Origin: Methylobacter sp. KS41
GTDB lineage: Bacteria; Pseudomonadota; Gammaproteobacteria; Methylococcales; Methylomonadaceae
DNA: 64,000 nucleotides
Reading direction: 5' to 3'
Assembly (NCBI GenBank): GCA_002862125.1
Contig: PHSP01000003.1
Location: forward strand, 558,001 to 622,000
The stretch's first letter is position 1, and the number at the start of each line of letters is the position of its first letter. The notes beneath the pieces were generated by a model. The model was not told where the DNA came from and ran no database searches. It saw nothing but the letters and a program-made list of their open reading frames with translations. The translations under genes were made by a program, and so were the position numbers. Positions 1 through 64,000 of the stretch are shown here, in pieces.

Positions 1-2
1 TA

Positions 3-1937
3 TTTAGTCAGGCCGATGCCGATCAATGTATTCGTTCGGTTGCGTTTCGGCGGGGATTAAATGTGATTTGGGCACATGAGCCAGCCGCCGGCAGTGCCTA
101 TACTGGCATCCATGCCGCTGGTCACGGCGTAGGCAAGACATCGCTCTGTTTACTAATGCGCTTTTGCCTTGGCGACAATGCCAAATCAGTTAATGAACTT
201 AGGGAAGAAGTCTGTGGCGAGTTTCCGCATGGCGGGGTTGGTATGGTGGTACACCTCGCAAATCAAACCTTCGCTGTTTTTCGTTTGTTTAATGCTTACA
301 AAGACGGTTTCGTTGCAAACGGCAGCAACATTGAATCTCTTTTTAACGATAACACAAGCCAGTCTTTTAAGGATTTCGAGACACAATTGGCGGAGGTATT
401 CTTATCCAGGATTCATCCCCGAATCATTCCTGAAACGGCACAAGTTATTGAATGGCGCCATATTCTTGCTTGGATGACCCGCGATCAAGGTTCACGGTTC
501 AAGTCATTTTTCGCATGGCGGGAGGGCGAAGGCACCGGTTTACAGCGATCACGGCAAGACCCGCCTATTATTATGCGTGCCGTGCTGGGCTTGATGGATC
601 AACAAGAATCCGGGTTATTAACAGACATACGCGCTCTTGAACGCAACCTGGAAACCGTTCAGCAAGATACTGAACGACTTCAACAGGAACCCGTACTGAT
701 ACGCCGTCGTATTGAGTCTGAGCTGAGAACCTGGTTAGAGCTGCCAGATGATCTGCCAATGCACTCTGATGATTTATTTAAGGAGTCCGTTGAAGATAAA
801 GTCAATGAGGCCAGGAAAATAGCTGAAACGCAGTTAAATGCAGCCGATACCGCGCTCGATAAGGCTAACGAGGCATTATTTAAACTTCGGGCAGAGCAGC
901 AAGAGTTGGGGCGACGCTATCAACAGGCTGATGATGAATACCAGTTGGCAAAGGCCGCCCATCTTAAGGATGAAGAGTCGGTCAAGAAAATTAACCAACA
1001 ACGCAGTAAACTTCAAGGACTGGTTGGCCCTTGTGAACATGGCAATATTTTGTTTAGCGAGTGTGCTTATATTAAGGACGAAATCCAAAAACTTCAGGCG
1101 ATCCACTTGAAAGATCACCGAGATCAAAGCACGCTCTCGCGTTCTGAAAAAGAATGGGCTGCCCGCGCTGTAGCGGCGTTGAAGTCTCGTGATGCACTTG
1201 AATATCCGCGTCAAAAATTAAACAACCAAGTGTCAGTAAAAGAGCAAGAATGCAGATCACTAAAGATTAAGCGAGATTCTGTCATGCTTACCGTTGACCG
1301 TGGTCGTCGTTTATTGGGTGAATTGGATAGATGGGAACGGTTATCCGGTTCAACCGAGGAGGCGGAAACAATTCGACAGTTGATTTCAAGACGGGAGGCG
1401 ATCTCTAGTGACATCGATAATAAACGTTTGCAAGTTCAGATGCTCAAACAGAAAAATTCTTATCGCAAAAAGATCTTGGCTGACATCATCAATACACTTA
1501 CTCGGGAACTTTTATCTGAAGAGGCATTTGGTAATTTTGAATTCCAGGATGAAAGCCGTCCTTTCCAATTGTCGGTTCGCGGTGGAGAAGCTTATCGGGT
1601 TCTGGAAGTCCTGCTTGGCGACTTGGTATGTTTGTTGGATTCAGTAAATTCCGGTAGTGCTTTTCCAGGCTTATTAGTCCATGACTGTCCCAGAGAAGCT
1701 GATATGAGCTCTGGTTTATACGAGAATTTTTTGCTTCTGGTGCAAAAGATAGAACAAGAAATCTTTGGCGGGGAGGCTCCATTCCAATACATCGTAACCA
1801 CTACGACGCCGCCACCAGCGTCAATTCAGTGTTCGCCTTACCTTCGGGTAACGCTTGATCCATGCACTGATGAGGGATTATTGTTTCGGCGGCGTTTTAA
1901 CATATCATTGCAAAGCGAATATCTTCAAGGGATATAG
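3..1937 (+). CDS. SMC/Rad50-like ATPase, 5' end outside window
   Basis: The frame is open from the left edge of the window, through the GTG at 63, so the true start lies upstream and this is a 3' partial gene. The residues just before the P-loop (RSVAFRRGLNVIWA) are typical of SMC-like ATPases. A Walker A motif (GHGVGKTS) follows at 147-170 if the frame is read from position 3 as codon 1. A long coiled-coil-rich middle with two spaced cysteines (GPCEHG...SECAY) follows. The C-terminal part has a D-loop-like stretch (LLVHDCPREAD) and a beta strand with threonines (YIVTTTT) as in ABC-type ATPases. Such proteins often serve as the ATPase of DNA-repair or phage-defence systems, for example ABC-three-component systems; the partner genes would lie upstream, so the system cannot be named. 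No gene overlaps it downstream. Confidence 0.75.
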   Translation, partial: FSQADADQCIRSVAFRRGLNVIWAHEPAAGSAYTGIHAAGHGVGKTSLCLLMRFCLGDNAKSVNELREEVCGEFPHGGVGMVVHLANQTFAVFRLFNAYKDGFVANGSNIESLFNDNTSQSFKDFETQLAEVFLSRIHPRIIPETAQVIEWRHILAWMTRDQGSRFKSFFAWREGEGTGLQRSRQDPPIIMRAVLGLMDQQESGLLTDIRALERNLETVQQDTERLQQEPVLIRRRIESELRTWLELPDDLPMHSDDLFKESVEDKVNEARKIAETQLNAADTALDKANEALFKLRAEQQELGRRYQQADDEYQLAKAAHLKDEESVKKINQQRSKLQGLVGPCEHGNILFSECAYIKDEIQKLQAIHLKDHRDQSTLSRSEKEWAARAVAALKSRDALEYPRQKLNNQVSVKEQECRSLKIKRDSVMLTVDRGRRLLGELDRWERLSGSTEEAETIRQLISRREAISSDIDNKRLQVQMLKQKNSYRKKILADIINTLTRELLSEEAFGNFEFQDESRPFQLSVRGGEAYRVLEVLLGDLVCLLDSVNSGSAFPGLLVHDCPREADMSSGLYENFLLLVQKIEQEIFGGEAPFQYIVTTTTPPPASIQCSPYLRVTLDPCTDEGLLFRRRFNISLQSEYLQGI

Positions 1938-2087
1938 GAAAAATTATGAACGTTGTAAATCTAACTTACGTCCTACCACATGTGATTCGTCTTGCTATTA
2001 TTTGCCCTGTTTTCGCTCATGAAAGGCAGCCGGACAGACCAAAAGATGTAGCAAGATTACCAATTTTAATTAGCTGAGGAATACCCC

Positions 2088-2330
2088 ATGAACCTGGCCG
2101 AAACCATTTATCAACACAGTCTCAACCTCCCTGAAACCGCCGCCCGTGAGGCATTGGATTTTATCGAATTTTTGGAACAACGTTACGCGCCGGTATCGAC
2201 CAACACAAAAAAGCTGAACGATACGGAAGCCTTTCTCGCTGCCATAGCAGGTGGTTTGAGTGAAGATTTTCCCGATGACATTAGCGATGACGATTTGGGT
2301 GTTGATGCCCTGCGCGAGGCATTGGACTGA
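2088..2330 (+). CDS. VapB-like antitoxin, DUF2281 type
   Basis: An 80-residue acidic protein with the start MNLAETIYQHSLNLPETAAR followed by EALDFIEFLEQRY, the usual opening of DUF2281-type antitoxins. The C-terminal half is strongly acidic (SEDFPDDISDDDLGVD), as expected for a part that wraps the toxin. A good Shine-Dalgarno (TGAGGAA) lies before the ATG. The stop codon overlaps the start of the PIN-domain toxin by one base (TGATG), so the two are translationally coupled. It should neutralise the toxin and repress its own promoter; the DNA-binding fold cannot be assigned by eye. Confidence 0.8.
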   Translation: MNLAETIYQHSLNLPETAAREALDFIEFLEQRYAPVSTNTKKLNDTEAFLAAIAGGLSEDFPDDISDDDLGVDALREALD

Positions 2331-2728
2331 TGATCTATTTGCTTGATACCAATGCGGCCATCGCCTTGCTGAAAGAGCATCCTCAGATGCTAAGTCATGT
2401 ACGCCGTGTTGGCCGATCCACATTGCGGGTCTGTGCGCCGGTTGAAGCTGAGCTATGGTTCGGCGTGGCCAAGAGCACTCGACAAGAACAGAATCGCGCC
2501 AGTTTGCTCACCTTGCTGGAATGGTTGCCAAGTTTACCTTTTGCAGGTCAAGCAACACAGCACTTTGGCGACATCCGGGCTCATTTGGCAAGCCAGGGCA
2601 CACCGATCGGTCCTTATGATTTGCAGATTGCCGCTATCGCTCTTTCCCACGATCTGACGGTTGTCACTCATAATACCCGCGAATTTGCCAGAGTGCCCGG
2701 TCTAAAACTGGAAGATTGGCTGTTGTGA
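2330..2728 (+). CDS. VapC-like PIN-domain ribonuclease toxin
   Basis: A 132-residue PIN-domain protein. The acidic metal-binding residues are in the expected places: Asp6 in LLDTN, Glu41 in the AELWFGV stretch, Asp97 in GPYDLQIAAIAL, and the terminal THNTREF motif. PIN toxins of this type (VapC/FitB) cut tRNA or rRNA when the antitoxin is lost. It is coupled to the DUF2281 antitoxin by a one-base overlap. The length is normal and all catalytic residues are present, so it looks active. Confidence 0.88.
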   Translation: MIYLLDTNAAIALLKEHPQMLSHVRRVGRSTLRVCAPVEAELWFGVAKSTRQEQNRASLLTLLEWLPSLPFAGQATQHFGDIRAHLASQGTPIGPYDLQIAAIALSHDLTVVTHNTREFARVPGLKLEDWLL

Positions 2729-2863
2729 GTATTGCTAAAAATGGTCCGTCAGGCATTTGAGTTTTGGGAATGTTCCACAGATATGGCAACATCAATAAAT
2801 TTTCGTATTGGCTGCGATTTTTGATTAAGCCTACAGCTTTTCTAACGTGAACTGCAAAGCTGG

Positions 2864-3631
2864 ATGAATATATTACAACGCACCTTGATAGAAAAAACCG
2901 GTCATGAGAATGGCTTTGAGAACATTCTTTCCGGTCTGGATGATTGGGTATTGCTTGGTTCAGCTCGACATCGCGCTCAAGCAGCTATTACGTTGGATGG
3001 TGACAAGTGGTTGCTTGAAGTCAGCTCGGCTGTTTCCAGCTTATTACCCGCAGAGTTAGTCCGTAGTTTCCCGTCAATACCGTTGCAAAATGACAAGTTT
3101 GTGTTGTCGACTATCGATGAATTGGCTAAATTGTTACGGAGAGCAGCGAAACTTGCTCAGGCGCTACCGAATCAAGCGGCTAGTGATTATGAATCTCAGG
3201 TTCAGGAAGAGCTGGCAAAATTCCCTGCCGATACCATTAAAGGTACAGAAGTTGAACGCATGGTACGTCAGAGAATTGGTCAGAATGCGTTCCGTAATGC
3301 AATGCTCGATTATTGGATCGGAGCCTGCGCGGTGACAGGTATTACAGTTTCGGAAGTACTTCGCGCTAGCCATGCCAAACCATGGGCGGATTGTGCAAAC
3401 GATGCCGAACGTCTGGATGTGTTTAATGGCTTTTTGCTCAGCGCCAATCTGGATGCGTTGTTTGACCGCTGTCTGATTACTTTTGATGACACGGGAAAGA
3501 TCATCATCTCTCCACGTTTAACCCAGCATCAACGGGATCTGCTTGGTTTGAAACCAAGCTTATGTTTGCGCTGGATTACCGATGAACATCTATTTTATCT
3601 TCAGTATCATCGGTCTTTGTTTTGTAATTGA
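2864..3631 (+). CDS. HNH endonuclease (HNH_2 type)
   Basis: A 255-residue protein with a C-terminal HNH nuclease domain of the PF13391 type: NAMLDYWIGACAVTG, then RASHAKPWADC with the catalytic-region His near residue 169, then NLDALFDRCLITFDDTG. The first 140 residues have no motif I can name. Proteins of this build are usually stand-alone or restriction-associated nucleases. It is transcribed in the same direction as the toxin-antitoxin pair with a 135-base gap that may hold its own promoter. Substrate and partner are unknown. Confidence 0.8.
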   Translation: MNILQRTLIEKTGHENGFENILSGLDDWVLLGSARHRAQAAITLDGDKWLLEVSSAVSSLLPAELVRSFPSIPLQNDKFVLSTIDELAKLLRRAAKLAQALPNQAASDYESQVQEELAKFPADTIKGTEVERMVRQRIGQNAFRNAMLDYWIGACAVTGITVSEVLRASHAKPWADCANDAERLDVFNGFLLSANLDALFDRCLITFDDTGKIIISPRLTQHQRDLLGLKPSLCLRWITDEHLFYLQYHRSLFCN

Positions 3632-4317
3632 CTGCCAAGCAGCAGAAATAAAACTGCACTGGAGTTGATACTGATTAAGGTGCCAAGCATTGATTCGCAC
3701 TTGCGTGTTCGGCAAAAATAGCCGTTGCCGCCAGTTGAAGTTTAAGAAGATTATGGATGTCTGAATTGGCTTTATTTGATTCAATGGTAACAGATTAGCA
3801 GGCATCATTATCAGTCAGATGTATTTATAATCGTCCTCCGGAGTTAAAAACAACTACCATTCCGGTTGAATAAACTGTTTCTGTGTTAACGGGCTCTATT
3901 GATTAATTCGGTTGTGGCGGATCTAGCGCAAATATTTATAAAGTTCAAAGCCATTCTTATCAGCGGAGCCAGTTTTCTGCTCCATTTGGACATTGCCCCA
4001 CTTTAAATCTAACCATCGGTTTTGCAACCGGTTAAACTAAACATTCTCTCTGATTTCGAAAACAATCGACACAACCCATCGCCGGCAATTCAAAAATTTT
4101 GAATATCTATATCATTTAATTGGTACTGCGATTACTCGATTACTCAATTAGATAAACGTTATAAGTTACTTACTCATCAACATGAGTTAACGACTACGTT
4201 AACGTAACCGTAACCGAGGCCGGATGCCGAGCGTAATCCGCATGTTTTCACCTGGTAAAACCAAGTTTCTTTTCTGTAAGTACCGCGACCCTAAATTACG
4301 CAGTCCCGTCTTTAATA
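3632..4317 (+). other. non-coding stretch
   Basis: No convincing gene on either strand. The part around 4130-4215 is rich in short TTAC and GTAAC repeats (TTACTCGATTACTCAATTAG, TTAACGTAACCGTAACC) that may mark an old junction between the HNH gene and the mobile block to the right. Open frames here lack ribosome binding sites and family signatures. Confidence 0.5.
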
Positions 4318-4349
4318 CCGTCTCCGTTAGGCATCCGCCAACGGAGCGG
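4318..4349 (+). promoter_or_regulatory. strong hairpin upstream of the zinc-ribbon protein
   Basis: CTCCGTT pairs with AACGGAG and GGC with GCC around an ATCC loop, and the stem continues with CCG/CGG. This gives 13 base pairs with two single-base bulges. It has no T-run after it, so it is more likely a structured leader of the gene at 4423 than a terminator. Confidence 0.5.
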
Positions 4350-4422
4350 TATATTTGCCGGTGCTCGCTCTTGAAAAAGTGTTACAGACAAACCCTTCAA
4401 ATCCAAAATGGAGTACCAATAA

Positions 4423-4722
4423 ATGATAATAAAATGTCCCAATTGCCAATCAAACCGGATTGTTACCAAAGATGTTGCCAAAAAAACCTGCGGCTTGTTA
4501 GGGTTAGTCGGCGGCGCGGCGAGCGGCACGACCCGAACTTTAAGCGGCGTAGCGCTGGGCGGAATCATCGGCATGATTGCCAGAGCCCTCCTGAATGCGC
4601 TGATAGATGGAGCGACGGCCGGTATAGCCGGCGCCAAACTGGGCGAAGTGATCGATGACAAGATTCTGGACAACTACCAATGCCTCGCCTGCGATTTCGA
4701 GTTTAGCCAAAAGACCGGATAA
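4423..4722 (+). CDS. small zinc-ribbon / glycine-zipper protein
   Basis: A 99-residue protein with one CPNC pair at the N-terminus and one CLAC pair near the C-terminus; together they can form one zinc ribbon. Between them lies a glycine- and alanine-rich segment (GLLGLVGGAASGTTR, GVALGGIIGMIARALLNALI) that looks like a glycine zipper or a membrane hairpin. Shine-Dalgarno GGAG precedes the ATG. Similar small proteins are found as uncharacterised ORFs in proteobacterial genomes and plasmids. No function is known to me. It sits directly upstream of the recT leader. Confidence 0.6.
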   Translation: MIIKCPNCQSNRIVTKDVAKKTCGLLGLVGGAASGTTRTLSGVALGGIIGMIARALLNALIDGATAGIAGAKLGEVIDDKILDNYQCLACDFEFSQKTG

Positions 4723-4866
4723 CTCGTTACGGTCAGCAAAATCCAGGCAACTGTATACTGTTGCTAAAGTCAGATCTTTTCTCTGTCGTCCAGCTAGCTA
4801 GCAAGTTTGCTACTGCCATTTTGCTGTTTCAGCTGTTCGTTGCAACGGTATTTTTTAACCCCTTGG

Positions 4867-4897
4867 GGACGTCATCCCCACTGGGATCATGACGTCC
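4867..4897 (+). promoter_or_regulatory. structured leader of recT
   Basis: GGACGTCAT (4867-4875) pairs perfectly with ATGACGTCC (4889-4897) and encloses CCCC-ACT-GGG. A short T-run (CTCTTTTTCT) follows, then AAAGGAG and the recT start. The same layout, a 9-bp outer stem with varying sequence around a C-run/G-run inner hairpin, is seen before the AAA, DUF3150 and VWA genes. It could be an attenuator or a protein-binding leader. Confidence 0.55.
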
Positions 4898-5074
4898 TCT
4901 TTTTCTAAAGGAGAACCGTAATGGCCCAATCCTCTAAAAATAATACCCCTCCCAAAACCCGTAATCTCCCCATGCCGGTTGAGGCCAAACAACTTTATGA
5001 AATCTCCGAGCAATCCTGGAAAGTGTTGACGGAAGTCACCTTTCCCTCTGCCAAAACCCCGGAAGCCATCCTAA

Positions 5075-7183
5075 CCCATCTTTGTCACTTAAACTGACAA
5101 TTACTCATAATTTCAATAAGTTGAAATTTTTATTTTTTCTCAGTTGGCACTACAGATTTTTTATTATCAATAATTGTCTTGCGTTTACCTATCGGATCGG
5201 GTTTGATGCTCAAGGCAGCATATATTCGTTTTTGCCGCGCTTCCGCTTGGGTTGTTGTCCGCAGGTGAATAGTTTTATTATCATCTGTCGGCAAGGTAAT
5301 CGTGAGGCGTTGTTGGGTTGACATGATATTGCGAATGCTCTCCCAGCTTAACTGGATGCCCTGCTGTTTGAGTTGATAGCGCAGAGTATGTACCAGATGG
5401 TAAGCCAGTAAGGTTATGAACAAGTGGCCGGTGACGCGATCTTCTTTATGGTGGTACACCGGACGTAAACCGAGGTCGGTTTTCAAGCTTCTAAAGGTGG
5501 CTTCGATCTCGGTTAGCATGATATAGGTCGTCCACAAGTGTTCTTCTGACCAGTCCGGAATATTAGTTCTTAGACAGTAAACACCGCAATGCTGATCTTT
5601 TTGTTCACTTTTGGGTTCACGCTTCCATTCAATACGGATGGCGTTGTTTTTTTCGTCGTCAGCAATAACCTCAATGCGGTAATCTTGCGCGACGCGGCTG
5701 TTTTTTTCGCGTAGTCGACCAATGCGTTCGAGTATTTTTGCGTAGTTTTTGATGGTGCCTTTTTTGTCCAAGCCGACATTGAGCTTGTCGAGTGCCTCTT
5801 CCAGACGAACGTGGAAGCGGTTGCGGATGGCCTGTTCTTTTTTGGCTTTTTGATCCGAATAACAATAGAGCCGGGTTTCCTTGGTTTCTGCATCGATTGT
5901 GCGGTAAACACTGACGGTGTTCTGTTCGGTTTCCCGAACCAGGACGGCATTGTCCTGGTCTCTGGGATCTTGTACGTAGCGTTCCCGGCTAACCACCAAG
6001 TAAAGATAACCGCGTTCGCTTAACCAAGCGATGTTTTCAGCACAGGCAATGCCTGCATCCATGATAATCACCGGTTTCTCATCGGGTAATGGATTCTTCC
6101 CCTGCAACCCGTCCAGCATCAGCGACAACGTGGCGGGTTCGCTGGCGTTACCTGGAAATACCTGGCTGCTGAGCGGGAAGCCATTGCCATCCAGAACCAG
6201 GCCTAAGGTCACCAAGGGGCAATCACTGCGCTTTTCTTTGGAGCGACCGAACTGGGCCTTGGGGTTTTGGGCGCACTGGCCTTCAAAATAGGTGTTGGTC
6301 AAATCGTACAACACGATGCTCCGATTCAAATCGAACAAGGTTTGCTCCTGAGCACCAAGAAACGTTTCCAGCGCAGGCTGGTGTTGAAGCAATCTATCAC
6401 TGATCTTATACAAGCGCGTCAAACTGATGTTGCCAAAGTCATAATCAAGCAGTTCACCCAGGCCGGTGCGCGATTGCAGCCAGTCATGGGTCTGCAATTC
6501 GCTGCCGGGTGAAACCATGCGGCCTATAATGCTGCCCAGTGCCGCCGCGGAATCGATTTTATTAAAACCCAGTGCAGCAAGCTTCTGATCGAGTTGCAAT
6601 TGCATGACGGCATACATTGCCAGCGTTTCCACGCCGATGCTGCGGGCTTGGGCGGCTTCGACATGATTAATGTCGACGCTATGATAATCCTGCTCGGGTG
6701 TAGCGCTAGCTATCGGTTGTGCCAGTTTAGCGATGATCAGGGTGCTATAGCGCTCAGCTGCGGCCTCCAGAAGCTGACCTACATCATCCGCTAAAGCAAA
6801 CAACTCCGCTTGGTGCGGTGCCAAACCTTGCAAAAACTGTTCAATTCTGGCCGTTAGCAACGGCCAATGCGGCGGCTCAATAGCAAAGTCTTTGCCTAGA
6901 TTGAGTAGCGTGCGTTGCTTGACTTGCGTTCCCACACGAAAGGATTCAACGATCCGATAGGTATAGGAGTCTTTGCCATGATCCGCTGTTTTGGTTTTTG
7001 TTCTTCGAATATACATGCGCCCAGACTAAACGTAAATCTGGAATAAATCAAGGTTAGCCATGAAATGGATGGCACTACCGAAAGATCGTAAAAAACACGA
7101 TTGATTTTAAAGGGATTTTTTTAGAAAAAAACGGGGGCGACTAAAAATCAATAACTTAGAAGTCAAAGGGCGACGAAGATGGG
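5075..7183 (-). mobile_element. IS1634-family insertion sequence
   Basis: The element is 2109 bp. Its ends are imperfect inverted repeats: CCCATCTTTGTC at the left and the complement of CCCATCTTCGTC at the right (11 of 12 match). It is bounded by a CTAA direct repeat (5071-5074 and 7184-7187). The family usually makes 5-6 bp duplications, so the exact edge could be off by a base or two, but the recT frame is restored exactly with these limits. It carries one transposase on the minus strand. Confidence 0.85.
5130..7016 (-). CDS. IS1634-family transposase
   Basis: A 628-residue DDE transposase starting MYIRRTKTKTADHGKDSYTY, a typical IS1634/IS1549 opening. DDE-domain landmarks are present: VLYDLTNTYFEG, VIIMDAGIACAENIAWL and, near the C-terminus, EATFRSLKTDLGLRPVYHHK followed by GHLFITLLAYHL. 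The length is normal for the family and no frameshift is seen, so it is probably active. It is encoded opposite to the disrupted recT gene. Confidence 0.93.
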   Translation of the reverse strand: MYIRRTKTKTADHGKDSYTYRIVESFRVGTQVKQRTLLNLGKDFAIEPPHWPLLTARIEQFLQGLAPHQAELFALADDVGQLLEAAAERYSTLIIAKLAQPIASATPEQDYHSVDINHVEAAQARSIGVETLAMYAVMQLQLDQKLAALGFNKIDSAAALGSIIGRMVSPGSELQTHDWLQSRTGLGELLDYDFGNISLTRLYKISDRLLQHQPALETFLGAQEQTLFDLNRSIVLYDLTNTYFEGQCAQNPKAQFGRSKEKRSDCPLVTLGLVLDGNGFPLSSQVFPGNASEPATLSLMLDGLQGKNPLPDEKPVIIMDAGIACAENIAWLSERGYLYLVVSRERYVQDPRDQDNAVLVRETEQNTVSVYRTIDAETKETRLYCYSDQKAKKEQAIRNRFHVRLEEALDKLNVGLDKKGTIKNYAKILERIGRLREKNSRVAQDYRIEVIADDEKNNAIRIEWKREPKSEQKDQHCGVYCLRTNIPDWSEEHLWTTYIMLTEIEATFRSLKTDLGLRPVYHHKEDRVTGHLFITLLAYHLVHTLRYQLKQQGIQLSWESIRNIMSTQQRLTITLPTDDNKTIHLRTTTQAEARQKRIYAALSIKPDPIGKRKTIIDNKKSVVPTEKK

Positions 7184-8177
7184 CTAATGGCCCTGGATTA
7201 TTGCCGCACCCGGAAGCTGGACATCTTTAAAAAGCCGGTGCATGTGGTACCGATGTGGAGCGCTGCGCTGGGCCGTAGTGTCGAAACCGTCTGGCCGTCC
7301 ATCATGGAAATCCAGACCACGGCTTCCCGTACCGGTCTCTGGGCGGGCATGGACAGACCGGTCTGGGGCCCTGACAAGACCCTGACCTTTAACGGCCGCT
7401 ATAAGGATGAACACGAGCAGTGGCAGGAAACGGCCGTGCAAGTGACCTTTCCGGAATGGGTGGCGGTCACCGTTTACCGGCTGGTCAATGGCCGCCGCTG
7501 TGCGTTTACCGAGGAAGTGTACTGGCTGGAAGCCTATAGCACGGCGGGCGGTAAATACTCGCAAATCCCCACCGCGATGTGGATCAAGCGTCCGAAAGGC
7601 CAATTGGCCAAGTGCGGCAAGGCCGCCTCCTTACGAGCAGCGTTTCCGGAAGAATGCGGTTATGCCGCTGAGGAGATGGCGGACAAGAGCCTTGATGATT
7701 TAACTGACGCCACGGTGATCAACGGTCAATCGACCCGGATCGAAACGGGATCGGGTTTAAACGACGCAACGCAATGCATCGATCTGTCAATGATCAGTCC
7801 CAAGGTGCAAAACGCCGTAACGGAACTGGTCCGACGCACGGCCATGGCCGGTGCCTGGCAAGCGGCTTACGACTACGCCAATAACAAGTTCTCGGGACTG
7901 GAGTTAACCTTCGCCCTTGCCGAACTGGATAAGGCCAAGACCGCAGCCAATCAGGCTCAGCCGCAGGTGGACACGGTGCTCCCACCCTTGACAGCGGCCG
8001 GGGACGCCTTGCAGCAAGCTCGGGAGACCTTGGCTGCAGCGGGGAATTAACCGGGATCCTTACAATTTAAGAAACCCTGCCGGTGTTGCCGGTAGACTTT
8101 TCAACCCTGCCAGGGCGTTATGTTTCGCCCTTGGGGTGATTGTCATCACGCGCTGTTTTGATTTAAGGAGACGTGTC

Positions 8178-8510
8178 ATGGATACCCTCGAGCAAACCTT
8201 TACCCTTAGCCCCGGTTGGACCGACTGGCGGCGCTACCACTCACCGACCGTGCTGCGCCGGCAAGGCCGTGGTTTTCTGGAACGGCTCTGGAAACCCGAG
8301 CAGCACAATCAGGAACAGCACCCCCTGTCCAGGCCGGAACTGGAGCTACTGGTCGAAAGCTATGGCGGTGTCTGTCTGGATTCAGCTGGTCAGACAGTGC
8401 TGGTTTTTACCGATTATCACTGGGCCAGACGATGTGAAACTCAACTCATCAAACGCGGACTTTCGGCACAACGCTGGGGTTGCCACATTCAACTGCAAGA
8501 GCCGGCGTGA
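8178..8510 (+). CDS. hypothetical protein, coupled to exonuclease gene
   Basis: A 110-residue protein starting at the ATG with AAGGAG eight bases upstream; a longer upstream frame exists but has no good start. The sequence begins MDTLEQTFTLSPGWTDWRRY and ends VQLQEPA-like, with no motif I recognise. Its stop overlaps the start of the YqaJ exonuclease gene by one base (TGATG), which implies translational coupling and a shared role in recombination. Upstream (8103-8160) there are two short hairpins, AGGGCG/CGCCCT and GTGAT/ATCAC. Confidence 0.65.
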   Translation: MDTLEQTFTLSPGWTDWRRYHSPTVLRRQGRGFLERLWKPEQHNQEQHPLSRPELELLVESYGGVCLDSAGQTVLVFTDYHWARRCETQLIKRGLSAQRWGCHIQLQEPA

Positions 8511-9511
8511 TGAAAGTCGTCGATGTCTCGCAGCGCTCACCGGCATGGCGGTTATGGCGAGCACAAGGCGTCAGTGCCAGCGAGGCGGCCATCATCATGA
8601 ACCGCTCTCCGTACAAGACGCCTTGGCGGCTATGGGCGGAAAAGACCGGTTTGGTGCTGGAACAACCTTTGGACAATAATCCCCTGATCCGCGCCGGCAT
8701 TCAACAGGAACCCGCCGCCTTGCAACACTTTGAGGAACAGCACGACGTTCTATTGCTGCCGATCTGTGGGGAATCCGATCAGTATCCTTTGCTGCGGGCC
8801 TCGTTTGATGGCTTGCCGGAAAGCAATGAACCTGTGGAAATCAAGTGTCCCCATGAAGCCACTTTTCTGGATGTGTTGTTAAACCGGGAACAGTCGATTG
8901 CCTATCAACTGTACTGGTGTCAGGTGCAACAGCAATTGCTGGTGGCCGAGGCACAGCGCGGTTCCTTGTGCTTTTATCACCAGGGGCAAACCGTGGCGTT
9001 TGCGATTGCCCGTGATGAGGCCTTTCTCACGCAACTCATCGCCACCGCCATGGAGTTCTGGTCAGCGGTAACATCGGGCAAAGAGCCGAAAAAAGATCCG
9101 CAGCGGGATCTGTTTTTGCCCCAGGGCCCCACCGAACTGCAATGGCAACAACTGGCGGCTGATTACCGGCATAACGCCTTGCAAATGGAGGATTTGAAAG
9201 GTCAGCTTAAAGCGTTGGCTGCGCAGCAAGATGATCTCGAACAGCGTTTTGTTGGCCTGATGGGAGATTATCTGGCGGCCGAGCATTCGGGGGTGCGGGT
9301 CAATCGCTTTCAAATGCAAGGTCCTATCGATTACAAAGCCGCTTGTCAGACGTTATGGCCGGATGTTCCGGAAACTGCGCTGGCCAGCTTCCGTAAAAAA
9401 TCCAGTGAGCGCGTGCGCATAACCTGCCGGGATGATACCGGCAAACTCGCACAAGTGCCTTTCGATGCGGCGATGTTGAAAGACCTGGCCGGCTGCGACT
9501 TTTGGTTTTAG
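8510..9511 (+). CDS. YqaJ-type lambda-like exonuclease
   Basis: A 333-residue protein; the ATG at 8510 is preferred because it overlaps the previous stop. The YqaJ recombinase-exonuclease signature is present: SQRSPAWRLWRAQGVSASEA, NRSPYKTPWRLWAEKTG, the metal-binding Asp in RASFDGLP and the EIKCP motif near residue 115, followed by AYQLYWCQVQQQLL. The enzyme digests one strand of duplex DNA to give single strands for the Bet/RecT protein, so the two act as a phage-Red-like pair. About 130 C-terminal residues form a coiled, glutamine-rich part. With recT interrupted the pair is probably not functional unless a second annealing protein exists. Confidence 0.87.
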   Translation: MKVVDVSQRSPAWRLWRAQGVSASEAAIIMNRSPYKTPWRLWAEKTGLVLEQPLDNNPLIRAGIQQEPAALQHFEEQHDVLLLPICGESDQYPLLRASFDGLPESNEPVEIKCPHEATFLDVLLNREQSIAYQLYWCQVQQQLLVAEAQRGSLCFYHQGQTVAFAIARDEAFLTQLIATAMEFWSAVTSGKEPKKDPQRDLFLPQGPTELQWQQLAADYRHNALQMEDLKGQLKALAAQQDDLEQRFVGLMGDYLAAEHSGVRVNRFQMQGPIDYKAACQTLWPDVPETALASFRKKSSERVRITCRDDTGKLAQVPFDAAMLKDLAGCDFWF

Positions 9512-9613
9512 CTGCTTTCCCCGCTTTCCGGATTTTCTGCATTTTTACTTTCCTGCTTTCCTGCTTTTCCCGTTTTTAACCACTTTTAACCGTTATTTTT
9601 CACTACCCGGAAG

Positions 9614-9647
9614 GGACGCGCTATTCCCTCTCGGGGAGTGGTGCGCC
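9614..9647 (+). promoter_or_regulatory. structured leader of AAA ATPase gene
   Basis: GG-CGCGCTA (9614-9623, one bulged A) pairs with TGGTGCGCC (9639-9647) in nine pairs including G-U pairs, around a CCC-TCTC-GGG hairpin. It matches the layout of the recT, DUF3150 and VWA leaders while the stem sequence differs, so it looks like conserved structure. Confidence 0.5.
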
Positions 9648-9685
9648 TCGTGTTTCGGGTATTCATCTCACTTAAGGAGTTCACC

Positions 9686-10624
9686 ATGATAAAACATTAT
9701 TCAATTGCCGCCACCTTCGGCATACAAGCACCCGCCAGTCTGAAGGTCGAAGGTTTTGAGCCTGAGCAAAATCCCTATGTACCCGCTCAAAAGCCTTATG
9801 TCTTCCGGAAAGAGCATTTGCGCGATGTATTGGCCTTTTTAGGCTCACCTAATGGCGATGGCTTGTATCTGACCGGTCCTACCGGTTCCGGAAAAACCTC
9901 GTTATTGGAACAAGTTGCCGCCCGGCTGCACTGGGGCGTCCATACCGTTACCGGCCACGGCCGGATGGAACTGAACGATCTGCTCGGTCAGTACATGCTG
10001 GCCGATGGCGGCGCCATGCACTGGATCGACGGTCCGTTGACGTTGGCCGTCCGTCTGGGACATGTGCTGCTGATTAATGAAATCGACTCGGTTGACCCGG
10101 CCGAGTTGATCGGTTTGAACGAGATCGTCGAAGGCAAGCCGTTAACCCTGCCGCAGACCGGTGCAGTCATTACGCCTCACTCCAAATTCCGTTTGGCGGC
10201 CACCGGCAATAGCGTAGGTAATGGTGATCAGTCGGGCTTGTATCAGGGCGTGTTGCGTCAGAACCTCGCCTTTCTGGACCGGTTCCGGCTGATGGAAGTC
10301 GGTTACCCCGACCCTGAAGATGAAATGCAACTATTAGCCGCTGTCGTGCCGAACATGCCGGAATCGGTACGCGCAAGCATGATCAAGGTCGCCAATCAGA
10401 TCCGTAAAGTCTTTATCGGCGGTCAGGATGGCGGCGGCCTGTTGTCGGTGACGCTGTCCACCCGTGGTCTGCTGCGCTGGGCATCCCTGGTGGCGACCTT
10501 TAAAAGCGCACCGAATGCCTTGGCGTACGCCCTGGACAGAGCCTTGACCTTTAGAGCCGAAGCCTCGGAACGCGAAGCCATCCATCGCATCGCCAAGGAT
10601 GTGTTCGGGGATGATTGGGCGTGA
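9686..10624 (+). CDS. MoxR/CobS-like AAA+ ATPase
   Basis: A 312-residue AAA+ ATPase starting at the ATG behind TAAGGAG. Walker A is GPTGSGKTS near residues 63-71, Walker B is VLLINEIDS near 128-136, and arginine-rich sensor segments follow (RFRLMEVGYP, LSTRGLLRWA). The size and order fit the MoxR/CobS branch of AAA+ proteins. Members of this branch act with a VWA-domain partner to remodel protein or DNA complexes. Here the partner is the CobT-like VWA gene further down, with DUF3150 and WGR-like proteins in between, an arrangement known from SXT/R391-type elements. Confidence 0.85.
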   Translation: MIKHYSIAATFGIQAPASLKVEGFEPEQNPYVPAQKPYVFRKEHLRDVLAFLGSPNGDGLYLTGPTGSGKTSLLEQVAARLHWGVHTVTGHGRMELNDLLGQYMLADGGAMHWIDGPLTLAVRLGHVLLINEIDSVDPAELIGLNEIVEGKPLTLPQTGAVITPHSKFRLAATGNSVGNGDQSGLYQGVLRQNLAFLDRFRLMEVGYPDPEDEMQLLAAVVPNMPESVRASMIKVANQIRKVFIGGQDGGGLLSVTLSTRGLLRWASLVATFKSAPNALAYALDRALTFRAEASEREAIHRIAKDVFGDDWA

Positions 10625-10628
10625 CGTG

Positions 10629-11447
10629 ATGGCTAACTGGCGTTTATTTCGTTATCGAAACAGCGATGGCAGTGCCAAAGACTGGGCCGTGATCACCAAC
10701 CCCGACGGTTCTATTTCGACACGCTGGGGCAAAACAGCGGCCCGTTTACCCAGCGTCAATACGCGTCACGGTATCAGACAGTTCGACATCGAACGGCAGA
10801 AACAGGCCAAAGGCTATGTGTTTGTCGAAGAAGTCGAAATAGATCAAGATGGCAATGTCGCTTGGCCAGGGCAGAACGCTATGCAGATCCGGAACCCCGG
10901 CAATCAGCCAGAGGAAACCGATGAAAACCATCAAGCCGAGGCTGAACCGTTAAGGTCGCTGGTTGGAACCTTGTATTGGCATATCGACTGTAAAGTTGAT
11001 CATGAGACGGGTGCAGAACTGGGGAGCGAAGTTCGGCGCATGATAGCAGATATTCAAGCCTTGCAGAGCGATGACGTGATGCCGGAAAACGCTGCCGGCC
11101 GGGTTGTTCAAGCCGGGCAGGTCTGGGATGGCTGGCAACAGCTGCTTGACTTAACCCTGAATCAGCAAGCCTTTACCCACAGCGGCCAGATCCGGCACGC
11201 TCACGGCGTTATGCCCTGGCTGTTGTTGATGGCCTTGAAGTTCAAAGGCTATGCCGGGGTGGAGATCGGTATCGCCACTGAACACTGCCGGGAAGTGTTG
11301 GCTGATCTAAAGGCGGAACCGGAAATATTAGCCTTTTTCGGCACCGATCTCGATAGCATCCGGCCACTGGCGGAAAGGCTGGGTTTGTTGAAACCGAAAC
11401 TGAATCTTGCCTTGGTGATGGCCGGTCAGGACGATAGCTGGTTCTAA
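10629..11447 (+). CDS. WGR-like domain protein
   Basis: A 272-residue protein starting MANWRLFRYRNSDGSAKDWA only four bases after the AAA gene ends, so the two are probably co-translated. The first 80 residues resemble a WGR-like module: GSISTRWGKTAARLPS contains the Trp-Gly pair and is followed by a KGYVFVEEVEI strand. The rest is mostly helical with no known motif and ends in DDSWF. WGR-type domains bind nucleic acid in other proteins. I infer a DNA-related role next to the ATPase. Confidence 0.65.
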   Translation: MANWRLFRYRNSDGSAKDWAVITNPDGSISTRWGKTAARLPSVNTRHGIRQFDIERQKQAKGYVFVEEVEIDQDGNVAWPGQNAMQIRNPGNQPEETDENHQAEAEPLRSLVGTLYWHIDCKVDHETGAELGSEVRRMIADIQALQSDDVMPENAAGRVVQAGQVWDGWQQLLDLTLNQQAFTHSGQIRHAHGVMPWLLLMALKFKGYAGVEIGIATEHCREVLADLKAEPEILAFFGTDLDSIRPLAERLGLLKPKLNLALVMAGQDDSWF

Positions 11448-11568
11448 CCAACAGGCATTCATCATAAATCACTATGACGCATTAGCTTAATGCTCAAGCT
11501 GCAAATCCGCTAAAGATTAACAGCTGGCCAAAGATAAAGTTAGTGAGTCATTCACGTAACCCGAAAGG

Positions 11569-11600
11569 GGCATGTCAGCCCCTACGGGGTCTGGTGTGCC
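11569..11600 (+). promoter_or_regulatory. structured leader of DUF3150 gene
   Basis: GGCATGTCA (11569-11577) pairs with TGGTGTGCC (11592-11600) over nine positions using three G-U pairs, around CCCC-TAC-GGGG. The ribosome binding site AGGAGG starts 10 bases later. The use of G-U pairs while the shape is kept supports an RNA rather than a DNA function. Confidence 0.55.
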
Positions 11601-11621
11601 GCTTTCCTTTAGGAGGTATAC

Positions 11622-12842
11622 ATGTCCAAAACTGCACAAATTATCCTGGATCAGATGGTCCTGGTGAAAGTCGAAGCCACTATCTATGGCGCCCGGAAAA
11701 AACTGAAAGTAGAAGATTTAATGCTCGTCGACGGCAGCAAACTGCCGCCTAAGGATTTGGCCAGCCTGGGCTCCAAACGCTTGCTCGATCCCGACCAGCT
11801 GACCGTGTTCAATCGCCTGAAAAAAGAAGCCGAACGCATTTGTTTGCGGATAGGCACCCGTTTTCTGGGCGGCTATGCCATTCCTGCTGCCGCAGCACCC
11901 GGCATTATTGCCGAACTGGAGCGGATTGCACTGGATTTTGCGGCGGCAAAAGCAAAGTTTTTGGCCGGCTACGATGCCGCGGTCAGTGACTGGGTGGTCC
12001 GTCATCCGGAATTTGCCGGCATCATTGAAAAAGCCGTGGATTCGGTGGAGTTTGTTTCAACGCGGTTCTCGTTTGATTATCTGGTGGTCACGGTCGGTTT
12101 GCCTGAAGTATTGCCAACAGAAGACATTGTTCGTCTTGAAAGCAAAATAGGCTCCTTAAGCGAGCAGATGTTTTATGAAATCGCGGTGGATGCCCATCAG
12201 TTTATCGAACAGTCGTTGCTCGGTAAGGAGCAGGTCACCCGCAATGCGCTAAGGCCTATCAAACGCATGCGGGATAAGCTCGATGGCCTGGGTTTTCTGG
12301 ATTACCGGGTCGCGCCGGTGGTCAGCACCATTGATGATCTGCTGAAGCGAATACCCGACCGTGGGGCGATTGAAGGCCCTATTTTGCAAGAAATAATGGC
12401 CACGGCCATGTTGCTGGCTGATCCGGATAAAACCCGGCGGCATGGTCAGGGTTTGTTGTCTGCTCACGATATGCCGATGGCAATGGCTGTAGATGATGAG
12501 GCGCTTGCCAGATCTGAATCCAGCATTGCTGACGCAGATGCGGTGTTGACTGTGTCACAAAGGCAACCTGCCGTACTTGATTCAGTTGCTGAACTTGCAA
12601 ACAACAACGATACCCGATCTGCTCAGAGTCAAGAGCCATTTTCCGAGCTGTTCAAGGGGATTTTTGATGATGAGTTTGAGTTAGAAGCTGAATCTGCTCT
12701 TGGGGTAGTTACTGGGCTGAGCGCTGAGGGCCATGCAGGATCTCAAACCCACTCAAAAGGTAACGTTGATGCATTAGCACTTGAAGGTGTAACGACTGAA
12801 GACGAGTGCGAGGAGCCATCTGACCCCGATCACTGGTTCTGA
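11622..12842 (+). CDS. DUF3150 family protein
   Basis: A 406-residue protein with the DUF3150 opening (MVLVKVEATIYGARKKLKVED) and GTRFLGGYAIPAAAAP. The middle is helical. The last 120 residues are acidic, low in structure and end in DPDHWF, much as the previous two products end in -DSWF and -DFWF. This shared aromatic tail (YqaJ protein ends CDFWF, WGR protein DDSWF, this one DHWF) may be a docking peptide. DUF3150 genes usually lie beside CobS-like ATPase and CobT-like VWA genes on conjugative elements; the biochemical role is unknown. Confidence 0.82.
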   Translation: MSKTAQIILDQMVLVKVEATIYGARKKLKVEDLMLVDGSKLPPKDLASLGSKRLLDPDQLTVFNRLKKEAERICLRIGTRFLGGYAIPAAAAPGIIAELERIALDFAAAKAKFLAGYDAAVSDWVVRHPEFAGIIEKAVDSVEFVSTRFSFDYLVVTVGLPEVLPTEDIVRLESKIGSLSEQMFYEIAVDAHQFIEQSLLGKEQVTRNALRPIKRMRDKLDGLGFLDYRVAPVVSTIDDLLKRIPDRGAIEGPILQEIMATAMLLADPDKTRRHGQGLLSAHDMPMAMAVDDEALARSESSIADADAVLTVSQRQPAVLDSVAELANNNDTRSAQSQEPFSELFKGIFDDEFELEAESALGVVTGLSAEGHAGSQTHSKGNVDALALEGVTTEDECEEPSDPDHWF

Positions 12843-12868
12843 TTGTTCCCATTTTTATAACCCACCGG

Positions 12869-12903
12869 GGCAAACTAGGGTCCCGGCGGGGCTGTGGTTT
12901 GCC
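12869..12903 (+). promoter_or_regulatory. structured leader of VWA gene
   Basis: GGCAAACTA (12869-12877) pairs with TGGTTTGCC (12895-12903), nine pairs with one G-U, around a CCC-GGC-GGG hairpin. The start codon is 33 bases further on behind AGAGGAG. It is the fourth copy of the same layout in the block. Confidence 0.55.
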
Positions 12904-13763
12904 TCTTAGTTATCTTTAAGACAAGAGGAGTCAACCATGAAAAATAAAACCTTACACCATGCATTTCCCATTGTCGCTGCCGCGCTTGGCAACCGTTTCG
13001 GTATCAAGGTCTGTGTCGGCGGCGATCAGGCCTTCACGAACGGCAAGACGATTCAATTGCCGGCCTACTCCGGCGATGATCCGGATTATCAGGCGGTTGC
13101 CTGGGGCTTGCTGGCCCATGAAGCGGCGCATATCCGCTATTCAGACTTCAGCCTGGCTTTTGGCGGTTCGGTGTTACGCCGGCGTTTATCCGGCGCCATT
13201 GAAGATGTCAGGATCGAACATGAACTGGCGAAAGACTTTCCAGGTACCCGGCTGACGTTGAGAACGGTCATTGAAAACATGATCGTGAAAGGCGATTTTA
13301 GTGCCAACACGACAGCTGATCACCCCGCCAATATCTTGTATGGCTATGTCCTGAAAAGCCTGCGTGCGCGGGTGCTGGGACAAACGGCTTTGCAGCCTTT
13401 GGTTGAGCAGACGGAAATAGCCCTCAAGGCAATCTTTCCCAACGGTGCGGTCATACGGCTGCAAGGCTTGTTGTCTGAAGTACCCGAGGGCCTGACGGCA
13501 GAACGGGATTGTCTGAATTTGGCGGACCGTATCCTGACCATGATTGAGCAGGAAGTCGGGCAGCAAGAGCAGAACCAGCAGTCATCGGTCTCGTCTGCGT
13601 CGGACGATACGAAAGATGCAGATGATCAAGAGGAATCGGAACAAACAGATCCGGAGCCAACGGAGCAAGCGGATGACTCAACTAACAAACCGGAAGCTGT
13701 AGAGCAGAACGCACCGGAAGTTAATCCAGTGGGTGGGAAAGCCGGGACATCGGGCGATCTTAC

Positions 13764-14966
13764 CAGGGCAATCGCACTTAAAAACACTTGAAAATAGAAT
13801 TTAGATGAGGTAATAAGTCTATCATTTTGATTCTAAATGATTGCAAAACCTACACCATCTATAATTCATCACTTTTCGAGTATTAAAGACCCGAGGGTAA
13901 ACAGACAAAAGAAGCATCAGTTGCAAGATATTTTCTTTATCAGCATCTGCGCTGTGATTTGTGGAGCTGATAACTGGGTTGCTATTGAAGAATTTGGGCG
14001 TGCAAAAGAGGAGTGGTTTACTGAAGTGCTTGGTTTAAAGCATGGCATACCCTCGCACGACACCTTTGGTGAAGTTTATGCCGCTATTGATACCGAACAC
14101 TTTAGCAGCTGTTTTTCTCGCTGGATTGCTGACCTAGCCAAGCTAACCGAAGGCGAAGTGATTGCGATCGATGGCAAGTGCTTAAGGCGCAGCATAGACA
14201 AGGCTTCAAAAAAAGCCGCTATCTACATGGTCAGTGCCTGGGCGCAACAGAATAACCTGGTTTTAGGCCAAGTTAAAGTTGACGATAAATCGAATGAAAT
14301 CACGGCTATTCCCAAGTTACTGTCACGGCTGGATATAGCGGGAGCAGTGATTACTATCGATGCGATGGGTTGCCAAAAGAAAATAGCCGAACAGATTAAA
14401 CGACAAGGCGGCGATTATGTGTTTAGCCTGAAAGGCAATCAGGGTAATCTGCATGACGATGTTAAAACATTTTTTACTTCGTCTTTATCCCAGCTGGTTA
14501 CCGCTGTTAGCTATGAAGGTGAGCATGGCCGAATCGAAACACGTTCGATTCGAGCAACCGCCGATATAGCCTGGTTACAAGAGCGGCATAATTGGGACAG
14601 TCTGCAAAGCATTATCGCCGTCACTGCCAAAAGAGAAATCGGCGACAAAGTTACTGAGGAAACACGCTATTTTATCAGCAGCCTTAATGCGAATGATCCA
14701 AAGCGATTAGAGCGTGTGGTGCGAGCGCATTGGGCAATTGAAAACAATCTTCATTGGGTTCTTGATATTGCCTTTGATGAAGATAGCAATCGAGCTCGCA
14801 AGGGGCATAGCGCTGCGAACCTGGCGGTGATACGGCATATCGCTCTGAATCTGATCAAGACTGAAAAAACAGCTAAGGTCGGCGTCAAGATCAAACGATT
14901 AAAGGCCGGATGGGACAACGATTATTTACTTCGTGTCATGGGGATAATTTAAGCGCGATTGCCCTG
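13764..14966 (+). mobile_element. ISAs1-family insertion sequence
   Basis: The element is 1203 bp with near-perfect 18-bp ends: CAGGGCAATCGCACTTAA at the left and the complement of CAGGGCAATCGCGCTTAA at the right. A perfect 10-bp target duplication, GCGATCTTAC, lies at 13754-13763 and 14967-14976. The duplication is unmutated, so the insertion is probably recent. Confidence 0.95.
13837..14952 (+). CDS. ISAs1-family transposase
   Basis: A 371-residue DDE transposase of the ISAs1 (H-repeat) family: HHFSSIKDPRVNRQKKHQL opening, VIAIDGKCLRRS with the first Asp, ITIDAMGCQKKIAEQI with the second, VFSLKGNQGNLH, and RAHWAIENNLHWVLDIAFDE with the Glu. Length and motifs are intact, so it should be functional. 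It is transcribed in the same direction as the gene it disrupts. Confidence 0.95.
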   Translation: MIAKPTPSIIHHFSSIKDPRVNRQKKHQLQDIFFISICAVICGADNWVAIEEFGRAKEEWFTEVLGLKHGIPSHDTFGEVYAAIDTEHFSSCFSRWIADLAKLTEGEVIAIDGKCLRRSIDKASKKAAIYMVSAWAQQNNLVLGQVKVDDKSNEITAIPKLLSRLDIAGAVITIDAMGCQKKIAEQIKRQGGDYVFSLKGNQGNLHDDVKTFFTSSLSQLVTAVSYEGEHGRIETRSIRATADIAWLQERHNWDSLQSIIAVTAKREIGDKVTEETRYFISSLNANDPKRLERVVRAHWAIENNLHWVLDIAFDEDSNRARKGHSAANLAVIRHIALNLIKTEKTAKVGVKIKRLKAGWDNDYLLRVMGII

Positions 14967-16064
14967 GCGATCTTACTCATAACAGCGACACGGAAACACT
15001 AGCTCACAGCCAGGTCTTGGCCGCTTTATTAACGGCGGGCAACGGCGATATCGATCAGGATGTATTCGAAACCCTCAAAGCGGCTTTGGCGTTGGCGCCT
15101 GATAGCGTTGGTGCGCTGGTTATGCCCTTGGGCAACGAGCCGCCTTGGGATGAACAGGCCGGTTTGAATTTGTTTACTCAGGTGCAAAGCGAATCGGTGA
15201 AAATCCGTGCTGCTTTGCAAGGCCTGGTGCAATCTCAAACTATGAACCGTACCCGGCATGCGAACCGGGGCCGGCGCATGGATGGCAAGCGCTTGCATCG
15301 CTTGTCCTCAGGTGATGCCAAGGTGTTTCTGCGCAGCAGGGTAAAAGCCTCGCCGAATACCGCTATTCATCTATTGCTCGATAAGTCCGACAGCATGAGT
15401 TATCCGTTAGTGGATAGCCAGGGTAATCAACTGGGTACCCGTCTGCCGGTAGCATTGGCAGCGAGTTTGGCGCTGGCCCTGGCGTTGGAAGGGCTATTGG
15501 GGGTCAATCCCGGTATCACCGCGTTTCCGGGTGGCCATGATGAGTCGGTGTACCGCTTGTTGGAACACGGCCAGCGGGTCCGGCCGCGAGCGGGCGCCTT
15601 TGCCTTGTCGGCCTCGGGCAGTACGCCGATGACCGAAGCTATCTGGTTTGGCGCGGCGTCCCTGTTACGTTGCCGGGAACCCCGCAAAGTGCTGTTAGTC
15701 ATGACCGACGGCCAGCCAAACGATCACTTAAGCACGCTGGAAATCTTGCAGCGCTGCCGTGATAGCGGTATCGAAACCGTAGGTATCGGCTTGGGCATTG
15801 ATGTCAGTCATTTGTTTCCTGCCGCCATTGCCATTTATGAACTACAGGAACTAAGAACACAGTTATTCGAGCTGTCGAAAGCGGTGTTGCTGGCCGCGTA
15901 AGCGTTGTTATCTGTAACCGGGCAGCCGGAATAGTCTTTCTTTCTTGCCCCCATTAATCCAGCACTTTCCTCAACCCAGCCTTTTCTCAACCCAGCACTT
16001 TCCTAACCCCAACTTATTACCAACTTCCTATCAGTTGGTTCATTCACCTAACCGGAGATCTTTC

Positions 16065-16577
16065 ATGGACAAAATAACTAATGACACAGCGGCAGCCTAT
16101 AAAACCACGATACCCGAGGTTTTTGATTTAGCGGTGGCCACCCAAACCGCTTTACAGCTGCTTTCTGAAGAACTGCAACGGCAAAATTTACATGCCACAG
16201 TCGCCGCCTTCACGGCGCCGGAGATTGTAAAAAATTATCTGACCCTTTCTCTCGCCCTGGAAGAGCGGGAACATTTCCATGTCTTGTTCCTCAACAACCA
16301 GCACCAGCTCCTGCAGGATGACCGGCTGTTTAGCGGCACCATCGATGGCGCTTCGGTTTACCCCCGTGAGGTGGTGAAACAAGCGCTGCATTGTAACGCC
16401 GCGGCAGTCATTCTCGCCCACAATCATCCCTCAGGGATTTGTGTCCCCAGTGAAGCCGATAGAGGCATTACCTGCAAGCTTAAACAGGCCCTGGCCACGG
16501 TAGACATCCGCGTCCTTGATCACATTATTGTCGGGCACCTGGACACCTATTCCTTCGCTGAACATGGCGCACTGTAA
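16065..16577 (+). CDS. radC: RadC-like JAB domain protein
   Basis: A 170-residue protein made almost only of the RadC JAB/MPN domain. The metal-binding motif is complete: a Glu in [13 protein letters not shown], then [14 protein letters not shown] near residues 118-131, then DHIIVG. The N-terminal helix-hairpin-helix of chromosomal RadC is absent, as is usual for the copies carried by plasmids, phages and integrative elements. The ATG at 16065 is chosen because CCGGAGAT precedes it. A CCAACT/AGTTGG hairpin and short CCCAGCACTTTCC repeats lie just upstream. The role of these proteins is uncertain in spite of the old repair name. Confidence 0.88.
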
Positions 16578-16717
16578 TGGCCTGGTATGGCAATCATTAT
16601 TGCTGCCCTGACTGCCGGCAGGAATGGCAGGACGAATGGGATTGCGCCTGTAATGATCGTTGCCCAATCTGCAATAAAGAGATCGAATCTGATACAAGCG
16701 TTTTGCTTGAATCTTAA
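16577..16717 (+). CDS. 46-residue cysteine-rich protein
   Basis: A short frame that starts inside the radC stop (TAATG) and is thus coupled to it. The product, [20 protein letters not shown] then WDCACNDRCPICNKEIESD, has seven cysteines in CxxC-type pairs (CCPDC, CAC, CPIC), enough for one or two zinc ribbons. Similar tiny zinc-ribbon proteins are common on phages and plasmids and may bind nucleic acid. The regular cysteine spacing argues for a real gene. Confidence 0.65.
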   Translation: MAWYGNHYCCPDCRQEWQDEWDCACNDRCPICNKEIESDTSVLLES

Positions 16718-16778
16718 CCCTGCTGGTGGCTGCGTCCTGTTGGGACGCGGTCTCTTGCTAACATCTTAGGAGTACCCC

Positions 16779-17183
16779 ATGAAACAAAAATTCGTCGTCT
16801 CGTATCAGCTCGACTACATCCACAGCGTCTCGGTGGGTATTGAAGCCCAGGATCAAGCCGAGGCGCTGCAGCTCGCCGAACAGGCCTTCAACGAGGCGGT
16901 CATCTGGGACGATAGCGAAACCATGCCGTTATTGTCCGATGATTACTATGAAGCGGGTGACGAGGCTATGGTCTGGGAATGCGAACCCGTCGAACAGTAC
17001 CCAGAACCCGATTACTCGGTGCAGCGCTTACAGCAGGAACAGGCCGCCTTCCGGGTGTGCCGGGGCTTGATCGAAGCGTATCAACAGGGCGATGGGTCCG
17101 GCGGATCGATTGCCTGGGAGGACCTGGATCAACTGCTGCCCCTGGCGTTGGAAGCCGTGTCCAAAAAATCGCTGGAAAGCTAG
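16779..17183 (+). CDS. hypothetical acidic protein
   Basis: A 134-residue acidic protein (MKQKFVVSYQLDYIHSVSVG...) with no motif I recognise. Its first 50 residues could form a small alpha/beta fold typical of mobile-element accessory proteins. Start is backed by TTAGGAG. A hairpin GCGTCC/GGGACGC lies 20-50 bases upstream, similar to the leader of the next gene, which suggests both are regulated the same way. Confidence 0.6.
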   Translation: MKQKFVVSYQLDYIHSVSVGIEAQDQAEALQLAEQAFNEAVIWDDSETMPLLSDDYYEAGDEAMVWECEPVEQYPEPDYSVQRLQQEQAAFRVCRGLIEAYQQGDGSGGSIAWEDLDQLLPLALEAVSKKSLES

Positions 17184-17279
17184 GCGGTAAGTAGTTTCGC
17201 CACCACCGCGTTTTTAACCTTGCAGGAAGCTGCGTCCTATTCGGACGTGGTTCCTTGCCAATCTCACAGGAGCACGACA

Positions 17280-17651
17280 ATGACCCTGCTTGAATTAGCG
17301 AAATTTAAAGCCGGACTGGAGCAATTTACCGGTACTGAGCATTATTACTTTAACCCCTTGTATCAGGACATGCACTATACCGATGGCGTCAAGTATCTTG
17401 CGGGCAAAGCCTGCGCCTATTGGTTGCTGGATATGATTGGCGCCGAGTTCTTTCCCAAGCAGAAATCCGGCGACTGGGATAGCTTCGTGGTCATCAAGCT
17501 GGTGGTCGAAGCAAGCTCAATGGCGATCAGTGTCCAGGATGGGAATCATAATGAATATCGGCACAAAACCATCCCGTTCACGGATTTCCCTGAAGGTGAA
17601 TGGGCGTTATGGCTGATTGATGGGGTTTTGTTGCTGCCTTCGGAGTATTGA
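17280..17651 (+). CDS. DUF6876-like protein
   Basis: A 123-residue protein starting MTLLELAKFKAGLEQFTGTE behind ACAGGAG. The conserved GTEHYYFNPLYQDMHYTDGVKYLA and CAYWLLDMI stretch matches the DUF6876 family as I remember it, which occurs mainly on plasmids and integrative elements. No catalytic site is evident. The leader 17223-17261 forms TGCGTCC/GGACGTG inside an outer GCAGGAAGC/GTTCCTTGC stem with one mismatch. Confidence 0.65.
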   Translation: MTLLELAKFKAGLEQFTGTEHYYFNPLYQDMHYTDGVKYLAGKACAYWLLDMIGAEFFPKQKSGDWDSFVVIKLVVEASSMAISVQDGNHNEYRHKTIPFTDFPEGEWALWLIDGVLLLPSEY

Positions 17652-17830
17652 CTCAGCACACTCAATCGACACAACTCCCCCGGTATTAACAACAGACCGG
17701 CCAATGTGCTGCGGCCCCTGGCCATTTCCTCAATTGGGTCAAGGCTAGACAGACCAACAAATACCCCCGCTTTAATTGAACCCGAGCCACCTAAGTCCCG
17801 ATGGCTCATTAACCTTATTGGAGATTGGCA

Positions 17831-18382
17831 ATGACTTTCACCTTACGCATTGTTCAAGACGACGAGCCTTTAAATCCTCGTCTCGAATACGACAACCTTG
17901 GCAGGATGATCTGCTTTCACAAGCGCTATAACCTGGGCGATGAACATAACATCGACTTTTCTGATTTTAACGGTTGGGATGAACTGAAAGCGCATCTCAT
18001 CAAGCAGCATGATGCCGCTATCATCCTGCCCTTATTTCTTTATGACCATTCGGGTATCACCTTACAAACAACCCCTTTTAGCTGTCCTTGGGATTCGGGT
18101 CAAATCGGTTTCATTTACATGGCTAGAACAATCCTCCTCAATGCGGCGCCCGGACAGCCGAAGATCCTGACCAAAGCCGCGAAAGCCTGGGCAGCTCAGT
18201 GCTTATTAACGGAAGTGCAGAGTTATGACCAGTACCTGACTGGCGATGTGTGGGGCTATGTCATCGAAGATTCAGAAAGTAATGAGATTGAATCCTGCTG
18301 GGGTTTTTATGGGGAGAGCTATTGCAAGTCTGAAGGCGAAGACGCGCTGGCTCGCTTGATGACACGGAAGGAGGCCGCATGA
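17831..18382 (+). CDS. hypothetical protein of the mobile block
   Basis: A 183-residue protein, starting at the ATG at 17831 behind TTGGAGAT rather than at the TTG six bases upstream. It contains DNLGRMICFHKRYNLGDEHN and a middle part GITLQTTPFSCPWDSGQIGF that I associate with uncharacterised proteins of conjugative elements. The end (WGFYGESYCKSEGEDALARL) is also of this type. No enzymatic motif is visible. A GAGCCA/TGGCTC hairpin precedes it. Confidence 0.62.
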   Translation: MTFTLRIVQDDEPLNPRLEYDNLGRMICFHKRYNLGDEHNIDFSDFNGWDELKAHLIKQHDAAIILPLFLYDHSGITLQTTPFSCPWDSGQIGFIYMARTILLNAAPGQPKILTKAAKAWAAQCLLTEVQSYDQYLTGDVWGYVIEDSESNEIESCWGFYGESYCKSEGEDALARLMTRKEAA

Positions 18383-18560
18383 GTACATTGATCTAAAAGC
18401 TAGAAGCTAACACTAAAAGCAAAAAAATATCCGCAAATACCGTAACACCATCCTGCTTTAACCTCTTTAACCCGCCCCAGGGAGATGAATCGCTGCTCCT
18501 TTTGGGGGCTTAGTCTATTCATTGACCTGGGGTCATTTTTTTATTACCCGGAGATGAACC

Positions 18561-19025
18561 ATGAATACGCCATCAATAAAAACAGTCGCTATGCAAGTGA
18601 ATCCAGCTAATCTGGTCAACAGCTTGCGCTTTAACCGTGCGGTTTTGTGATGCCTACCGGATTAAGCTGGGCGAGGACGTGCTTGAAATGACCGAGGATG
18701 CTTGTTATCTGGGTTACGACCACGTGATGAAGTCATTGTGCCGAAAGACGATGGCTCCGCGCAGGTTTTGACGCAGGTATCAAGCTACCGGAATGAACAC
18801 GAGGAATATCAGGAGTCCAGTTATGAAGCGGATTGTGAGGCCTTTATCGCGTTTGTAGTGGCCAATACCGCTACGGATCCGGCACAGGCCTTGACGCGGC
18901 TGCTGCCGGATTTTTGTGGCTGTCCTTCGCTCTATGGCAAAGCATTCTCTCTGGTCCTTGATGTACAAGGCAGAGTTGAAGCGGTTGCCCCGTTAGCAAA
19001 CGGCGTGGAACCTTTATCGGCTTAA
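18561..19025 (+). pseudogene. frameshifted hypothetical gene
   Basis: The frame from the ATG at 18561 (MNTPSIKTVAMQVNPANLVN) stops after 29 residues at FNRAVL. A one-base shift continues it as CDAYRIKLGEDVLEMTEDAC to GYDHV, and a second shift near 18723 continues it as DEVIVPKDDGSAQVL to the end at 19025. The three pieces read as one protein of about 155 residues, so at least two frameshifts inactivated it. The product is unknown. The leader (18479-18537) forms CCCCAGG/CCTGGGG with an inner ATGAAT/ATTCAT stem. Confidence 0.6.
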
Positions 19026-19085
19026 ACCTTAGGTGAGTTTGAGTCGTTCTGGGTAGATTTTAAACATCTTTAGGTGACAAAGAAT

Positions 19086-19116
19086 GCCCTTATCCGGGCT
19101 AGGGCGCTCTTTTTTC
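19086..19116 (+). terminator. intrinsic terminator closing the mobile block
   Basis: GCCCT pairs with AGGGC around a 10-base loop and is followed by GCTCTTTTTTC. It lies 60 bases after the last (broken) gene of the co-directional block, as expected for the end of its transcript. Confidence 0.6.
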
Positions 19117-19369
19117 ATTTAATAAAAATACAGACTATTCCATGAAAGCAGCCTTTTAAAATCAATAAATTTACTGTCTGCTGGTCGGCGGCAGTCGGCC
19201 AGGAAGAGTCAGTCGCGAGTTTCCAGTGAACGGCCGATCATCCTTTGAAAGCGGTCATTCAGTGACCGCCAGTGATCTGCAATGACTCACCCTAAACTAA
19301 CGGTGAATAATTTGATTGAACAGGGATTTCGTTTTAAGTAAACGGATGCCGGAATGTGATATTTTCTTT

Positions 19370-19474
19370 TTAACTATTAGATTCTTTCTTGGATTTCTTC
19401 GCAGCTTTTTTTTCTTTTGGACTCAGAACTGGCTTTTTCTTGTCTTCTCTATTGTTTTTTTGTTCTTTGCTCAT
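19370..19474 (-). CDS. 34-residue lysine-rich protein
   Basis: A very short frame below normal cut-offs: MSKEQKNNREDKKKPVLSPK followed by EKKAAKKSKKESNS. The start has a GGAG Shine-Dalgarno nine bases upstream. Small basic proteins with the core PKEKKAAKKSK recur in proteobacteria, in my memory, as unnamed genes. The extreme lysine content suggests nucleic-acid or ribosome contact; this is a guess. A GCGGTCA/TGACCGC hairpin lies at 19250-19268 in the gap to the left. Confidence 0.55.
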   Translation of the reverse strand: MSKEQKNNREDKKKPVLSPKEKKAAKKSKKESNS

Positions 19475-19672
19475 GGTACTCGCTCCAAATTATTGATAAG
19501 TTTTCTAAAAATTCATATAAAGACAATGGCATATTAATGCATCACCAATGAATTTAAACAACCCGAATCTACAACTATACTCCTGTATCTAAATACAGTT
19601 TCAAGTTGTTTCAATTTGCTGAGTTATAGTTAGTATAACGATCGGGTGGAGACAGCGTATTGCTATGCGCAT

Positions 19673-22600
19673 TCATTCATAGGGGTTTTCAGGTTCAACT
19701 GTTCCCTCTTTAGGGGCACTGGCTAAAACCTCTTTTCGCTCCCGAACGATTTTCACTTCAACACGATGTTCTATGCGATCGTCGAGTAGCAGAATGATGC
19801 CTTCATGCTGTTCGATGTTATCCAGGATCACGCTCGTACCTCTCTCATCACCGGTTGTCTGCGAAATAACGATATGGTAAAACGTGTTCCGATAGCGATA
19901 ACGCATTTTGAAATCCGACCAGTCTTCAGGCAGGCACGGCTCGAAGCGCAAGGACTCTCCTTCTCGTTTGATTCCCAAAAGCGATTCTGTGATGAGCCGG
20001 TACATCCAGCCTGCGGAGCCGGTATACCAAGTCCATCCGCCGCGTCCGGTATGCGGTGCGACGGCGTAAATGTCGGCGGCTACCACATAAGGTTCCACCT
20101 TGTAGGTGGCGATGTCTTCCGGGGCTTTTCCGTGATTTACCGGGTTGATCATGGTCATCAGTTCCCAGGCTTTTGTACTGTCACTCAGGCGTGCGAAGGC
20201 CATTGCAGCCCAGATGGCTGCATGGGTGTATTGGCCGCCGTTCTCCCTGACGCCCGGCACATATCCCTTGATATAGCCAGGGTCTAGACTTGAAATATTA
20301 AAGGGAGGATCTAAGAGTTGAACCAATGCATGTTCGCGGCGGACCAAATGTTCATTCAGTGCTTGCATGGCCTTGACGGTGCGCTCAGGCGCACCCACCC
20401 CGGAGAGCACGGACCAACTTTGAGCAATAGAATCAATCCGGCATTCCGGATTGCTTGCCGACCCCAACGGCATTCCATCGTCGAAGTAAGCACGGCGATA
20501 CCAGTCGCCATCCCAGCCGTGTTGCTCGATGTTGGCGGCGAGTTGAACTCGCTCGGCTTGACAGCGTTCGGCAAAAGCAATATCGCCGCGCCTATGTGCA
20601 AGCTCGGCAAACCGGCTGAGCACTTCGCAAAGGAAAAAGCCCAGCCAGACGCTTTCGCCTCTGCCCTCCAACCCGACCAGATTCATCCCGTCGTTCCAGT
20701 CGCCTGAGCCCATCAGAGGCAGGCCGTGTTCGCCGAAGCTAAGACCGTGCAGAATGGCGCGTACACAGTGTTCATAAAGACTTGCAACTTCTTCTGACCG
20801 GTGGGGTAGATCGTAGTAGGAATCTTCCATGGCATTTACCGGGCGTCCCTCCAGAAAGGGCGCCTGCTCGTCCAATACGCCAAAGTCGCCGGTGGTCAGA
20901 ATGTAGCGACAGGTAACTAACGGCAACCACAGATAATCATCCGAGCAATGCGTTCTTACGCCCCGGTCTGAAGGAGGATGCCACCAATGCTGAACATCAC
21001 CTTCGCGAAATTGGTGCGCGGCACATAATAAAAGATGCTCGCGCACTCTATGCGGTTCGGCGTGGACCAGCGCCATCAAGTCCTGCAACTGATCGCGAAA
21101 ACCGAAAGCCCCGCCTGACTGGTAGTATCCACTTCGACCCCACACACGACAGGAAAGTGTCTGATACAAGAGCCAACCGTTGGTTAACATATTAATACTG
21201 GCGTCGGGTGTTTCCACCTGAACCGCACCCAAAGTACGCACCCAGTATTGCTGCACCACTCTAAGCGCATCGAGGGCAGCGGCCGAGCCACGAAAGCGTT
21301 GTACTAAGACGTTGGCATCATTGGCATCTCGCCCGACACCCAACTTGAAAACAATCTCCCGCTCTTGGTCTGAGCCCAGTTCAAAAGAAATCTGGATCGC
21401 GGCGCATGGATCCAAGGCCGCTCCGACCTTGCCGGAAAGATGTGATCGATTCATTGCTGCCGGTCTTCGCAACGTGCCGTTGCGGCCTATGAACTCTGTT
21501 CGGTCACAACTTTGGGTGCGGGTCGCGTCGTCCACATCGAAGAACGCTACCCGATCGGCAAACTCGGTGTTGTAAGGGTTCGAAGCGAATAATGTACCAC
21601 CTGGTATGGCGCACTCGGTAATCACATAGGGGATTGATTTCGGACGTAAATCACCAAGTACCCATTCCACATAGCCGGTTGCGGAGAGCCTACGGTGTTG
21701 ACCGGATTGGTTGCGCACTTTTAGTGTCGAGAACTTGACCGAAGCGTCGATAGCCACGTAAACCGTGAGTTCCGTGTGGATTCCGTCTTCGTTATGTTCA
21801 AAAACGCTGTAGCCGAATCCATGTCGGCTGATATAAGCACCCGCTCCAGGGCAGGGCAGCGGTGTGGGGGACCATAAGTGGCCGCTCTCTTCATCGCGGA
21901 GATAAATGGCTTCTCCGCTCGAATCGCACACGGGATCGTTATGCCACGGTGTCAGCCTGAACTCGTGGGCATTCTCGCCCCAGGTATAGGCTTGGCCACT
22001 TTCGGAGATGATGCTTCCAAAGAACGGATTCGCCAGCACGTTTACCCAAGGTGCGGGGGTGGTGTAGCCAGGTGCAGGGGTAATAACGTATTCGCGGCCA
22101 TCGGCCGTAAACCCTCCCAGTCCGTTGCAGAGGATCAGATCATCGCGGCGCGGTAACTCGGAAGCTACCGGGAGGCGGCTTCGGCTCGGCTTAAAGCGTG
22201 GAACCCGCACTTCCATAGGGTTACGACGGTTGATTTGTTCTGCCAGTGTGCCTCGACTGTCGGTGATGATGGCGCGAGCGACTGATTGAATCAAGATCCG
22301 GTCTTCGCTGGATATTTGGTCTGCATGGCGGACAAAGATGCCGCCCGGGCGATCAATCAAATTGGCTTCAACGCCAGAGGCAATCAGCCCCATAATTTGT
22401 TCCTGGAGCAATTGCCGGTATCCGTCACGATCTTCGTTCCAGATCACCAGGTCAACCGCCAAACCTTTTAAGCGCCAGTAGGAGTGTGCTTTTACCAACT
22501 GGCGTACCAGATCGATATTACTCGAGTTTTTGATTTGCAGCAGCACGATCGGCAGATCGCCGGAAATAGCATACGCCCATAGACCGGACTGCCCCCGACG

Positions 22601-25600
22601 GTTACTGATAATAACGCTGGCGTCTGCACGCAGCAAGGAATGGGCATAGATCACTGAATTGGCGAGGCGTCCATAGAGCTGCGCCTCGGCTTCGGTAGCA
22701 TTAAGCTGCCTTAAGACCACTTGACTATGCGTCCAGGCCAGATCGAAAACGCGATCGGCGAGCTGCCGATCATGATACTTTTCCACCAGTTCCAGGCTTG
22801 CGTCTCGAGTATCAGTTATACCGATCACCATATCGATGGTTACCGACGCTTCCGGATCGAGCGTGATCCGATGGCGGATGGCGACAATGGGATCGAGCAC
22901 CGCGCCTTCTCTCCCCGAGAGATCTCCGGAATCGACCATAGCCTTGGGCGCGGCAAGGTCATTGCTACGGCCGATAAATTGCGCGCGATCGGTCTCATAA
23001 GATACCCCACTGGACTCGCCCTCATGCACGGCCATCAAATGAAACATCCAGGGTGTCTGTTCATTGAGGGCGCGCGGCCGGCGAGTGCAAAGGATCGCCT
23101 GCCGCGGGTCCACGATTTCGGTTTGCACGAAGAGATTACTGAACGCCGGATGGAGGGCGTCCGAGGCAGACGATGCGAGAACCACCTCCGAGTAACTGGT
23201 GACGTCGATGGTTCTGCGTGTCCGCGCGCGGTTGGTGATGCGTACTCGGCGCAGTTCTATGTCATCTTCCGGCGAAACGACGATATCGGTATGCGTATCG
23301 AAATCGTGGTCGCGGCGGCGAAATTCTGCTCGTCCCTCCGAGAAAATCGCTTCGTAATGTTGCGATCGGTTGAGCGTCGGTTGATGAGCGGTTGACCAGA
23401 ACTCTCCACTCGCCGAGTCGCTGATATAACAGAAAGTACCCCAGTGGTCGCAGGTACTGTCTTCGCGCCAGCGCGTCACGGCGAGATCTTTCCAGCGACT
23501 GTAGCCGCCGCCGGCGTTCGTGACCATCACGTGGTATCTGCCGTTCGATAACAACTGCACCTCCGGTATTGGCGTATCTGGATTTTTGAGTACGCGCACC
23601 GGGATCTGCGGCTCGCTGGAGACCATCAGAATGTCGGAGACTTCGGTGGCGTGCGCATAGAATGCCGTAGCCTTTGGAATTCGCTCCTGCAGTAACAACA
23701 GGGTCGCCTGGAACAACGGGTTAGACGTGAATCGCCGCTGCATCGGACGATCCAGTAACAAATAGGCCAGGGAGAGCAGACTCATGCCCTGGTGATGAGC
23801 CATGAAGGATTGAATCACGGCACTCGATTCCCCCCGCCGTTGACGAGACGGGGTGTAGTCGACCGCTTCATAGAAGCCGTATTTTCCTACCAAACCTTCA
23901 CCGGCGAGCCGCTGCAGATTCATGCAGCCGGCTTCAGGCGCGATCATCAGCGCCAGCGCCGAGGCATAGGGGGCAATGACTAAATCCTCGGCGAGTCCCC
24001 GTTTCAGCCCCAAGCCAGGTACACCAAAGACGCGGTACTGATAGTTGAGATGGACATCGATTGTATTGTAGCCGGACTCCGAAATGCCCCAGGGTACGCC
24101 GCGCTGTTTCCCATACTCGATCTGGCGTTTTACCACCGCACGATGCGTCTGATCGATCAGCGTGTTTTCATAAGTCGGCATCACCAGGAGCGGCATCAGG
24201 TATTCGAACATGGAACCGCTCCACGACAGCAGAATCGGCTCTCCGCCGGTGGTAACCAGCAACCGTCCCAAGGCAAACCAGCTCTCCTGAGGTATCTGTT
24301 CCTGAGCAATCGCCACGAAACTGCACAAGCGCGCTTCCGACGCCAGCAAATCGTAGTAACTGGCATCCCGTTGCCGCTCACTGACGTTGTAGCCTATTGC
24401 CAGCAGACGACGTGGCTTGTCAAACAGAAAGTCATACCGCATGCACGCAAGTTCTCCTGACTGTTGTGCCAGGCTTTCGATGGCCTTAATCCGCTCACTG
24501 GCGCGGCGGCCGGCTTTATTAATAAACAGACGAAGCTCTAGTAGCCAGTCGCGCTCCTCGATCGTTTGATTTTCGTTCAGCTGTTGGTCGATGAAAGGTA
24601 ATACTTGATCATCAAGCCGAGACAGTTCTTTAAGTGTTGGAATCCTGGCGATTTCAGGGAAGTTCCCAAGCCCGCTTGGCGCAGCTGGCAATTCAATCCA
24701 CGGCGCCAGAAACAACAACTCTTCCAAGTTGGCGCGGCATTGCCGGGCCAGAGTATGGCACCATCCATTGACATCCGTGTCTGTGACACCATTGAGACTG
24801 TCGGCAAAGGATTCCGCGCGTGATGTCAGGCCATCAAGACAGAGATACGCCTCTGTAAGCGTGGTTGGCCGAGAAACGCAAGCAAATTTAAGATCTACCT
24901 GAAATTGAGTGAGCGGAACCGGCGTAGTGCCTCCCGTTGCCTCTATCAGAATCCCGAAGGTATCGAGTAGGCCATCAAACCATCGTGGTTTGAAGATAGG
25001 TTGATCGGGAAGTTCGAGCAGCCCTGGCCGCAAAGTTAGCAAATGCCCGCCGAGGTTGCCACTGTCCACTGTCGAAACGTAAACAGGGTTTAGGGGTTGC
25101 AAGGAATGTGTGTCATACCAGTTATAGAAGTGCCCGTGGTATTTTTCTAGTACCGCCATCGTGCTCAGTGTATTTTTTGTACGCTCAATCAGGACACCAA
25201 TTGGAATGTAACCAAAGTCATAGGCAGACAGATTCGCCAGTAGCGCGAGCCCCATATTGGTCGGCGACGTGCGATGGGCAACGCCGACACCGCGATACTC
25301 CTGATAGTTATCGGGTGGCAACCAATGATCTTCCGGCCCGACAAAGGTCTCGAAGTAGCCCCAGGTCTTGCGGGTTATTTTCCGGAGAAAGAAGACCTGA
25401 TCAGCGGTCAGTTTTGCTTCGCGGCGAGCGAGCGGTTGACTGATCCACCAGGCGATAGTGGGTGAAACCCACCATAACACCAATATGGGCGCAGCCAGGG
25501 TCAGTACGTCCGGGCTGTTGAGGGTCAAATAGCCTCCTGCGCTCATGGCAATAATCGGGGCAATCCACATCAAGCGGTATGAGCCGAGAAAATCGTTGCG

Positions 25601-28444
25601 ACTATACCGATTGGCTTCGCTGGACGGATTCCATTCCAACAGCTTTTTATGGGTGATCAGCATACGCCAGATCGTAGACATGATCGCATCCAGGCTGAAG
25701 TATGCTTCAAAAGGAAGAAAACTGAGCGTCAATACTGCCTGAGCTAAGCGCCCACCCGTCGAACGTATTTCGGCGGCGAGATGCTGCCTTAGTAGAAGGT
25801 CGGCAGGCTTCCGAAACAAGTCCAGAAAGACTGTGCTCAATGAAGGAATCAGGAGAATTGCGAGCACTGATCCGGTCCAAAATCCGGCTGATGGCCAGAC
25901 CATCCAACCCAATAGCAATAGTGCTGTCAATACCGACGAGACGAGGCTGCGACGAAAGTTGTCGAAGAGCTTCCATCGCGAGAGCGCCGAGAGCGGGTTC
26001 TTCTGGTGGCGGCCACCAACCCCGGGAACGCGCGGCAATAACCATCCCATAAGCTGCCAGTCCCCGCGAATCCAGCGGTGCTGGCGGCTCACATCGGCAC
26101 TGTAACGTGTTGGATATTCTTCGTACAACTGGACATCGCTGAGCAGCCCTGCCCGTGCGTAACAGCCTTCCAAAAGATCGTGGCTCAGGATGCGGTTCTC
26201 GGGGAGATGATCACTGAGAGCGCGCTCGAATGCATCGATGTCGTAGATTCCCTTGCCAATGAACGAGCCTTCATGGAACACATCCTGATAAACATCAGAG
26301 ACGGCGCGTGTATAAGGGTCAATTCCCGGTTCTCCGCCATACAATCGCGCATACCGCGATGGGCTAGAACCTGAAAGGCTTACGCTCACGCGGGGCTGCA
26401 AGATGCCGTACCCGGCAGTGACTCGTTGCTTGGCTTCGTCGTAGCATGCACGGTTCAGCGGATGAGCCATGGTGCCCACAAACTGCCGAGCGGAGTCGCG
26501 CGGTAGCTGGGTATCCGTGTCCAGGGTGATGACATACTTCACATCCGACAGGTTTGCCGTCTCACCAACGATGAGCGAGAAGCCGCTAGCTCCGCTACCG
26601 CGGAGCAGCGAATTTAGATCCGCAAGTTTGCCGCGCTTGCGCTCATAGCCCATCCAAACTTTATCTCGCGGGTTCCATCGGCGCGGGCGATGAAAAAGAA
26701 AGAATGTGTCATGTTTAGCGCCAGGGTATTTTTCATTCAGTGCGTCTATTCTCGTCTTCGCCAGAAGCAATAATGACTCGTCCGTGGCAACTTTTTCCTT
26801 GGGCGCATCCAGGAAATCAGTCAAAAGGCCGAAATGCAGGTAAGCGTCCCGATTGGCCAGGAACCGGACTTCCAATGCCTCAATTAGATCCTCAATGTTC
26901 TGAGTGCTGGTCAGCATCGTTGGTACGACAACCAAGGTGCGCGATTGCGCCGGAATGCCTTCAGAAAAGTTCATTCTCGGCAGTGTATGCGGCGTGGTCA
27001 GCAACGTTGCGAGCCAGTTCACCAGGGCGACGGCCAAATGGCTAGTTCCTATTATCGCTAGGACGGCCAAAATACCAAGGTTCCAGCCGCGCAAGCCATC
27101 GATGAAACCCTTCATCACTAAGCAGCCCGTGAAACTTGCCGTCAGCAACGTGATTACGCCAAGAAAAAAGAACAAAGGGAACCGGCAAAATACTCTTTGC
27201 AGAGACTCCGCCATGGGTAGCCGCACTTCTGCCGCTCGTTCCAGTTGTGGTAATCCCTTGTCGATCAGGTAAAAGCCGACATGCGCCATTCTATCATTAC
27301 AGCCTTTTTCAGCCGCACTCTCGTGGGCAAGCTGGATCGCATGTCTTACCACGTCACCTTCCGATTGATGAGTACTCCTAGCAATTTTTTCGATGACATG
27401 GCGGTAACGATCGCGGGTCGAGAAATCCATCTTGGCGTAAGAACCTTCAGGATCTTCGTGCAGGATTTGTTCGACAATGCTCAGCGATTCGACAAACTCG
27501 CGCCAGTCCATCGCCCCCAAAAACCGGAGGCTACCGATGCTGTTGCCAATTGACACCTGATCGGCGGCCTGTTGCTGGTTCTCTGTTTGCACCAACCGCT
27601 CGATTGTCAGGTGCGATTCGGAGAGTAATTGCTCGATCCAGGTTAGCGGCAATGCCAAAGCGGAGCTCTGCCCTTGCAAGCGGCGTGAAAATTCCGAAAC
27701 GAACGGGGTCGTCATCGGCGGGTTCGATCGCGCCATGTCCGAGATGACCAGAATCAGGCTTTTCGGATCTTTCTCGGCGATCTCTATCATCTGATTCGCC
27801 CAGGAGTCGGCCAGGTCTTGGTCGAGTCTGCCGGCGGCAATCCGGGCTGCAATGCGCCGGAGGTTCTCGATCAGTGCCAGACGCAGCATGATGGGGATGG
27901 CCCACAATTCACCCAACTTGAGGGGAGTAACCGTCTGATAAGCTGCCACGAAACGACTGAGACTTTCCGGGTCTACCCGCCCATCGCCGTGCGCAATCGC
28001 CTCCTGCGCAATGTCATACACGCGGGGAAGTCCCGCTGAAGGGCCGTTCAACAAGCGCGGCAATTCCCGGCTGTAGCCCTTTGGCAAGTGCCGCTTGGCC
28101 GTGCGAATCTGCTCATCGATCAAATAGAAATTATCGAGTAGCCATTCCCCTGCCGGCGAGAGTCGACGGTTCGAGCTAACCGTTGCCGTTAACACGTGAG
28201 AGCATTCTAAGAGTACGCTTTCATTATCGGACAGCCTTGTCAAAAGCTGATCCGGAGTAGATTTTTTGGTTAACTGGTGTGAGTCCGCCAAGGTTCTGCC
28301 ATGGCGTTCCATCTGGTCGGCGCTGAAGAGCTCCGCCCTTAACGGCGGTTTTTCTTTTGTCTGGTCTCGTAAAACATCGACCTTGAGGAATTTTGCTCTC
28401 CATTCAAGAAGACTACCGAAATTGGTTTTGTTGTTCGCTTTCAT
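19673..28444 (-). CDS. ndvB: cyclic beta-1,2-glucan synthase
   Basis: A 2923-residue membrane protein with the whole domain order of NdvB/ChvB. A helical N-terminus is followed by membrane helices near residues 420-480. A GT84 glucosyltransferase region follows, with the Asp-x-Asp motif in YVITLDTDTQLP near 640 and QHRWIRGDW near 790. More membrane helices lie near 840-1000. A glycoamylase-type region near 1290-1500 includes AIGYNVSERQRDASYYDLLA. Two carbohydrate-binding parts precede a C-terminal GH94 phosphorylase domain with the catalytic Asp in GDWNDGMN near 2585 and ENGGQYTHAAIW near 2735. The protein uses UDP-glucose to make and cyclise beta-1,2-glucan, which goes to the periplasm and helps in osmotic adaptation and surface interactions. 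It stands alone with no export (NdvA) gene beside it. No frameshift is seen. Confidence 0.95.
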   Translation of the reverse strand: MKANNKTNFGSLLEWRAKFLKVDVLRDQTKEKPPLRAELFSADQMERHGRTLADSHQLTKKSTPDQLLTRLSDNESVLLECSHVLTATVSSNRRLSPAGEWLLDNFYLIDEQIRTAKRHLPKGYSRELPRLLNGPSAGLPRVYDIAQEAIAHGDGRVDPESLSRFVAAYQTVTPLKLGELWAIPIMLRLALIENLRRIAARIAAGRLDQDLADSWANQMIEIAEKDPKSLILVISDMARSNPPMTTPFVSEFSRRLQGQSSALALPLTWIEQLLSESHLTIERLVQTENQQQAADQVSIGNSIGSLRFLGAMDWREFVESLSIVEQILHEDPEGSYAKMDFSTRDRYRHVIEKIARSTHQSEGDVVRHAIQLAHESAAEKGCNDRMAHVGFYLIDKGLPQLERAAEVRLPMAESLQRVFCRFPLFFFLGVITLLTASFTGCLVMKGFIDGLRGWNLGILAVLAIIGTSHLAVALVNWLATLLTTPHTLPRMNFSEGIPAQSRTLVVVPTMLTSTQNIEDLIEALEVRFLANRDAYLHFGLLTDFLDAPKEKVATDESLLLLAKTRIDALNEKYPGAKHDTFFLFHRPRRWNPRDKVWMGYERKRGKLADLNSLLRGSGASGFSLIVGETANLSDVKYVITLDTDTQLPRDSARQFVGTMAHPLNRACYDEAKQRVTAGYGILQPRVSVSLSGSSPSRYARLYGGEPGIDPYTRAVSDVYQDVFHEGSFIGKGIYDIDAFERALSDHLPENRILSHDLLEGCYARAGLLSDVQLYEEYPTRYSADVSRQHRWIRGDWQLMGWLLPRVPGVGGRHQKNPLSALSRWKLFDNFRRSLVSSVLTALLLLGWMVWPSAGFWTGSVLAILLIPSLSTVFLDLFRKPADLLLRQHLAAEIRSTGGRLAQAVLTLSFLPFEAYFSLDAIMSTIWRMLITHKKLLEWNPSSEANRYSRNDFLGSYRLMWIAPIIAMSAGGYLTLNSPDVLTLAAPILVLWWVSPTIAWWISQPLARREAKLTADQVFFLRKITRKTWGYFETFVGPEDHWLPPDNYQEYRGVGVAHRTSPTNMGLALLANLSAYDFGYIPIGVLIERTKNTLSTMAVLEKYHGHFYNWYDTHSLQPLNPVYVSTVDSGNLGGHLLTLRPGLLELPDQPIFKPRWFDGLLDTFGILIEATGGTTPVPLTQFQVDLKFACVSRPTTLTEAYLCLDGLTSRAESFADSLNGVTDTDVNGWCHTLARQCRANLEELLFLAPWIELPAAPSGLGNFPEIARIPTLKELSRLDDQVLPFIDQQLNENQTIEERDWLLELRLFINKAGRRASERIKAIESLAQQSGELACMRYDFLFDKPRRLLAIGYNVSERQRDASYYDLLASEARLCSFVAIAQEQIPQESWFALGRLLVTTGGEPILLSWSGSMFEYLMPLLVMPTYENTLIDQTHRAVVKRQIEYGKQRGVPWGISESGYNTIDVHLNYQYRVFGVPGLGLKRGLAEDLVIAPYASALALMIAPEAGCMNLQRLAGEGLVGKYGFYEAVDYTPSRQRRGESSAVIQSFMAHHQGMSLLSLAYLLLDRPMQRRFTSNPLFQATLLLLQERIPKATAFYAHATEVSDILMVSSEPQIPVRVLKNPDTPIPEVQLLSNGRYHVMVTNAGGGYSRWKDLAVTRWREDSTCDHWGTFCYISDSASGEFWSTAHQPTLNRSQHYEAIFSEGRAEFRRRDHDFDTHTDIVVSPEDDIELRRVRITNRARTRRTIDVTSYSEVVLASSASDALHPAFSNLFVQTEIVDPRQAILCTRRPRALNEQTPWMFHLMAVHEGESSGVSYETDRAQFIGRSNDLAAPKAMVDSGDLSGREGAVLDPIVAIRHRITLDPEASVTIDMVIGITDTRDASLELVEKYHDRQLADRVFDLAWTHSQVVLRQLNATEAEAQLYGRLANSVIYAHSLLRADASVIISNRRGQSGLWAYAISGDLPIVLLQIKNSSNIDLVRQLVKAHSYWRLKGLAVDLVIWNEDRDGYRQLLQEQIMGLIASGVEANLIDRPGGIFVRHADQISSEDRILIQSVARAIITDSRGTLAEQINRRNPMEVRVPRFKPSRSRLPVASELPRRDDLILCNGLGGFTADGREYVITPAPGYTTPAPWVNVLANPFFGSIISESGQAYTWGENAHEFRLTPWHNDPVCDSSGEAIYLRDEESGHLWSPTPLPCPGAGAYISRHGFGYSVFEHNEDGIHTELTVYVAIDASVKFSTLKVRNQSGQHRRLSATGYVEWVLGDLRPKSIPYVITECAIPGGTLFASNPYNTEFADRVAFFDVDDATRTQSCDRTEFIGRNGTLRRPAAMNRSHLSGKVGAALDPCAAIQISFELGSDQEREIVFKLGVGRDANDANVLVQRFRGSAAALDALRVVQQYWVRTLGAVQVETPDASINMLTNGWLLYQTLSCRVWGRSGYYQSGGAFGFRDQLQDLMALVHAEPHRVREHLLLCAAHQFREGDVQHWWHPPSDRGVRTHCSDDYLWLPLVTCRYILTTGDFGVLDEQAPFLEGRPVNAMEDSYYDLPHRSEEVASLYEHCVRAILHGLSFGEHGLPLMGSGDWNDGMNLVGLEGRGESVWLGFFLCEVLSRFAELAHRRGDIAFAERCQAERVQLAANIEQHGWDGDWYRRAYFDDGMPLGSASNPECRIDSIAQSWSVLSGVGAPERTVKAMQALNEHLVRREHALVQLLDPPFNISSLDPGYIKGYVPGVRENGGQYTHAAIWAAMAFARLSDSTKAWELMTMINPVNHGKAPEDIATYKVEPYVVAADIYAVAPHTGRGGWTWYTGSAGWMYRLITESLLGIKREGESLRFEPCLPEDWSDFKMRYRYRNTFYHIVISQTTGDERGTSVILDNIEQHEGIILLLDDRIEHRVEVKIVRERKEVLASAPKEGTVEPENPYE

Positions 28445-28479
28445 TGTGAGTCTCTTGCTGGCTAGTAGATGAAGGAAAA

Positions 28480-29219
28480 CCCGATTTTCAAAAAACCAAG
28501 TATATAATCACGTAATTTTTTGTTTGAGTTACTCGGCAGGGTTAATAACGACTTTACCTTCAGGAGATTGGATAACTGAAATTGTCCAATAATTTGAAAA
28601 GTCAGTTGCCGTAATACTTGGGCTTGTAGATTTTTTGATTAGGTTTGCGCTCAATGTAGTAAACCCCTTAAAAAATACCCTTACATACCCTACTAACCTC
28701 TTAAAACTGGAAAACTTCAGTGGATAATTCATTGCTTCAAACTGTAGGATCTAACCTGCAAGGCAATCGCACTTGAATTCCGCTGGTCATCCATAGCTGA
28801 GTTATTATCTCAACAAGCCTTCAGCGGTGTTTAACCTTGAAGCCTGTTATCGGATATTTCATTTTTGATAAGATTTGAAGAACTATTTCTGGTGACAGTC
28901 TGATTGTACGCTTAATGCTCTTTGTGGGTACGATTGCCTTCTTCATAGAAAATGAAATTCAACGCCCAATGGAAGCAAATTTCGATATAGCAGGAGAAAT
29001 TTCTTATTTTTACCTTTTCGAGGATATGCGGAGTATCTTAATCTAGGGCAGGAATAATCGTCTTGAACTCATCACGTTTACACCGACCTATTGACTGATT
29101 TGCTCGGCATATTACTCGTCTTCCACCACACTAATCGAAAGAGAGCAGCATGCTCACTCACAACATACACAAACACCAGACTACTCTTACGAGGACAGTT
29201 CTTGGCACCGGATAAGTAA
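28480..29219. other. non-coding stretch left of IS1595 gene
   Basis: No gene is supported. Short frames such as the one at 28529-28732 (minus) have no family signature. The stretch includes an isolated ISAs1-like end at 28759 and A+T-rich sequence, and seems to be scar DNA from mobile elements. Confidence 0.45.
28759..28779 (+). repeat. solitary ISAs1-like terminal repeat
   Basis: CAAGGCAATCGCACTTGAA matches the left end of the ISAs1 element at 13764 (CAGGGCAATCGCACTTAAA) with two mismatches. No transposase of that family is next to it, so it is probably the remnant of a lost copy. Confidence 0.5.
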
Positions 29220-29249
29220 CGAGCATACCCACGAACATATCGAGAGTTT

Positions 29250-30158
29250 GTGGAGTGCTTTCCGAATAATGAATTCTGTATTGCCTATCTGGAGAAGTTA
29301 CGATGGCCTAATGGTTTTATTTGTCCAGAGTGTGATTCTGTCTCAGAGCCTTGGTATCAAACTCGAGGGAGACTGGCTTGTCCCAGATGTCGCCACCAAA
29401 CATCAGTAACTAGAGGCACGATCTTTGATAAAACACGTACACCTCTTACAACTTGGCTTGAGACCGCTTGGCACATGACAACGGCAAAGAATGGTTTATC
29501 TGCAATAACGCTGCAACGAACATTAGGTACAAGCTACCGTACCGCATGGACTATGTTGCACCGATATCGTATTGCAATGGTGCGAAGTGAACGAGAACAG
29601 TTATCTGGTATTGTTGAAATCGATGAATGCCTTGTGGGTGGTGTCGATCATGGCGGAAAGCGAGGGCGTGGAGCTGATAAAGCCATCGTTGTGATTGCTA
29701 TTGAGATCAAAGATCCAGTAGGCTATGGTCGAGTTCGGATGCGCCATATTCCTGATGCATCAGGAGACGCGTTGGTTCCATTTGTCTGTGATGTAGTGTC
29801 TCCGGGAGCTACTGTACAAACAGATGGCTGGGGTGGCTACAATGAGTTGCAAAAGAATGGCTATGTACACCAAAAGAAGCTAATGTCATCAAGTGATGAC
29901 CCTGCGCACGTTTCTATGCCGGGCGTTCACCGGATTGCGAGCCTGCTCAAACGGTGGATTCTTGGTACACACCAGGGATCGGTCAGCGCAGAACATCTGC
30001 AATCGTATTTGGAAGAATTTACTTTTCGATTTAACCGTCGCTCATCACGTAGTCGTGGACTGGTTTTTCGGAGACTGCTTGAACAGGCTGTCGTTACAGG
30101 CCCTATAATTGAGACTGAAATTGCTCATGGCTTTAATTGGCAACAACACAACATATAG
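29250..30158 (+). CDS. IS1595-family transposase
   Basis: A 302-residue transposase with an N-terminal zinc ribbon (FICPECDSV...LACPRCRH) and the DDE-type ISXO2-like domain: GIVEIDECLVGGVDHGGKRG with the first Asp, TVQTDGWGGYNEL with the second, and VHRIASLLKRWILGTHQGSV, where an Asn/His replaces the last acidic residue as in this family. The listed start is GTG; in-frame codons upstream (YREF) match the family's usual N-terminus but hold no ATG before a stop at 29217, so the 5' end may be damaged. A right-end inverted repeat (GGCGCTAGCTGACTACCCCC, 30167-30186) is present, but I could not find its left partner. The element is therefore probably truncated. Confidence 0.85.
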   Translation: MECFPNNEFCIAYLEKLRWPNGFICPECDSVSEPWYQTRGRLACPRCRHQTSVTRGTIFDKTRTPLTTWLETAWHMTTAKNGLSAITLQRTLGTSYRTAWTMLHRYRIAMVRSEREQLSGIVEIDECLVGGVDHGGKRGRGADKAIVVIAIEIKDPVGYGRVRMRHIPDASGDALVPFVCDVVSPGATVQTDGWGGYNELQKNGYVHQKKLMSSSDDPAHVSMPGVHRIASLLKRWILGTHQGSVSAEHLQSYLEEFTFRFNRRSSRSRGLVFRRLLEQAVVTGPIIETEIAHGFNWQQHNI

Positions 30159-30274
30159 TGAGTGGAGGCGCTAGCTGACTACCCCCTTAAAGGTATTTAT
30201 GAGTGATTCGTTGCTACCGTGTATAGCAGGCTAGCCTATTCGGACTCGCCTGCGCGATTCATCTATGCTCATTA

Positions 30275-30553
30275 TTATTTGTCTGACTGAATTTCCTGTT
30301 TGAGATCACCATAACCCTTCTGGACCTTGCCGACATTCTTTTGGATATTGCCTTCTACCTGCATACCCTTGTCGTCCAGTATCACACCAGTGGCTTCCTT
30401 GACTTTACCTGTGGCTTCATCGACTCGTCCTTCTACTTGATCCTTGTTGATAGGGGCTGCATCCTTGCTTTCTTCGGCATAAACGCCAAAGGAACAGAAT
30501 GTCAAAACAAGAGCTGCCACTAAATTGGTGTGCTTTATATTGATAAGTTTCAT
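30275..30553 (-). CDS. CsbD-like protein with signal peptide
   Basis: A 92-residue protein made of a signal peptide (MKLINIKHTNLVAALVLTFC, cleavage likely after VYA near residue 26) and a CsbD domain (NKDQVEGRVDEATGKVKEAT, then IQKNVGKVQKGYGDLKQEI). CsbD proteins are small stress-induced proteins and are normally cytoplasmic; this copy should be periplasmic. Two shorter CsbD copies without signal peptide lie at 30653 and 45178. A GATAAT-rich start region with TCCTTTAAA precedes it on the minus strand. Confidence 0.82.
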   Translation of the reverse strand: MKLINIKHTNLVAALVLTFCSFGVYAEESKDAAPINKDQVEGRVDEATGKVKEATGVILDDKGMQVEGNIQKNVGKVQKGYGDLKQEIQSDK

Positions 30554-30652
30554 ATTTATTTCCTTTAAAAAAAGTATTTGTGATTATCTCGTTGCCGCCG
30601 TGCAATAGGCCAGTCTGGGTCGACTCAATTGCACGGCAGTGGGGTAATCGTT

Positions 30653-30829
30653 TTAGTCGTCTTTCTTAATATCTTCCTTGAGATCGCCAAACCCCGCTTG
30701 GACCTTGCCGACGTTCTTTTGGACATTTCCTTCTATTTCCAAAGCATCGTCATCCAGCACCACACCGACAGCTTCCTTAACTTTACCTTTGATTTCTTCG
30801 ACTCGGCCTCTTATTTGATCTTTGTTCAT
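30653..30829 (-). CDS. CsbD family stress protein
   Basis: A 58-residue CsbD protein, MNKDQIRGRVEEIKGKVKEA, then VQKNVGKVQAGFGDLKEDI. The ATG at 30829 is chosen over a longer upstream frame because GGAGACAC precedes it and because it matches family length. CsbD was first described as a general stress protein in Bacillus; the exact role is unknown. A palindrome of the local regulon (30940-30953) lies 111 bases upstream of the start. Confidence 0.88.
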   Translation of the reverse strand: MNKDQIRGRVEEIKGKVKEAVGVVLDDDALEIEGNVQKNVGKVQAGFGDLKEDIKKDD

Positions 30830-30939
30830 GAGTGTCTCCTGATAATTATTTAGCCATGACCTGATAGTCAGTGCCAGAGTATGGAATAATGTTCCCCATC
30901 GCTCATTTATAACGATACACGCAAAAGGTAACTTGATCC

Positions 30940-30953
30940 GTGCGGTAACGCAC
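30940..30953 (-). promoter_or_regulatory. CRP-spaced palindrome, site 1
   Basis: GTGCGGTAACGCAC, a perfect 5+5 palindrome, 111 bases upstream of the CsbD start at 30829. Read towards that gene, it has the GTGTGCG...CGCACGGA flank seen at the other sites. The almost identical site 7 is at 113 bases from another csbD gene. Confidence 0.65.
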
Positions 30954-30997
30954 ACACATTAGGGTTTCCTTAGGCTCGCCACTTAACATAAGCAGAA

Positions 30998-31363
30998 CTA
31001 TGGATTGCCGACGCGAATAACCGGGAGTCCACTCAAAACCCCGAATACACTCAGCAACCACAGAACCACCGCGATGATCACCACAATATACAATATCTGC
31101 TTGATGCGCGCGTCCATCGGTATGTAACTGTTGACCAGCCACATCAACAGACCTACTACAATCAGAGCCACCACTATCGAAACCAGTGGACCCGGGAACA
31201 GGCCCAAGACGCCGAATGCGCGCAGCAGCCACAGCACCACCGCAATGACCACCACGATGTTCAGGATATTCTTGATACGGGCTTCCATCGGTATATAGTT
31301 GTTGACCAGCCACAGCAGCAGGCCGACGACGATAAGAACGACCACTAACGAAATTATGTTCAT
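30998..31363 (-). CDS. duplicated Thivi_2564-type membrane protein
   Basis: A 121-residue membrane protein composed of two near copies of one 55-residue unit. Each has a hydrophobic helix (LIVVGLLLWLVNNYIPM), a short basic loop (EARIKNIL / DARIKQIL) and a second helix (VVIAVVLWLLRAFGVL). Single-unit proteins of this type are known as Thivi_2564 family. The fused form should span the membrane four times. The duplication is also visible in the DNA, so it is fairly recent. Role unknown; neighbours suggest envelope stress. Confidence 0.75.
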   Translation of the reverse strand: MNIISLVVVLIVVGLLLWLVNNYIPMEARIKNILNIVVVIAVVLWLLRAFGVLGLFPGPLVSIVVALIVVGLLMWLVNSYIPMDARIKQILYIVVIIAVVLWLLSVFGVLSGLPVIRVGNP

Positions 31364-31507
31364 TGCACTTCTCCTAAAAATAAAAAAATTGATTGTCGTA
31401 TAAAATCATAACTAACCACCTAACCTCCTCCATATCGGTGGCGTCAAGACCGCCCGGAATTGCAGCGGGTAGATCACTTGAGTAGAAACTCTCAACTGAA
31501 AACCCAT

Positions 31508-31750
31508 TTAGAACACAAGCCAGAGTGCGACAAGAGGTGCGATATTCAGCATGATGATCCCGATTTTATAGACGGCCATGCCGGCGTAGTGGAGCGCGTC
31601 AAAGGTTTCAGCCGAGAGATTGAACCATCGACTATGGAGGCGGTACATCCAGTCGTGGGCAAGGCTGAACGCAGCAAACCAGATCATGAGGATCGCATAG
31701 TTGAAGGCGAGACTGTAAAGCAAAAGCTCTTTGATGGCATCGGGATTCAT
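31508..31750 (-). CDS. DUF6868-like small membrane protein
   Basis: An 80-residue protein with two membrane helices (LLYSLAFNYAILMIWFAAFS and AVYKIGIIMLNIAPLVALWL) separated by a conserved loop AHDWMYRLHSRWFNLSAETF. It fits the DUF6868 family as I recall it. Function unknown. The gene stands alone between two short intergenic gaps. Confidence 0.7.
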   Translation of the reverse strand: MNPDAIKELLLYSLAFNYAILMIWFAAFSLAHDWMYRLHSRWFNLSAETFDALHYAGMAVYKIGIIMLNIAPLVALWLVF

Positions 31751-31899
31751 GGCTATACCTCGTGTTTTTTATACTGAACGGAGTATTTAAATTGTCCGAA
31801 ATTTTTGTAAAGATAAATCTGGGTACATAATTAAAAAAGTTAAGACCGGGGTTACAAACCCCGAACCGCTCAGGTTCTTTGGCTAGTGCCTCATGGTGT

Positions 31900-32319
31900 C
31901 TATTTAGCTATAGCTTTGTTTTGCTCCATTTGTTGCAATTGCTGTTCGGATGGCGCCAGAGGTTCTTTAAATTTTGGTATAGGTGCATTGATATCAGCAG
32001 CAGGGGGTTCAGGTGCAGTGATATTAGCCTTCTTATGCTCCATTTGTTGCAATTGCTGTTCGGATGGCGCCAGGGGTTCTTTAAATTTTGGTATAGGTGC
32101 ATTGATATCAGCAGCAGGGGGTTCAGGTGCAGTGATTTTAGCCTTCTTATGCTCCATTTGTTGCAATTGCTGTTCGGATGGCGCCAAGGGTTCTTTGAAT
32201 TTTGGTATAGGTGCATTGATATCATCTGCAGGGTCGACTTCGGCCAACAAAGATGTAGACACGATGCTTAAGCAGGCAGCCAAGGCCAAACCAAGATAAG
32301 TATTATTATTCATAACCAT
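31900..32319 (-). CDS. secreted protein of three 38-residue repeats
   Basis: A 139-residue protein. A signal peptide (NNNTYLGLALAACLSIVSTS, cleavage likely after LLA near residue 26) is followed by three copies of a 38-residue unit, starting DINAPIPKFKEPLAPSEQQL and going on QQMEHKKAKITAPEPPA; the last copy is shortened. LAAC near residue 16 could also be a lipobox, but it would leave a very short signal. The units are rich in Pro, Gln and Glu and probably extended. Start may be the second Met (32313). Function not known; site 2 of the local regulon lies 268 bases upstream. Confidence 0.65.
   Translation of the reverse strand: MVMNNNTYLGLALAACLSIVSTSLLAEVDPADDINAPIPKFKEPLAPSEQQLQQMEHKKAKITAPEPPAADINAPIPKFKEPLAPSEQQLQQMEHKKANITAPEPPAADINAPIPKFKEPLAPSEQQLQQMEQNKAIAK
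31903..32223 (-). repeat. 114-bp tandem repeat, 2.8 copies
   Basis: Three head-to-tail units (32223-32110, 32109-31996 and 31995-31903) of 114, 114 and 93 bp code for the repeats of the secreted protein. They differ at only a handful of positions, including silent ones, so they were copied recently or kept similar by recombination. Copy number may vary between strains. Confidence 0.85.
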
Positions 32320-32900
32320 TCTCTCTAGTGATAATCATTAAATAATTCTTTTATAATTCTTGAAAATATCATTTTATTGCTGTTGATCTCCTTGTTCTCC
32401 GATTCCTGATTGGTGTTGCCGACATTGTTGATGTTTTCCATCAAACGTTGGTCATTTATCCTAAGGTAAAGAATCAAGCATAACCTAAGATGAGCAAGTC
32501 ATTGGCCAGAAACCCTGCTTCGAGGAGAGGCTGGAGTGCGTCAAACTCATAAAAAAATACTTTAATCGTAAAACCAGTCGCAGTCGGTACGGTAGCGCAC
32601 ATAATCCTAAAAACCGCGCACAACTCTAATCCATTTTATGAGGATAAATTTGAGCCTGCTGAGGGATGCCTGCTTCCCATCAGGCATGATGATCATACAG
32701 GGATAATCTGACAAAATAGAATTACACTCACCCTGCAACGCCCGAGTAATTTTTGCCCCGTGTCAACAATATTAAACACTCGCCCTGTCGTATTGTGTTA
32801 TAAAGTTGCACTAAAACTGTCATTTCAGTCCCAACCTTCATCGTTCTTTTGCTTTTTGATTTTCGCCCTATAGGTTGCGCACTTTTTAGAGACAAGAAAA
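32320..32900. other. intergenic region with regulon site
   Basis: No gene seen on either strand. It holds divergent control regions for the repeat protein (minus) and the Crp/Fnr gene (plus), and includes palindrome site 2 at 32587. Confidence 0.6.
32587..32600 (-). promoter_or_regulatory. CRP-spaced palindrome, site 2
   Basis: GTACGGTAGCGCAC. Read on the minus strand it is TTATGTGCGCTACCGTACCG, with the same flanks as the other sites. It could serve the repeat protein (minus) or, less likely from its orientation, the regulator gene 300 bases to the right. Confidence 0.55.
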
Positions 32901-33635
32901 ATGGTCGCCATTATGACCCCCAAACAAAACCATCTTCTCGCCGCCTTGCCTGCGGAAATATTCGAGCGACTCTCTCCCCATCTGGAACTGATCTCGATGC
33001 CGCTCGGTGAAGTCCTCTACGAATCCGGCGGCAAATTGCAATATGTTTATTTTCCGACGACCGCCATCGTGTCCCTGCACTACCTCATGGAGAGTGGCGC
33101 ATCGGCCGAAATCGCTGGTGTAGGCAATGAAGGCGTACTCGGAATTTCACTTTTCATGGGCGGCATTACCACACCCAGCTTGGCCACCGTGCAGACTGCG
33201 GGCTGCGGTTACCAGTTAAAAGAGCGGTTGATGATAGAGGAGTTCAATCGTGCCGGGGGGCGCCGTTCGGGTTTATTTCAAAAATTGATGCTACGTTACA
33301 CCCAGGCATTAATGACACAGATTTCCCAAACGGCAGTCTGCAATCGACATCATTCGATAGAGCAGCAACTGTGCCGCTGGCTGTTGTTAACTCTAGATCG
33401 ATTGCCCTCGCAAGAATTGACCATTACCCAGGAATTGATTGCTTGCATGCTCGGCGTACGCCGCGAAGGCATCACGGAAGCCGCCGGGAATTTGCAGCGT
33501 GCCGGTTTGATTAGTTACCGCCGTGGTCACATCACGGTACTTGACCGGTCCGGATTGGATTCCAACGCTTGTGAATGCTATCAAGTAGTCAAGAAAGAAT
33601 TCCATCGATTGCTTGGCAATGCAGGATCCAAGTAG
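32901..33635 (+). CDS. Crp/Fnr family transcription regulator
   Basis: A 244-residue Crp/Fnr-type protein. The N-terminal cyclic-nucleotide-binding-like barrel (PLGEVLYESGGKLQYVYFPT, then AEIAGVGNEGVLGISLFMGG) lacks the Arg-Ser-Ala phosphate-binding segment of CRP and the cysteines of FNR, so the signal is not cAMP or an iron-sulfur cluster in the usual way. The C-terminal winged helix has QELIACMLGVRREGITEAAG; the R-E pair lies where CRP's DNA-reading residues are. It is in the middle of a set of palindromes with CRP-like spacing and is the best candidate for their binder. The start could also be the second Met at 32913. Confidence 0.87.
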   Translation: MVAIMTPKQNHLLAALPAEIFERLSPHLELISMPLGEVLYESGGKLQYVYFPTTAIVSLHYLMESGASAEIAGVGNEGVLGISLFMGGITTPSLATVQTAGCGYQLKERLMIEEFNRAGGRRSGLFQKLMLRYTQALMTQISQTAVCNRHHSIEQQLCRWLLLTLDRLPSQELTITQELIACMLGVRREGITEAAGNLQRAGLISYRRGHITVLDRSGLDSNACECYQVVKKEFHRLLGNAGSK

Positions 33636-33661
33636 GCTTTTCATAAAACCCTTCGTCTTAT

Positions 33662-33675
33662 GTGCGATAACGCAC
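33662..33675 (+). promoter_or_regulatory. CRP-spaced palindrome, site 3
   Basis: GTGCGATAACGCAC, with flanks TTAT and GGACAG. It lies 27 bases after the regulator gene and 332 bases before the sensor kinase, towards which it is oriented. It might act in kinase control. Confidence 0.55.
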
Positions 33676-34006
33676 GGACAGCGGCAGTCTTAATTGCTAT
33701 AAAAAAGGACGCTCAAAATTTATCCGAACTGAATGTAATTGCCCGGCACCTGCAAGTAAAAGCATGTTTTTTTGTGTGCAGGATGAGCGAATGAGCTCGA
33801 TAGGATAGGTAGAATGTAGGTTGAGTTAGCGGCTTTATGGTTCGACAGGCTCACCATCGACGGACTACCCAAGAAACTCAAACATTCATCAAATGTTGGC
33901 GACGACACCGCCGTTTAGAAGGAAGGATTGGGTTTGCCATGCGCGCTTCTTGCTACCACGACGAAATCCGTCTCCAGACCACTAATGATTTGTATAAAAG
34001 TACACC

Positions 34007-36112
34007 ATGCCCAACAAAATACGTGATCCTGCAATTCTTAACCCCGCCCCCGGCACGACGGGGGGGGAAGGCATCACCGATGTCCAGCGCCAGGAGGCCT
34101 TGCTTAAAACCGGGGCCTTGCAGAACGCGATTTTCAATAGCGCCAACTTTTCAAGTATCGCCACTGACGCGAAAGGCGTCATTCAGATATTCAACGTCGG
34201 CGCTGAATGCATGCTGGGCTACGCGGCAGCAGACGTGATGAACAAGATCACGCCGGCCGACATTTCCGATCCGCGTGAAGTGATAGCGCGCGCCAAGTCG
34301 TTGAGCGTCGAAATCGGAACCCCGATTACGCCGGGCTTCGAGGCATTGGTGTTCAAGGCTTCACGCGGCATCGAGGATATCTATGAGCTGACCTACATCC
34401 GCAAGGATGGCAGCCGCTTCCCGGCGGTCGTGTCGGTCACTGCGCTGCGTGACGATCAGGGGGCCATCATCGGTTACCTGTTGATCGGCACCGACAACAC
34501 CGCGCGCAAGCAGACCGAAGCAGAGCAGAAAAAGCTCGATCAGCGTCTGCGCGACCATCAGTTCTACACACGCTCTCTGTTCGAAGCCAATATCGACGCG
34601 CTGATAACCACCGATCCATCCGGCTTCATTACCGACGTCAACAAACAGATGGAAGCGCTTACAGACTGCACGCGTGACGAATTAATCGGCACGCCGTTCA
34701 AGAACTACTTTACTGATCCGGTGCGGGCCGAGGCGGGCATCAAGCGCGTGCTAAGCGAAAAAAAGATCACCGACTACGAGCTTACAGCGAGAGCCAAGAA
34801 TAACGAGGAAACAGTGGTGTCCTACAACGCGACCACCTTCTATGACCGCGACGGAAAGCTACAGGGCGTGTTCGCCGCTGCGCGCGACATCACTGAACGC
34901 AAACGCTTGGATCAGGTGCTGCAGGATAAGAATGCCGAACTGGAGAGCGCAAAGTCAGTGGCGGAAAAAGCCAATCTCGCAAAATCGGATTTCCTTTCCA
35001 GCATGAGCCATGAGCTGCGTACCCCTCTTAATGCCATTCTCGGCTTCGCCCAGTTACTGGAAACAGGTAACCCGCAACCAACGGCCGCCCAGGTCGTAAG
35101 ACTGCACCAGATTATCAAAGCAGGTTGGTATCTGTTGGAACTGATTAACGAAATTCTTGATCTTGCGGTGATCGAGTCCGGCAAGCTGCCGCTGTCCCGA
35201 GAACCCGTGTCGTTAATCGAGGTCATACGCGAAAGTCAAGCCATCATCGAATCACAGGCGCAACAACGCGGCATCCATTTAATCTTTCTCCCGTTTGATA
35301 ACACCTGGTATGCCAATGCCGATCGAACCCGAATGAAGCAGGTTCTGATCAACCTGCTTTCCAATGCCATCAAATACAATAGTGAACAGGGAACGGTCGA
35401 GGTAAAGTGTACGCTAAGAACCCCGGAACTCATTCGCATCAGCATTATAGACAGCGGAGCCGGGTTGCCTCCGGAAAAGCTGGTGCAACTGTTTCAGCCA
35501 TTCAATCGCCTGGGGCAAGAAACCGGTACCGAGGAAGGCACTGGCATCGGCCTGGTGGTAACCAAGCAACTGGTCGAACTGATGGGAGGCGCAATCGGTG
35601 TGGAAAGTACCGTCGGTGTGGGCAGCGAATTCTGGATCGAATTGATCAGGGACGATACCCCGCAACTTGACGCCGGGCATACAATGCCCGCACAACTTGA
35701 GGTGCAAACTCAGGGCGACCCGAAGCTACGCACCCTGCTCTATGTGGAAGACAATCCGGCCAACCTGATGCTGGTCGAGCAAATAATTGAGGGTCACCCA
35801 CATGTCCGCATGCTAGGCGCTTGCGATGGCAATCTCGGCATAGCATTGGCGCGCGCCCATCTCCCGGAAGTGATCCTGATGGACATCAATCTGCCGGGCA
35901 TCAGCGGCATCCAGGCACTGAAAATCCTGAGCAAAGACCCGGCAACGGCGCACATCCCCGTCATTGCCCTCAGTGCCAATGCCATGCACCGCGATATCGA
36001 GAAAGGCTTGGAGGCTGGATTTTTCCGGTATCTCGCCAAACCCATCAAGATCAATGAATTTATGAACGCCTTGGATGATGCACTGAAATTTTCAGAAAAG
36101 GAATCAATTTAG
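34007..36112 (+). CDS. hybrid sensor histidine kinase (PAS-PAS-HisKA-HATPase-REC)
   Basis: A 701-residue soluble kinase without membrane helices. Two PAS domains come first (about residues 38-165 and 190-300, the second ending in AARDITERKR), then a short coiled coil and HisKA with His335 in SSMSHELRTPLNAILGF. The ATPase domain has NLLSNAIKYN, DSGAGLPPE and GTGIGLVV. The C-terminal receiver has LYVEDNPANL, acceptor Asp626 in ILMDINLPG and the conserved Lys in YLAKPIK. It should sense a cytoplasmic signal and pass phosphate to its own receiver and then to a partner. A REC-PAS protein follows 23 bases downstream, probably in the same operon. Confidence 0.93.
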   Translation: MPNKIRDPAILNPAPGTTGGEGITDVQRQEALLKTGALQNAIFNSANFSSIATDAKGVIQIFNVGAECMLGYAAADVMNKITPADISDPREVIARAKSLSVEIGTPITPGFEALVFKASRGIEDIYELTYIRKDGSRFPAVVSVTALRDDQGAIIGYLLIGTDNTARKQTEAEQKKLDQRLRDHQFYTRSLFEANIDALITTDPSGFITDVNKQMEALTDCTRDELIGTPFKNYFTDPVRAEAGIKRVLSEKKITDYELTARAKNNEETVVSYNATTFYDRDGKLQGVFAAARDITERKRLDQVLQDKNAELESAKSVAEKANLAKSDFLSSMSHELRTPLNAILGFAQLLETGNPQPTAAQVVRLHQIIKAGWYLLELINEILDLAVIESGKLPLSREPVSLIEVIRESQAIIESQAQQRGIHLIFLPFDNTWYANADRTRMKQVLINLLSNAIKYNSEQGTVEVKCTLRTPELIRISIIDSGAGLPPEKLVQLFQPFNRLGQETGTEEGTGIGLVVTKQLVELMGGAIGVESTVGVGSEFWIELIRDDTPQLDAGHTMPAQLEVQTQGDPKLRTLLYVEDNPANLMLVEQIIEGHPHVRMLGACDGNLGIALARAHLPEVILMDINLPGISGIQALKILSKDPATAHIPVIALSANAMHRDIEKGLEAGFFRYLAKPIKINEFMNALDDALKFSEKESI

Positions 36113-36135
36113 ACAAATGAAACTGGACACATACA

Positions 36136-36975
36136 ATGATTAGCAAGCAGGAAACTCTTAACGCCAGCATTTTGATCGTTGACGATCAGGAGTCCAATGT
36201 GCAACTGCTTGGGGAAATGCTGCGTGATGTCGGCTATGCTTGCATTGCCTCGACAAATGATCCTTATAAAGTTTGCGCACTTCACCAGAAAGACCATTAC
36301 GACCTGATCATGCTCGATCTGCAGATGCCCGGCATGGATGGTTTTGAAGTCATGGAAGGCCTTAAGGAAATCGAAGCGGATGGTTACCTGCCGGTACTTG
36401 TGATTACTGCCCAACCGGCCCACAAGCTACGCGCGCTTGCCGCGGGCGCGAAAGATTTTATCAGTAAACCGTTTGATCTGGTCGAAGTACAGACGCGTAT
36501 CCATAACATGCTGGAAGTACGGCTGTTGTACAAAAAACTCGAACAACACAACCAAATGTTGGAACAAACGGTGCTGGAACGAACTGCCGAACTACGTGCA
36601 AGCGAAGCTCGTTTCCGCCGTTTTACTGAGTTGTCGTCAGACTGGTACTGGGAGCAGGATAAAACCGGGCATTTCACCATGATTTACGGCCCGGTGTTTG
36701 AAATGCTCGGAATCAGGGTCAATGACACGCTGGGAGATCAGGGAACACTCTGGAATGAGGCCGAGCGAGAAATACTTGAAGCGAACTTGGCCGCCAGACG
36801 ACCGTTCCTGGATTTCGTCTACAGCCGGACCAATCCGGACAGCTCGCGGCAATATTTAATGGTGAGCGGTGAACCGACGTTCGACTCTTCCGGCCGTTTT
36901 ACCGGCTACCGTGGGGTCGGCAAGGACGTGACCGAAACGATGCACCCATACGAAGAATCGCCCGCGAACAAATAA
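36136..36975 (+). CDS. response regulator with REC and PAS domains
   Basis: A 279-residue protein. The N-terminal receiver has the acidic pair in ILIVDDQES, acceptor Asp61 in LIMLDLQMPGMDG, and Lys in FISKPFD. A coiled coil (LEQHNQMLEQTVLERTAELR) leads to a PAS domain that ends in YRGVGKDVTE. After this, related proteins usually go on into a GGDEF, EAL or kinase domain; here the protein ends after 15 more residues. So it has no recognisable output domain. The missing output could be a natural single-signal relay or a truncation. It is the likely partner of the hybrid kinase. Confidence 0.88.
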   Translation: MISKQETLNASILIVDDQESNVQLLGEMLRDVGYACIASTNDPYKVCALHQKDHYDLIMLDLQMPGMDGFEVMEGLKEIEADGYLPVLVITAQPAHKLRALAAGAKDFISKPFDLVEVQTRIHNMLEVRLLYKKLEQHNQMLEQTVLERTAELRASEARFRRFTELSSDWYWEQDKTGHFTMIYGPVFEMLGIRVNDTLGDQGTLWNEAEREILEANLAARRPFLDFVYSRTNPDSSRQYLMVSGEPTFDSSGRFTGYRGVGKDVTETMHPYEESPANK

Positions 36976-37278
36976 GTTGTTACCATAAAATATGTTGCAT
37001 ACCCCTTGTTGGGCAGGAATGCCCAATAAAGCTTCAGCAAAAATAGCGACTCCCCCCGCAGGGTGGAGCCGCGCCCGAAAGTTGTTAATGACTCAGGGCT
37101 ACCGGGCGAACTCGGTCCACTCCCATGTTACCCCCGTATTCCTGGCGTCTAATTTGTTTCTAACCTGAATTAAAAAGTATGATTTTCCAACACCTGAATT
37201 TTCCTTGATTTATTACCATTAAAAATTCAGGCATCCGTATAGCTCCCAGAACAGTTATAAGTCATAATTGAAGCATTG

Positions 37279-37755
37279 TTACTTGCTTGGTGCACTCACA
37301 TTTACAATCAGGTCATTTTGCACTGATTTCACATTCTTCTGGCCATTGGCCACTTCCATCGCTCTGCCGATGTTTTGCTCGGAATCAACCGTGCCGCTCA
37401 ACTTTACGACGCCTTTGACCGTGGTCACCTCAATATGAGATGCCCTAAGCAAGGAGTCACTTAAAATCGCCGCCTTAACCCTTGTGGTAATAACTGAGTC
37501 ATCGATATATTCTCCAGATGTTTCGGCTTTATCGGTTACCGACTCCTTTGCACCTTCAATTTTTTTATTGGCCTGTTCAGTCACGTGCTCAATCTTTTGC
37601 TCAGTATTTTCAGCCGCGCGATCGATTTTTTTTCCTGCTTTTTCTGCTGTTCCTTCTTGTTGGCAACCAGCCAGTCCGAGTACAGCGGATAAACAGGCAA
37701 TCACAAGAACTCTATCAGTTAAAATATTTTGCTTGTATTCATTTGTTGTTTTCAT
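37279..37755 (-). CDS. BON-domain lipoprotein with amphipathic helix
   Basis: A 158-residue protein with a lipoprotein signal (lipobox LAGC near residues 28-31), a 55-residue charged amphipathic helix (KKIDRAAENTEQKIEHVTEQ...), and a BON domain (SGEYIDDSVITTRVKAAIL, then VVKLSGTVDSEQNIGRAMEV). BON domains bind phospholipid surfaces; OsmY is the well-known relative. It should sit in the outer membrane facing the periplasm. Palindrome site 4 is 157 bases upstream. Confidence 0.87.
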   Translation of the reverse strand: MKTTNEYKQNILTDRVLVIACLSAVLGLAGCQQEGTAEKAGKKIDRAAENTEQKIEHVTEQANKKIEGAKESVTDKAETSGEYIDDSVITTRVKAAILSDSLLRASHIEVTTVKGVVKLSGTVDSEQNIGRAMEVANGQKNVKSVQNDLIVNVSAPSK

Positions 37756-37911
37756 GGGTTATTCCTTAGTTGTGTTTTTTATAGTGCGGCAAGTGACATA
37801 GCGGTACTCCCGTTAGAGAAAAATGTCAGAAAATAGAAACCTCTCTATTTGCCTCAGGCGCAGTGAGCTGAAAACTCAGCTAAATTCTAGCGACAAGATC
37901 TGGCACGGTCT

Positions 37912-37925
37912 GTACGGTATCGTAC
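37912..37925 (-). promoter_or_regulatory. CRP-spaced palindrome, site 4
   Basis: GTACGGTATCGTAC; on the minus strand TTATGTACGATACCGTACAG. It is oriented towards the BON lipoprotein gene at 37755. Both half-sites are the variant GTACG. Confidence 0.6.
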
Positions 37926-38296
37926 ATAAGGCAGTAAGTGGTCGTTTCAACATTCAAGAGCCAGCCAATTGACATAAATAAAATTCGCTTGGAAAGCGGG
38001 TTTTATTGTTTATAGCATCAAGAAAATTCTGACCGGCTTTTCGTCCTTAAAACTTCATCAATCGCCGATCAAGATCCACTCGATACAACCGTTTTCTTTC
38101 AGACTTACCCGCTTCAGTACTGTTATCGCCAGCCCGTCGTGGCCTATTGACATCGCTGTCTCTGGAAGAAGCTAGGCTATGGAAAGCCGGTTATGGCGTC
38201 AGCCAGTTTCACATTCCGTGGTTTCTCGCAACGGCATGACCAATTAGATTCCCCCGGCTTATCCTCGATACCGGCTTTCCGATCGAACGGGTGTAT
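37926..38296. other. non-coding stretch
   Basis: No gene is supported. Frames in it show no family signal; its right part (38160-38290) looks like remnant DNA of an unknown element. Confidence 0.4.
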
Positions 38297-38310
38297 GTGT
38301 GCTAACGCAC
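38297..38310 (+). promoter_or_regulatory. CRP-spaced palindrome, site 5
   Basis: GTGTGCTAACGCAC, with one mismatch in the left half. The flanks (GTAT, TGAGGG) follow the family pattern in the direction of the RlpA-like gene 240 bases downstream. Confidence 0.5.
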
Positions 38311-38549
38311 TGAGGGCAGAGAGCTTCTGTGGTAATTTGGCTTCCAGGCTAGTGGAGTTACCCTCACTAGCAACATTAGGTTATAGGAGCGGCTTGTCGC
38401 CTCATAGTAATTGTTGCAGGTAATGGTTAATTTATTTTCCTACCTATGGGCGATACCCCCCTACAGCAGGAGAGCATTTGAACCTATTGCAGCCAATTAT
38501 TTGTATTTTATTGAAAAGTTGCATAGATATCTGTGCAAGAGGAGAGAGC

Positions 38550-39170
38550 ATGTCATATCAAACTGTTACACACAACAACACCTCGTCCAAGAACGAGCAG
38601 CTTAGGTTTATTTCCTGTTCAAAGTGCTTGTCCAGGAAAGTCTTGATAACGGCCAGCGGTGCCATGTCCCTCCGCGAATGGCTTGCAGGCGTCTCGCTAG
38701 TAACCTTGATCGGAGCCCTGGCTATTTCCGGCTGTAGTTCAAAAGACTCGAACGAGCAAGGCAAACTAGCACCGCAAGAAAAAGAGAGCGCCGTCAACAA
38801 ACCTCTACACAAGGAGGTCGGCAAGGCGTCTTGGTATGGGCCTGGGTTTCAAGGCCAGGAAACTGCCAATGGCGAGACCTTTAACAAAAATGAAATGACG
38901 GCCGCCCATCCGAGTTTGCCGATGGGTACCATGGCCAAAGTGACCAACCTCGAGAATGGCAAGAAGGTCGAAGTCAGGATCAATGACCGTGGACCCTTTG
39001 CCGAGAATCGCGCCATCGATCTATCCAGCGCAGCGGCTAATAAGCTTGATATGAAAAAGGACGGCACCACCGAGGTCAAGATTGAGAGCAAACCTGTAAA
39101 GAAGAAGAGCTCCACCCGCAAATCCAGCAAGGAAAAATTGAGGGCAAAAAGGGCTAAATTATCAAATTGA
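38550..39170 (+). CDS. rlpA: RlpA-like septal lipoprotein
   Basis: The product is 206 residues from the ATG at 38550, which has a GAGGAGAGAG ribosome site, or 168 residues from the ATG at 38664. The second start places a normal lipoprotein signal at the N-terminus (MSLREWLAGVSLVTLIGALA, lipobox ISGC), so it may be the one used. A double-psi beta-barrel follows: GKASWYGPGFQGQETANGE, NEMTAAHPSLPMGTMAKVTN, and VRINDRGPFAENRAIDLSSA. RlpA proteins cleave or bind naked glycan strands of peptidoglycan. The last 25 residues are lysine-rich. No SPOR domain is present. Confidence 0.85.
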   Translation: MSYQTVTHNNTSSKNEQLRFISCSKCLSRKVLITASGAMSLREWLAGVSLVTLIGALAISGCSSKDSNEQGKLAPQEKESAVNKPLHKEVGKASWYGPGFQGQETANGETFNKNEMTAAHPSLPMGTMAKVTNLENGKKVEVRINDRGPFAENRAIDLSSAAANKLDMKKDGTTEVKIESKPVKKKSSTRKSSKEKLRAKRAKLSN

Positions 39171-39319
39171 CATCATGCCACCGCCGTCTTTTTTCAACTG
39201 CGTACGTTACACCACAGAGTGCGCCCCCGCCTTACTTTTTATCCACGTATCAACAAATCAACCGCTTAAAACTTTATATCAATCATTTTAGGGTGAATTG
39301 AGTCTACTAAGCCTGGTAT

Positions 39320-39333
39320 GTGCGCTACCGTAC
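39320..39333 (+). promoter_or_regulatory. CRP-spaced palindrome, site 6
   Basis: GTGCGCTACCGTAC with flanks GTAT and TGACTG. It is 190 bases upstream of the BON-lipoprotein start at 39524 and may control the whole operon down to 40971. Confidence 0.6.
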
Positions 39334-39523
39334 TGACTGTGGACAGTTTTGCGATTATAGTTATTTTAAGTTTTTGAGGTGACCTTATTCTCTCCCAGAA
39401 ACTTGGTTCTTGTATTTAGAACCTATCTCAGTAGAGCGTTGTTCACCCTGATACCTGTCTCCTGAGCTTGTCGATGGGTTTCTTCAACCTACCGGTATTA
39501 TTCACTTAAATAGAGATTTACTC

Positions 39524-39838
39524 ATGAAACACCTTATTAGATTTTTTTCCGCATTTTTTTTAGCGCTGACGTTGTTAACTGCCGTGGGTTGCGCATCAAC
39601 GCAAAAGCACGAAGGAACTGGGGAGTACGTTGACGACAGCGTAATCACCAGCAAGGTTAAGGCGGCCATATTGAATGAGCCTGGCTTGAGCTCCGCCGAG
39701 ATCAACGTTGAAACCTTCAAGGGTGAAGTTCAATTAAGCGGCTTCGTGAATTCCCGTGCTGATATCAACAAAGCGGTTGCGGTCGCACGCAGCGTCGGTG
39801 GTGTGAAGTCAGTCAAGAATAGCATGCAGCTCAAATAG
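39524..39838 (+). CDS. BON-domain lipoprotein
   Basis: A 104-residue protein with a lipoprotein signal (MKHLIRFFSAFFLALTLLTA, lipobox AVGC) and one BON domain (TGEYVDDSVITSKVKAAILN, then VQLSGFVNSRADINKAVAVA). It is close to the C-terminal half of the lipoprotein at 37279 but lacks the long helix. It should act at the outer membrane in osmotic or envelope stress. It is first in a run of four genes with gaps of 14, 13 and minus 4 bases. Confidence 0.88.
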   Translation: MKHLIRFFSAFFLALTLLTAVGCASTQKHEGTGEYVDDSVITSKVKAAILNEPGLSSAEINVETFKGEVQLSGFVNSRADINKAVAVARSVGGVKSVKNSMQLK

Positions 39839-39852
39839 AAGAGGAAACCATC

Positions 39853-40083
39853 ATGGAAACCATAGACAAAGCATCTCATTCAGCACATGAAGCTGTCGAT
39901 AAGGTCGCCAGTGCGACCAATCAGGCAGCGGAAGGTCTTTGCGAAAAAGGAGCGCAACTGAAAAATGCCGAGCGGCAATTGTTAGAGAATTGCCGCAGTT
40001 ATGTCCGCGACAACCCCATTACGTCACTGGGCATTGCAACAGCGGCCGGCTTTCTGCTGAGCCGCCTGTTGAACGGCCGTTAG
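39853..40083 (+). CDS. YqjD/ElaB-like (DUF883) protein
   Basis: A 76-residue protein with a helical charged part and a C-terminal membrane segment, RDNPITSLGIATAAGFLLSR, which is the DUF883 hallmark. Members such as YqjD and ElaB are inner-membrane proteins that bind ribosomes in stationary phase. Shine-Dalgarno GAGGAAA precedes it. Its place before a YqjE-like gene repeats the yqjD-yqjE order known from enterobacteria. Confidence 0.85.
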   Translation: METIDKASHSAHEAVDKVASATNQAAEGLCEKGAQLKNAERQLLENCRSYVRDNPITSLGIATAAGFLLSRLLNGR

Positions 40084-40096
40084 ATCGGCAAACATC

Positions 40097-40540
40097 ATGG
40101 ACCCGGATACCATAGAGGATGAGGCTCCCGGGAAAACCGCAATGCGCGGCGATCCGACAAGCGATTCTACTACCGTTCCTGAAGATGCTCAGTCGTTATG
40201 GAATGAGCTACTTGGACTAATTTACGATCGCTTCCGGCTCGCAGCACTGGAAACGCGGCTGGCGGGCGAGAGTCTGGTGTCCATGATTATGGCGGGAGTG
40301 ATGGTTGCGTTCTTGCTGAGTAGTGCTTGGCTGGGACTCATGGCTGCCGCCGTGCTGGAGTTGATCGGCAACGGTATCGTGGCAAGTAGCGCCATACTAC
40401 TTGCCGTTGCTTTCAATTTGCTGCTCTCGTTGTTCCTCTGTCGGGTGATGCGCCGGAAGAGTCGTTATCTGCACTTTCCCGCAACCCTCCGCTCTCTTCA
40501 GCCCAGGCCTCCCGGGCGTCGGAATGCGCAGAAGTCATGA
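40097..40540 (+). CDS. YqjE-like holin-family membrane protein
   Basis: A 147-residue protein with two long membrane helices (LVSMIMAGVMVAFLLSSAWL and ASSAILLAVAFNLLLSLFLC) following an amphipathic stretch YDRFRLAALETRLAGES. This fits the phage-holin-like/YqjE family. It does not look like a lytic holin in context; it lies in a chromosomal stress operon. Its end overlaps the next start by four bases. Confidence 0.82.
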   Translation: MDPDTIEDEAPGKTAMRGDPTSDSTTVPEDAQSLWNELLGLIYDRFRLAALETRLAGESLVSMIMAGVMVAFLLSSAWLGLMAAAVLELIGNGIVASSAILLAVAFNLLLSLFLCRVMRRKSRYLHFPATLRSLQPRPPGRRNAQKS

Positions 40541-40971
40541 TCAAGACCTACCTTTCAAGCGTAAGCAAAGCCAAGTCCCTGACGGCTCAAATCAGGGATG
40601 CGGAGAGGCGGGTGTTGAGTAGTCAACAGCGGGTGGGTGTTCGCACCGCCACGCTGATTCGGAATATACACCAGCAGATGACAGCTCCGGCAACCTTGCT
40701 GCTAGCGGGTGGCCTTGGATTTATCCTTGGCGAACTTACCAAGGGCAAAAACCTAAACAGCTGCGGCACTGCCGATAAATCTCGCACATCCGAGACTACG
40801 CCCTTGAGGACTGCGCTAAACCTCTTAACCTCGGTCCACGCTTTGTACACCGCCTTGCCCATAGCCTGGATAATGAAGTCCTTCTATCAACTGGGCCCGT
40901 CGGATCGTCAAGCGACCGAACGACAAGCCCGCCCTGTGGCAGCCGGTAATTGCGGAAAGTCAAGCCGATAA
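40537..40971 (+). CDS. YqjK-position hypothetical protein
   Basis: A 144-residue protein coupled to the YqjE-like gene by an ATGA overlap. A charged N-terminus (IRDAERRVLSSQQRVGVRTA) is followed by a short hydrophobic segment (ATLLLAGGLGFILGELTKG), and another weak one near residue 105. It occupies the position of yqjK in enterobacteria but I see no firm sequence match. Probably membrane associated. Confidence 0.65.
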   Translation: MIKTYLSSVSKAKSLTAQIRDAERRVLSSQQRVGVRTATLIRNIHQQMTAPATLLLAGGLGFILGELTKGKNLNSCGTADKSRTSETTPLRTALNLLTSVHALYTALPIAWIMKSFYQLGPSDRQATERQARPVAAGNCGKSSR

Positions 40972-41042
40972 CTTTGGGCTGATTTTTTGGATACCACAGA
41001 GTGTCGTGTACGTGTTGGTCTGAAGCCAGTTCAATAACAAAC

Positions 41043-41885
41043 TTAATTATTGGTCGAAACCGCTGCCTTTGGCAAAGGTTGATTGGGTATTTGGTTAAAT
41101 GCCGTTTGTTGAGCCCAAACCGCCATATAACTCAGCCTCGCCTCTCCGATGATGGTCGCAAATGATGCATCAGCAGCATCACGACCTGTGCCGATACGGA
41201 CAAACCCTTCAACCGGCGCCATTCGTGTAGCATCAAACAAATACCAGCGAGCCCCCAGATAGGCTTCAAAAAACCCATGAAAATCCGGCGGCTGCAAAGC
41301 CACGGCGTATCCTGAAATATAACGTGCGGGAATGCATAACGCCCGGCACAAGGCAATGGCGAGGTGCGCATAATCCCTGCATACACCGATGCGCTGTATC
41401 AATACGTCGCAGGCGCTGGTACTTTCGCCGCTACTGCCTGGTTGATAGTCGAGATTGCTGTTTATCCAGTCGCAAATCGCAGTAACCCTGGAAAATCCGG
41501 GCTCAACGTTGCCAAACATTCGCAAGGCAAAATGGGTCAAGCGATCAGACTCGCAATAACGGCTGGGGTTAAGGTAAGGCAATACTTCGTTTGGCAATTG
41601 GGAGTACCCGGCCTCGGTAATTCCTGACGTATTATATATTTCAGGACTTAAATTCACAGTCGCACGGTATTGGAGTAGCAAGTCGCAGGGTGCTACACTT
41701 AGCCGGTACACTTGAATAGCTTCCGTGCCCAAACTGCTGGCCTCGTATTGAATGTTGGGGTTTAACTGTAAAGTCTCTTCGCAGATGATCTGGTGCCCGG
41801 TTCTTGCCGCAGCTACGTTAAACAGGAAGCTTGTGGGTTTTGTGACTGAATACGTTAGGTCGCAGCCTACTTAAATTGTTGTCAT
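41043..41885 (-). pseudogene. transglutaminase-like protein with stop at codon 5
   Basis: From the ATG at 41885 (AAAGG ribosome site) the frame reads MTTI, then TAA at 41873-41871, then VGCDLTYSVTKPTSFLFNVA without further stops to 41043. That is the N-terminal domain usual for bacterial transglutaminase-like proteins, so the stop is a nonsense change at codon 5. The core is intact: Cys in RIGVCRDYAHLA, His in DFHGFFEAYLG, Asp in WYLFDATR. Without suppression, translation could restart only at a weak TTG (41732), losing about 51 residues. The family includes peptidases of unclear substrate. Confidence 0.75.
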
Positions 41886-42297
41886 AATTGTTAACCTTTT
41901 GCCGCATGGCAAATAAATATGCCTCTGGATTAGTTTAAGTTATCAGAAAATAGCGGCATGCATCAATTCATTGAAAAATCATTAACTGTTGCGGATAAAC
42001 GTTTTTGTCATCACCAGAAATCATGAGTTAACCCGTAAGACTGGTAAATAGTAAGGTGGCTTCGCCATAAATATTTTTCTGTGAGTATGATTTCCTGAGT
42101 TTTCTGGCAAATTGTCTGATATAGCCAATAAAGTATATTTTTAACACAATTAAACACTCGTAGTTTCGGGATGAAAGTTTCTGAAAACCACCACCTGTAG
42201 TGCGGTTTTGCATAAGATTACGGCTTCTTTCGTCGTTTTGTCCGTTGGTTCATGCATCCTGATTTACTACGCTAAAGCGCCATTGGAGGGCTTCTGC

Positions 42298-43929
42298 TTA
42301 CCTGTGCATTGTTTTGAGTGCATCGAAGAGTACGCCGACATCATGCTGTCCTTTGAATACCGGCGGGATCTCCTTCTTGATCTCAAGAAGGGTATAGACG
42401 GCCATTAGCGCCGATCTTACAGAATACTCAACGGTAAACACCACATCATCCGGGATTTCGCAAAACTGCCCGATAAACGCGAAATTCTTCGCTCCAACCG
42501 GCACTACGTCTGGCCGATCCCCTTTGACTCTGGGCATGAATTGGCTGGTGATGAACGGCATCATGCAAGGAATACAAATTGCCGCATCAATGATAGGCTG
42601 CGCCTTGCCGCCAAGTTTGAGGTGCTGGAATAACTCAATTAGAATCTCTTCACCGTTACATTCTGACATAGGCTTCTTGACGAAGTTACCAATCCTGTCC
42701 GGGAATAGCCCATAGCCCCAAAATACGAATATATTCTCAGGTTGGTTGATGAAGTGCGGCTGATGCGCCAGAACGATACTCATGAACCAGTTCGAATCCG
42801 TCAGCGTGAATAAGCCTCCCGTGCCTGCCTCATTGCCGGTAAATTCTTCTATGAACTGGAAGAATGCCGGATCGTTTAGAGTCACGGTGAACGACTGCCA
42901 TTTGGTCTGGTCAATATGATCGGAAAAAACCGCGGGATGTCCAAACCCTGGGCGACCTTTGGCAATGTCTTCCCACAGCGACCAGGCACCGTTTGATTTG
43001 TTTGAATTTAGAATGGCAGGCGCTGTCATAGACCCCAGGCTAGCATTTTCTGTCATACATCCCAGCGTCACAAATACCAGATCATCCGGTGCGACGGCAA
43101 TACTGTTAGGCTCGCCATTGCTGCTATACCGAATGCCCTTTACCGCCCGGTGTTCGCCGCCTAAGTCGAAATTAAGTCCCGTGACCTCGGTGTTCAACGA
43201 GAACTGCACCCCTTGCGCCTTAAGCCAGGTAATCAGCGGCAGTATCATCGAATCATACTGGTTATAAGGTGTGCGCCAGACGCCGCCCATTTTGTGGAAA
43301 TTAGGAAATAATTGAATAAATCGCAACAGATACCGTTTGAGCTCGACCGCGCTATGCCAGGGTTGAAACGCAAACATCGTCGCCCACATTAGCCAGAAAT
43401 TATTCTCGAAAAACGTGGGTGAAAACCAGTCTTCGATGCGTTTAGCTCCCAGCGAATCTTCAGAATGCATAATCAGCGCGAGTAAATCCAAACGATCCTT
43501 TTCACTCAGCTCAAAAGATGACACATCAACTTTTTGGCCATCCCTAACCAAGCGACATCTGGAGGAACTGACGTATTTGTGGCTAAATTCGAAAATTTCA
43601 TCTTTGACGCTCTTGGCTTGATCAGTCAGTGAGGGAATGCTTGCAAAGAGATCGTAGGTGCAGACGTAATGCTCTTCAATCATCCGACCACCACGAACGA
43701 CATAGCCTTTGTCAGGTGAACCGGCCCCATCCAAACTGCCACCAGTGACCTTAAGTTCCTCGAAAATGTGAATACTCTCGCCTGGGATAAGACCGTCCCG
43801 TATAAGAAAAGCAGCACCCGCGAGGGCGGCGATTCCGCTGCCGACGAAATAAACCTTCCTCTTGTTGTGCTGCGTAGATCTAGGCTCGACTGAAACGTCT
43901 GCTTTATCGCTTTGATGTGAGTTCTGCAT
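42298..43929 (-). CDS. ohyA: oleate hydratase
   Basis: A 543-residue flavoprotein of the oleate hydratase (myosin-cross-reactive antigen) family. The FAD-binding segment is VYFVGSGIAALAGAAFLIRD near residues 26-45, followed by GGSLDGAGSPDKGYVVRGGR and MIEEHYVCTYDLFASIPSL. FQPWHSAVELKRYLLRF and GGVWRTPYNQYDSMILPL are also family hallmarks. The enzyme adds water to cis-9 double bonds of free fatty acids to give 10-hydroxy acids, often as a detoxifying step. The length is slightly short compared with usual members, but all main blocks are seen. It stands alone. Confidence 0.93.
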   Translation of the reverse strand: MQNSHQSDKADVSVEPRSTQHNKRKVYFVGSGIAALAGAAFLIRDGLIPGESIHIFEELKVTGGSLDGAGSPDKGYVVRGGRMIEEHYVCTYDLFASIPSLTDQAKSVKDEIFEFSHKYVSSSRCRLVRDGQKVDVSSFELSEKDRLDLLALIMHSEDSLGAKRIEDWFSPTFFENNFWLMWATMFAFQPWHSAVELKRYLLRFIQLFPNFHKMGGVWRTPYNQYDSMILPLITWLKAQGVQFSLNTEVTGLNFDLGGEHRAVKGIRYSSNGEPNSIAVAPDDLVFVTLGCMTENASLGSMTAPAILNSNKSNGAWSLWEDIAKGRPGFGHPAVFSDHIDQTKWQSFTVTLNDPAFFQFIEEFTGNEAGTGGLFTLTDSNWFMSIVLAHQPHFINQPENIFVFWGYGLFPDRIGNFVKKPMSECNGEEILIELFQHLKLGGKAQPIIDAAICIPCMMPFITSQFMPRVKGDRPDVVPVGAKNFAFIGQFCEIPDDVVFTVEYSVRSALMAVYTLLEIKKEIPPVFKGQHDVGVLFDALKTMHR

Positions 43930-44154
43930 GGTAAAGTTCCTGTTTTGATGAATGATTTTGATCTACACGAGCGAGCAAAAAAGTGGTCAAGTCTAAACAT
44001 AATACTTTCTCTTTTAATTACGGCATAAGCGTAGCCCATTGTTTTTCATGCAAAAGACTTTCCTCTGTCGAGAACTGGCCTGACTCCCTTTTAATTGCGT
44101 TGCACCCTGCTGGTATGGCTGGATCGACCCCTGGTCTAATCATCGACGCAGCCG

Positions 44155-44376
44155 CTAGCTCTTCTTGCTCGAAAAAAGCAGGAGCCCGCCGCCAGCCACT
44201 ATCAACGCCACACCGGCCCAGGCCGGGACATTGACCGTCTGCGTGTCTTTAACCGACAGCTCGAACGGGCCTAGCTTGGCTTCCTGAGTTTCACGGGTAT
44301 AACTGAAACGACCATACACCAGCCCCAATAAGCCAGCTATGATCAGCGCGATAGCCACGATCTTGATTGCACTCAT
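44155..44376 (-). CDS. DUF3185 membrane protein
   Basis: A 73-residue protein with two membrane helices (IVAIALIIAGLLGLVYGRFS and AGVALIVAGGGLLLFSSKKS) on both sides of a polar loop ending in QTVNVPAW, which matches DUF3185. The ATG at 44376 with AGGAGAGA is chosen over longer frames. Role unknown; probably part of the envelope-stress set. Confidence 0.82.
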   Translation of the reverse strand: MSAIKIVAIALIIAGLLGLVYGRFSYTRETQEAKLGPFELSVKDTQTVNVPAWAGVALIVAGGGLLLFSSKKS

Positions 44377-44815
44377 TTTGTCTCTCCTATAATTGACACT
44401 CTTGGAGTCCGGCCTCGGGCGGAGCACCCAGGAGTGCCCTGCATAAGCCGGGACTCTAAGCGTGCCGAACCGCTCCACCTATCCCTGCCCGCTGCATAAA
44501 ACCATTCAGGCACGAGGTCCTCATGGGGTTTACCAAGAAAGGTGGCGTAATAGACCGGCAATAGTCTCTTCGGTGCTTACTAATACATCGACGATTACGG
44601 TTACTATGGTAGGAATTACATAACCGACGTCATTTACTCACCTTCATGATATTGCCAATATCATCGATTAGGCCTACAACTGTATTTCCATGATTTCAAC
44701 CTATCAATTTAGATTAATAGGCAAGCCTGGAAACAGTCATTACGTTGTGGGATTGTGGGTTGCCTGATAGATCGCTCCGGCCGATACCACGTTGCATAAG
44801 CATACTCCAGTGCCG
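44377..44815. other. non-coding stretch
   Basis: No gene supported. A minus-strand frame at 44373-44561 has no family signal. Nothing that fits the palindrome motif was seen here. Confidence 0.45.
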
Positions 44816-44965
44816 CTACAGGACGCGTCGGCCTTGAATGATACGCAGAATAATCATGATGACTGCGATAACCAAAAGAATGTGAATGAATCCGCCGACT
44901 GTGTACGAGGACACCAATCCCAGTACCCAGAGGATGATTAGGATGATTGCAATACTTTCAAGCAT
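44816..44965 (-). CDS. lmo0937-family small membrane protein
   Basis: A 49-residue protein with two membrane helices, MLESIAIILIILWVLGLVSS and GFIHILLVIAVIMIILRIIQ, the usual form of the lmo0937 family. The ATG at 44965 has GGAGAAG upstream. Function unknown; members are induced by stress in several bacteria. Confidence 0.82.
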   Translation of the reverse strand: MLESIAIILIILWVLGLVSSYTVGGFIHILLVIAVIMIILRIIQGRRVL

Positions 44966-45177
44966 GTGTGCTTCTCCGTAAGAGGCCATCAATTGACGGC
45001 GATATGAACTAGAGATAAATTTATGAAGTATTACCGAAGGTTTTAAGCAATGCCTGCCCATAAACCGGTGAACTTCATGTCCATCTCCTGTGAAAAAGTT
45101 ATTTGAGAACATTTCATTGCGGCGGTGCAGAAGGCCAGCCTGTCTGAACTCGGCTGCACCGCTCAGCAGCGCTCGTT

Positions 45178-45363
45178 TTAGATGCTGTCAATATCTTTCT
45201 TAATATCTTCCTTGAGATCACCGAAGCCCGACTGAACCTTCCCGACGTTTTTTTGGACATTTCCTTCTATCTCCATGCCCTTATCGTCTAGTATCACGCC
45301 TGCGGCTTCTTTGACCTTTCCTTTGACTTCTTCGACTAAACCTTCTACTTGATCTTTGTTCAT
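45178..45363 (-). CDS. CsbD family stress protein
   Basis: A 61-residue CsbD protein (MNKDQVEGLVEEVKGKVKEA; VQKNVGKVQSGFGDLKEDI). It is nearly the same as the copy at 30653, and both the coding part and the upstream region (GGAGACA-CATG spacing, TGATAATTAT) are alike, so they arose by duplication. Palindrome site 7 is 113 bases upstream. Confidence 0.88.
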   Translation of the reverse strand: MNKDQVEGLVEEVKGKVKEAAGVILDDKGMEIEGNVQKNVGKVQSGFGDLKEDIKKDIDSI

Positions 45364-45475
45364 GATTGTCTCCTGATAATTATTAGTAGCCATGACCAGA
45401 TGGCCATAACCTAAGCGTGAAATGAGGTTGCCCACCGCTTAACCAATATATTACACACAAAACTGATTGCGGTCG

Positions 45476-45489
45476 GTGCGGTAACGCAC
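45476..45489 (-). promoter_or_regulatory. CRP-spaced palindrome, site 7
   Basis: GTGCGGTAACGCAC, same core as site 1. On the minus strand it reads CTATGTGCGTTACCGCACCG. It is at nearly the same distance from csbD as site 1. Confidence 0.65.
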
Positions 45490-45672
45490 ATAGATTATGG
45501 GTATTCCTTAGGGAAGATGATTTTTTCGAACGGCTTATGTGTGGGAACAAACATAATCGCAGTCTTGAACGGCACCTATTATGCTGACAAAATTATCCTG
45601 CTAAAGCCATAAACTGCTTACAAGATAAGCTGGTGCATTTTGGTAATTAATGGTAAGTACAGGCTGAATTCA

Positions 45673-46860
45673 TCAGTAGCTATCCAATCGTAACGCATAT
45701 TTACGGCAATGTTCCAAGTAACCTGCCTCGTGGCTGGCCATTAGCTGCACAACACTTTTCCATAGCCAAGCAGGCGTTGCGAGTGACTTGCTTCGGTTAA
45801 GCTTCAGTTCACTGTGCCAGCTTTTACGGGTTCCATCATCCATTTGCCTGGCATGTGCACAGCCAACAACGTACGCTAGATAACTCGACATACGAATGGC
45901 CTCTTCTATACTCATTTGATCGAGCTCTAGCTTGAGGTCCTGCGGCAATAGTTCTCGAATAAACACGCCATGCTCTAGGAAACGTTCCGCGATCATGCGC
46001 TCGCCTAAGGCCGGCGTCATTTGGTACGCACCTTCAACCACACGGCCTGCATTATCGCGTGGCATGCTTACGTGCTTATAACGAGGAGCGATAGCATGTA
46101 CGGCCTCTTTTATATCAAAAATGCAATAGTCGTCTCCACCTACGCTTAACAACACTGCGTAACGTAACAAGCCCAATGAACTACAACCTTTCACCCAATA
46201 AGCAGCATCTAATACCTCAATCTTAGCATCATCATCGCGGGACTTCAGTGTGGTGACCAGCTCTAACATTTCGCGCTTTTTAAATAATTGCGTGATGCCA
46301 TTTTTCTCGGCTTTTGATAGGGGCCAGAAGCGCTTTCCCTGCGGAATTTTCGGCCGCGTATTTACAACGTGTTCCTTAGCCAGTTTTTTCCATGTGCGCT
46401 TAAGCGCACCGCGAATAACTATCTTGACCAAATCAGGTTTTTGCATGGAGACTCGCTCTTCGCTTGTGTCGAGTGCTTGTTCATAACCCTCTATCAGGTG
46501 TTCGAGCATATGAGCGGTGACTATACCTGGCAGGTTTGAGTCCCGTGCGGCTGTGGCTAGCGACAGGGCAAGCCGTAAGAGATCATGTGCAGGATTACCA
46601 ATAACCGTCTGATCAAAGTCACGTATTTGCATATCGACCTTTCCATCAGTATCGGCCAACGGACCAATGTTGCCAAGGTGGCAGTCGCCACAAATCCAAA
46701 TGGAAGGGCCATGTGGCAGGGCGTGACCACGCTGGCTGTGTAACCATTCGTAATACTGGGTAGTGTTACCACGCATATAGGCGTGAGGTGAAAGAGCCAT
46801 TTTCTTGTTGCGGCGTGCTAGAAGTATTTCGTGGCGCTCGTCAGGAGAAGGAGTTTTCAT
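45673..46860 (-). CDS. DUF2252 protein
   Basis: A 395-residue DUF2252 protein. Hallmarks: MALSPHAYMRGNTTQYYEWL, WICGDCHLGNIGPLAD with a kinase-like catalytic loop, QIRDFDQTVIGNPAHDLLRL, and YVVGCAHARQMD near the end. The fold is related to aminoglycoside-phosphotransferase-like kinases, but no substrate is known. It stands alone and has a normal length. Confidence 0.87.
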   Translation of the reverse strand: MKTPSPDERHEILLARRNKKMALSPHAYMRGNTTQYYEWLHSQRGHALPHGPSIWICGDCHLGNIGPLADTDGKVDMQIRDFDQTVIGNPAHDLLRLALSLATAARDSNLPGIVTAHMLEHLIEGYEQALDTSEERVSMQKPDLVKIVIRGALKRTWKKLAKEHVVNTRPKIPQGKRFWPLSKAEKNGITQLFKKREMLELVTTLKSRDDDAKIEVLDAAYWVKGCSSLGLLRYAVLLSVGGDDYCIFDIKEAVHAIAPRYKHVSMPRDNAGRVVEGAYQMTPALGERMIAERFLEHGVFIRELLPQDLKLELDQMSIEEAIRMSSYLAYVVGCAHARQMDDGTRKSWHSELKLNRSKSLATPAWLWKSVVQLMASHEAGYLEHCRKYALRLDSY

Positions 46861-47556
46861 AAATTAAAAAGTCCGGTCGAAAAATTATGCTGAATTACTT
46901 AAGTAATAACTAAAGTTTCAGAGTTTGATAAAACAAATAGTCATTAATTGCAATAGTGACCCCAAGATGATGCCAGATGACCGATATGAATGCTAAAAAT
47001 ATAATTTCTTCAAACAATGCCGATGTCAATCTTTGGTTGACATCTTTGGTAGACATCTTTGGTTGACATCTTTGGTTGACAGCTACCAATCACGGTAGTC
47101 AGTTTTCAGCCCGGACAGGGTAATTGTAGTTAATCGGCCAAGATAGCTGACGCCTAACACGCCGAAGTCAATTACCTTCAATTTACGCTTATGCATCACA
47201 TAAAGACAGGGAAGGAAAATCCCTGCAATCCAAAATGAAACACTTCTTTGGGATTGCCATGATTATAGTTATGGGTGGCCACACTAATGAAGATGTTCCC
47301 ACCGCGATGAGCACGTCGCAATTACTGATATGTATATTGCACCTTGGAAGCAGAATGTGCCATGAAATAACCACATCAACGGCAACTGATCTGAAGATAG
47401 TTAATTATCAATTTTGAATGGCAGTTTTAGGCCGGTTGCGCCAGTTGGATAGCTAGAACGGAGGGCCGCTTTTTGAAGGGAACCGGACGGTCATTTAATG
47501 ATATGCCGATGACTGGATTGGGTCGGGTGGCGACTGTGATCTCATTAAAAATATTA
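46861..47556. other. non-coding junction region
   Basis: No gene is supported. It holds a four-unit 13-bp tandem repeat (47029-47080). It appears to be the border between the stress cluster and the acquired modules on the right. Confidence 0.5.
47029..47080 (+). repeat. 13-bp tandem repeat, four units
   Basis: ATCTTTGGTTGAC occurs four times head to tail; the second unit has one change (GTAGAC). There is no spacer, so it is a microsatellite-like array or a set of binding sites, not a CRISPR. Confidence 0.9.
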
Positions 47557-47620
47557 CAAATCTGAATGGCCGGTATTGAGAATTAGAATTTTGAAGCTGA
47601 CGAATATCAGCTGTCGGCCA
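47557..47620 (+). repeat. dispersed repeat copy R1 (diverged)
   Basis: AATCTGAATGGCCGGTATTG, then AAGCTGACGAATATCAGCTG and TCGGCCA correspond to R2 (54034) and R3 (57436) in the same orientation. This copy is diverged in its left half. It ends about 155 bases before the CHAT gene. Confidence 0.7.
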
Positions 47621-47775
47621 ATACCTGCCACAAACCATTTATTGAGGAATGACTGCCAACTCACGCATTGCCGCCGATGGGCGCCCCATCGAGGAGTTCT
47701 TGTTGGTCTTGACATTGAAGAGTAGTATTTAGATCACTGCTTCTCCTTTTGAGTCCACAAAAAAAGGATATAAAA

Positions 47776-50700
47776 ATGCTATCACGATTTTTATTTAAAA
47801 CCACCATATCTATATTAGCTTTACTAGTTGTTATTTTTGGAATCTGGTTTGTGGTAAAGATTGAAGATCCAAAACAGAATAAAAACGAACATTTAGAACT
47901 TGGAAAAGAAGCTGTTTTTGAGATAGTTATTAATCCAATCCTTAACAATTCAGAATCACTCAATGTCCTTTTAAAAAGTGAAGAGCTTGCAGTTACAAAA
48001 ACAGAACGCTCTATAAACGCTGAAGGGAACCTCGTTTTAAAGTTTTTTGTAACATCAACAAGTGTGGGAGAAAATCTGAAAGCAATAATTCAGGTTGGAA
48101 TCTCTCACTGGGGAATTTCTCGTTGGCAAAAAAAAGATTTCACTTTTACCAGTGAAATGCCTTCATTTTTTGCCAAAGGCGGCGCACCTTTTATAGAAAT
48201 TATGAAGTCACCTGATGAGTCTGTATATGGATCTCATATTACATATTGGCAGATTCTTAATAGTCCCATAATAACTGGTCATGCAGCATCAAATATCTGT
48301 CGTGAAGTATCAGGAGCAATTTTTAATTACGCCTATAACAGCAGCATAATTGACGACAATTTTTTTGTTGGTGCAGGATTAGCTAGTCTTCCTACTGATG
48401 AAAAAAAAGAAGAACAACTAATAAATCAACTCGAGAAGCTTCCAATTTCTAAAAAATTACAAGTATATATTAGCTTTTCTACAGTTAATGGGAATACCGG
48501 TTCTTTGGTCGAGTTGGTCGATATTTTAAAAAATCCAGATTCATTGAATGTTGATCTGTCGAAAGCTAAGGAGTTTAGAGAAACAATTGCTAATCCTATA
48601 ACCGAAAAGCAGTTTAAGGACATAGAAAATTGGATTAATAAGCCGGAAGACGCATTCTCACTTTATGGTGCTAAAGAATCGATTGATTGGAAAGACTTTT
48701 CTGACGAAATTCGCAAAATTTCTGATACGAATCGAAAAGCATTGGCTAGTTTTTTGATTCAATGGACTGCTTTTCAAAATAGCCAAGAGTTGTTGCAAGG
48801 TGGATTGGATTCTGTACGAGAAAAATCTGGTTTAGTAAAAACAAATTGCACTAAAAAAGACCAACAGATTTTAGTTCAAGAAGGTTTACAACAATGGCTA
48901 AAAATAGCTTTTCCAGGCCAATCTTTAGCTTTGAATAATTTCCTACCACAAGAAGAAAAAATTGGTTCAAAAAAATCGTGTGAAGATTTGAAAGAACCTA
49001 ATCTAAAGCAATTATGTTTACTACAAGAAATATTTAATAGCGATCAAGAATGTAATCAAGACAGTCCAGTTTTATTGCCATATTACAATTCAAAAAGTAA
49101 AGAGCCTATATCGTTTATCATTTCCAAAGCAATTATTATCCCTCAATTAACCAATCAATCTACTGAGGAAAGTGCGGGCATCAGTGCTCTTTTTAGGCAA
49201 TCAGCTACGGGGGAAATGCGGCGAAATCTTTTAGATGCTGCTCAGCGAAATGAACAAGAGTTCAAAAAAGCACGAGATTATGACTTACTTAACTTAAAAC
49301 AAAAGTTTTCTGAAAGTGGAATGACAATCCAAGATTGGTTAAGGCAAACTCGTGAAATAACTTTTACAAACGTTGATAATAGGATGAGGGTGATAGGAAA
49401 ATCTAAAAAAATCATGACTAATTTTGAAATTTGGGAAGATAGACTTCATTTTATTAAATCATTGCAAACCCAAGCTCAGCAATTCACTCAAAGTGCTGAC
49501 TCTATTGAGCAGCAGCAAAACGACCCCAAAATGCAAGCAATCCTTGATTACACGTTAATTGATGCATTTTTGCGTGGTTGGAATTTAGCTTTCGTTGATG
49601 ATTCGCTTGGTTCCCCTTATAAGCAATGGTTAAATCAACGTAGAACAGCAGTATGGGGGGAAATTTATCGTCAAGCACAAAAGCAAGGCATTAGACTTGA
49701 GCCAATCATAACTGAGCAAACGGTTTTCCAAGTTAGAGAGGAAAAAGGAAATTACATCATCCGACCATTATTTATTGCTAAATCCAGCGATATTACGGCA
49801 CATTGGATAACAGGAAATAATCTTATTTATTACACAACACCCTGGTTACAACGGCAACTGGTCAACTTAACAAAAAGTGATATAGGCAATAAAGATGTTT
49901 GGAAATCTGCTCATGACCAATTTGATCCCAAATCACCTGAAACTTCACTCAATCTATTAGCAGAGCAAAAATTAAAGACAGCATTAATTGCTAACACTTT
50001 GCAAGATCAGATTAAAGAAGCAAGGAGTGCCTTGGTAATTGCACCAGAATATGTAGCGAACCAACTTGTGCAAAGTTTTTGGAATATGTTGCCAAATGAT
50101 GAATTAACTACTGAACAAAAGAAAAAATTTCAAGTAATGCAAAATGTCAAAGATAATGACAGTTTTCGCGAATTAATTGAGAAAGGGGAATGGCCACTAC
50201 CAGATGACTATCTTAGATTTACCTTGAGATATAAAGAGAAAATTGCAAAATTGGAAGCCGATAAGGAAGCAAACAAACATAATCTGAGCGAACTCCAAAA
50301 AGAAATGGATATTTTAATAAAATATGGCAAACAAATTGATTCGGATTATATCGAAGAAGGACTTCGTACTGGACAGGTCAATCCATCTAAACAACTAAAT
50401 CAATTTCAGCACTTTGGTATTATTAGTATTTTTGATGAAAGCTTAAATTCAATGCTTTGTCTGAGTAAGCTTATTACTGATGTAGAAGATGCTAAAAAAG
50501 AAGGAGTTCAACCCCAAACAATTCAAAAAAACTCACAAGATTGCCTGAATAAACTTCTTACACTTGATAAAAAATATCTTGAAGAAGCAGGTCTTGACAA
50601 AGTTATTGGGTCCATAAGTAAAGACATTGAAAAAGATGCTCAAAGCTGGAATTTTGACGCACTGGGCAGGACTTTAGCACAGACTAATATTCAAAGTTAT

Positions 50701-53082
50701 GTTGAGAGAATAGCGCAACCTACACTGACAGTATTATATAACGTTTATCAGAAAGAACCCTCTCGCCAGCTACTTAAAATACTTGTTCGCACTACTTGGT
50801 ACTCAGGTCAATTTAATTTGGCATTTGACCTCATGTTGAAAGAAGTGCTGGAACAAGCCAAAAATCAAAATATCGGATTAGAAAATATTGAGCAACGAAA
50901 AAATTTGCTCAGTGAAATGCGAATGGATATTATAAAAGCTTTAGTTTATTCCAACAATCAGTTAACTGATGATCAACAAGAAGTGACAGAAACTGAAAAT
51001 CCACCTCAATCTTCTAAATCAATTTTTGGAAAACCGTTGAGTGATTTTTATAAAAAACCTAATCGTTTTGATTTTATTCCTGTAGAAATAGAAACGCCTG
51101 AGTCACCAACCAACAAAATAGCAGAGCCAGTTTTTTTAAAATCAAATCTGCAACCCTTACCTCATACAGCAACTATTTCGCCACAAGATCAAAGTCGTAT
51201 TCTTAATGCCGCAAAAGCAATGACAGGAAACAATATTGCAGGGCTTGATACAGTGCAAAATGAAAATGGTATATGGCAAACTAGAGTATGGACTAAAACA
51301 AACACTGGGGTTTCAGCCGTTTTACTAGATGATGTTAGAAATTCTCATGGCGTTTCTACTATTAAAAAAGTAGTTGCAGATAGAATAATCCCAACAGAAG
51401 ATTTGCTTGGATTCTTGCGCAAAGAAAACATAAATCTTTTACAAGGAGATAATTTAACTACACCATTGTCACGAACTATTTTCTTGCTTTATGAAGATCA
51501 TCTTCAAATTATTAATGGCGACCAAGTTCTTAAGCTTTCCTTTTCTGACTCTGCAGATAATGCTTGGAAATCCATAAACCGCATCCTAGATGAGAGAAAA
51601 ATTCATCATGAGGTTATTGACAATGATACTGGACTGCTACAAGTTGCGAGAAATCTTAAAAATGCAGATGTAGGTGCTTATTTTGATAGTGGTAATAGTT
51701 TTCCTGGTCTTTTAACTTTTACACAGAATGGACAAGAACAATTATTAGCTATATCAAGTGAAAACGGACTTAAGCTTTTATCTTTATCTGAAAAGGAAAG
51801 ATTAAAACAAATTGCTCAGGGCTCAGAAGCAATAGAACGGATACAAGCAGTAGAAGCCAAAGCAATTGCTGAACATAGTGATGAAAAAGTACGTTTTTTT
51901 CACATTGCTGCTCATTCAACTGATAAGAATGCAAAAACCAGAGTCCAGTTTGGAAAAGAAAATTTTGATTTGCCTGCACAGGAAATATACAACCTTCTGC
52001 AAGGAAAATCAGAGACAGAGACACCCAATTTAGACAAAATTTTTACTGTTCCTCCAAACGATGTTAATCCTAAGGTTATTATTTATCGTGATGCTTTTAT
52101 TCGTGGTAAAGCAGCATCACCAACGCCAGAAGCAGGTGGGGCAAATGGCGGAGGTTATGGAGGAAAACCTCCTCCAACATTAAATGAGTTCCCTGAACCA
52201 CCAGAGAAAGGAGAAGGATCTAAAAAAATGAATGAAGATCAACCTGTTGCTGTTTTGGTCGCAGAAAAAAAAGAAGAAAATGAAAAGACTAAATGGGAAG
52301 GAACAGATAAAAGTGGAAGTCGTAATTTTTATCAAAATGGTTTTGAACATGTTCCTCCTTTAGCGTTATTAGTGGCTTTAAAAGGAAAATATTCTCAATT
52401 TCGTTTTTCTCTGGATGATCAAATGGATGAAGCTCGTAATAATGCCTTAAATCCAGCAATGGTTACAAAAGCCGAGGATATAGCAGCATATATTCCAGCA
52501 AAAAGTTTTGGTGTTGTAAATATAGGAGTAATTACCCAAATTGCCTCAAATTTAGAAGATGCAGGCATCACAATAGAAGGTGGAATGAAGGCTGTTAAGC
52601 AAAGTAATGTTTTAGTGATTTCAGGACATAAGGATGTCGCCATGGTTAATTATCTTGAAGACCACATAAAGCGGGGTAACTTTCGAGGGAAGCATGTTGT
52701 GCTATTCTCTTGTTTCCAATCGGGAGATGCAGGACTTAATCATCGAATTATTCAGGAAGGTGGTGCAAAAAGTGTTATCTATTTTCCAGATGCAATTTTT
52801 CCACAAGCGGTTAATGCTGTTATGAGTGAATTTATTGACCTGCTTGAAACTAGACAAAAAAACCAAGATATTTCACCACGAGAGTTGCAGAGCTTATTGG
52901 ATGAAAGTATAGATGCGGCACATAGAAAATCACAAGTTTCAGAGCCACCAAAACCAATTGAAGAACAAAATCAAATAAAAAATTTACGCCGTAATATTGA
53001 ACAATTATCTAACATGGAAAGACTGAAACAAATTATTCAAGTTGCCAAAAACAATATTAATTTTATTGGAGAAACAACATGA
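47776..53082 (+). CDS. membrane-anchored CHAT-type protease candidate
   Basis: A 1768-residue protein. The ATG at 47776 (AAGGATA upstream) is preferred to a TTG 27 bases earlier. One N-terminal membrane helix (TTISILALLVVIFGIWFVV) follows MLSRFLFK, which by the positive-inside rule leaves the rest outside the cytoplasm. About 1100 residues of helical, charged sequence follow with no family I know. A Gly/Pro linker (GGANGGGYGGKPPP, near 1455) leads to the C-terminal domain, with His1618 in VISGHKD and Cys1646 in VVLFSCFQSGDAG, a caspase-like CHAT His-Cys pair. Another histidine block (FFHIAAHST, near 1380) could be a second, degenerate unit. The gene is A+T-rich compared with the window. Its stop overlaps the next start. 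Confidence 0.72.
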   Translation: MLSRFLFKTTISILALLVVIFGIWFVVKIEDPKQNKNEHLELGKEAVFEIVINPILNNSESLNVLLKSEELAVTKTERSINAEGNLVLKFFVTSTSVGENLKAIIQVGISHWGISRWQKKDFTFTSEMPSFFAKGGAPFIEIMKSPDESVYGSHITYWQILNSPIITGHAASNICREVSGAIFNYAYNSSIIDDNFFVGAGLASLPTDEKKEEQLINQLEKLPISKKLQVYISFSTVNGNTGSLVELVDILKNPDSLNVDLSKAKEFRETIANPITEKQFKDIENWINKPEDAFSLYGAKESIDWKDFSDEIRKISDTNRKALASFLIQWTAFQNSQELLQGGLDSVREKSGLVKTNCTKKDQQILVQEGLQQWLKIAFPGQSLALNNFLPQEEKIGSKKSCEDLKEPNLKQLCLLQEIFNSDQECNQDSPVLLPYYNSKSKEPISFIISKAIIIPQLTNQSTEESAGISALFRQSATGEMRRNLLDAAQRNEQEFKKARDYDLLNLKQKFSESGMTIQDWLRQTREITFTNVDNRMRVIGKSKKIMTNFEIWEDRLHFIKSLQTQAQQFTQSADSIEQQQNDPKMQAILDYTLIDAFLRGWNLAFVDDSLGSPYKQWLNQRRTAVWGEIYRQAQKQGIRLEPIITEQTVFQVREEKGNYIIRPLFIAKSSDITAHWITGNNLIYYTTPWLQRQLVNLTKSDIGNKDVWKSAHDQFDPKSPETSLNLLAEQKLKTALIANTLQDQIKEARSALVIAPEYVANQLVQSFWNMLPNDELTTEQKKKFQVMQNVKDNDSFRELIEKGEWPLPDDYLRFTLRYKEKIAKLEADKEANKHNLSELQKEMDILIKYGKQIDSDYIEEGLRTGQVNPSKQLNQFQHFGIISIFDESLNSMLCLSKLITDVEDAKKEGVQPQTIQKNSQDCLNKLLTLDKKYLEEAGLDKVIGSISKDIEKDAQSWNFDALGRTLAQTNIQSYVERIAQPTLTVLYNVYQKEPSRQLLKILVRTTWYSGQFNLAFDLMLKEVLEQAKNQNIGLENIEQRKNLLSEMRMDIIKALVYSNNQLTDDQQEVTETENPPQSSKSIFGKPLSDFYKKPNRFDFIPVEIETPESPTNKIAEPVFLKSNLQPLPHTATISPQDQSRILNAAKAMTGNNIAGLDTVQNENGIWQTRVWTKTNTGVSAVLLDDVRNSHGVSTIKKVVADRIIPTEDLLGFLRKENINLLQGDNLTTPLSRTIFLLYEDHLQIINGDQVLKLSFSDSADNAWKSINRILDERKIHHEVIDNDTGLLQVARNLKNADVGAYFDSGNSFPGLLTFTQNGQEQLLAISSENGLKLLSLSEKERLKQIAQGSEAIERIQAVEAKAIAEHSDEKVRFFHIAAHSTDKNAKTRVQFGKENFDLPAQEIYNLLQGKSETETPNLDKIFTVPPNDVNPKVIIYRDAFIRGKAASPTPEAGGANGGGYGGKPPPTLNEFPEPPEKGEGSKKMNEDQPVAVLVAEKKEENEKTKWEGTDKSGSRNFYQNGFEHVPPLALLVALKGKYSQFRFSLDDQMDEARNNALNPAMVTKAEDIAAYIPAKSFGVVNIGVITQIASNLEDAGITIEGGMKAVKQSNVLVISGHKDVAMVNYLEDHIKRGNFRGKHVVLFSCFQSGDAGLNHRIIQEGGAKSVIYFPDAIFPQAVNAVMSEFIDLLETRQKNQDISPRELQSLLDESIDAAHRKSQVSEPPKPIEEQNQIKNLRRNIEQLSNMERLKQIIQVAKNNINFIGETT

Positions 53083-53888
53083 ATCAAGTAGATAAATCAC
53101 TGATTGACAATGACTATGAAGATATTATTTTAGGAGAAGGAAACGCTAATGATTCGACCTTGCTTTTTCCAATAGGTAAGGCAGACTTGGGAACAAAGCC
53201 TGATATAAACACTGGAAAAATTCATATTCGGATTGGCAGAAGTCCTCAAATTTGGAATCTTCGTGAGCTTTATAAAATTAGTAATACAACATTGCCAAAA
53301 GAACTTCAGCTTTTTGATCAGTACAATATATGGGTTATTGCCATAACCGTCCAAATCATGAAAGAAGGTGGTTTTAAAGATATCCGTCAACTTGGTTGTA
53401 AAATTACATATCCAGAAAATCGTGCGATCACCATTCTTTCAGGCATGCCAGAAACGAGTTTTATTAAAATGGCAAATGGCAGTTTAGAGAGTAGTTTTGA
53501 TTTAGGTGTAAATGGTTCAACAACTATCTCAGAAGATTTTCAAGAAGAAATAAAACCTTGGGTTTCTTTAGATGGAGGACTGAAAATTAGGCAGAATGCA
53601 AAAGCTCAAATTAATCTTTCCTTTAGCGTAATAACTCCTACTGTTATTGCGATTGGAGCAGGAGATTATGCGGGTGAATGGCTTCTTTTTAGAAATGATG
53701 GTACACCGTTGGTAGGTCAGCAACCTCTTATGCACATTCTTTTATGTCCTAAAGATATGAAAACTTTGAAGTTTGAAGCGCAAGTTTATGCAACAATTGA
53801 TACCTTACATATGCTCCCTATGCGTCTCACTGGACCATCTGTAGAGTTTAAAACTCTTTTAGATAGAAATGCTAATGTTGCTTTATAG
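53079..53888 (+). CDS. partner protein of the CHAT-like gene, unknown
   Basis: A 269-residue protein, coupled by an ATGA overlap to the CHAT-like gene. It looks beta-rich, with a middle part NGSLESSFDLGVNGSTTISE and a C-terminal half with SFSVITPTVIAIGAGDYAGE and TPLVGQQPLMHILLCPKDMK. No signal peptide and no membrane helix are seen. I have a general memory of unannotated proteins with the AIGAG...GEW...GDTPLVG pattern, but no function. By its position it may be substrate, regulator or structural partner of the protease. Confidence 0.65.
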   Translation: MNQVDKSLIDNDYEDIILGEGNANDSTLLFPIGKADLGTKPDINTGKIHIRIGRSPQIWNLRELYKISNTTLPKELQLFDQYNIWVIAITVQIMKEGGFKDIRQLGCKITYPENRAITILSGMPETSFIKMANGSLESSFDLGVNGSTTISEDFQEEIKPWVSLDGGLKIRQNAKAQINLSFSVITPTVIAIGAGDYAGEWLLFRNDGTPLVGQQPLMHILLCPKDMKTLKFEAQVYATIDTLHMLPMRLTGPSVEFKTLLDRNANVAL

Positions 53889-54033
53889 GCTGGGCTACCT
53901 CATTAAAATATCAACTGGATTACACACATTATCTACATGATAAACAGACCGGGATAATTCCATAGCCACTCTTTGAATGACCGAAATATTGACATGAACT
54001 GACATTTGTAACGCAGGATAAATTGACCGGTTC

Positions 54034-54133
54034 GGGTCGGCTGTTGCCGATGGCAGCGTTGGAAATTTATAAATCTGAATGACCGGTATGGATAAAGGGA
54101 TTTATCAGGCTAACGAATATCAGCTACCGGCCA
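54034..54133 (+). repeat. 100-bp dispersed repeat copy R2
   Basis: Ungapped match with R3 (57436-57535), starting GGGTCGGCTGTTGCCGATGG and ending in CCGGCCA, with only a few base changes. Same orientation. It lies between the CHAT unit and the KAP gene. Confidence 0.9.
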
Positions 54134-54271
54134 ATTTCTGCCACCAAAGTTTCAACTTTGGCTGACAGCAGTAAAACGTATACCAGCCATTCGGTTTATC
54201 CAAAGAAGTTGATTTCAAGACTTAGTCCAGCTTTCACGCATAGACTAGATATGCTAATTCGTAACCAGAAA

Positions 54272-57235
54272 TCATACGCTGCGACCAAGGGGAGCATCTG
54301 CCATCTTGTCAAGCACGTCAAATACCTTTGGCAAATCTTCGGCATACGTTGCTATGTAGTTCGATGTCACAACTCGTCTATCCATACTTGGGAGATTTTT
54401 CTTATTTATCAGAGGGCCGAACTCCGTCCAATACATCTTCAGTGCTGTTAGATCAAGTCCACTCGCTAAGTCCCTTTCCGTGGCTACGTACCCGTCTTCG
54501 TCGTGACCGGCCCAATATCCGCTGCTTAGGTTGCGCAAGCAGTGGTCCGCAAAATGGTAGATGTTGTCCTCGCTGACTGATGGGTTGAAGCACACCTCGA
54601 AAATATACTTGTTCATCGCGTCGCTAATGTCTCCTGAGTCACCTATCCCGTCCTCATCGTACAAACCACAACCTACACCAGAGCCAGTCGGTTGACCACG
54701 ATTGGCGAGCTGGTAGATGACAAAGCTCTTCACGGTTGAACGAGCAGCCAACAATTGATTAGCCAGTCGTTGCCCCCCACCTTCTACCTGCTCACCCTGC
54801 TCTTTCAACCACTTTTCCGAAGCCCCGTACAAGTCGAGGTCAGGTATCTTGTCGACTTCGTCAAGATAGTTTCGCTTAGGCTCAATGAACGTATCTCGAA
54901 ATAACCGAAACACCCGTTGTGACAGCGTTCGCATGCCATTCAAGGCAAGCAATGAGACCTGACCGGATGTTTGGGCACTCTTGTCATCATAAACAATCAA
55001 AGCGGAAGTAACATTGTATATCTGCCCAAGCCGGTCAGCAGAACATTGCAACCTGAACAGCATCAGGTCGTACCACCCAAGTACACCTCGTTTTTCACCC
55101 GCCAACCAAGAAATGAGACCTCTGCCTGTATATCTTCCTTCTCCATAGATTCTCTGAGCAATTTCAACAATGTTCTCTGGCGTATTGGGAAGTCTACGTC
55201 CGTCGGTGCGGCTCCAACCTGCACGGTCGAGCAACCGAATGATGGAGTAAATAGACCGATGCCTCAATCCACGATCATTGGTGCCAACAAATGAATATCG
55301 TGGAAGGTACTCGACAAGCGTATTGATGGCATCTTCGGCGATCACCTCAGTGAAATCATAGGACTGGCTTACCAGAATGCGCCAAAACTCATCATGAGCA
55401 AGTTCACCGTCCCGTAGGTCGAAGGTCGGCTCTTCCAAGATCGAAGCAATCGAAGTGCCTTGTTTAACAACACGATTAACAGCGTTTTGATACAGCTTGA
55501 ATGTCTCTCGCGGCTCTGGTGAGGCAAACCTAACGATTAGCTTCAGATATTTTTCAAGGTTTCGGTACGGCTCGTCGTTGAAGCACGCACGCGACCTTAG
55601 AACGCTTTCATTTACAGGATCGAACGTGTTGTTAATTCCAAGCGCTTTTACATCGAAAAGCTGATTTAACAAGAACACTCCTGTCGTCTCCTGGCATTCG
55701 TTCACCACTTCCTCGAAGTCGGGGGCGTTTGAAAAATTCACCTTTCTCGCATCAAAACTCCGCTTTGCTGAGAACACTCCTGACCGCCCTTCGGTTTCCT
55801 CGGCATAGATTTGCCGAAATAGTCCGGGGTAGTTCAAATGTAAAAGTATCAGATTGATGAGGTCAAATTGATTGAAATCTGTCTTACCTAATTCCGTCTT
55901 TTCAAGCTGCATCAGAAGAACGGCGTTGACGAACCGTTTGAGTTTACGCAGGTCGCCAATTAGGGGGAGGTAGTTGGCTGCCCTGTCATCGCCCAAAATC
56001 TCCGCCAGTTCGCTCAGAACGGACGAAAGCTTGAACAGGGTGTCGGAAGGGATCGATTGGAATCGGTGTTCGTTGCGTTTCCAATCCGTTAGTAGGAAGT
56101 TTCTGAGCGTTGAACTGTCGACAATTAGGCTCAATTTCACAGTTACAAACTTCTCAAGGAATTCTCGTGCATTGCCCCCCTCGTCCTTTCCCTTCACTAG
56201 GTTTTCAGTGTCGTAACACAGGATGTAAGTTGCCTGGGACAGTTTGAACGTCCGCCGAACGGTAAATAGGACATTGTTGACAGTCTTGGCTTCAAGTCGA
56301 TCTAAGTCGTCTATGACAATGATGACGCGCCTGCGGATGCTTTTAAGGACGTCATCAATGTTTTCGAGCAGTTCGTCAACGGTCTCGCTCGAAGGCTCAA
56401 ACGACAGTCTGAAGCCGAGAATTGAGATGCCCTTAACCATCCGTGAATACCGCGATGCGGCTGGACGAAACTCAGGAGCATACACCTGCCGTTGAATAGT
56501 TGCCGAAAGGTCTCGTATGAAGCGCTCCGACAGGTCGGGGTCAGCGGCGTACCTCAACGGTTCAAAACGAAAGACAATTACCGAGTTGCCCCCGGCCTCC
56601 CTCCAATGTTGCTCCGCAAGATTGACGAAGCTGGTCTTGCCTATGCCCCATGGCCCATCGATGCCAAATACAAGCCATGAGTGCGCTCCACTCGCCAACA
56701 CTGTTTCTGCGAATTCCTTGGCCTGTCCCTCGATCTGCAGAATGTCGTCTTCCTTGGTCTCGATTTCATCGTCCGCGAGGAAGTAAAACTGAGGGTCAGG
56801 TATTTTCCTTCGAGGCCAGTAGTTCCTAAATAAAGGTGACAGGAGCATCACGATAAGGACACCGAACAGCGTTGGAGCCCATAACGGGTTCGCCCCTTTG
56901 ACGACCTCGTGAACTTTCGTCAGCGAAGGCGCGATCAACACATTCGACCAAACTCCGAATAACGCGGTGAAGAGCAAGTCGAAGCGGAAGCTCCGTGCAA
57001 GGCGAACAATAGTCGAGTACAGATCGCGCATAAGAACGTAGGCTAGACAGACTATTAGTCCTGCGATAATCCCAACCGCTCGAACTCGCCAGTCAACGTC
57101 AGCAGGGAGGAGGGCGAACTTTTCACCTCCGTAGTAGGACAAGCGGAAAACCTCCGCAGCAACAAGTCCAACAGCAAACAGCCGCGCGAATACGAGCAAT
57201 TCCGGCATCTTCATTGTCTGGCGCGCTTTTAGCAT
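54272..57235 (-). CDS. KAP family P-loop NTPase, membrane bound
   Basis: A 987-residue KAP NTPase. The first 140 residues have about four membrane helices (e.g. VGIIAGLIVCLAYVLM, LFGVLIVMLLSPLF). The P-loop GPWGIGKTS is near residue 195 and Walker B VIIVIDDLDRL near 305; the membrane helices here come before the P-loop, not inside the NTPase domain as in some KAP proteins. The second half is helical without named domains. KAP proteins include PifA, which blocks phage T7 growth, and many are found in defence islands. The gene stands alone between direct repeats R2 and R3. Confidence 0.87.
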   Translation of the reverse strand: MLKARQTMKMPELLVFARLFAVGLVAAEVFRLSYYGGEKFALLPADVDWRVRAVGIIAGLIVCLAYVLMRDLYSTIVRLARSFRFDLLFTALFGVWSNVLIAPSLTKVHEVVKGANPLWAPTLFGVLIVMLLSPLFRNYWPRRKIPDPQFYFLADDEIETKEDDILQIEGQAKEFAETVLASGAHSWLVFGIDGPWGIGKTSFVNLAEQHWREAGGNSVIVFRFEPLRYAADPDLSERFIRDLSATIQRQVYAPEFRPAASRYSRMVKGISILGFRLSFEPSSETVDELLENIDDVLKSIRRRVIIVIDDLDRLEAKTVNNVLFTVRRTFKLSQATYILCYDTENLVKGKDEGGNAREFLEKFVTVKLSLIVDSSTLRNFLLTDWKRNEHRFQSIPSDTLFKLSSVLSELAEILGDDRAANYLPLIGDLRKLKRFVNAVLLMQLEKTELGKTDFNQFDLINLILLHLNYPGLFRQIYAEETEGRSGVFSAKRSFDARKVNFSNAPDFEEVVNECQETTGVFLLNQLFDVKALGINNTFDPVNESVLRSRACFNDEPYRNLEKYLKLIVRFASPEPRETFKLYQNAVNRVVKQGTSIASILEEPTFDLRDGELAHDEFWRILVSQSYDFTEVIAEDAINTLVEYLPRYSFVGTNDRGLRHRSIYSIIRLLDRAGWSRTDGRRLPNTPENIVEIAQRIYGEGRYTGRGLISWLAGEKRGVLGWYDLMLFRLQCSADRLGQIYNVTSALIVYDDKSAQTSGQVSLLALNGMRTLSQRVFRLFRDTFIEPKRNYLDEVDKIPDLDLYGASEKWLKEQGEQVEGGGQRLANQLLAARSTVKSFVIYQLANRGQPTGSGVGCGLYDEDGIGDSGDISDAMNKYIFEVCFNPSVSEDNIYHFADHCLRNLSSGYWAGHDEDGYVATERDLASGLDLTALKMYWTEFGPLINKKNLPSMDRRVVTSNYIATYAEDLPKVFDVLDKMADAPLGRSV

Positions 57236-57435
57236 CTATCTACTCCTACTTTCATACTGGCCATATTCTTATCATATTTCAAATTGCCAACCGCGGAGGA
57301 ATACGCTACTAGGCTGGCAATCACTCAACTCATCAAGGGCTGATCTATTCGCGCTCAATAAGCATTTCTTTAATATAACTGGCCATTTTTGAATTTAAAC
57401 CAGACATCCAAGATAAAGTAGAGGGCTTCTGCTTA

Positions 57436-57535
57436 GGGTCGGCTGTTGCCGATGGCAGCGTTGGAAATTTATAAATCTGAATGACCGGTATGGAGAAACG
57501 GATTTTTCAGGCTGACGAATATCAGCTGCCGGCCA
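57436..57535 (+). repeat. 100-bp dispersed repeat copy R3
   Basis: Partner of R2 in direct orientation, 3402 bases apart. The KAP gene is the only gene between them. Confidence 0.9.
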
Positions 57536-57855
57536 TCAAGTGACGGTTGCGAGTGGCTGCTTTGGAGCGATGAATATGGCGGAATGAAGGTTGACAATTA
57601 GCCAACCGCAACCATTGAACTTCAATCTTACTCATACCGAATCTAGAAACCATCAATTAATTAGCAATCGACATAAAATTGTCACACAAATTTAATGCGA
57701 TTTAACTTACAAATCCGTTAATCTCTCTGCTTGCATAAAAATAGCCAAAGCCCCAGCCATCTATAACGATATTTTTATGGATGCTAAAAGCTGTGGCGGT
57801 TGATTGTGATGCAAGCCTCTTTTTAACCGATATTATCAAGCAAAAGGACAACCCT

Positions 57856-58647
57856 ATGCAATACGGAAAAACTTTACTTTCAGCCGGTGTGCTGCTCAGC
57901 TTAACCACGCTAAATGCCCAGGCGGCGTTGACTGTCAATGACGGTGGCTTAAGCGTATACGATAGCGGCCTCAAAGCCACCTGGACGCAGGACGCCAACC
58001 TATTAGGCACGCTGGAAAACACTCAAGGCTACAATAAAGTAGTCAATGCAGTGATTGCAGCCGGCGGTGGCGTGATTCATGACACCCCCAATTATTATTT
58101 TGATAACGGCACGTACACTCTGACTACTGCGGATTTTAGCATCGGCGGAATGGTTGATTGGTGGGCGGGTCAAGCTTACGTGCATTATCTAGACAGCTTG
58201 AACAACGGTCGGGGCTATGCCGGTTCCAACCATTGGGCTTTGCCGACGACACCGGATAGCAGCGCTTCCTATGGCTTCAATATTACTAATAGCCAACTGG
58301 GTGAATTGTACTACAACGAACTTAACGCAACAGCTTATCCTGCAGTAAATTATGGCATTCTAGGCACCAGAACCTTTATGGATACATCGGCTTCATCGGG
58401 GCCTTTTAGCAACGCTCACGCCTACGCGTACTGGTCTGGTACGGAGTATGCGTCCTATCCTAGCGACTCATGGCTCTTCTTTACCACCACTGGCTTCCAG
58501 AACTACGGCAATAAGACCAATCAGTTCTATGCATGGGCAGTCAGTCCAGGACAAGTGTCCGCCGTGCCAGTACCGGGAGCTGTCTGGTTGTTTGGGACTG
58601 GCCTGTCGGGATTGCTTGGCCTGAAGCGACGCGGGCACACTGGGTAA
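57856..58647 (+). CDS. DUF1566 / PEP-CTERM protein, likely DGR variable target
   Basis: A 263-residue secreted protein. The start at 57856 (AAAAGGA upstream) gives a signal peptide, MQYGKTLLSAGVLLSLTTLN, cut after AQA. The middle has the DUF1566 C-type-lectin-like pattern. Near the C-terminus AYWSGTEYASYPSDSWLFFT then YAWAVSPGQVSAVPVPG look like the variable region of diversity-generating-retroelement targets. A PEP-CTERM-like sorting tail ends the protein (AVWLFGTGLSGLLGLKRRGH). An avd remnant follows 96 bases later. So the protein was probably a diversified surface ligand-binding protein and may now be fixed. Confidence 0.8.
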   Translation: MQYGKTLLSAGVLLSLTTLNAQAALTVNDGGLSVYDSGLKATWTQDANLLGTLENTQGYNKVVNAVIAAGGGVIHDTPNYYFDNGTYTLTTADFSIGGMVDWWAGQAYVHYLDSLNNGRGYAGSNHWALPTTPDSSASYGFNITNSQLGELYYNELNATAYPAVNYGILGTRTFMDTSASSGPFSNAHAYAYWSGTEYASYPSDSWLFFTTTGFQNYGNKTNQFYAWAVSPGQVSAVPVPGAVWLFGTGLSGLLGLKRRGHTG

Positions 58648-58682
58648 TTGGGTGCTTTGGGTCATTTTGTTCTTTTGGGGGT

Positions 58683-58715
58683 CAAGGGGGCTATCACCCC
58701 CCCTTGCGGTTTTTT
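58683..58715 (+). terminator. hairpin with T-run after the DGR target
   Basis: CAAGGGGG pairs perfectly with CCCCCTTG around CTATCACC, and CGGTTTTTTGG follows. It fits an intrinsic terminator. Hairpins just after the variable region are also needed for homing in known DGRs, so a double role is possible. Confidence 0.75.
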
Positions 58716-58743
58716 GGTAATGGGTTACCAGTGAGTCTAAGGC

Positions 58744-58967
58744 ATGGGGCGATACGAACATTTGCCTATCTACCGAGACGCCTTGAATCTGGCGGTGAAT
58801 TTTGAAAAGATCGTCGCCGGATTCAGCCGCTACCACAAATACACATTGGGAACTGAACTGCGTAACGCCAGCCGAAAATCGGTGCTCTGATTATCCAGGC
58901 CAATAATCAAAGTGACAAACTGCCGGGTTTGCTGGCCTTGCGCGATCATCTGGAAGTACTGCTGTAG
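58744..58967 (+). pseudogene. avd: frameshifted avd (DGR accessory protein)
   Basis: The frame at 58744 codes for MGRYEHLPIYRDALNLAVNF, then EKIVAGFSRYHKYTLGTELR, a very typical Avd/four-helix-bundle N-terminus, and stops at 58890. A shifted frame continues LIIQANNQSDKLPGLLALRD to HLEVLL and a stop at 58967. The two pieces make about 73 residues where the family has about 110-125, so the gene is both frameshifted and cut short. Avd helps the DGR reverse transcriptase start cDNA. No reverse transcriptase or template repeat is found after it. Confidence 0.82.
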
Positions 58968-59168
58968 TTAAAACTCAATGGGTCGACTGCCGTCGATCAG
59001 AAAACAAAAAATTACTCATTACCAGCGACGGCTTTTGAATAATTTCAAGTGGCAGGCTTGAATCAAAAAGGATAGTGATCTTCAATTGAATAGGCAACAA
59101 ATCTTAACCACTACTATTTTGATTTTAATGACCTTACATTAACATTAAACAGCGATTGCAAATTGCTA

Positions 59169-59480
59169 TTAGAGGTTACTCAAGAATTCGTTTTTGTTAT
59201 GGCCCTCTGCAATCAATGCTTTTAGCCACTTTGGCGCTAATCCTCGCCCCGTCCAGGTTTGAGAATAGTTATCTGGATTGCGATATTTTGCTGGAATCTT
59301 AGCTGACGTGGCTTTAACGGCTTCGTGAATTTCCACTGTCACACCAATTGAGGCCGCCAATTCCTTAATTTGAGCAATGACTTCCTTATGCTTAGTGCGT
59401 TTTAGTGCTTCTAAATGCGCTTGTGCTTCTGCAATTATTGCCAATAATTCTTCTTGGGATTTATTTTGAATCTCTTTCAT
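59169..59480 (-). CDS. H-NS family nucleoid protein
   Basis: A 103-residue H-NS-like protein. The N-terminal coiled coil (SQEELLAIIAEAQAHLEALK) serves for dimerisation. The C-terminal DNA-binding part is YRNPDNYSQTWTGRGLAPKW, the classic motif with Gly-Arg-Gly. Such proteins silence A+T-rich foreign DNA, which fits the A+T-rich modules on both sides. It is short compared with enteric H-NS but normal for the H-NS/BpH3-type group. Confidence 0.93.
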   Translation of the reverse strand: MKEIQNKSQEELLAIIAEAQAHLEALKRTKHKEVIAQIKELAASIGVTVEIHEAVKATSAKIPAKYRNPDNYSQTWTGRGLAPKWLKALIAEGHNKNEFLSNL

Positions 59481-60668
59481 TGCTATTATTTAATTTAAAA
59501 TTTGTTATTCAACTTAAAATTCACGAGTATAAAATAACATAACAATATAATAATAACTATCCATATCCAGTCTGATAAAAGCTAATTAATAGCGCCATCA
59601 ATTATCACTTGCCGTAATTTTAACTCCCATTAACAGAAATTACTGATAATGAATTATGCTACGGTTATTTGCAATTGACTGGTATACCCGCTCAATAATA
59701 TCATTTAAAACTGTATTACTCGTCTAGTCTTCTATTAGGATGATGTGTTTAGTTCCATCTGAATACATCATCCTACATAAAACAGAACTTGTTAATCCTG
59801 CCAATTTTTTTTCATAAAGCTTAAGGCGCGAGATCAATAGGCTTTATCGGGATAAACTTTGGGGCAATTGATTGAGCGCAGTATAACTTTCAATATTCTT
59901 GCGGGGTGCGCCACGTCTTGTATCTGGCACTTCAGGAAAGTCTCCTCTGCGCAAAAGCCTTATCTTTGGCCCCCGCTTAGGCCTGAAATACATAAATAGC
60001 TGATGAATATTCGGGCTCAACCTGAACACCCATTCTGGTTTCAATCTGAACACTTTTATAGATTTTTGTTCCAGAATCGGTGTTCAAGTCAGGCTAGAAT
60101 CACTGTTCAACTTAAATCAGAATATGTAGCTAGTTCCTTAGAAACTAAAAAACGGTTTAATTGTCATCGTTCTCATTATCTGAGATCTTACGTTCTTGAT
60201 CTCTCTATTTGACTAAATCATGGTCCTGAAACCTACAATCAATGTGCCTAGATTGAAAAAACTTTCGCGTTTACTGTTTTCATTTTATGAAATAGTAAGG
60301 TCCATCAGTAAAAAAGTTAAGTCGTACCAATAATAATGTTAGGTCCGCTTGTTGATTTTCAAGAATTTACATTTATTATTCACTTTTATTTGAGGCAACT
60401 TATCCAAAACATCGCTCTACCAAACTCTTTATATCATCTTATTTTCATTATTAATAATGTTGTTGATAAAGAAATTTTGTAACACGGCGAATTGGTGTGT
60501 CCGAATTGGTTAACAAATAAATCTTGTTAAACTAAAGTAAACTTAACTCGGCTTGTTAGAAACTTGCAAAAAATGATGGTCTCAGTCTATTAACACCTTT
60601 TAGGCCAACTTTTCAATACCTTAACTTATACAACTACTTTCCTTAAACTGATTTGGGACCAAGCCAAC
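59481..60668. other. A+T-rich non-coding stretch with IS21-like repeats
   Basis: Almost 1.2 kb without a supported gene. Frames such as 59844-60053 (minus) have no family match. It contains the repeat set at 60020-60125 and long A+T-rich tracts that may be an H-NS binding region or the promoter area for the gene at 60669. Confidence 0.5.
60020..60125 (+). repeat. IS21-like terminal repeat remnant
   Basis: TGAACACCCATTCTGG and CCAGAATCGGTGTTCA form a 16-bp inverted pair with one mismatch, and AGAATCACTGTTCAA repeats the second one directly. Multiple copies of a GAATCnnTGTTCA motif are typical of the ends of IS21-family elements. No istA or istB gene is present here. Confidence 0.45.
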
Positions 60669-61649
60669 ATGACTCCAGTTTTTAACAAAGAAAAACTCGA
60701 AAAAATGCTGATCAATAAGAACTACTGTTTTGAAGATTCTTTTTTTGAACCATCCAGTACAGAGCCCATCGACGAAGATAAGCTTAATTTAGATAATTTG
60801 CGGGGTTACCTAAATGAAACGTACAAATCAGGTGAAAAACCTTATATCCACCAAAAAACAATCGAGAAAATAATTAACACACCTCATGCTCAAAAATGTA
60901 TCAAACAAAACAAATCAGAATATTACAAAGTACTGACACACTTTACGATTTTATCTAAAGTTAAAAGGGGGTGGGTTAATTTATTCTCTAACAGTTCTAC
61001 AGGGACCTCAAAGCCTTCTCTTTCAGATACCCCTTCTCGACATTCAAATAAAAATGCAAAATTATTAAATGATGCAATTATCCATTGTTTTTACTCTCGC
61101 CTTATAGAAGGTATGACTGAACAAGACAGGTCTACATACGAAATCCTATTACCTAGTGGCTATAATCCTTCTGGCTTTGATAGTTTACTTTATTTACTAG
61201 GTAAAACTATTCAAGATTTATTTTGTATACAAGAAAGAATATTTTTTATTTCCAACGATAACGTCTTGTCCCTATATACGGATTTTGAAAATATTAGTGA
61301 CTCAATTCGCCAAGTAATTATTGTTATTTTCAGTCAGAACACAAAAGATGGATGTGATGACCCCCTTCGAGCTACGCTTCTAAAATTTGCCTCTATTAAC
61401 CGTGCGATAAATTGCATAGACGCCGTCATCAATATAATTAACAAAGTAATTGAGACTCTACCAGATAATAATATTGGACATTTATTGAATATCAATTCCG
61501 AATCTGAAATTTTGCCTACCATATTGGATATTTTTAATGTACAGATTACAAAGGTACCAATTGATCTAATTGATTGTTCTAAATTAGTTTGCAAGCTTTA
61601 TATTATGACTAATTTACCTTGTGAAACACCTAGATATAAGCATAAATGA
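60669..61649 (+). CDS. hypothetical protein next to integrase
   Basis: A 326-residue protein, MTPVFNKEKLEKMLINKNYC..., rich in Lys, Asn and Ile, without signal peptide and with no motif I recognise. The middle is serine-rich (SNSSTGTSKPSLSDTPSRHS). A mostly helical fold is likely. It is followed 15 bases later by another unknown gene, and both lie beside a DUF4224-integrase pair, so they are probable cargo of an integrated element. The ribosome binding site is weak. Confidence 0.55.
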   Translation: MTPVFNKEKLEKMLINKNYCFEDSFFEPSSTEPIDEDKLNLDNLRGYLNETYKSGEKPYIHQKTIEKIINTPHAQKCIKQNKSEYYKVLTHFTILSKVKRGWVNLFSNSSTGTSKPSLSDTPSRHSNKNAKLLNDAIIHCFYSRLIEGMTEQDRSTYEILLPSGYNPSGFDSLLYLLGKTIQDLFCIQERIFFISNDNVLSLYTDFENISDSIRQVIIVIFSQNTKDGCDDPLRATLLKFASINRAINCIDAVINIINKVIETLPDNNIGHLLNINSESEILPTILDIFNVQITKVPIDLIDCSKLVCKLYIMTNLPCETPRYKHK

Positions 61650-61664
61650 TTCGAGGAAATCCAT

Positions 61665-62111
61665 ATGAGCCCTGGGAACATTGCCGTATCTGCTGCTCTT
61701 CTTTTCAACGATTTTTTGCATCAAAGGAAACTCCATCTCAACATTAAAGGTGAAACAAATAATTCCATTTTGATCTATAAAACATTATCTGATTTTTTAA
61801 AATATAAAAATGACATAGATAATTTAGATCATAAAATCTTATGGGATAGAGGATTTTCAGAAGAACTATGTAAATTTCTGACTACCCGTTACTCTATTTC
61901 TGTGTTTGGTATATCTGAAGATTACCCAAGTCAAATTGGTGCAGTACATCATGCTAATATCAAAAGACAAAAATTTCAGCTTCAGAGAGAAGCATATGAA
62001 TTGGTAAAGGATATGAGTATAAATGATGCTGCTCAACGAATCGCTCAACTTCATAACATTGTTAAAGAATATATTCATGATGCCGGTCATAATATTGCGT
62101 ATGAACTTTGA
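61665..62111 (+). CDS. hypothetical protein, second of a pair
   Basis: A 148-residue protein behind a strong GAGGAAA site. It starts MSPGNIAVSAALLFNDFLHQ and ends HDAGHNIAYEL; there is no known motif. It has a helical C-terminus (NDAAQRIAQLHNIVKEYIHD). Close spacing makes it part of one operon with the 326-residue gene; the two may be a toxin-antitoxin-like or defence pair, but nothing in the sequence proves this. Confidence 0.55.
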   Translation: MSPGNIAVSAALLFNDFLHQRKLHLNIKGETNNSILIYKTLSDFLKYKNDIDNLDHKILWDRGFSEELCKFLTTRYSISVFGISEDYPSQIGAVHHANIKRQKFQLQREAYELVKDMSINDAAQRIAQLHNIVKEYIHDAGHNIAYEL

Positions 62112-62858
62112 AAAGAGTGAATTTCAAAAAAATAATAGGCCTTACGCCCTTATAGCTTCTTTCTTAGATTGCTCCCATTACATTCTTATGTTGTTAATGA
62201 CGAGCGCTACTGCCTTAGAGCCAGCTTGATACTTAAATTCCAGGCTATAATTTCAGGGCGTCACTATTTATTTAGGGGCGCTCTTGTCAACATATTTGGC
62301 AATATATATATCCGACCGGCTGCAGCCCCAATTCTCATCACATAGCCTTTACTTGTTATCCAGTATGGGTTGAACATTTGTACCACATTAACTTAACACT
62401 TCAGGAGATGTTTACAGTTTTCTCTGACAGACCAACAACAACCCTAAGTCATACTTGAGCGCTAGGAGGAGGATTAAATTCGTTACTTCGCTATTACTCT
62501 TTTTTCAATATTTCAGTTTTGTGATCATTTCAAAGTTAAAAAAATAAGTTTATTTCCTTTTTTCGCAACACTGTTGAGATTAGGATACCTAAAAAATGTT
62601 AGGAAAATCGTAAGTAAGGTTATCCGCATAAATTTTAAGGCAACTTTGAGGGTTTTAATTAAAAATGACGTGCAAATTTAGAAATCAATTTGATGGGAAC
62701 AAAGCTTTTAGGTGGCAGTCAAGAAAAATTATTTTTATTAGCCTTTCGAGGTTTACAAAATGTAGTTCAAATCTTCGACAAACAACCATTTGTAAACATG
62801 AAAACTCGTTAGCATTTAACCTAAGCAATATGTGTAATGGTATTGAAGGACTTACACT
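62112..62858. other. non-coding stretch before the integrase
   Basis: No gene supported. It contains A+T-rich sequence and the promoter area of the DUF4224-integrase pair. An attachment site could be here but I cannot recognise one. Confidence 0.45.
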
Positions 62859-63071
62859 GTGAATACTCTCATCACTATCGAACAACTCAAATCCGTTACA
62901 GGCTACAATCGCCCCGGCGACATAGAGCGCTGCTTGCGAGGAGCTGGGGTTCGTTTCCTGCATGGTAAGGATGGGAAAATTTTCACCACAGTTGATGCAA
63001 TCAACGCAGCAATGGGATTAAAATTTGAAATCTCCGGCACAACTGAAGAGGTAATCGATTTTATCGATTAA
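62859..63071 (+). CDS. DUF4224 protein
   Basis: A 70-residue protein starting with GTG behind GAAGGA. TIEQLKSVTGYNRPGDIERC and LRGAGVRFLHGKDGKIFTTV match DUF4224, a small helix-turn-helix-like protein that is generally found just before phage-type integrases. It probably acts as excisionase or regulator. Its stop is followed directly by the integrase ATG. Confidence 0.85.
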   Translation: MNTLITIEQLKSVTGYNRPGDIERCLRGAGVRFLHGKDGKIFTTVDAINAAMGLKFEISGTTEEVIDFID

Positions 63072-64000
63072 ATGATCATGACTAAAGGCCCTACTCGAAC
63101 TGCTAACATACCTGCTAACATTGATGCAAAAAAATTGCCTACAGGGGTTTGGTGGGATAAATCGGGAGCTGGTAAATGGATGTTCAAATACAAAGACACG
63201 GACTTGGGAAAATGGCGATCAAAGCGACTGATTGGCCCAAAATCTTCTCTGGCAGAAATATGGCAAGCATACGAAAGCCTCAATGCTCCTATGGCTGCTA
63301 CTTTTGCTTCAATTAGTCTTGATTTCCAGTTGACACCTATCTGGCGTAAATTAGCCTCATCAACACAAAAGGATTATTTAGATTGTCATCAGCACATATG
63401 TGGACGCAAAATCTCAACTAATGACACACTTGGTGAGTTACCAATTACTAAATGGACAGTCGGTCTCGTCAGAAAATATCGAGACTCACGCGGCGAATCA
63501 TCGGAAAGCAGGGCCAATAAAGAACTTGCATATATTAAAAGGGTTTTTTCCTGGGCATACGAATATGAAAAAATTAAATTCAATCCAACGCTAGGGGTGA
63601 AGAAGCTATCAATTAAGCCTCGACAACACTACGCCGAAGATCGTGATTACGAATTCATGCTTCAGATTGCTAAAGAGTCTAATTATTGGTATGTATGGCC
63701 GGCAATGGAAATCGCTTATCTATGCCGCATGCGACTATCAGAAGTATTAGATCTTACTGATGCCAATGTCTTAGCAGAAGGGCTGCTAATCAAACGTCGT
63801 AAAGGTTCCCGTGACAATATTACGGAATGGAATACTCGACTTCGTACTGCCTGGGATTTCGCCGTTAACAAAAGAAACCGGATATTGTTAGATCGAAAAC
63901 AGCCTCATCCGATTCGTGCTGAAGATAGACACATCATTATCAGCGAACGCACGGGTGATAAGATCGTAGTCGATAGCCTAAAAACGGCTATGGGACGAAT
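63072..64000 (+). CDS. tyrosine integrase, 3' end outside window
   Basis: The frame is open from the ATG at 63072 to the right edge (309 codons), so the gene is partial. The N-terminus (TGVWWDKSGAGKWMFKYKDT) is an arm-binding-like region. The SAM-like core-binding part (NKELAYIKRVFSWAYEYEKI) and the start of the catalytic domain (MEIAYLCRMRLSEVLDLTDA with the first catalytic Arg) follow. The remaining catalytic residues would be beyond the edge. It resembles phage/genomic-island integrases that are paired with DUF4224. The element it moves may extend right, or left to include the unknown gene pair. Confidence 0.88.
   Translation, partial: MIMTKGPTRTANIPANIDAKKLPTGVWWDKSGAGKWMFKYKDTDLGKWRSKRLIGPKSSLAEIWQAYESLNAPMAATFASISLDFQLTPIWRKLASSTQKDYLDCHQHICGRKISTNDTLGELPITKWTVGLVRKYRDSRGESSESRANKELAYIKRVFSWAYEYEKIKFNPTLGVKKLSIKPRQHYAEDRDYEFMLQIAKESNYWYVWPAMEIAYLCRMRLSEVLDLTDANVLAEGLLIKRRKGSRDNITEWNTRLRTAWDFAVNKRNRILLDRKQPHPIRAEDRHIIISERTGDKIVVDSLKTAMGR

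Follow-up and report, generated by a model that had tools for sequence, protein, structure and literature searches.

A Crp/Fnr-family regulator and a palindromic class-II promoter motif that probably define a stress regulon in Methylobacter sp. KS41

Introduction

Escherichia coli CRP binds sites of the form TGTGA-N6-TCACA, in which the Arg-Glu pair of its recognition helix goes with a G placed 6.5 bases from the centre. FNR carries N-terminal cysteines for a 4Fe-4S cluster and recognizes TTGAT-N4-ATCAA. A site centred at -41.5 occupies the class-II position of CRP/FNR activators, and regulators of this superfamily can both activate and repress. The RpoS and AlgU general-stress regulons draw on target families that overlap with those described below. 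In PMC7660261, csbD is placed under sigma-B and OsmY/BON proteins are described as osmotic stress proteins. For RedB of Rhodobacter capsulatus, which represents another previously unstudied Crp/Fnr subgroup, PMC9603854 reports a non-palindromic ChIP motif, 12 bp long and holding A/T at fixed bases, with targets in energy metabolism.

Here we analyse a 64,000-nucleotide stretch of the Methylobacter sp. KS41 genome (the window), in which an initial annotation had read seven palindromes as a local stress regulon around a Crp/Fnr gene at 32901. The locus resembles E. coli CRP in the fold of the regulator, the Arg-Glu of its recognition helix, the G that its sites carry 6.5 bases from their centre, and the predicted placing of that centre at -41.5. 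It differs from CRP in the half-site (TGTnCG instead of TGTGA), in a cNMP domain scoring below the Pfam cut-off, and in a small stress regulon where CRP has catabolic genes. With FNR, DNR and NtcA it shares the superfamily and class-II spacing, and its profile weakly matches chains of NtcA and DNR; unlike FNR, it lacks N-terminal cysteines (the first Cys is residue 102, with none in the first 101), its sites are not TTGAT-N4-ATCAA, nor its half-sites TTGAT-like, and its targets are different. The sigma-B, RpoS and AlgU regulons overlap with it in target families, but the controlling protein in this locus would be a Crp/Fnr activator working at sigma-70-type promoters, in place of an alternative sigma factor. 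At the level of the binding motif, the palindrome sets the locus apart from RedB as described in PMC9603854.

Results

Seven oriented palindromes are confined to one region of the genome

The seven palindromes were recovered with 0 mismatches each, at the coordinates first reported (Table 1). In the 4,741,940-base genome (4 contigs), the pattern GTRYGNTANCGYAC is not spread through genes and gaps: it occurs only at these seven places, all within 14.5 kb, with 7 forward and 6 reverse matches, since 38297 matches on one strand and the other six on both. The reversed pattern, used as a control, gave 4 forward and 2 reverse matches in the same genome. All seven palindromes are intergenic by our gene reading, as the initial annotation had it, and the csbD starts at 30829 and 45363 do lie 111 and 113 bases from sites 1 and 7. 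Some palindromes are overlapped by short unsupported ORFs.

The shared flanks, TAT...NGA(C), are real and point towards the next gene in 7/7 cases; NGA follows the palindrome in every site, with a further C in five. The GTG-N8-CAC geometry had been claimed for most sites. It holds for four of the seven. Among relatives, A, G or T can stand at the third base, so that the core appears to be better written TGTnCG-N4-CGnACA; this reading used 29 of 49 places, after removal of 8 that carry NGA on both strands and 12 that carry it on neither. Scored with a weight matrix built from 88 sites of other genomes, chosen by a strict pattern, the seven reached 25–46 bits, against 3.4 for the best reversed control in the window plus 120 kb flanks. 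Allowing 2 mismatches to the pattern gave no excess in the KS41 genome (405 strand-hits versus 698 for the reversed control) and was set aside.

An eighth site in this genome lies outside the window, 66 kb from site 1, and precedes a YflT-domain stress gene; it has AATAAT where the TANNNT -10 box is expected. The YflT match is an in-frame stretch that begins 16 codons before the ORF and ends 8 codons short of its end. The designation 'local' fits KS41, where the sites are clustered, but not the same-genus genome G148, where they are dispersed; a regulon compact in KS41 and dispersed in its relative is the best reading.

Table 1. Palindromic sites, with predicted promoter elements and matrix scores, and neighbouring genes (window coordinates).
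Feature	Position	Strand	Predicted -10 box	Predicted +1	Bits	Remarks
Third csbD gene	30275..30553	-				Pfam CsbD 6e-15; signal peptide read by eye
csbD1	30653..30829	-				Pfam CsbD 2.2e-16
Site 1	30940..30953	-	TATCGT 30912-30917	~30905	32.9	before csbD1
Repeat protein, three near-identical units	31900..32319	-				no Pfam or NCBIfam match
Site 2	32587..32600	-	TAAAGT 32559-32564	~32552	45.7	before repeat-protein gene
Crp/Fnr-family regulator, 244 aa	32901..33635	+				Pfam HTH_Crp_2 (PF13545) 9.3e-14, over cut-off; candidate activator
Site 3	33662..33675	+	TATAAA 33698-33703	~33710	34.4	before hybrid kinase gene
PAS hybrid histidine kinase with receiver domain	34007..36112	+				Pfam
Receiver-PAS protein, downstream of kinase	36136..36975	+				Pfam; no DNA-binding domain found
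BON-domain lipoprotein	37279..37755	-				Pfam BON 5.5e-16; lipoprotein read by eye
Site 4	37912..37925	-	TAGAAT 37884-37889	~37877	43.6	before BON lipoprotein gene 37279-37755
Site 5	38297..38310	+	TAATTT 38333-38338	~38345	25.1	before rlpA-like gene; weakest of seven
rlpA-like (DPBB) protein	38550..39170	+				Pfam DPBB_1 7e-26 (on 38553-39167); ATG 38550 behind AGGAGAG
Site 6	39320..39333	+	TATAGT 39356-39361	~39368	43.2	before BON/DUF883/holin-like run
BON-domain lipoprotein	39524..39838	+				Pfam BON 1.3e-21; lipoprotein read by eye
DUF883_C protein, holin-like (Phage_holin_3_6) protein, further small protein	39853..40971	+				probably co-transcribed with BON gene 39524..39838
csbD2	45178..45363	-				CsbD domain at C3:603196-603354, whole-genome Pfam search
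Site 7	45476..45489	-	TAATAT 45448-45453	~45441	43.3	before csbD2

The palindromes sit at a predicted class-II position

In all seven sites a predicted -10 box (TANNNT in six, TATAAA in one) occupies positions 37–42, with numbering from palindrome position 1; in 20,000 draws of nearby positions, TANNNT never stood at one offset in more than four of seven. At this fixed distance, the centre of the palindrome falls at -41.5. The -35 box is defective, with NNGA(C) in place of TTGACA: the invariant last C of the palindrome takes the first base of TTGACA and only GA(C) is kept, which makes the promoters look factor-dependent. Judged by sequence alone, the promoters thus have a dyad centred at -41.5 and a -10 box of sigma-70 type, together with a poor -35, and class-II CRP/FNR architecture describes them better than the earlier term CRP spacing.

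The same offset recurs elsewhere. At 40 loci in other genomes, TANNNT stood at the expected offset in 52/76 oriented sites, with 7 at the next best offset; the 76 were drawn from 82 places, leaving out the 6 symmetric ones. At 80 named loci, scanned with a matrix from which the -10 was omitted, the count was 69 of 182 places (38%; 182 of 183 used), with 12 at the next best offset. The genomes behind the two counts overlap in part. Two strong sites on an Acidovorax plasmid lack TANNNT at the expected offset. The full promoter pattern matched 15 stretches in viral contigs, about the number expected by chance on a rough estimate, and this line was dropped.

The position of the sites bears on the direction of control. 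The 32901 protein could be a repressor whose dimer lies over the -35 region and keeps the genes off until it is released by a stress signal. An operator, too, could occupy the -35 box that a site at -41.5 touches, and in 6/82 places the arrangement is symmetric, with NGA on both sides. Against a repressor, the poor -35 makes the promoters look factor-dependent, and so strict a distance to the -10 (one offset in 52/76 sites) is expected more of an activator that touches polymerase than of an operator; we regard repression as unlikely. The idea that the palindrome is the -35 of an alternative sigma factor was set aside, given the dyad, the sigma-70-type -10 and the way the sites track the Crp/Fnr gene.

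Short intergenic palindromes in a cluster, with an IS1595 transposase at the left edge, could also be a dispersed mobile repeat of the REP or MITE kind that came to lie between genes by chance. Across the seven sites, however, hardly any column is conserved outside the promoter-like stretch, orientation and -10 spacing are strict, and the same gene families stand behind the sites, in other orders, in other genomes. Given also the restriction of the pattern within the KS41 genome and the fixed -10 offset in relatives, we reject this explanation and give it next to no credence.

The 32901 protein is a candidate reader of the sites

An AF2 model of the regulator (pLDDT 87.3, pTM 0.85), which replaced one made without an alignment (pLDDT 37), has an N-terminal cNMP-type beta-roll, a long helix and a DNA-binding domain. 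The best 50 Foldseek matches were chains of CRP, FNR, GlxR, NtcA and their kin (best E 6e-13); as modelled, the regulator has the CRP/FNR fold. Its cNMP_binding match reaches 21.4 bits against a Pfam cut-off of 27.5. In the profile alignment to GlxR, which is weak in this part, the Glu of GEL stands opposite a gap and the Arg opposite Thr. The recognition helix reads LGVRREGIT, and a Glu presumably occupies the position of CRP Arg185 (aligned by eye). RREG is invariant in 25 orthologues, and likewise in 40, but these were fetched by peptide patterns including RREG. C147, H150, H151, C224 and C226 are also invariant. Most orthologue alignments start near residue 5 of the regulator.

Site 3 lies 26 bases 3' of the regulator stop codon. 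No good site faces the regulator gene in KS41, where site 2 read in that direction scores 2.5 bits. In 31 of 80 named loci, a site on one strand or the other lies in the 450 bp upstream of the regulator gene, which is consistent with autoregulation, and in 17 a site lies within 250 bp behind it.

Sites and regulator occur together in other genomes

Among 151 genomes of the family, two or more sites were present in 61/64 with the regulator (E <= 1e-20) and in 4/87 without it (Fisher 2e-33); genomes with the motif and no regulator, a case that would speak against the link, are rare. Stratified by genus within 11 mixed genera, the counts were 39/42 versus 4/40 (CMH p = 2e-10). In the class set, with a cut-off of E <= 1e-30, one or more sites occurred in 28/44 genomes with and 16/325 without the regulator (p 9e-20), and two or more in 17/44 versus 1/325.

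The four family genomes with no regulator match at 1e-20 have 3 to 7 sites. One (G129) holds a 57-residue piece of a regulator gene running to a contig end, so that the gene may merely be cut by the assembly; another (G106) is 79% complete. Conversely, three family genomes with a match have fewer than two sites: G135 (0) and G038 (1), whose best regulator matches are only 54–55% identical, and G076 (1), which is 73% complete. In the class set, 16/44 genomes with a regulator match lack a strict site, including some that have close orthologues, such as G380 (77% identity).

Around the regulator in the 80 named loci, the matrix gave 206 strand-hits above 12 bits versus 0 for the reversed control, spread over 67/80 loci; in 11/80, no place exceeded 10 bits in the examined DNA. 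A Methylomagnum plasmid locus encodes a 60% identical regulator and has no matrix match above 6 bits. The same wiring appears to recur in many methane-eating and related bacteria.

The sites might instead be read by another cellular Crp/Fnr protein, the 32901 protein being only linked to them. Several genomes encode a paralogue of about 40% identity in tandem with the regulator, and two that were aligned carry RRVGIT in the recognition helix versus RREGIT. Yet KS41 has the sites and no second match at E <= 1e-20 in its genome, and the co-occurrence was measured with the 32901 protein itself; another reader seems improbable.

A quick tree was built from 43 rows, made up of the window, 8 family loci and 34 of the 80 named loci; only 8/40 of its branches are well supported. 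In it, the window regulator groups with G071 and Methylovulum, and its two same-genus relatives group with Crenothrix, which suggests horizontal transfer.

csbD and BON genes are enriched behind the sites

In six genomes, a site precedes 7/13 csbD and 8/23 BON genes, where about 0.2% is expected per gene, bearing out the predicted enrichment before these families. The 23 BON genes correspond to 26 domain rows, since a gene with two domains was taken as one; each family includes one match below the Pfam cut-off, and the window's 38297 site was added because the genome-scan pattern used there misses it. In KS41 the third csbD gene, whose domain lies 495 bp from site 1, is probably the second gene behind that site. 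Recurring targets behind sites in other genomes are BON, CsbD, OmpA, DUF3309 and DUF3096; of 129 candidate ORFs, 17 carry BON and 12 carry CsbD, a tally made without a control ORF set and covering 25 of 71 families. The gene at 44155, which the initial annotation called DUF3185, has no site in the window and received no name from Pfam or NCBIfam; its homologues elsewhere have a site in 3/7 cases.

Discussion

The reading of the locus as a stress regulon under a Crp/Fnr protein is supported by the restriction of the sites, their co-occurrence with the regulator and the csbD/BON enrichment. Very probably, the protein encoded at 32901 acts as a class-II activator that controls an envelope and general-stress regulon through the seven palindromes and their promoters; from sequence we infer that it binds the sites, that it activates rather than represses, and that the regulon serves in stress. 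Presumably as a dimer, it would bind TGTnCG-N4-CGnACA centred at -41.5 of sigma-70 promoters, covering the defective -35 and adjoining a good -10 box, and recruit RNA polymerase. The regulon would comprise csbD, BON (OsmY-like), rlpA-like and DUF883/holin-like genes, the PAS hybrid kinase operon and the YflT-domain gene.

A literature search found no description of the motif or regulon, most subscription papers lying outside its reach. We take both as new within the known Crp/Fnr superfamily, the -10 spacing being newly seen here. The likely targets (csbD, BON, DUF3309, DUF3096, DUF5670, DUF883 and PRC-barrel) are widespread genes of stress or unknown function, and with a defined promoter code of 42 bases the regulon could be predicted across many genomes. 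Such a code would also give a direct test of the signal that the regulon answers. More speculatively, the regulator, its class-II promoter code and its targets might pass as one unit between Gamma- and Betaproteobacteria, in part by way of plasmids, as a portable general-stress response giving csbD/OsmY-type genes control independent of RpoS, sigma-B and AlgU; such a response might sense a redox or metal signal by means of C147, H150, H151, C224 and C226. At least 593 relatives were found among the stretches scanned, some of them in culturable methanotrophs and Oxalobacteraceae. Where plasmid-borne members bear an annotation, it goes no further than 'Crp/Fnr family transcriptional regulator'.

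Sites in KS41 and co-occurrence with the regulator

The initial annotation had placed seven palindromes, each oriented towards the next gene, around a gene for a Crp/Fnr-family protein. Their coordinates proved correct: GTRYGNTANCGYAC is present at all seven and, across the whole 4.74-Mb genome, is confined to these places. The oriented consensus of the seven sites is TATGTGCGNTANCGYACNGAC, with single departures. Scored with a weight matrix built from 88 sites of other genomes only, they reach 25–46 bits, and 120 kb of flank contains an additional site of 23.6 bits; the maximum of the reversed control over the window and flank is 3.4 bits. A relaxed pattern with the central four bases free recovered, genome-wide, six of the seven sites, the additional site and one further match, and its reversed control gave 2 and 2 matches. 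The site at 38297 is missed because one fixed base differs.

Coordinates of sites and genes (window positions unless a contig or locus is named)
Feature	Coordinates	Remarks
Palindromic site	30940
Palindromic site	32587
Palindromic site	33662
Palindromic site	37912
Palindromic site	38297
Palindromic site	39320
Palindromic site	45476
Additional site	C3:523055	own-genome contig
Relaxed-pattern match	850589	own-genome contig coordinate
Crp/Fnr regulator	32901-33635 (+)	244 aa
NdvB-like protein (GH94)	19673-28444	2923 aa; adjoins cluster
IS1595-family (ISXO2-like) transposase	29250-30158	cluster's left edge
MCRA-family gene	42298-43929	within region
1777-aa protein	47749-53082	low-GC stretch, ~35%
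Regulator piece, genome G129	L185 (G129:C143) and L038
Second Crp/Fnr protein	L172:1014-1691	example
Second Crp/Fnr protein	L177:1368-2060	example

The regulator (E ≤ 1e-20) is encoded in 64 of 151 family genomes, and the motif tracks it, as had been proposed: TGTNCGNTANCGNACNGA occurs at least twice in 61/64 genomes with the regulator versus 4/87 without, and at least once in 63/64 versus 13/87. Matches counted per strand number 412 versus 9 for the reversed pattern in regulator genomes, and 28 versus 2 in regulator-less ones. Within the 11 genera holding both kinds of genome the figures are 39/42 versus 4/40 (CMH p = 2e-10); in the organism's own genus, sites are found in 3/3 genomes with the regulator and 0/9 without. 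One regulator-less exception, G129 (7 strand-hits), carries a 57-residue regulator piece with one in-frame TGA that extends to the contig end, which may reflect gene loss or an assembly gap. The other three (G034, G085 and G106) gave no regulator match even at 1e-5. Fewer than two sites accompany the regulator in G135 and G038, whose best matches are 54–55% identical, and in G076, which is 73% complete. Among 369 genomes of the class, the motif is present in 28/44 with the regulator (E ≤ 1e-30) versus 16/325 without, or 26/42 versus 16/325 (p = 3e-18) once the organism's family is removed. A scan for the motif alone matched 42/398 genomes of the phylum set.

Promoter layout

Positions 37–42 from the palindrome's first base read TANNNT in six of the seven sites and TATAAA in one; when nearby positions were drawn 20,000 times, the commonest shared offset never exceeded 4/7. 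With TANNNT taken as a -10 box spanning -12 to -7, the dyad would be centred at -41.5 and the conserved NNGA(C) would occupy -35 to -31, with a 17-base spacer; on that assignment NNGA(C) would be a -35 box whose TTG is reduced to its G. CRP/FNR activators show this arrangement at class-II promoters. TANNNT stands at the expected offset in 52/76 oriented sites (40 loci, all outside KS41; 7 at the runner-up offset), in 13/29 strict oriented sites from named loci (next best 2), and in 69/182 places in the best 80 of at least 593 named loci (next best 12, one base off), the last counted with a matrix of palindrome and NGAC only, -10 not included. At the additional site the -10 place is AATAAT, and a YflT-domain gene follows ~218 bases downstream, from its predicted start.

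The regulator

The regulator contains a Crp-type HTH (Pfam), and its predicted structure matches the CRP/FNR fold by fold comparison. The recognition-helix RREG does not vary in 25 orthologues or in 40 more distant ones, the latter partly fetched by a peptide pattern containing RREG. In an alignment by eye to E. coli CRP, the protein retains Arg180-Glu181 and has Glu for Arg185, in agreement with sites in which the G at 6.5 bases from the centre is constant and position 4.5 is free. N-terminal cysteines are absent from the protein, which is therefore not an FNR-type oxygen sensor. For what it senses, we infer candidate residues: neither alignment shows any variation at C147, H150, H151, C224 or C226, CNRH likewise being part of the pattern that fetched the 40-orthologue set.

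A second Crp/Fnr protein, ~40% identical, is encoded directly beside the regulator in several genomes, and RRVGIT replaces RREGIT in two aligned neighbouring paralogues. The KS41 genome has no second regulator-like match at 1e-20.

The overall evidence supports and sharpens the original reading of a regulon under this protein, which we infer binds the sites and acts as an activator. Class-II Crp/Fnr regulons as a kind are already known. Full-text literature searches returned no description of this motif or regulon, and within that literature the binding code, target set and portability appear new. The nearest study found of a previously unstudied Crp/Fnr subgroup concerns RedB of Rhodobacter capsulatus, whose reported motif and targets differ from those here (PMC9603854).

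Putative target genes

The suggested enrichment before csbD and BON genes is seen: in six genomes a site lies ≤800 bp upstream of 7/13 csbD and 8/23 BON genes, against an expected 0.2% per gene. In all 15 cases the site points at the gene, some genes being second in a run. In a same-genus relative (G148) the sites are scattered along the chromosome, yet still stand upstream of csbD and a BON gene. Candidate ORFs, several per site and some spurious, follow 81 of the 88 matrix sites (40 loci; the other 7 have none). A Pfam tally of these 129 ORFs, which has no control ORF set, lists BON (17), CsbD (12), apolipoprotein-like (8), OmpA and DUF3309 (5 each), GGDEF and DUF3096 (4 each), DUF4398, DUF5670, PRC-barrel and PAS models (3 each), and GH94 (NdvB) and HTH_Crp (2 each).

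The NdvB-like gene of KS41 has no site upstream; its counterparts in G073, G286 and an Acidovorax plasmid are preceded by one. Also without a site is the MCRA-family (oleate hydratase) gene. The 1777-aa protein of the low-GC stretch has no Pfam match.

Occurrence in other bacteria and plasmids

A scan of named genomes yielded at least 593 regulator relatives. Titles among the best 80, the loci analysed, include Nitrosomonadales, Oxalobacteraceae, Rhodoferax, Rhodocyclaceae, Thiocystis, Dyella and methanotrophs. In these 80 loci the matrix gave 206 strand-hits above 12 bits versus 0 reversed, in 67 loci; a site lies ≤450 bp upstream of the regulator gene in 31 and ≤250 bp downstream in 17, and a homologue of the KS41 hybrid kinase follows within 2.5 kb in 36.

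Regulator homologues (E ≤ 1e-30) occur in 68 plasmid records. A Methylomagnum plasmid with a regulator 60% identical had zero matrix matches. A mobilizable plasmid of Acidovorax carries the regulator next to BON, an NdvB-like gene and an IS1595 transposase. Matrix matches there reach 29.0 bits upstream of the regulator and 22.5 bits upstream of the NdvB-like gene run; TANNNT is absent from the expected offset at both. An IS1595-family transposase gene stands beside both the Acidovorax copy and the KS41 cluster.
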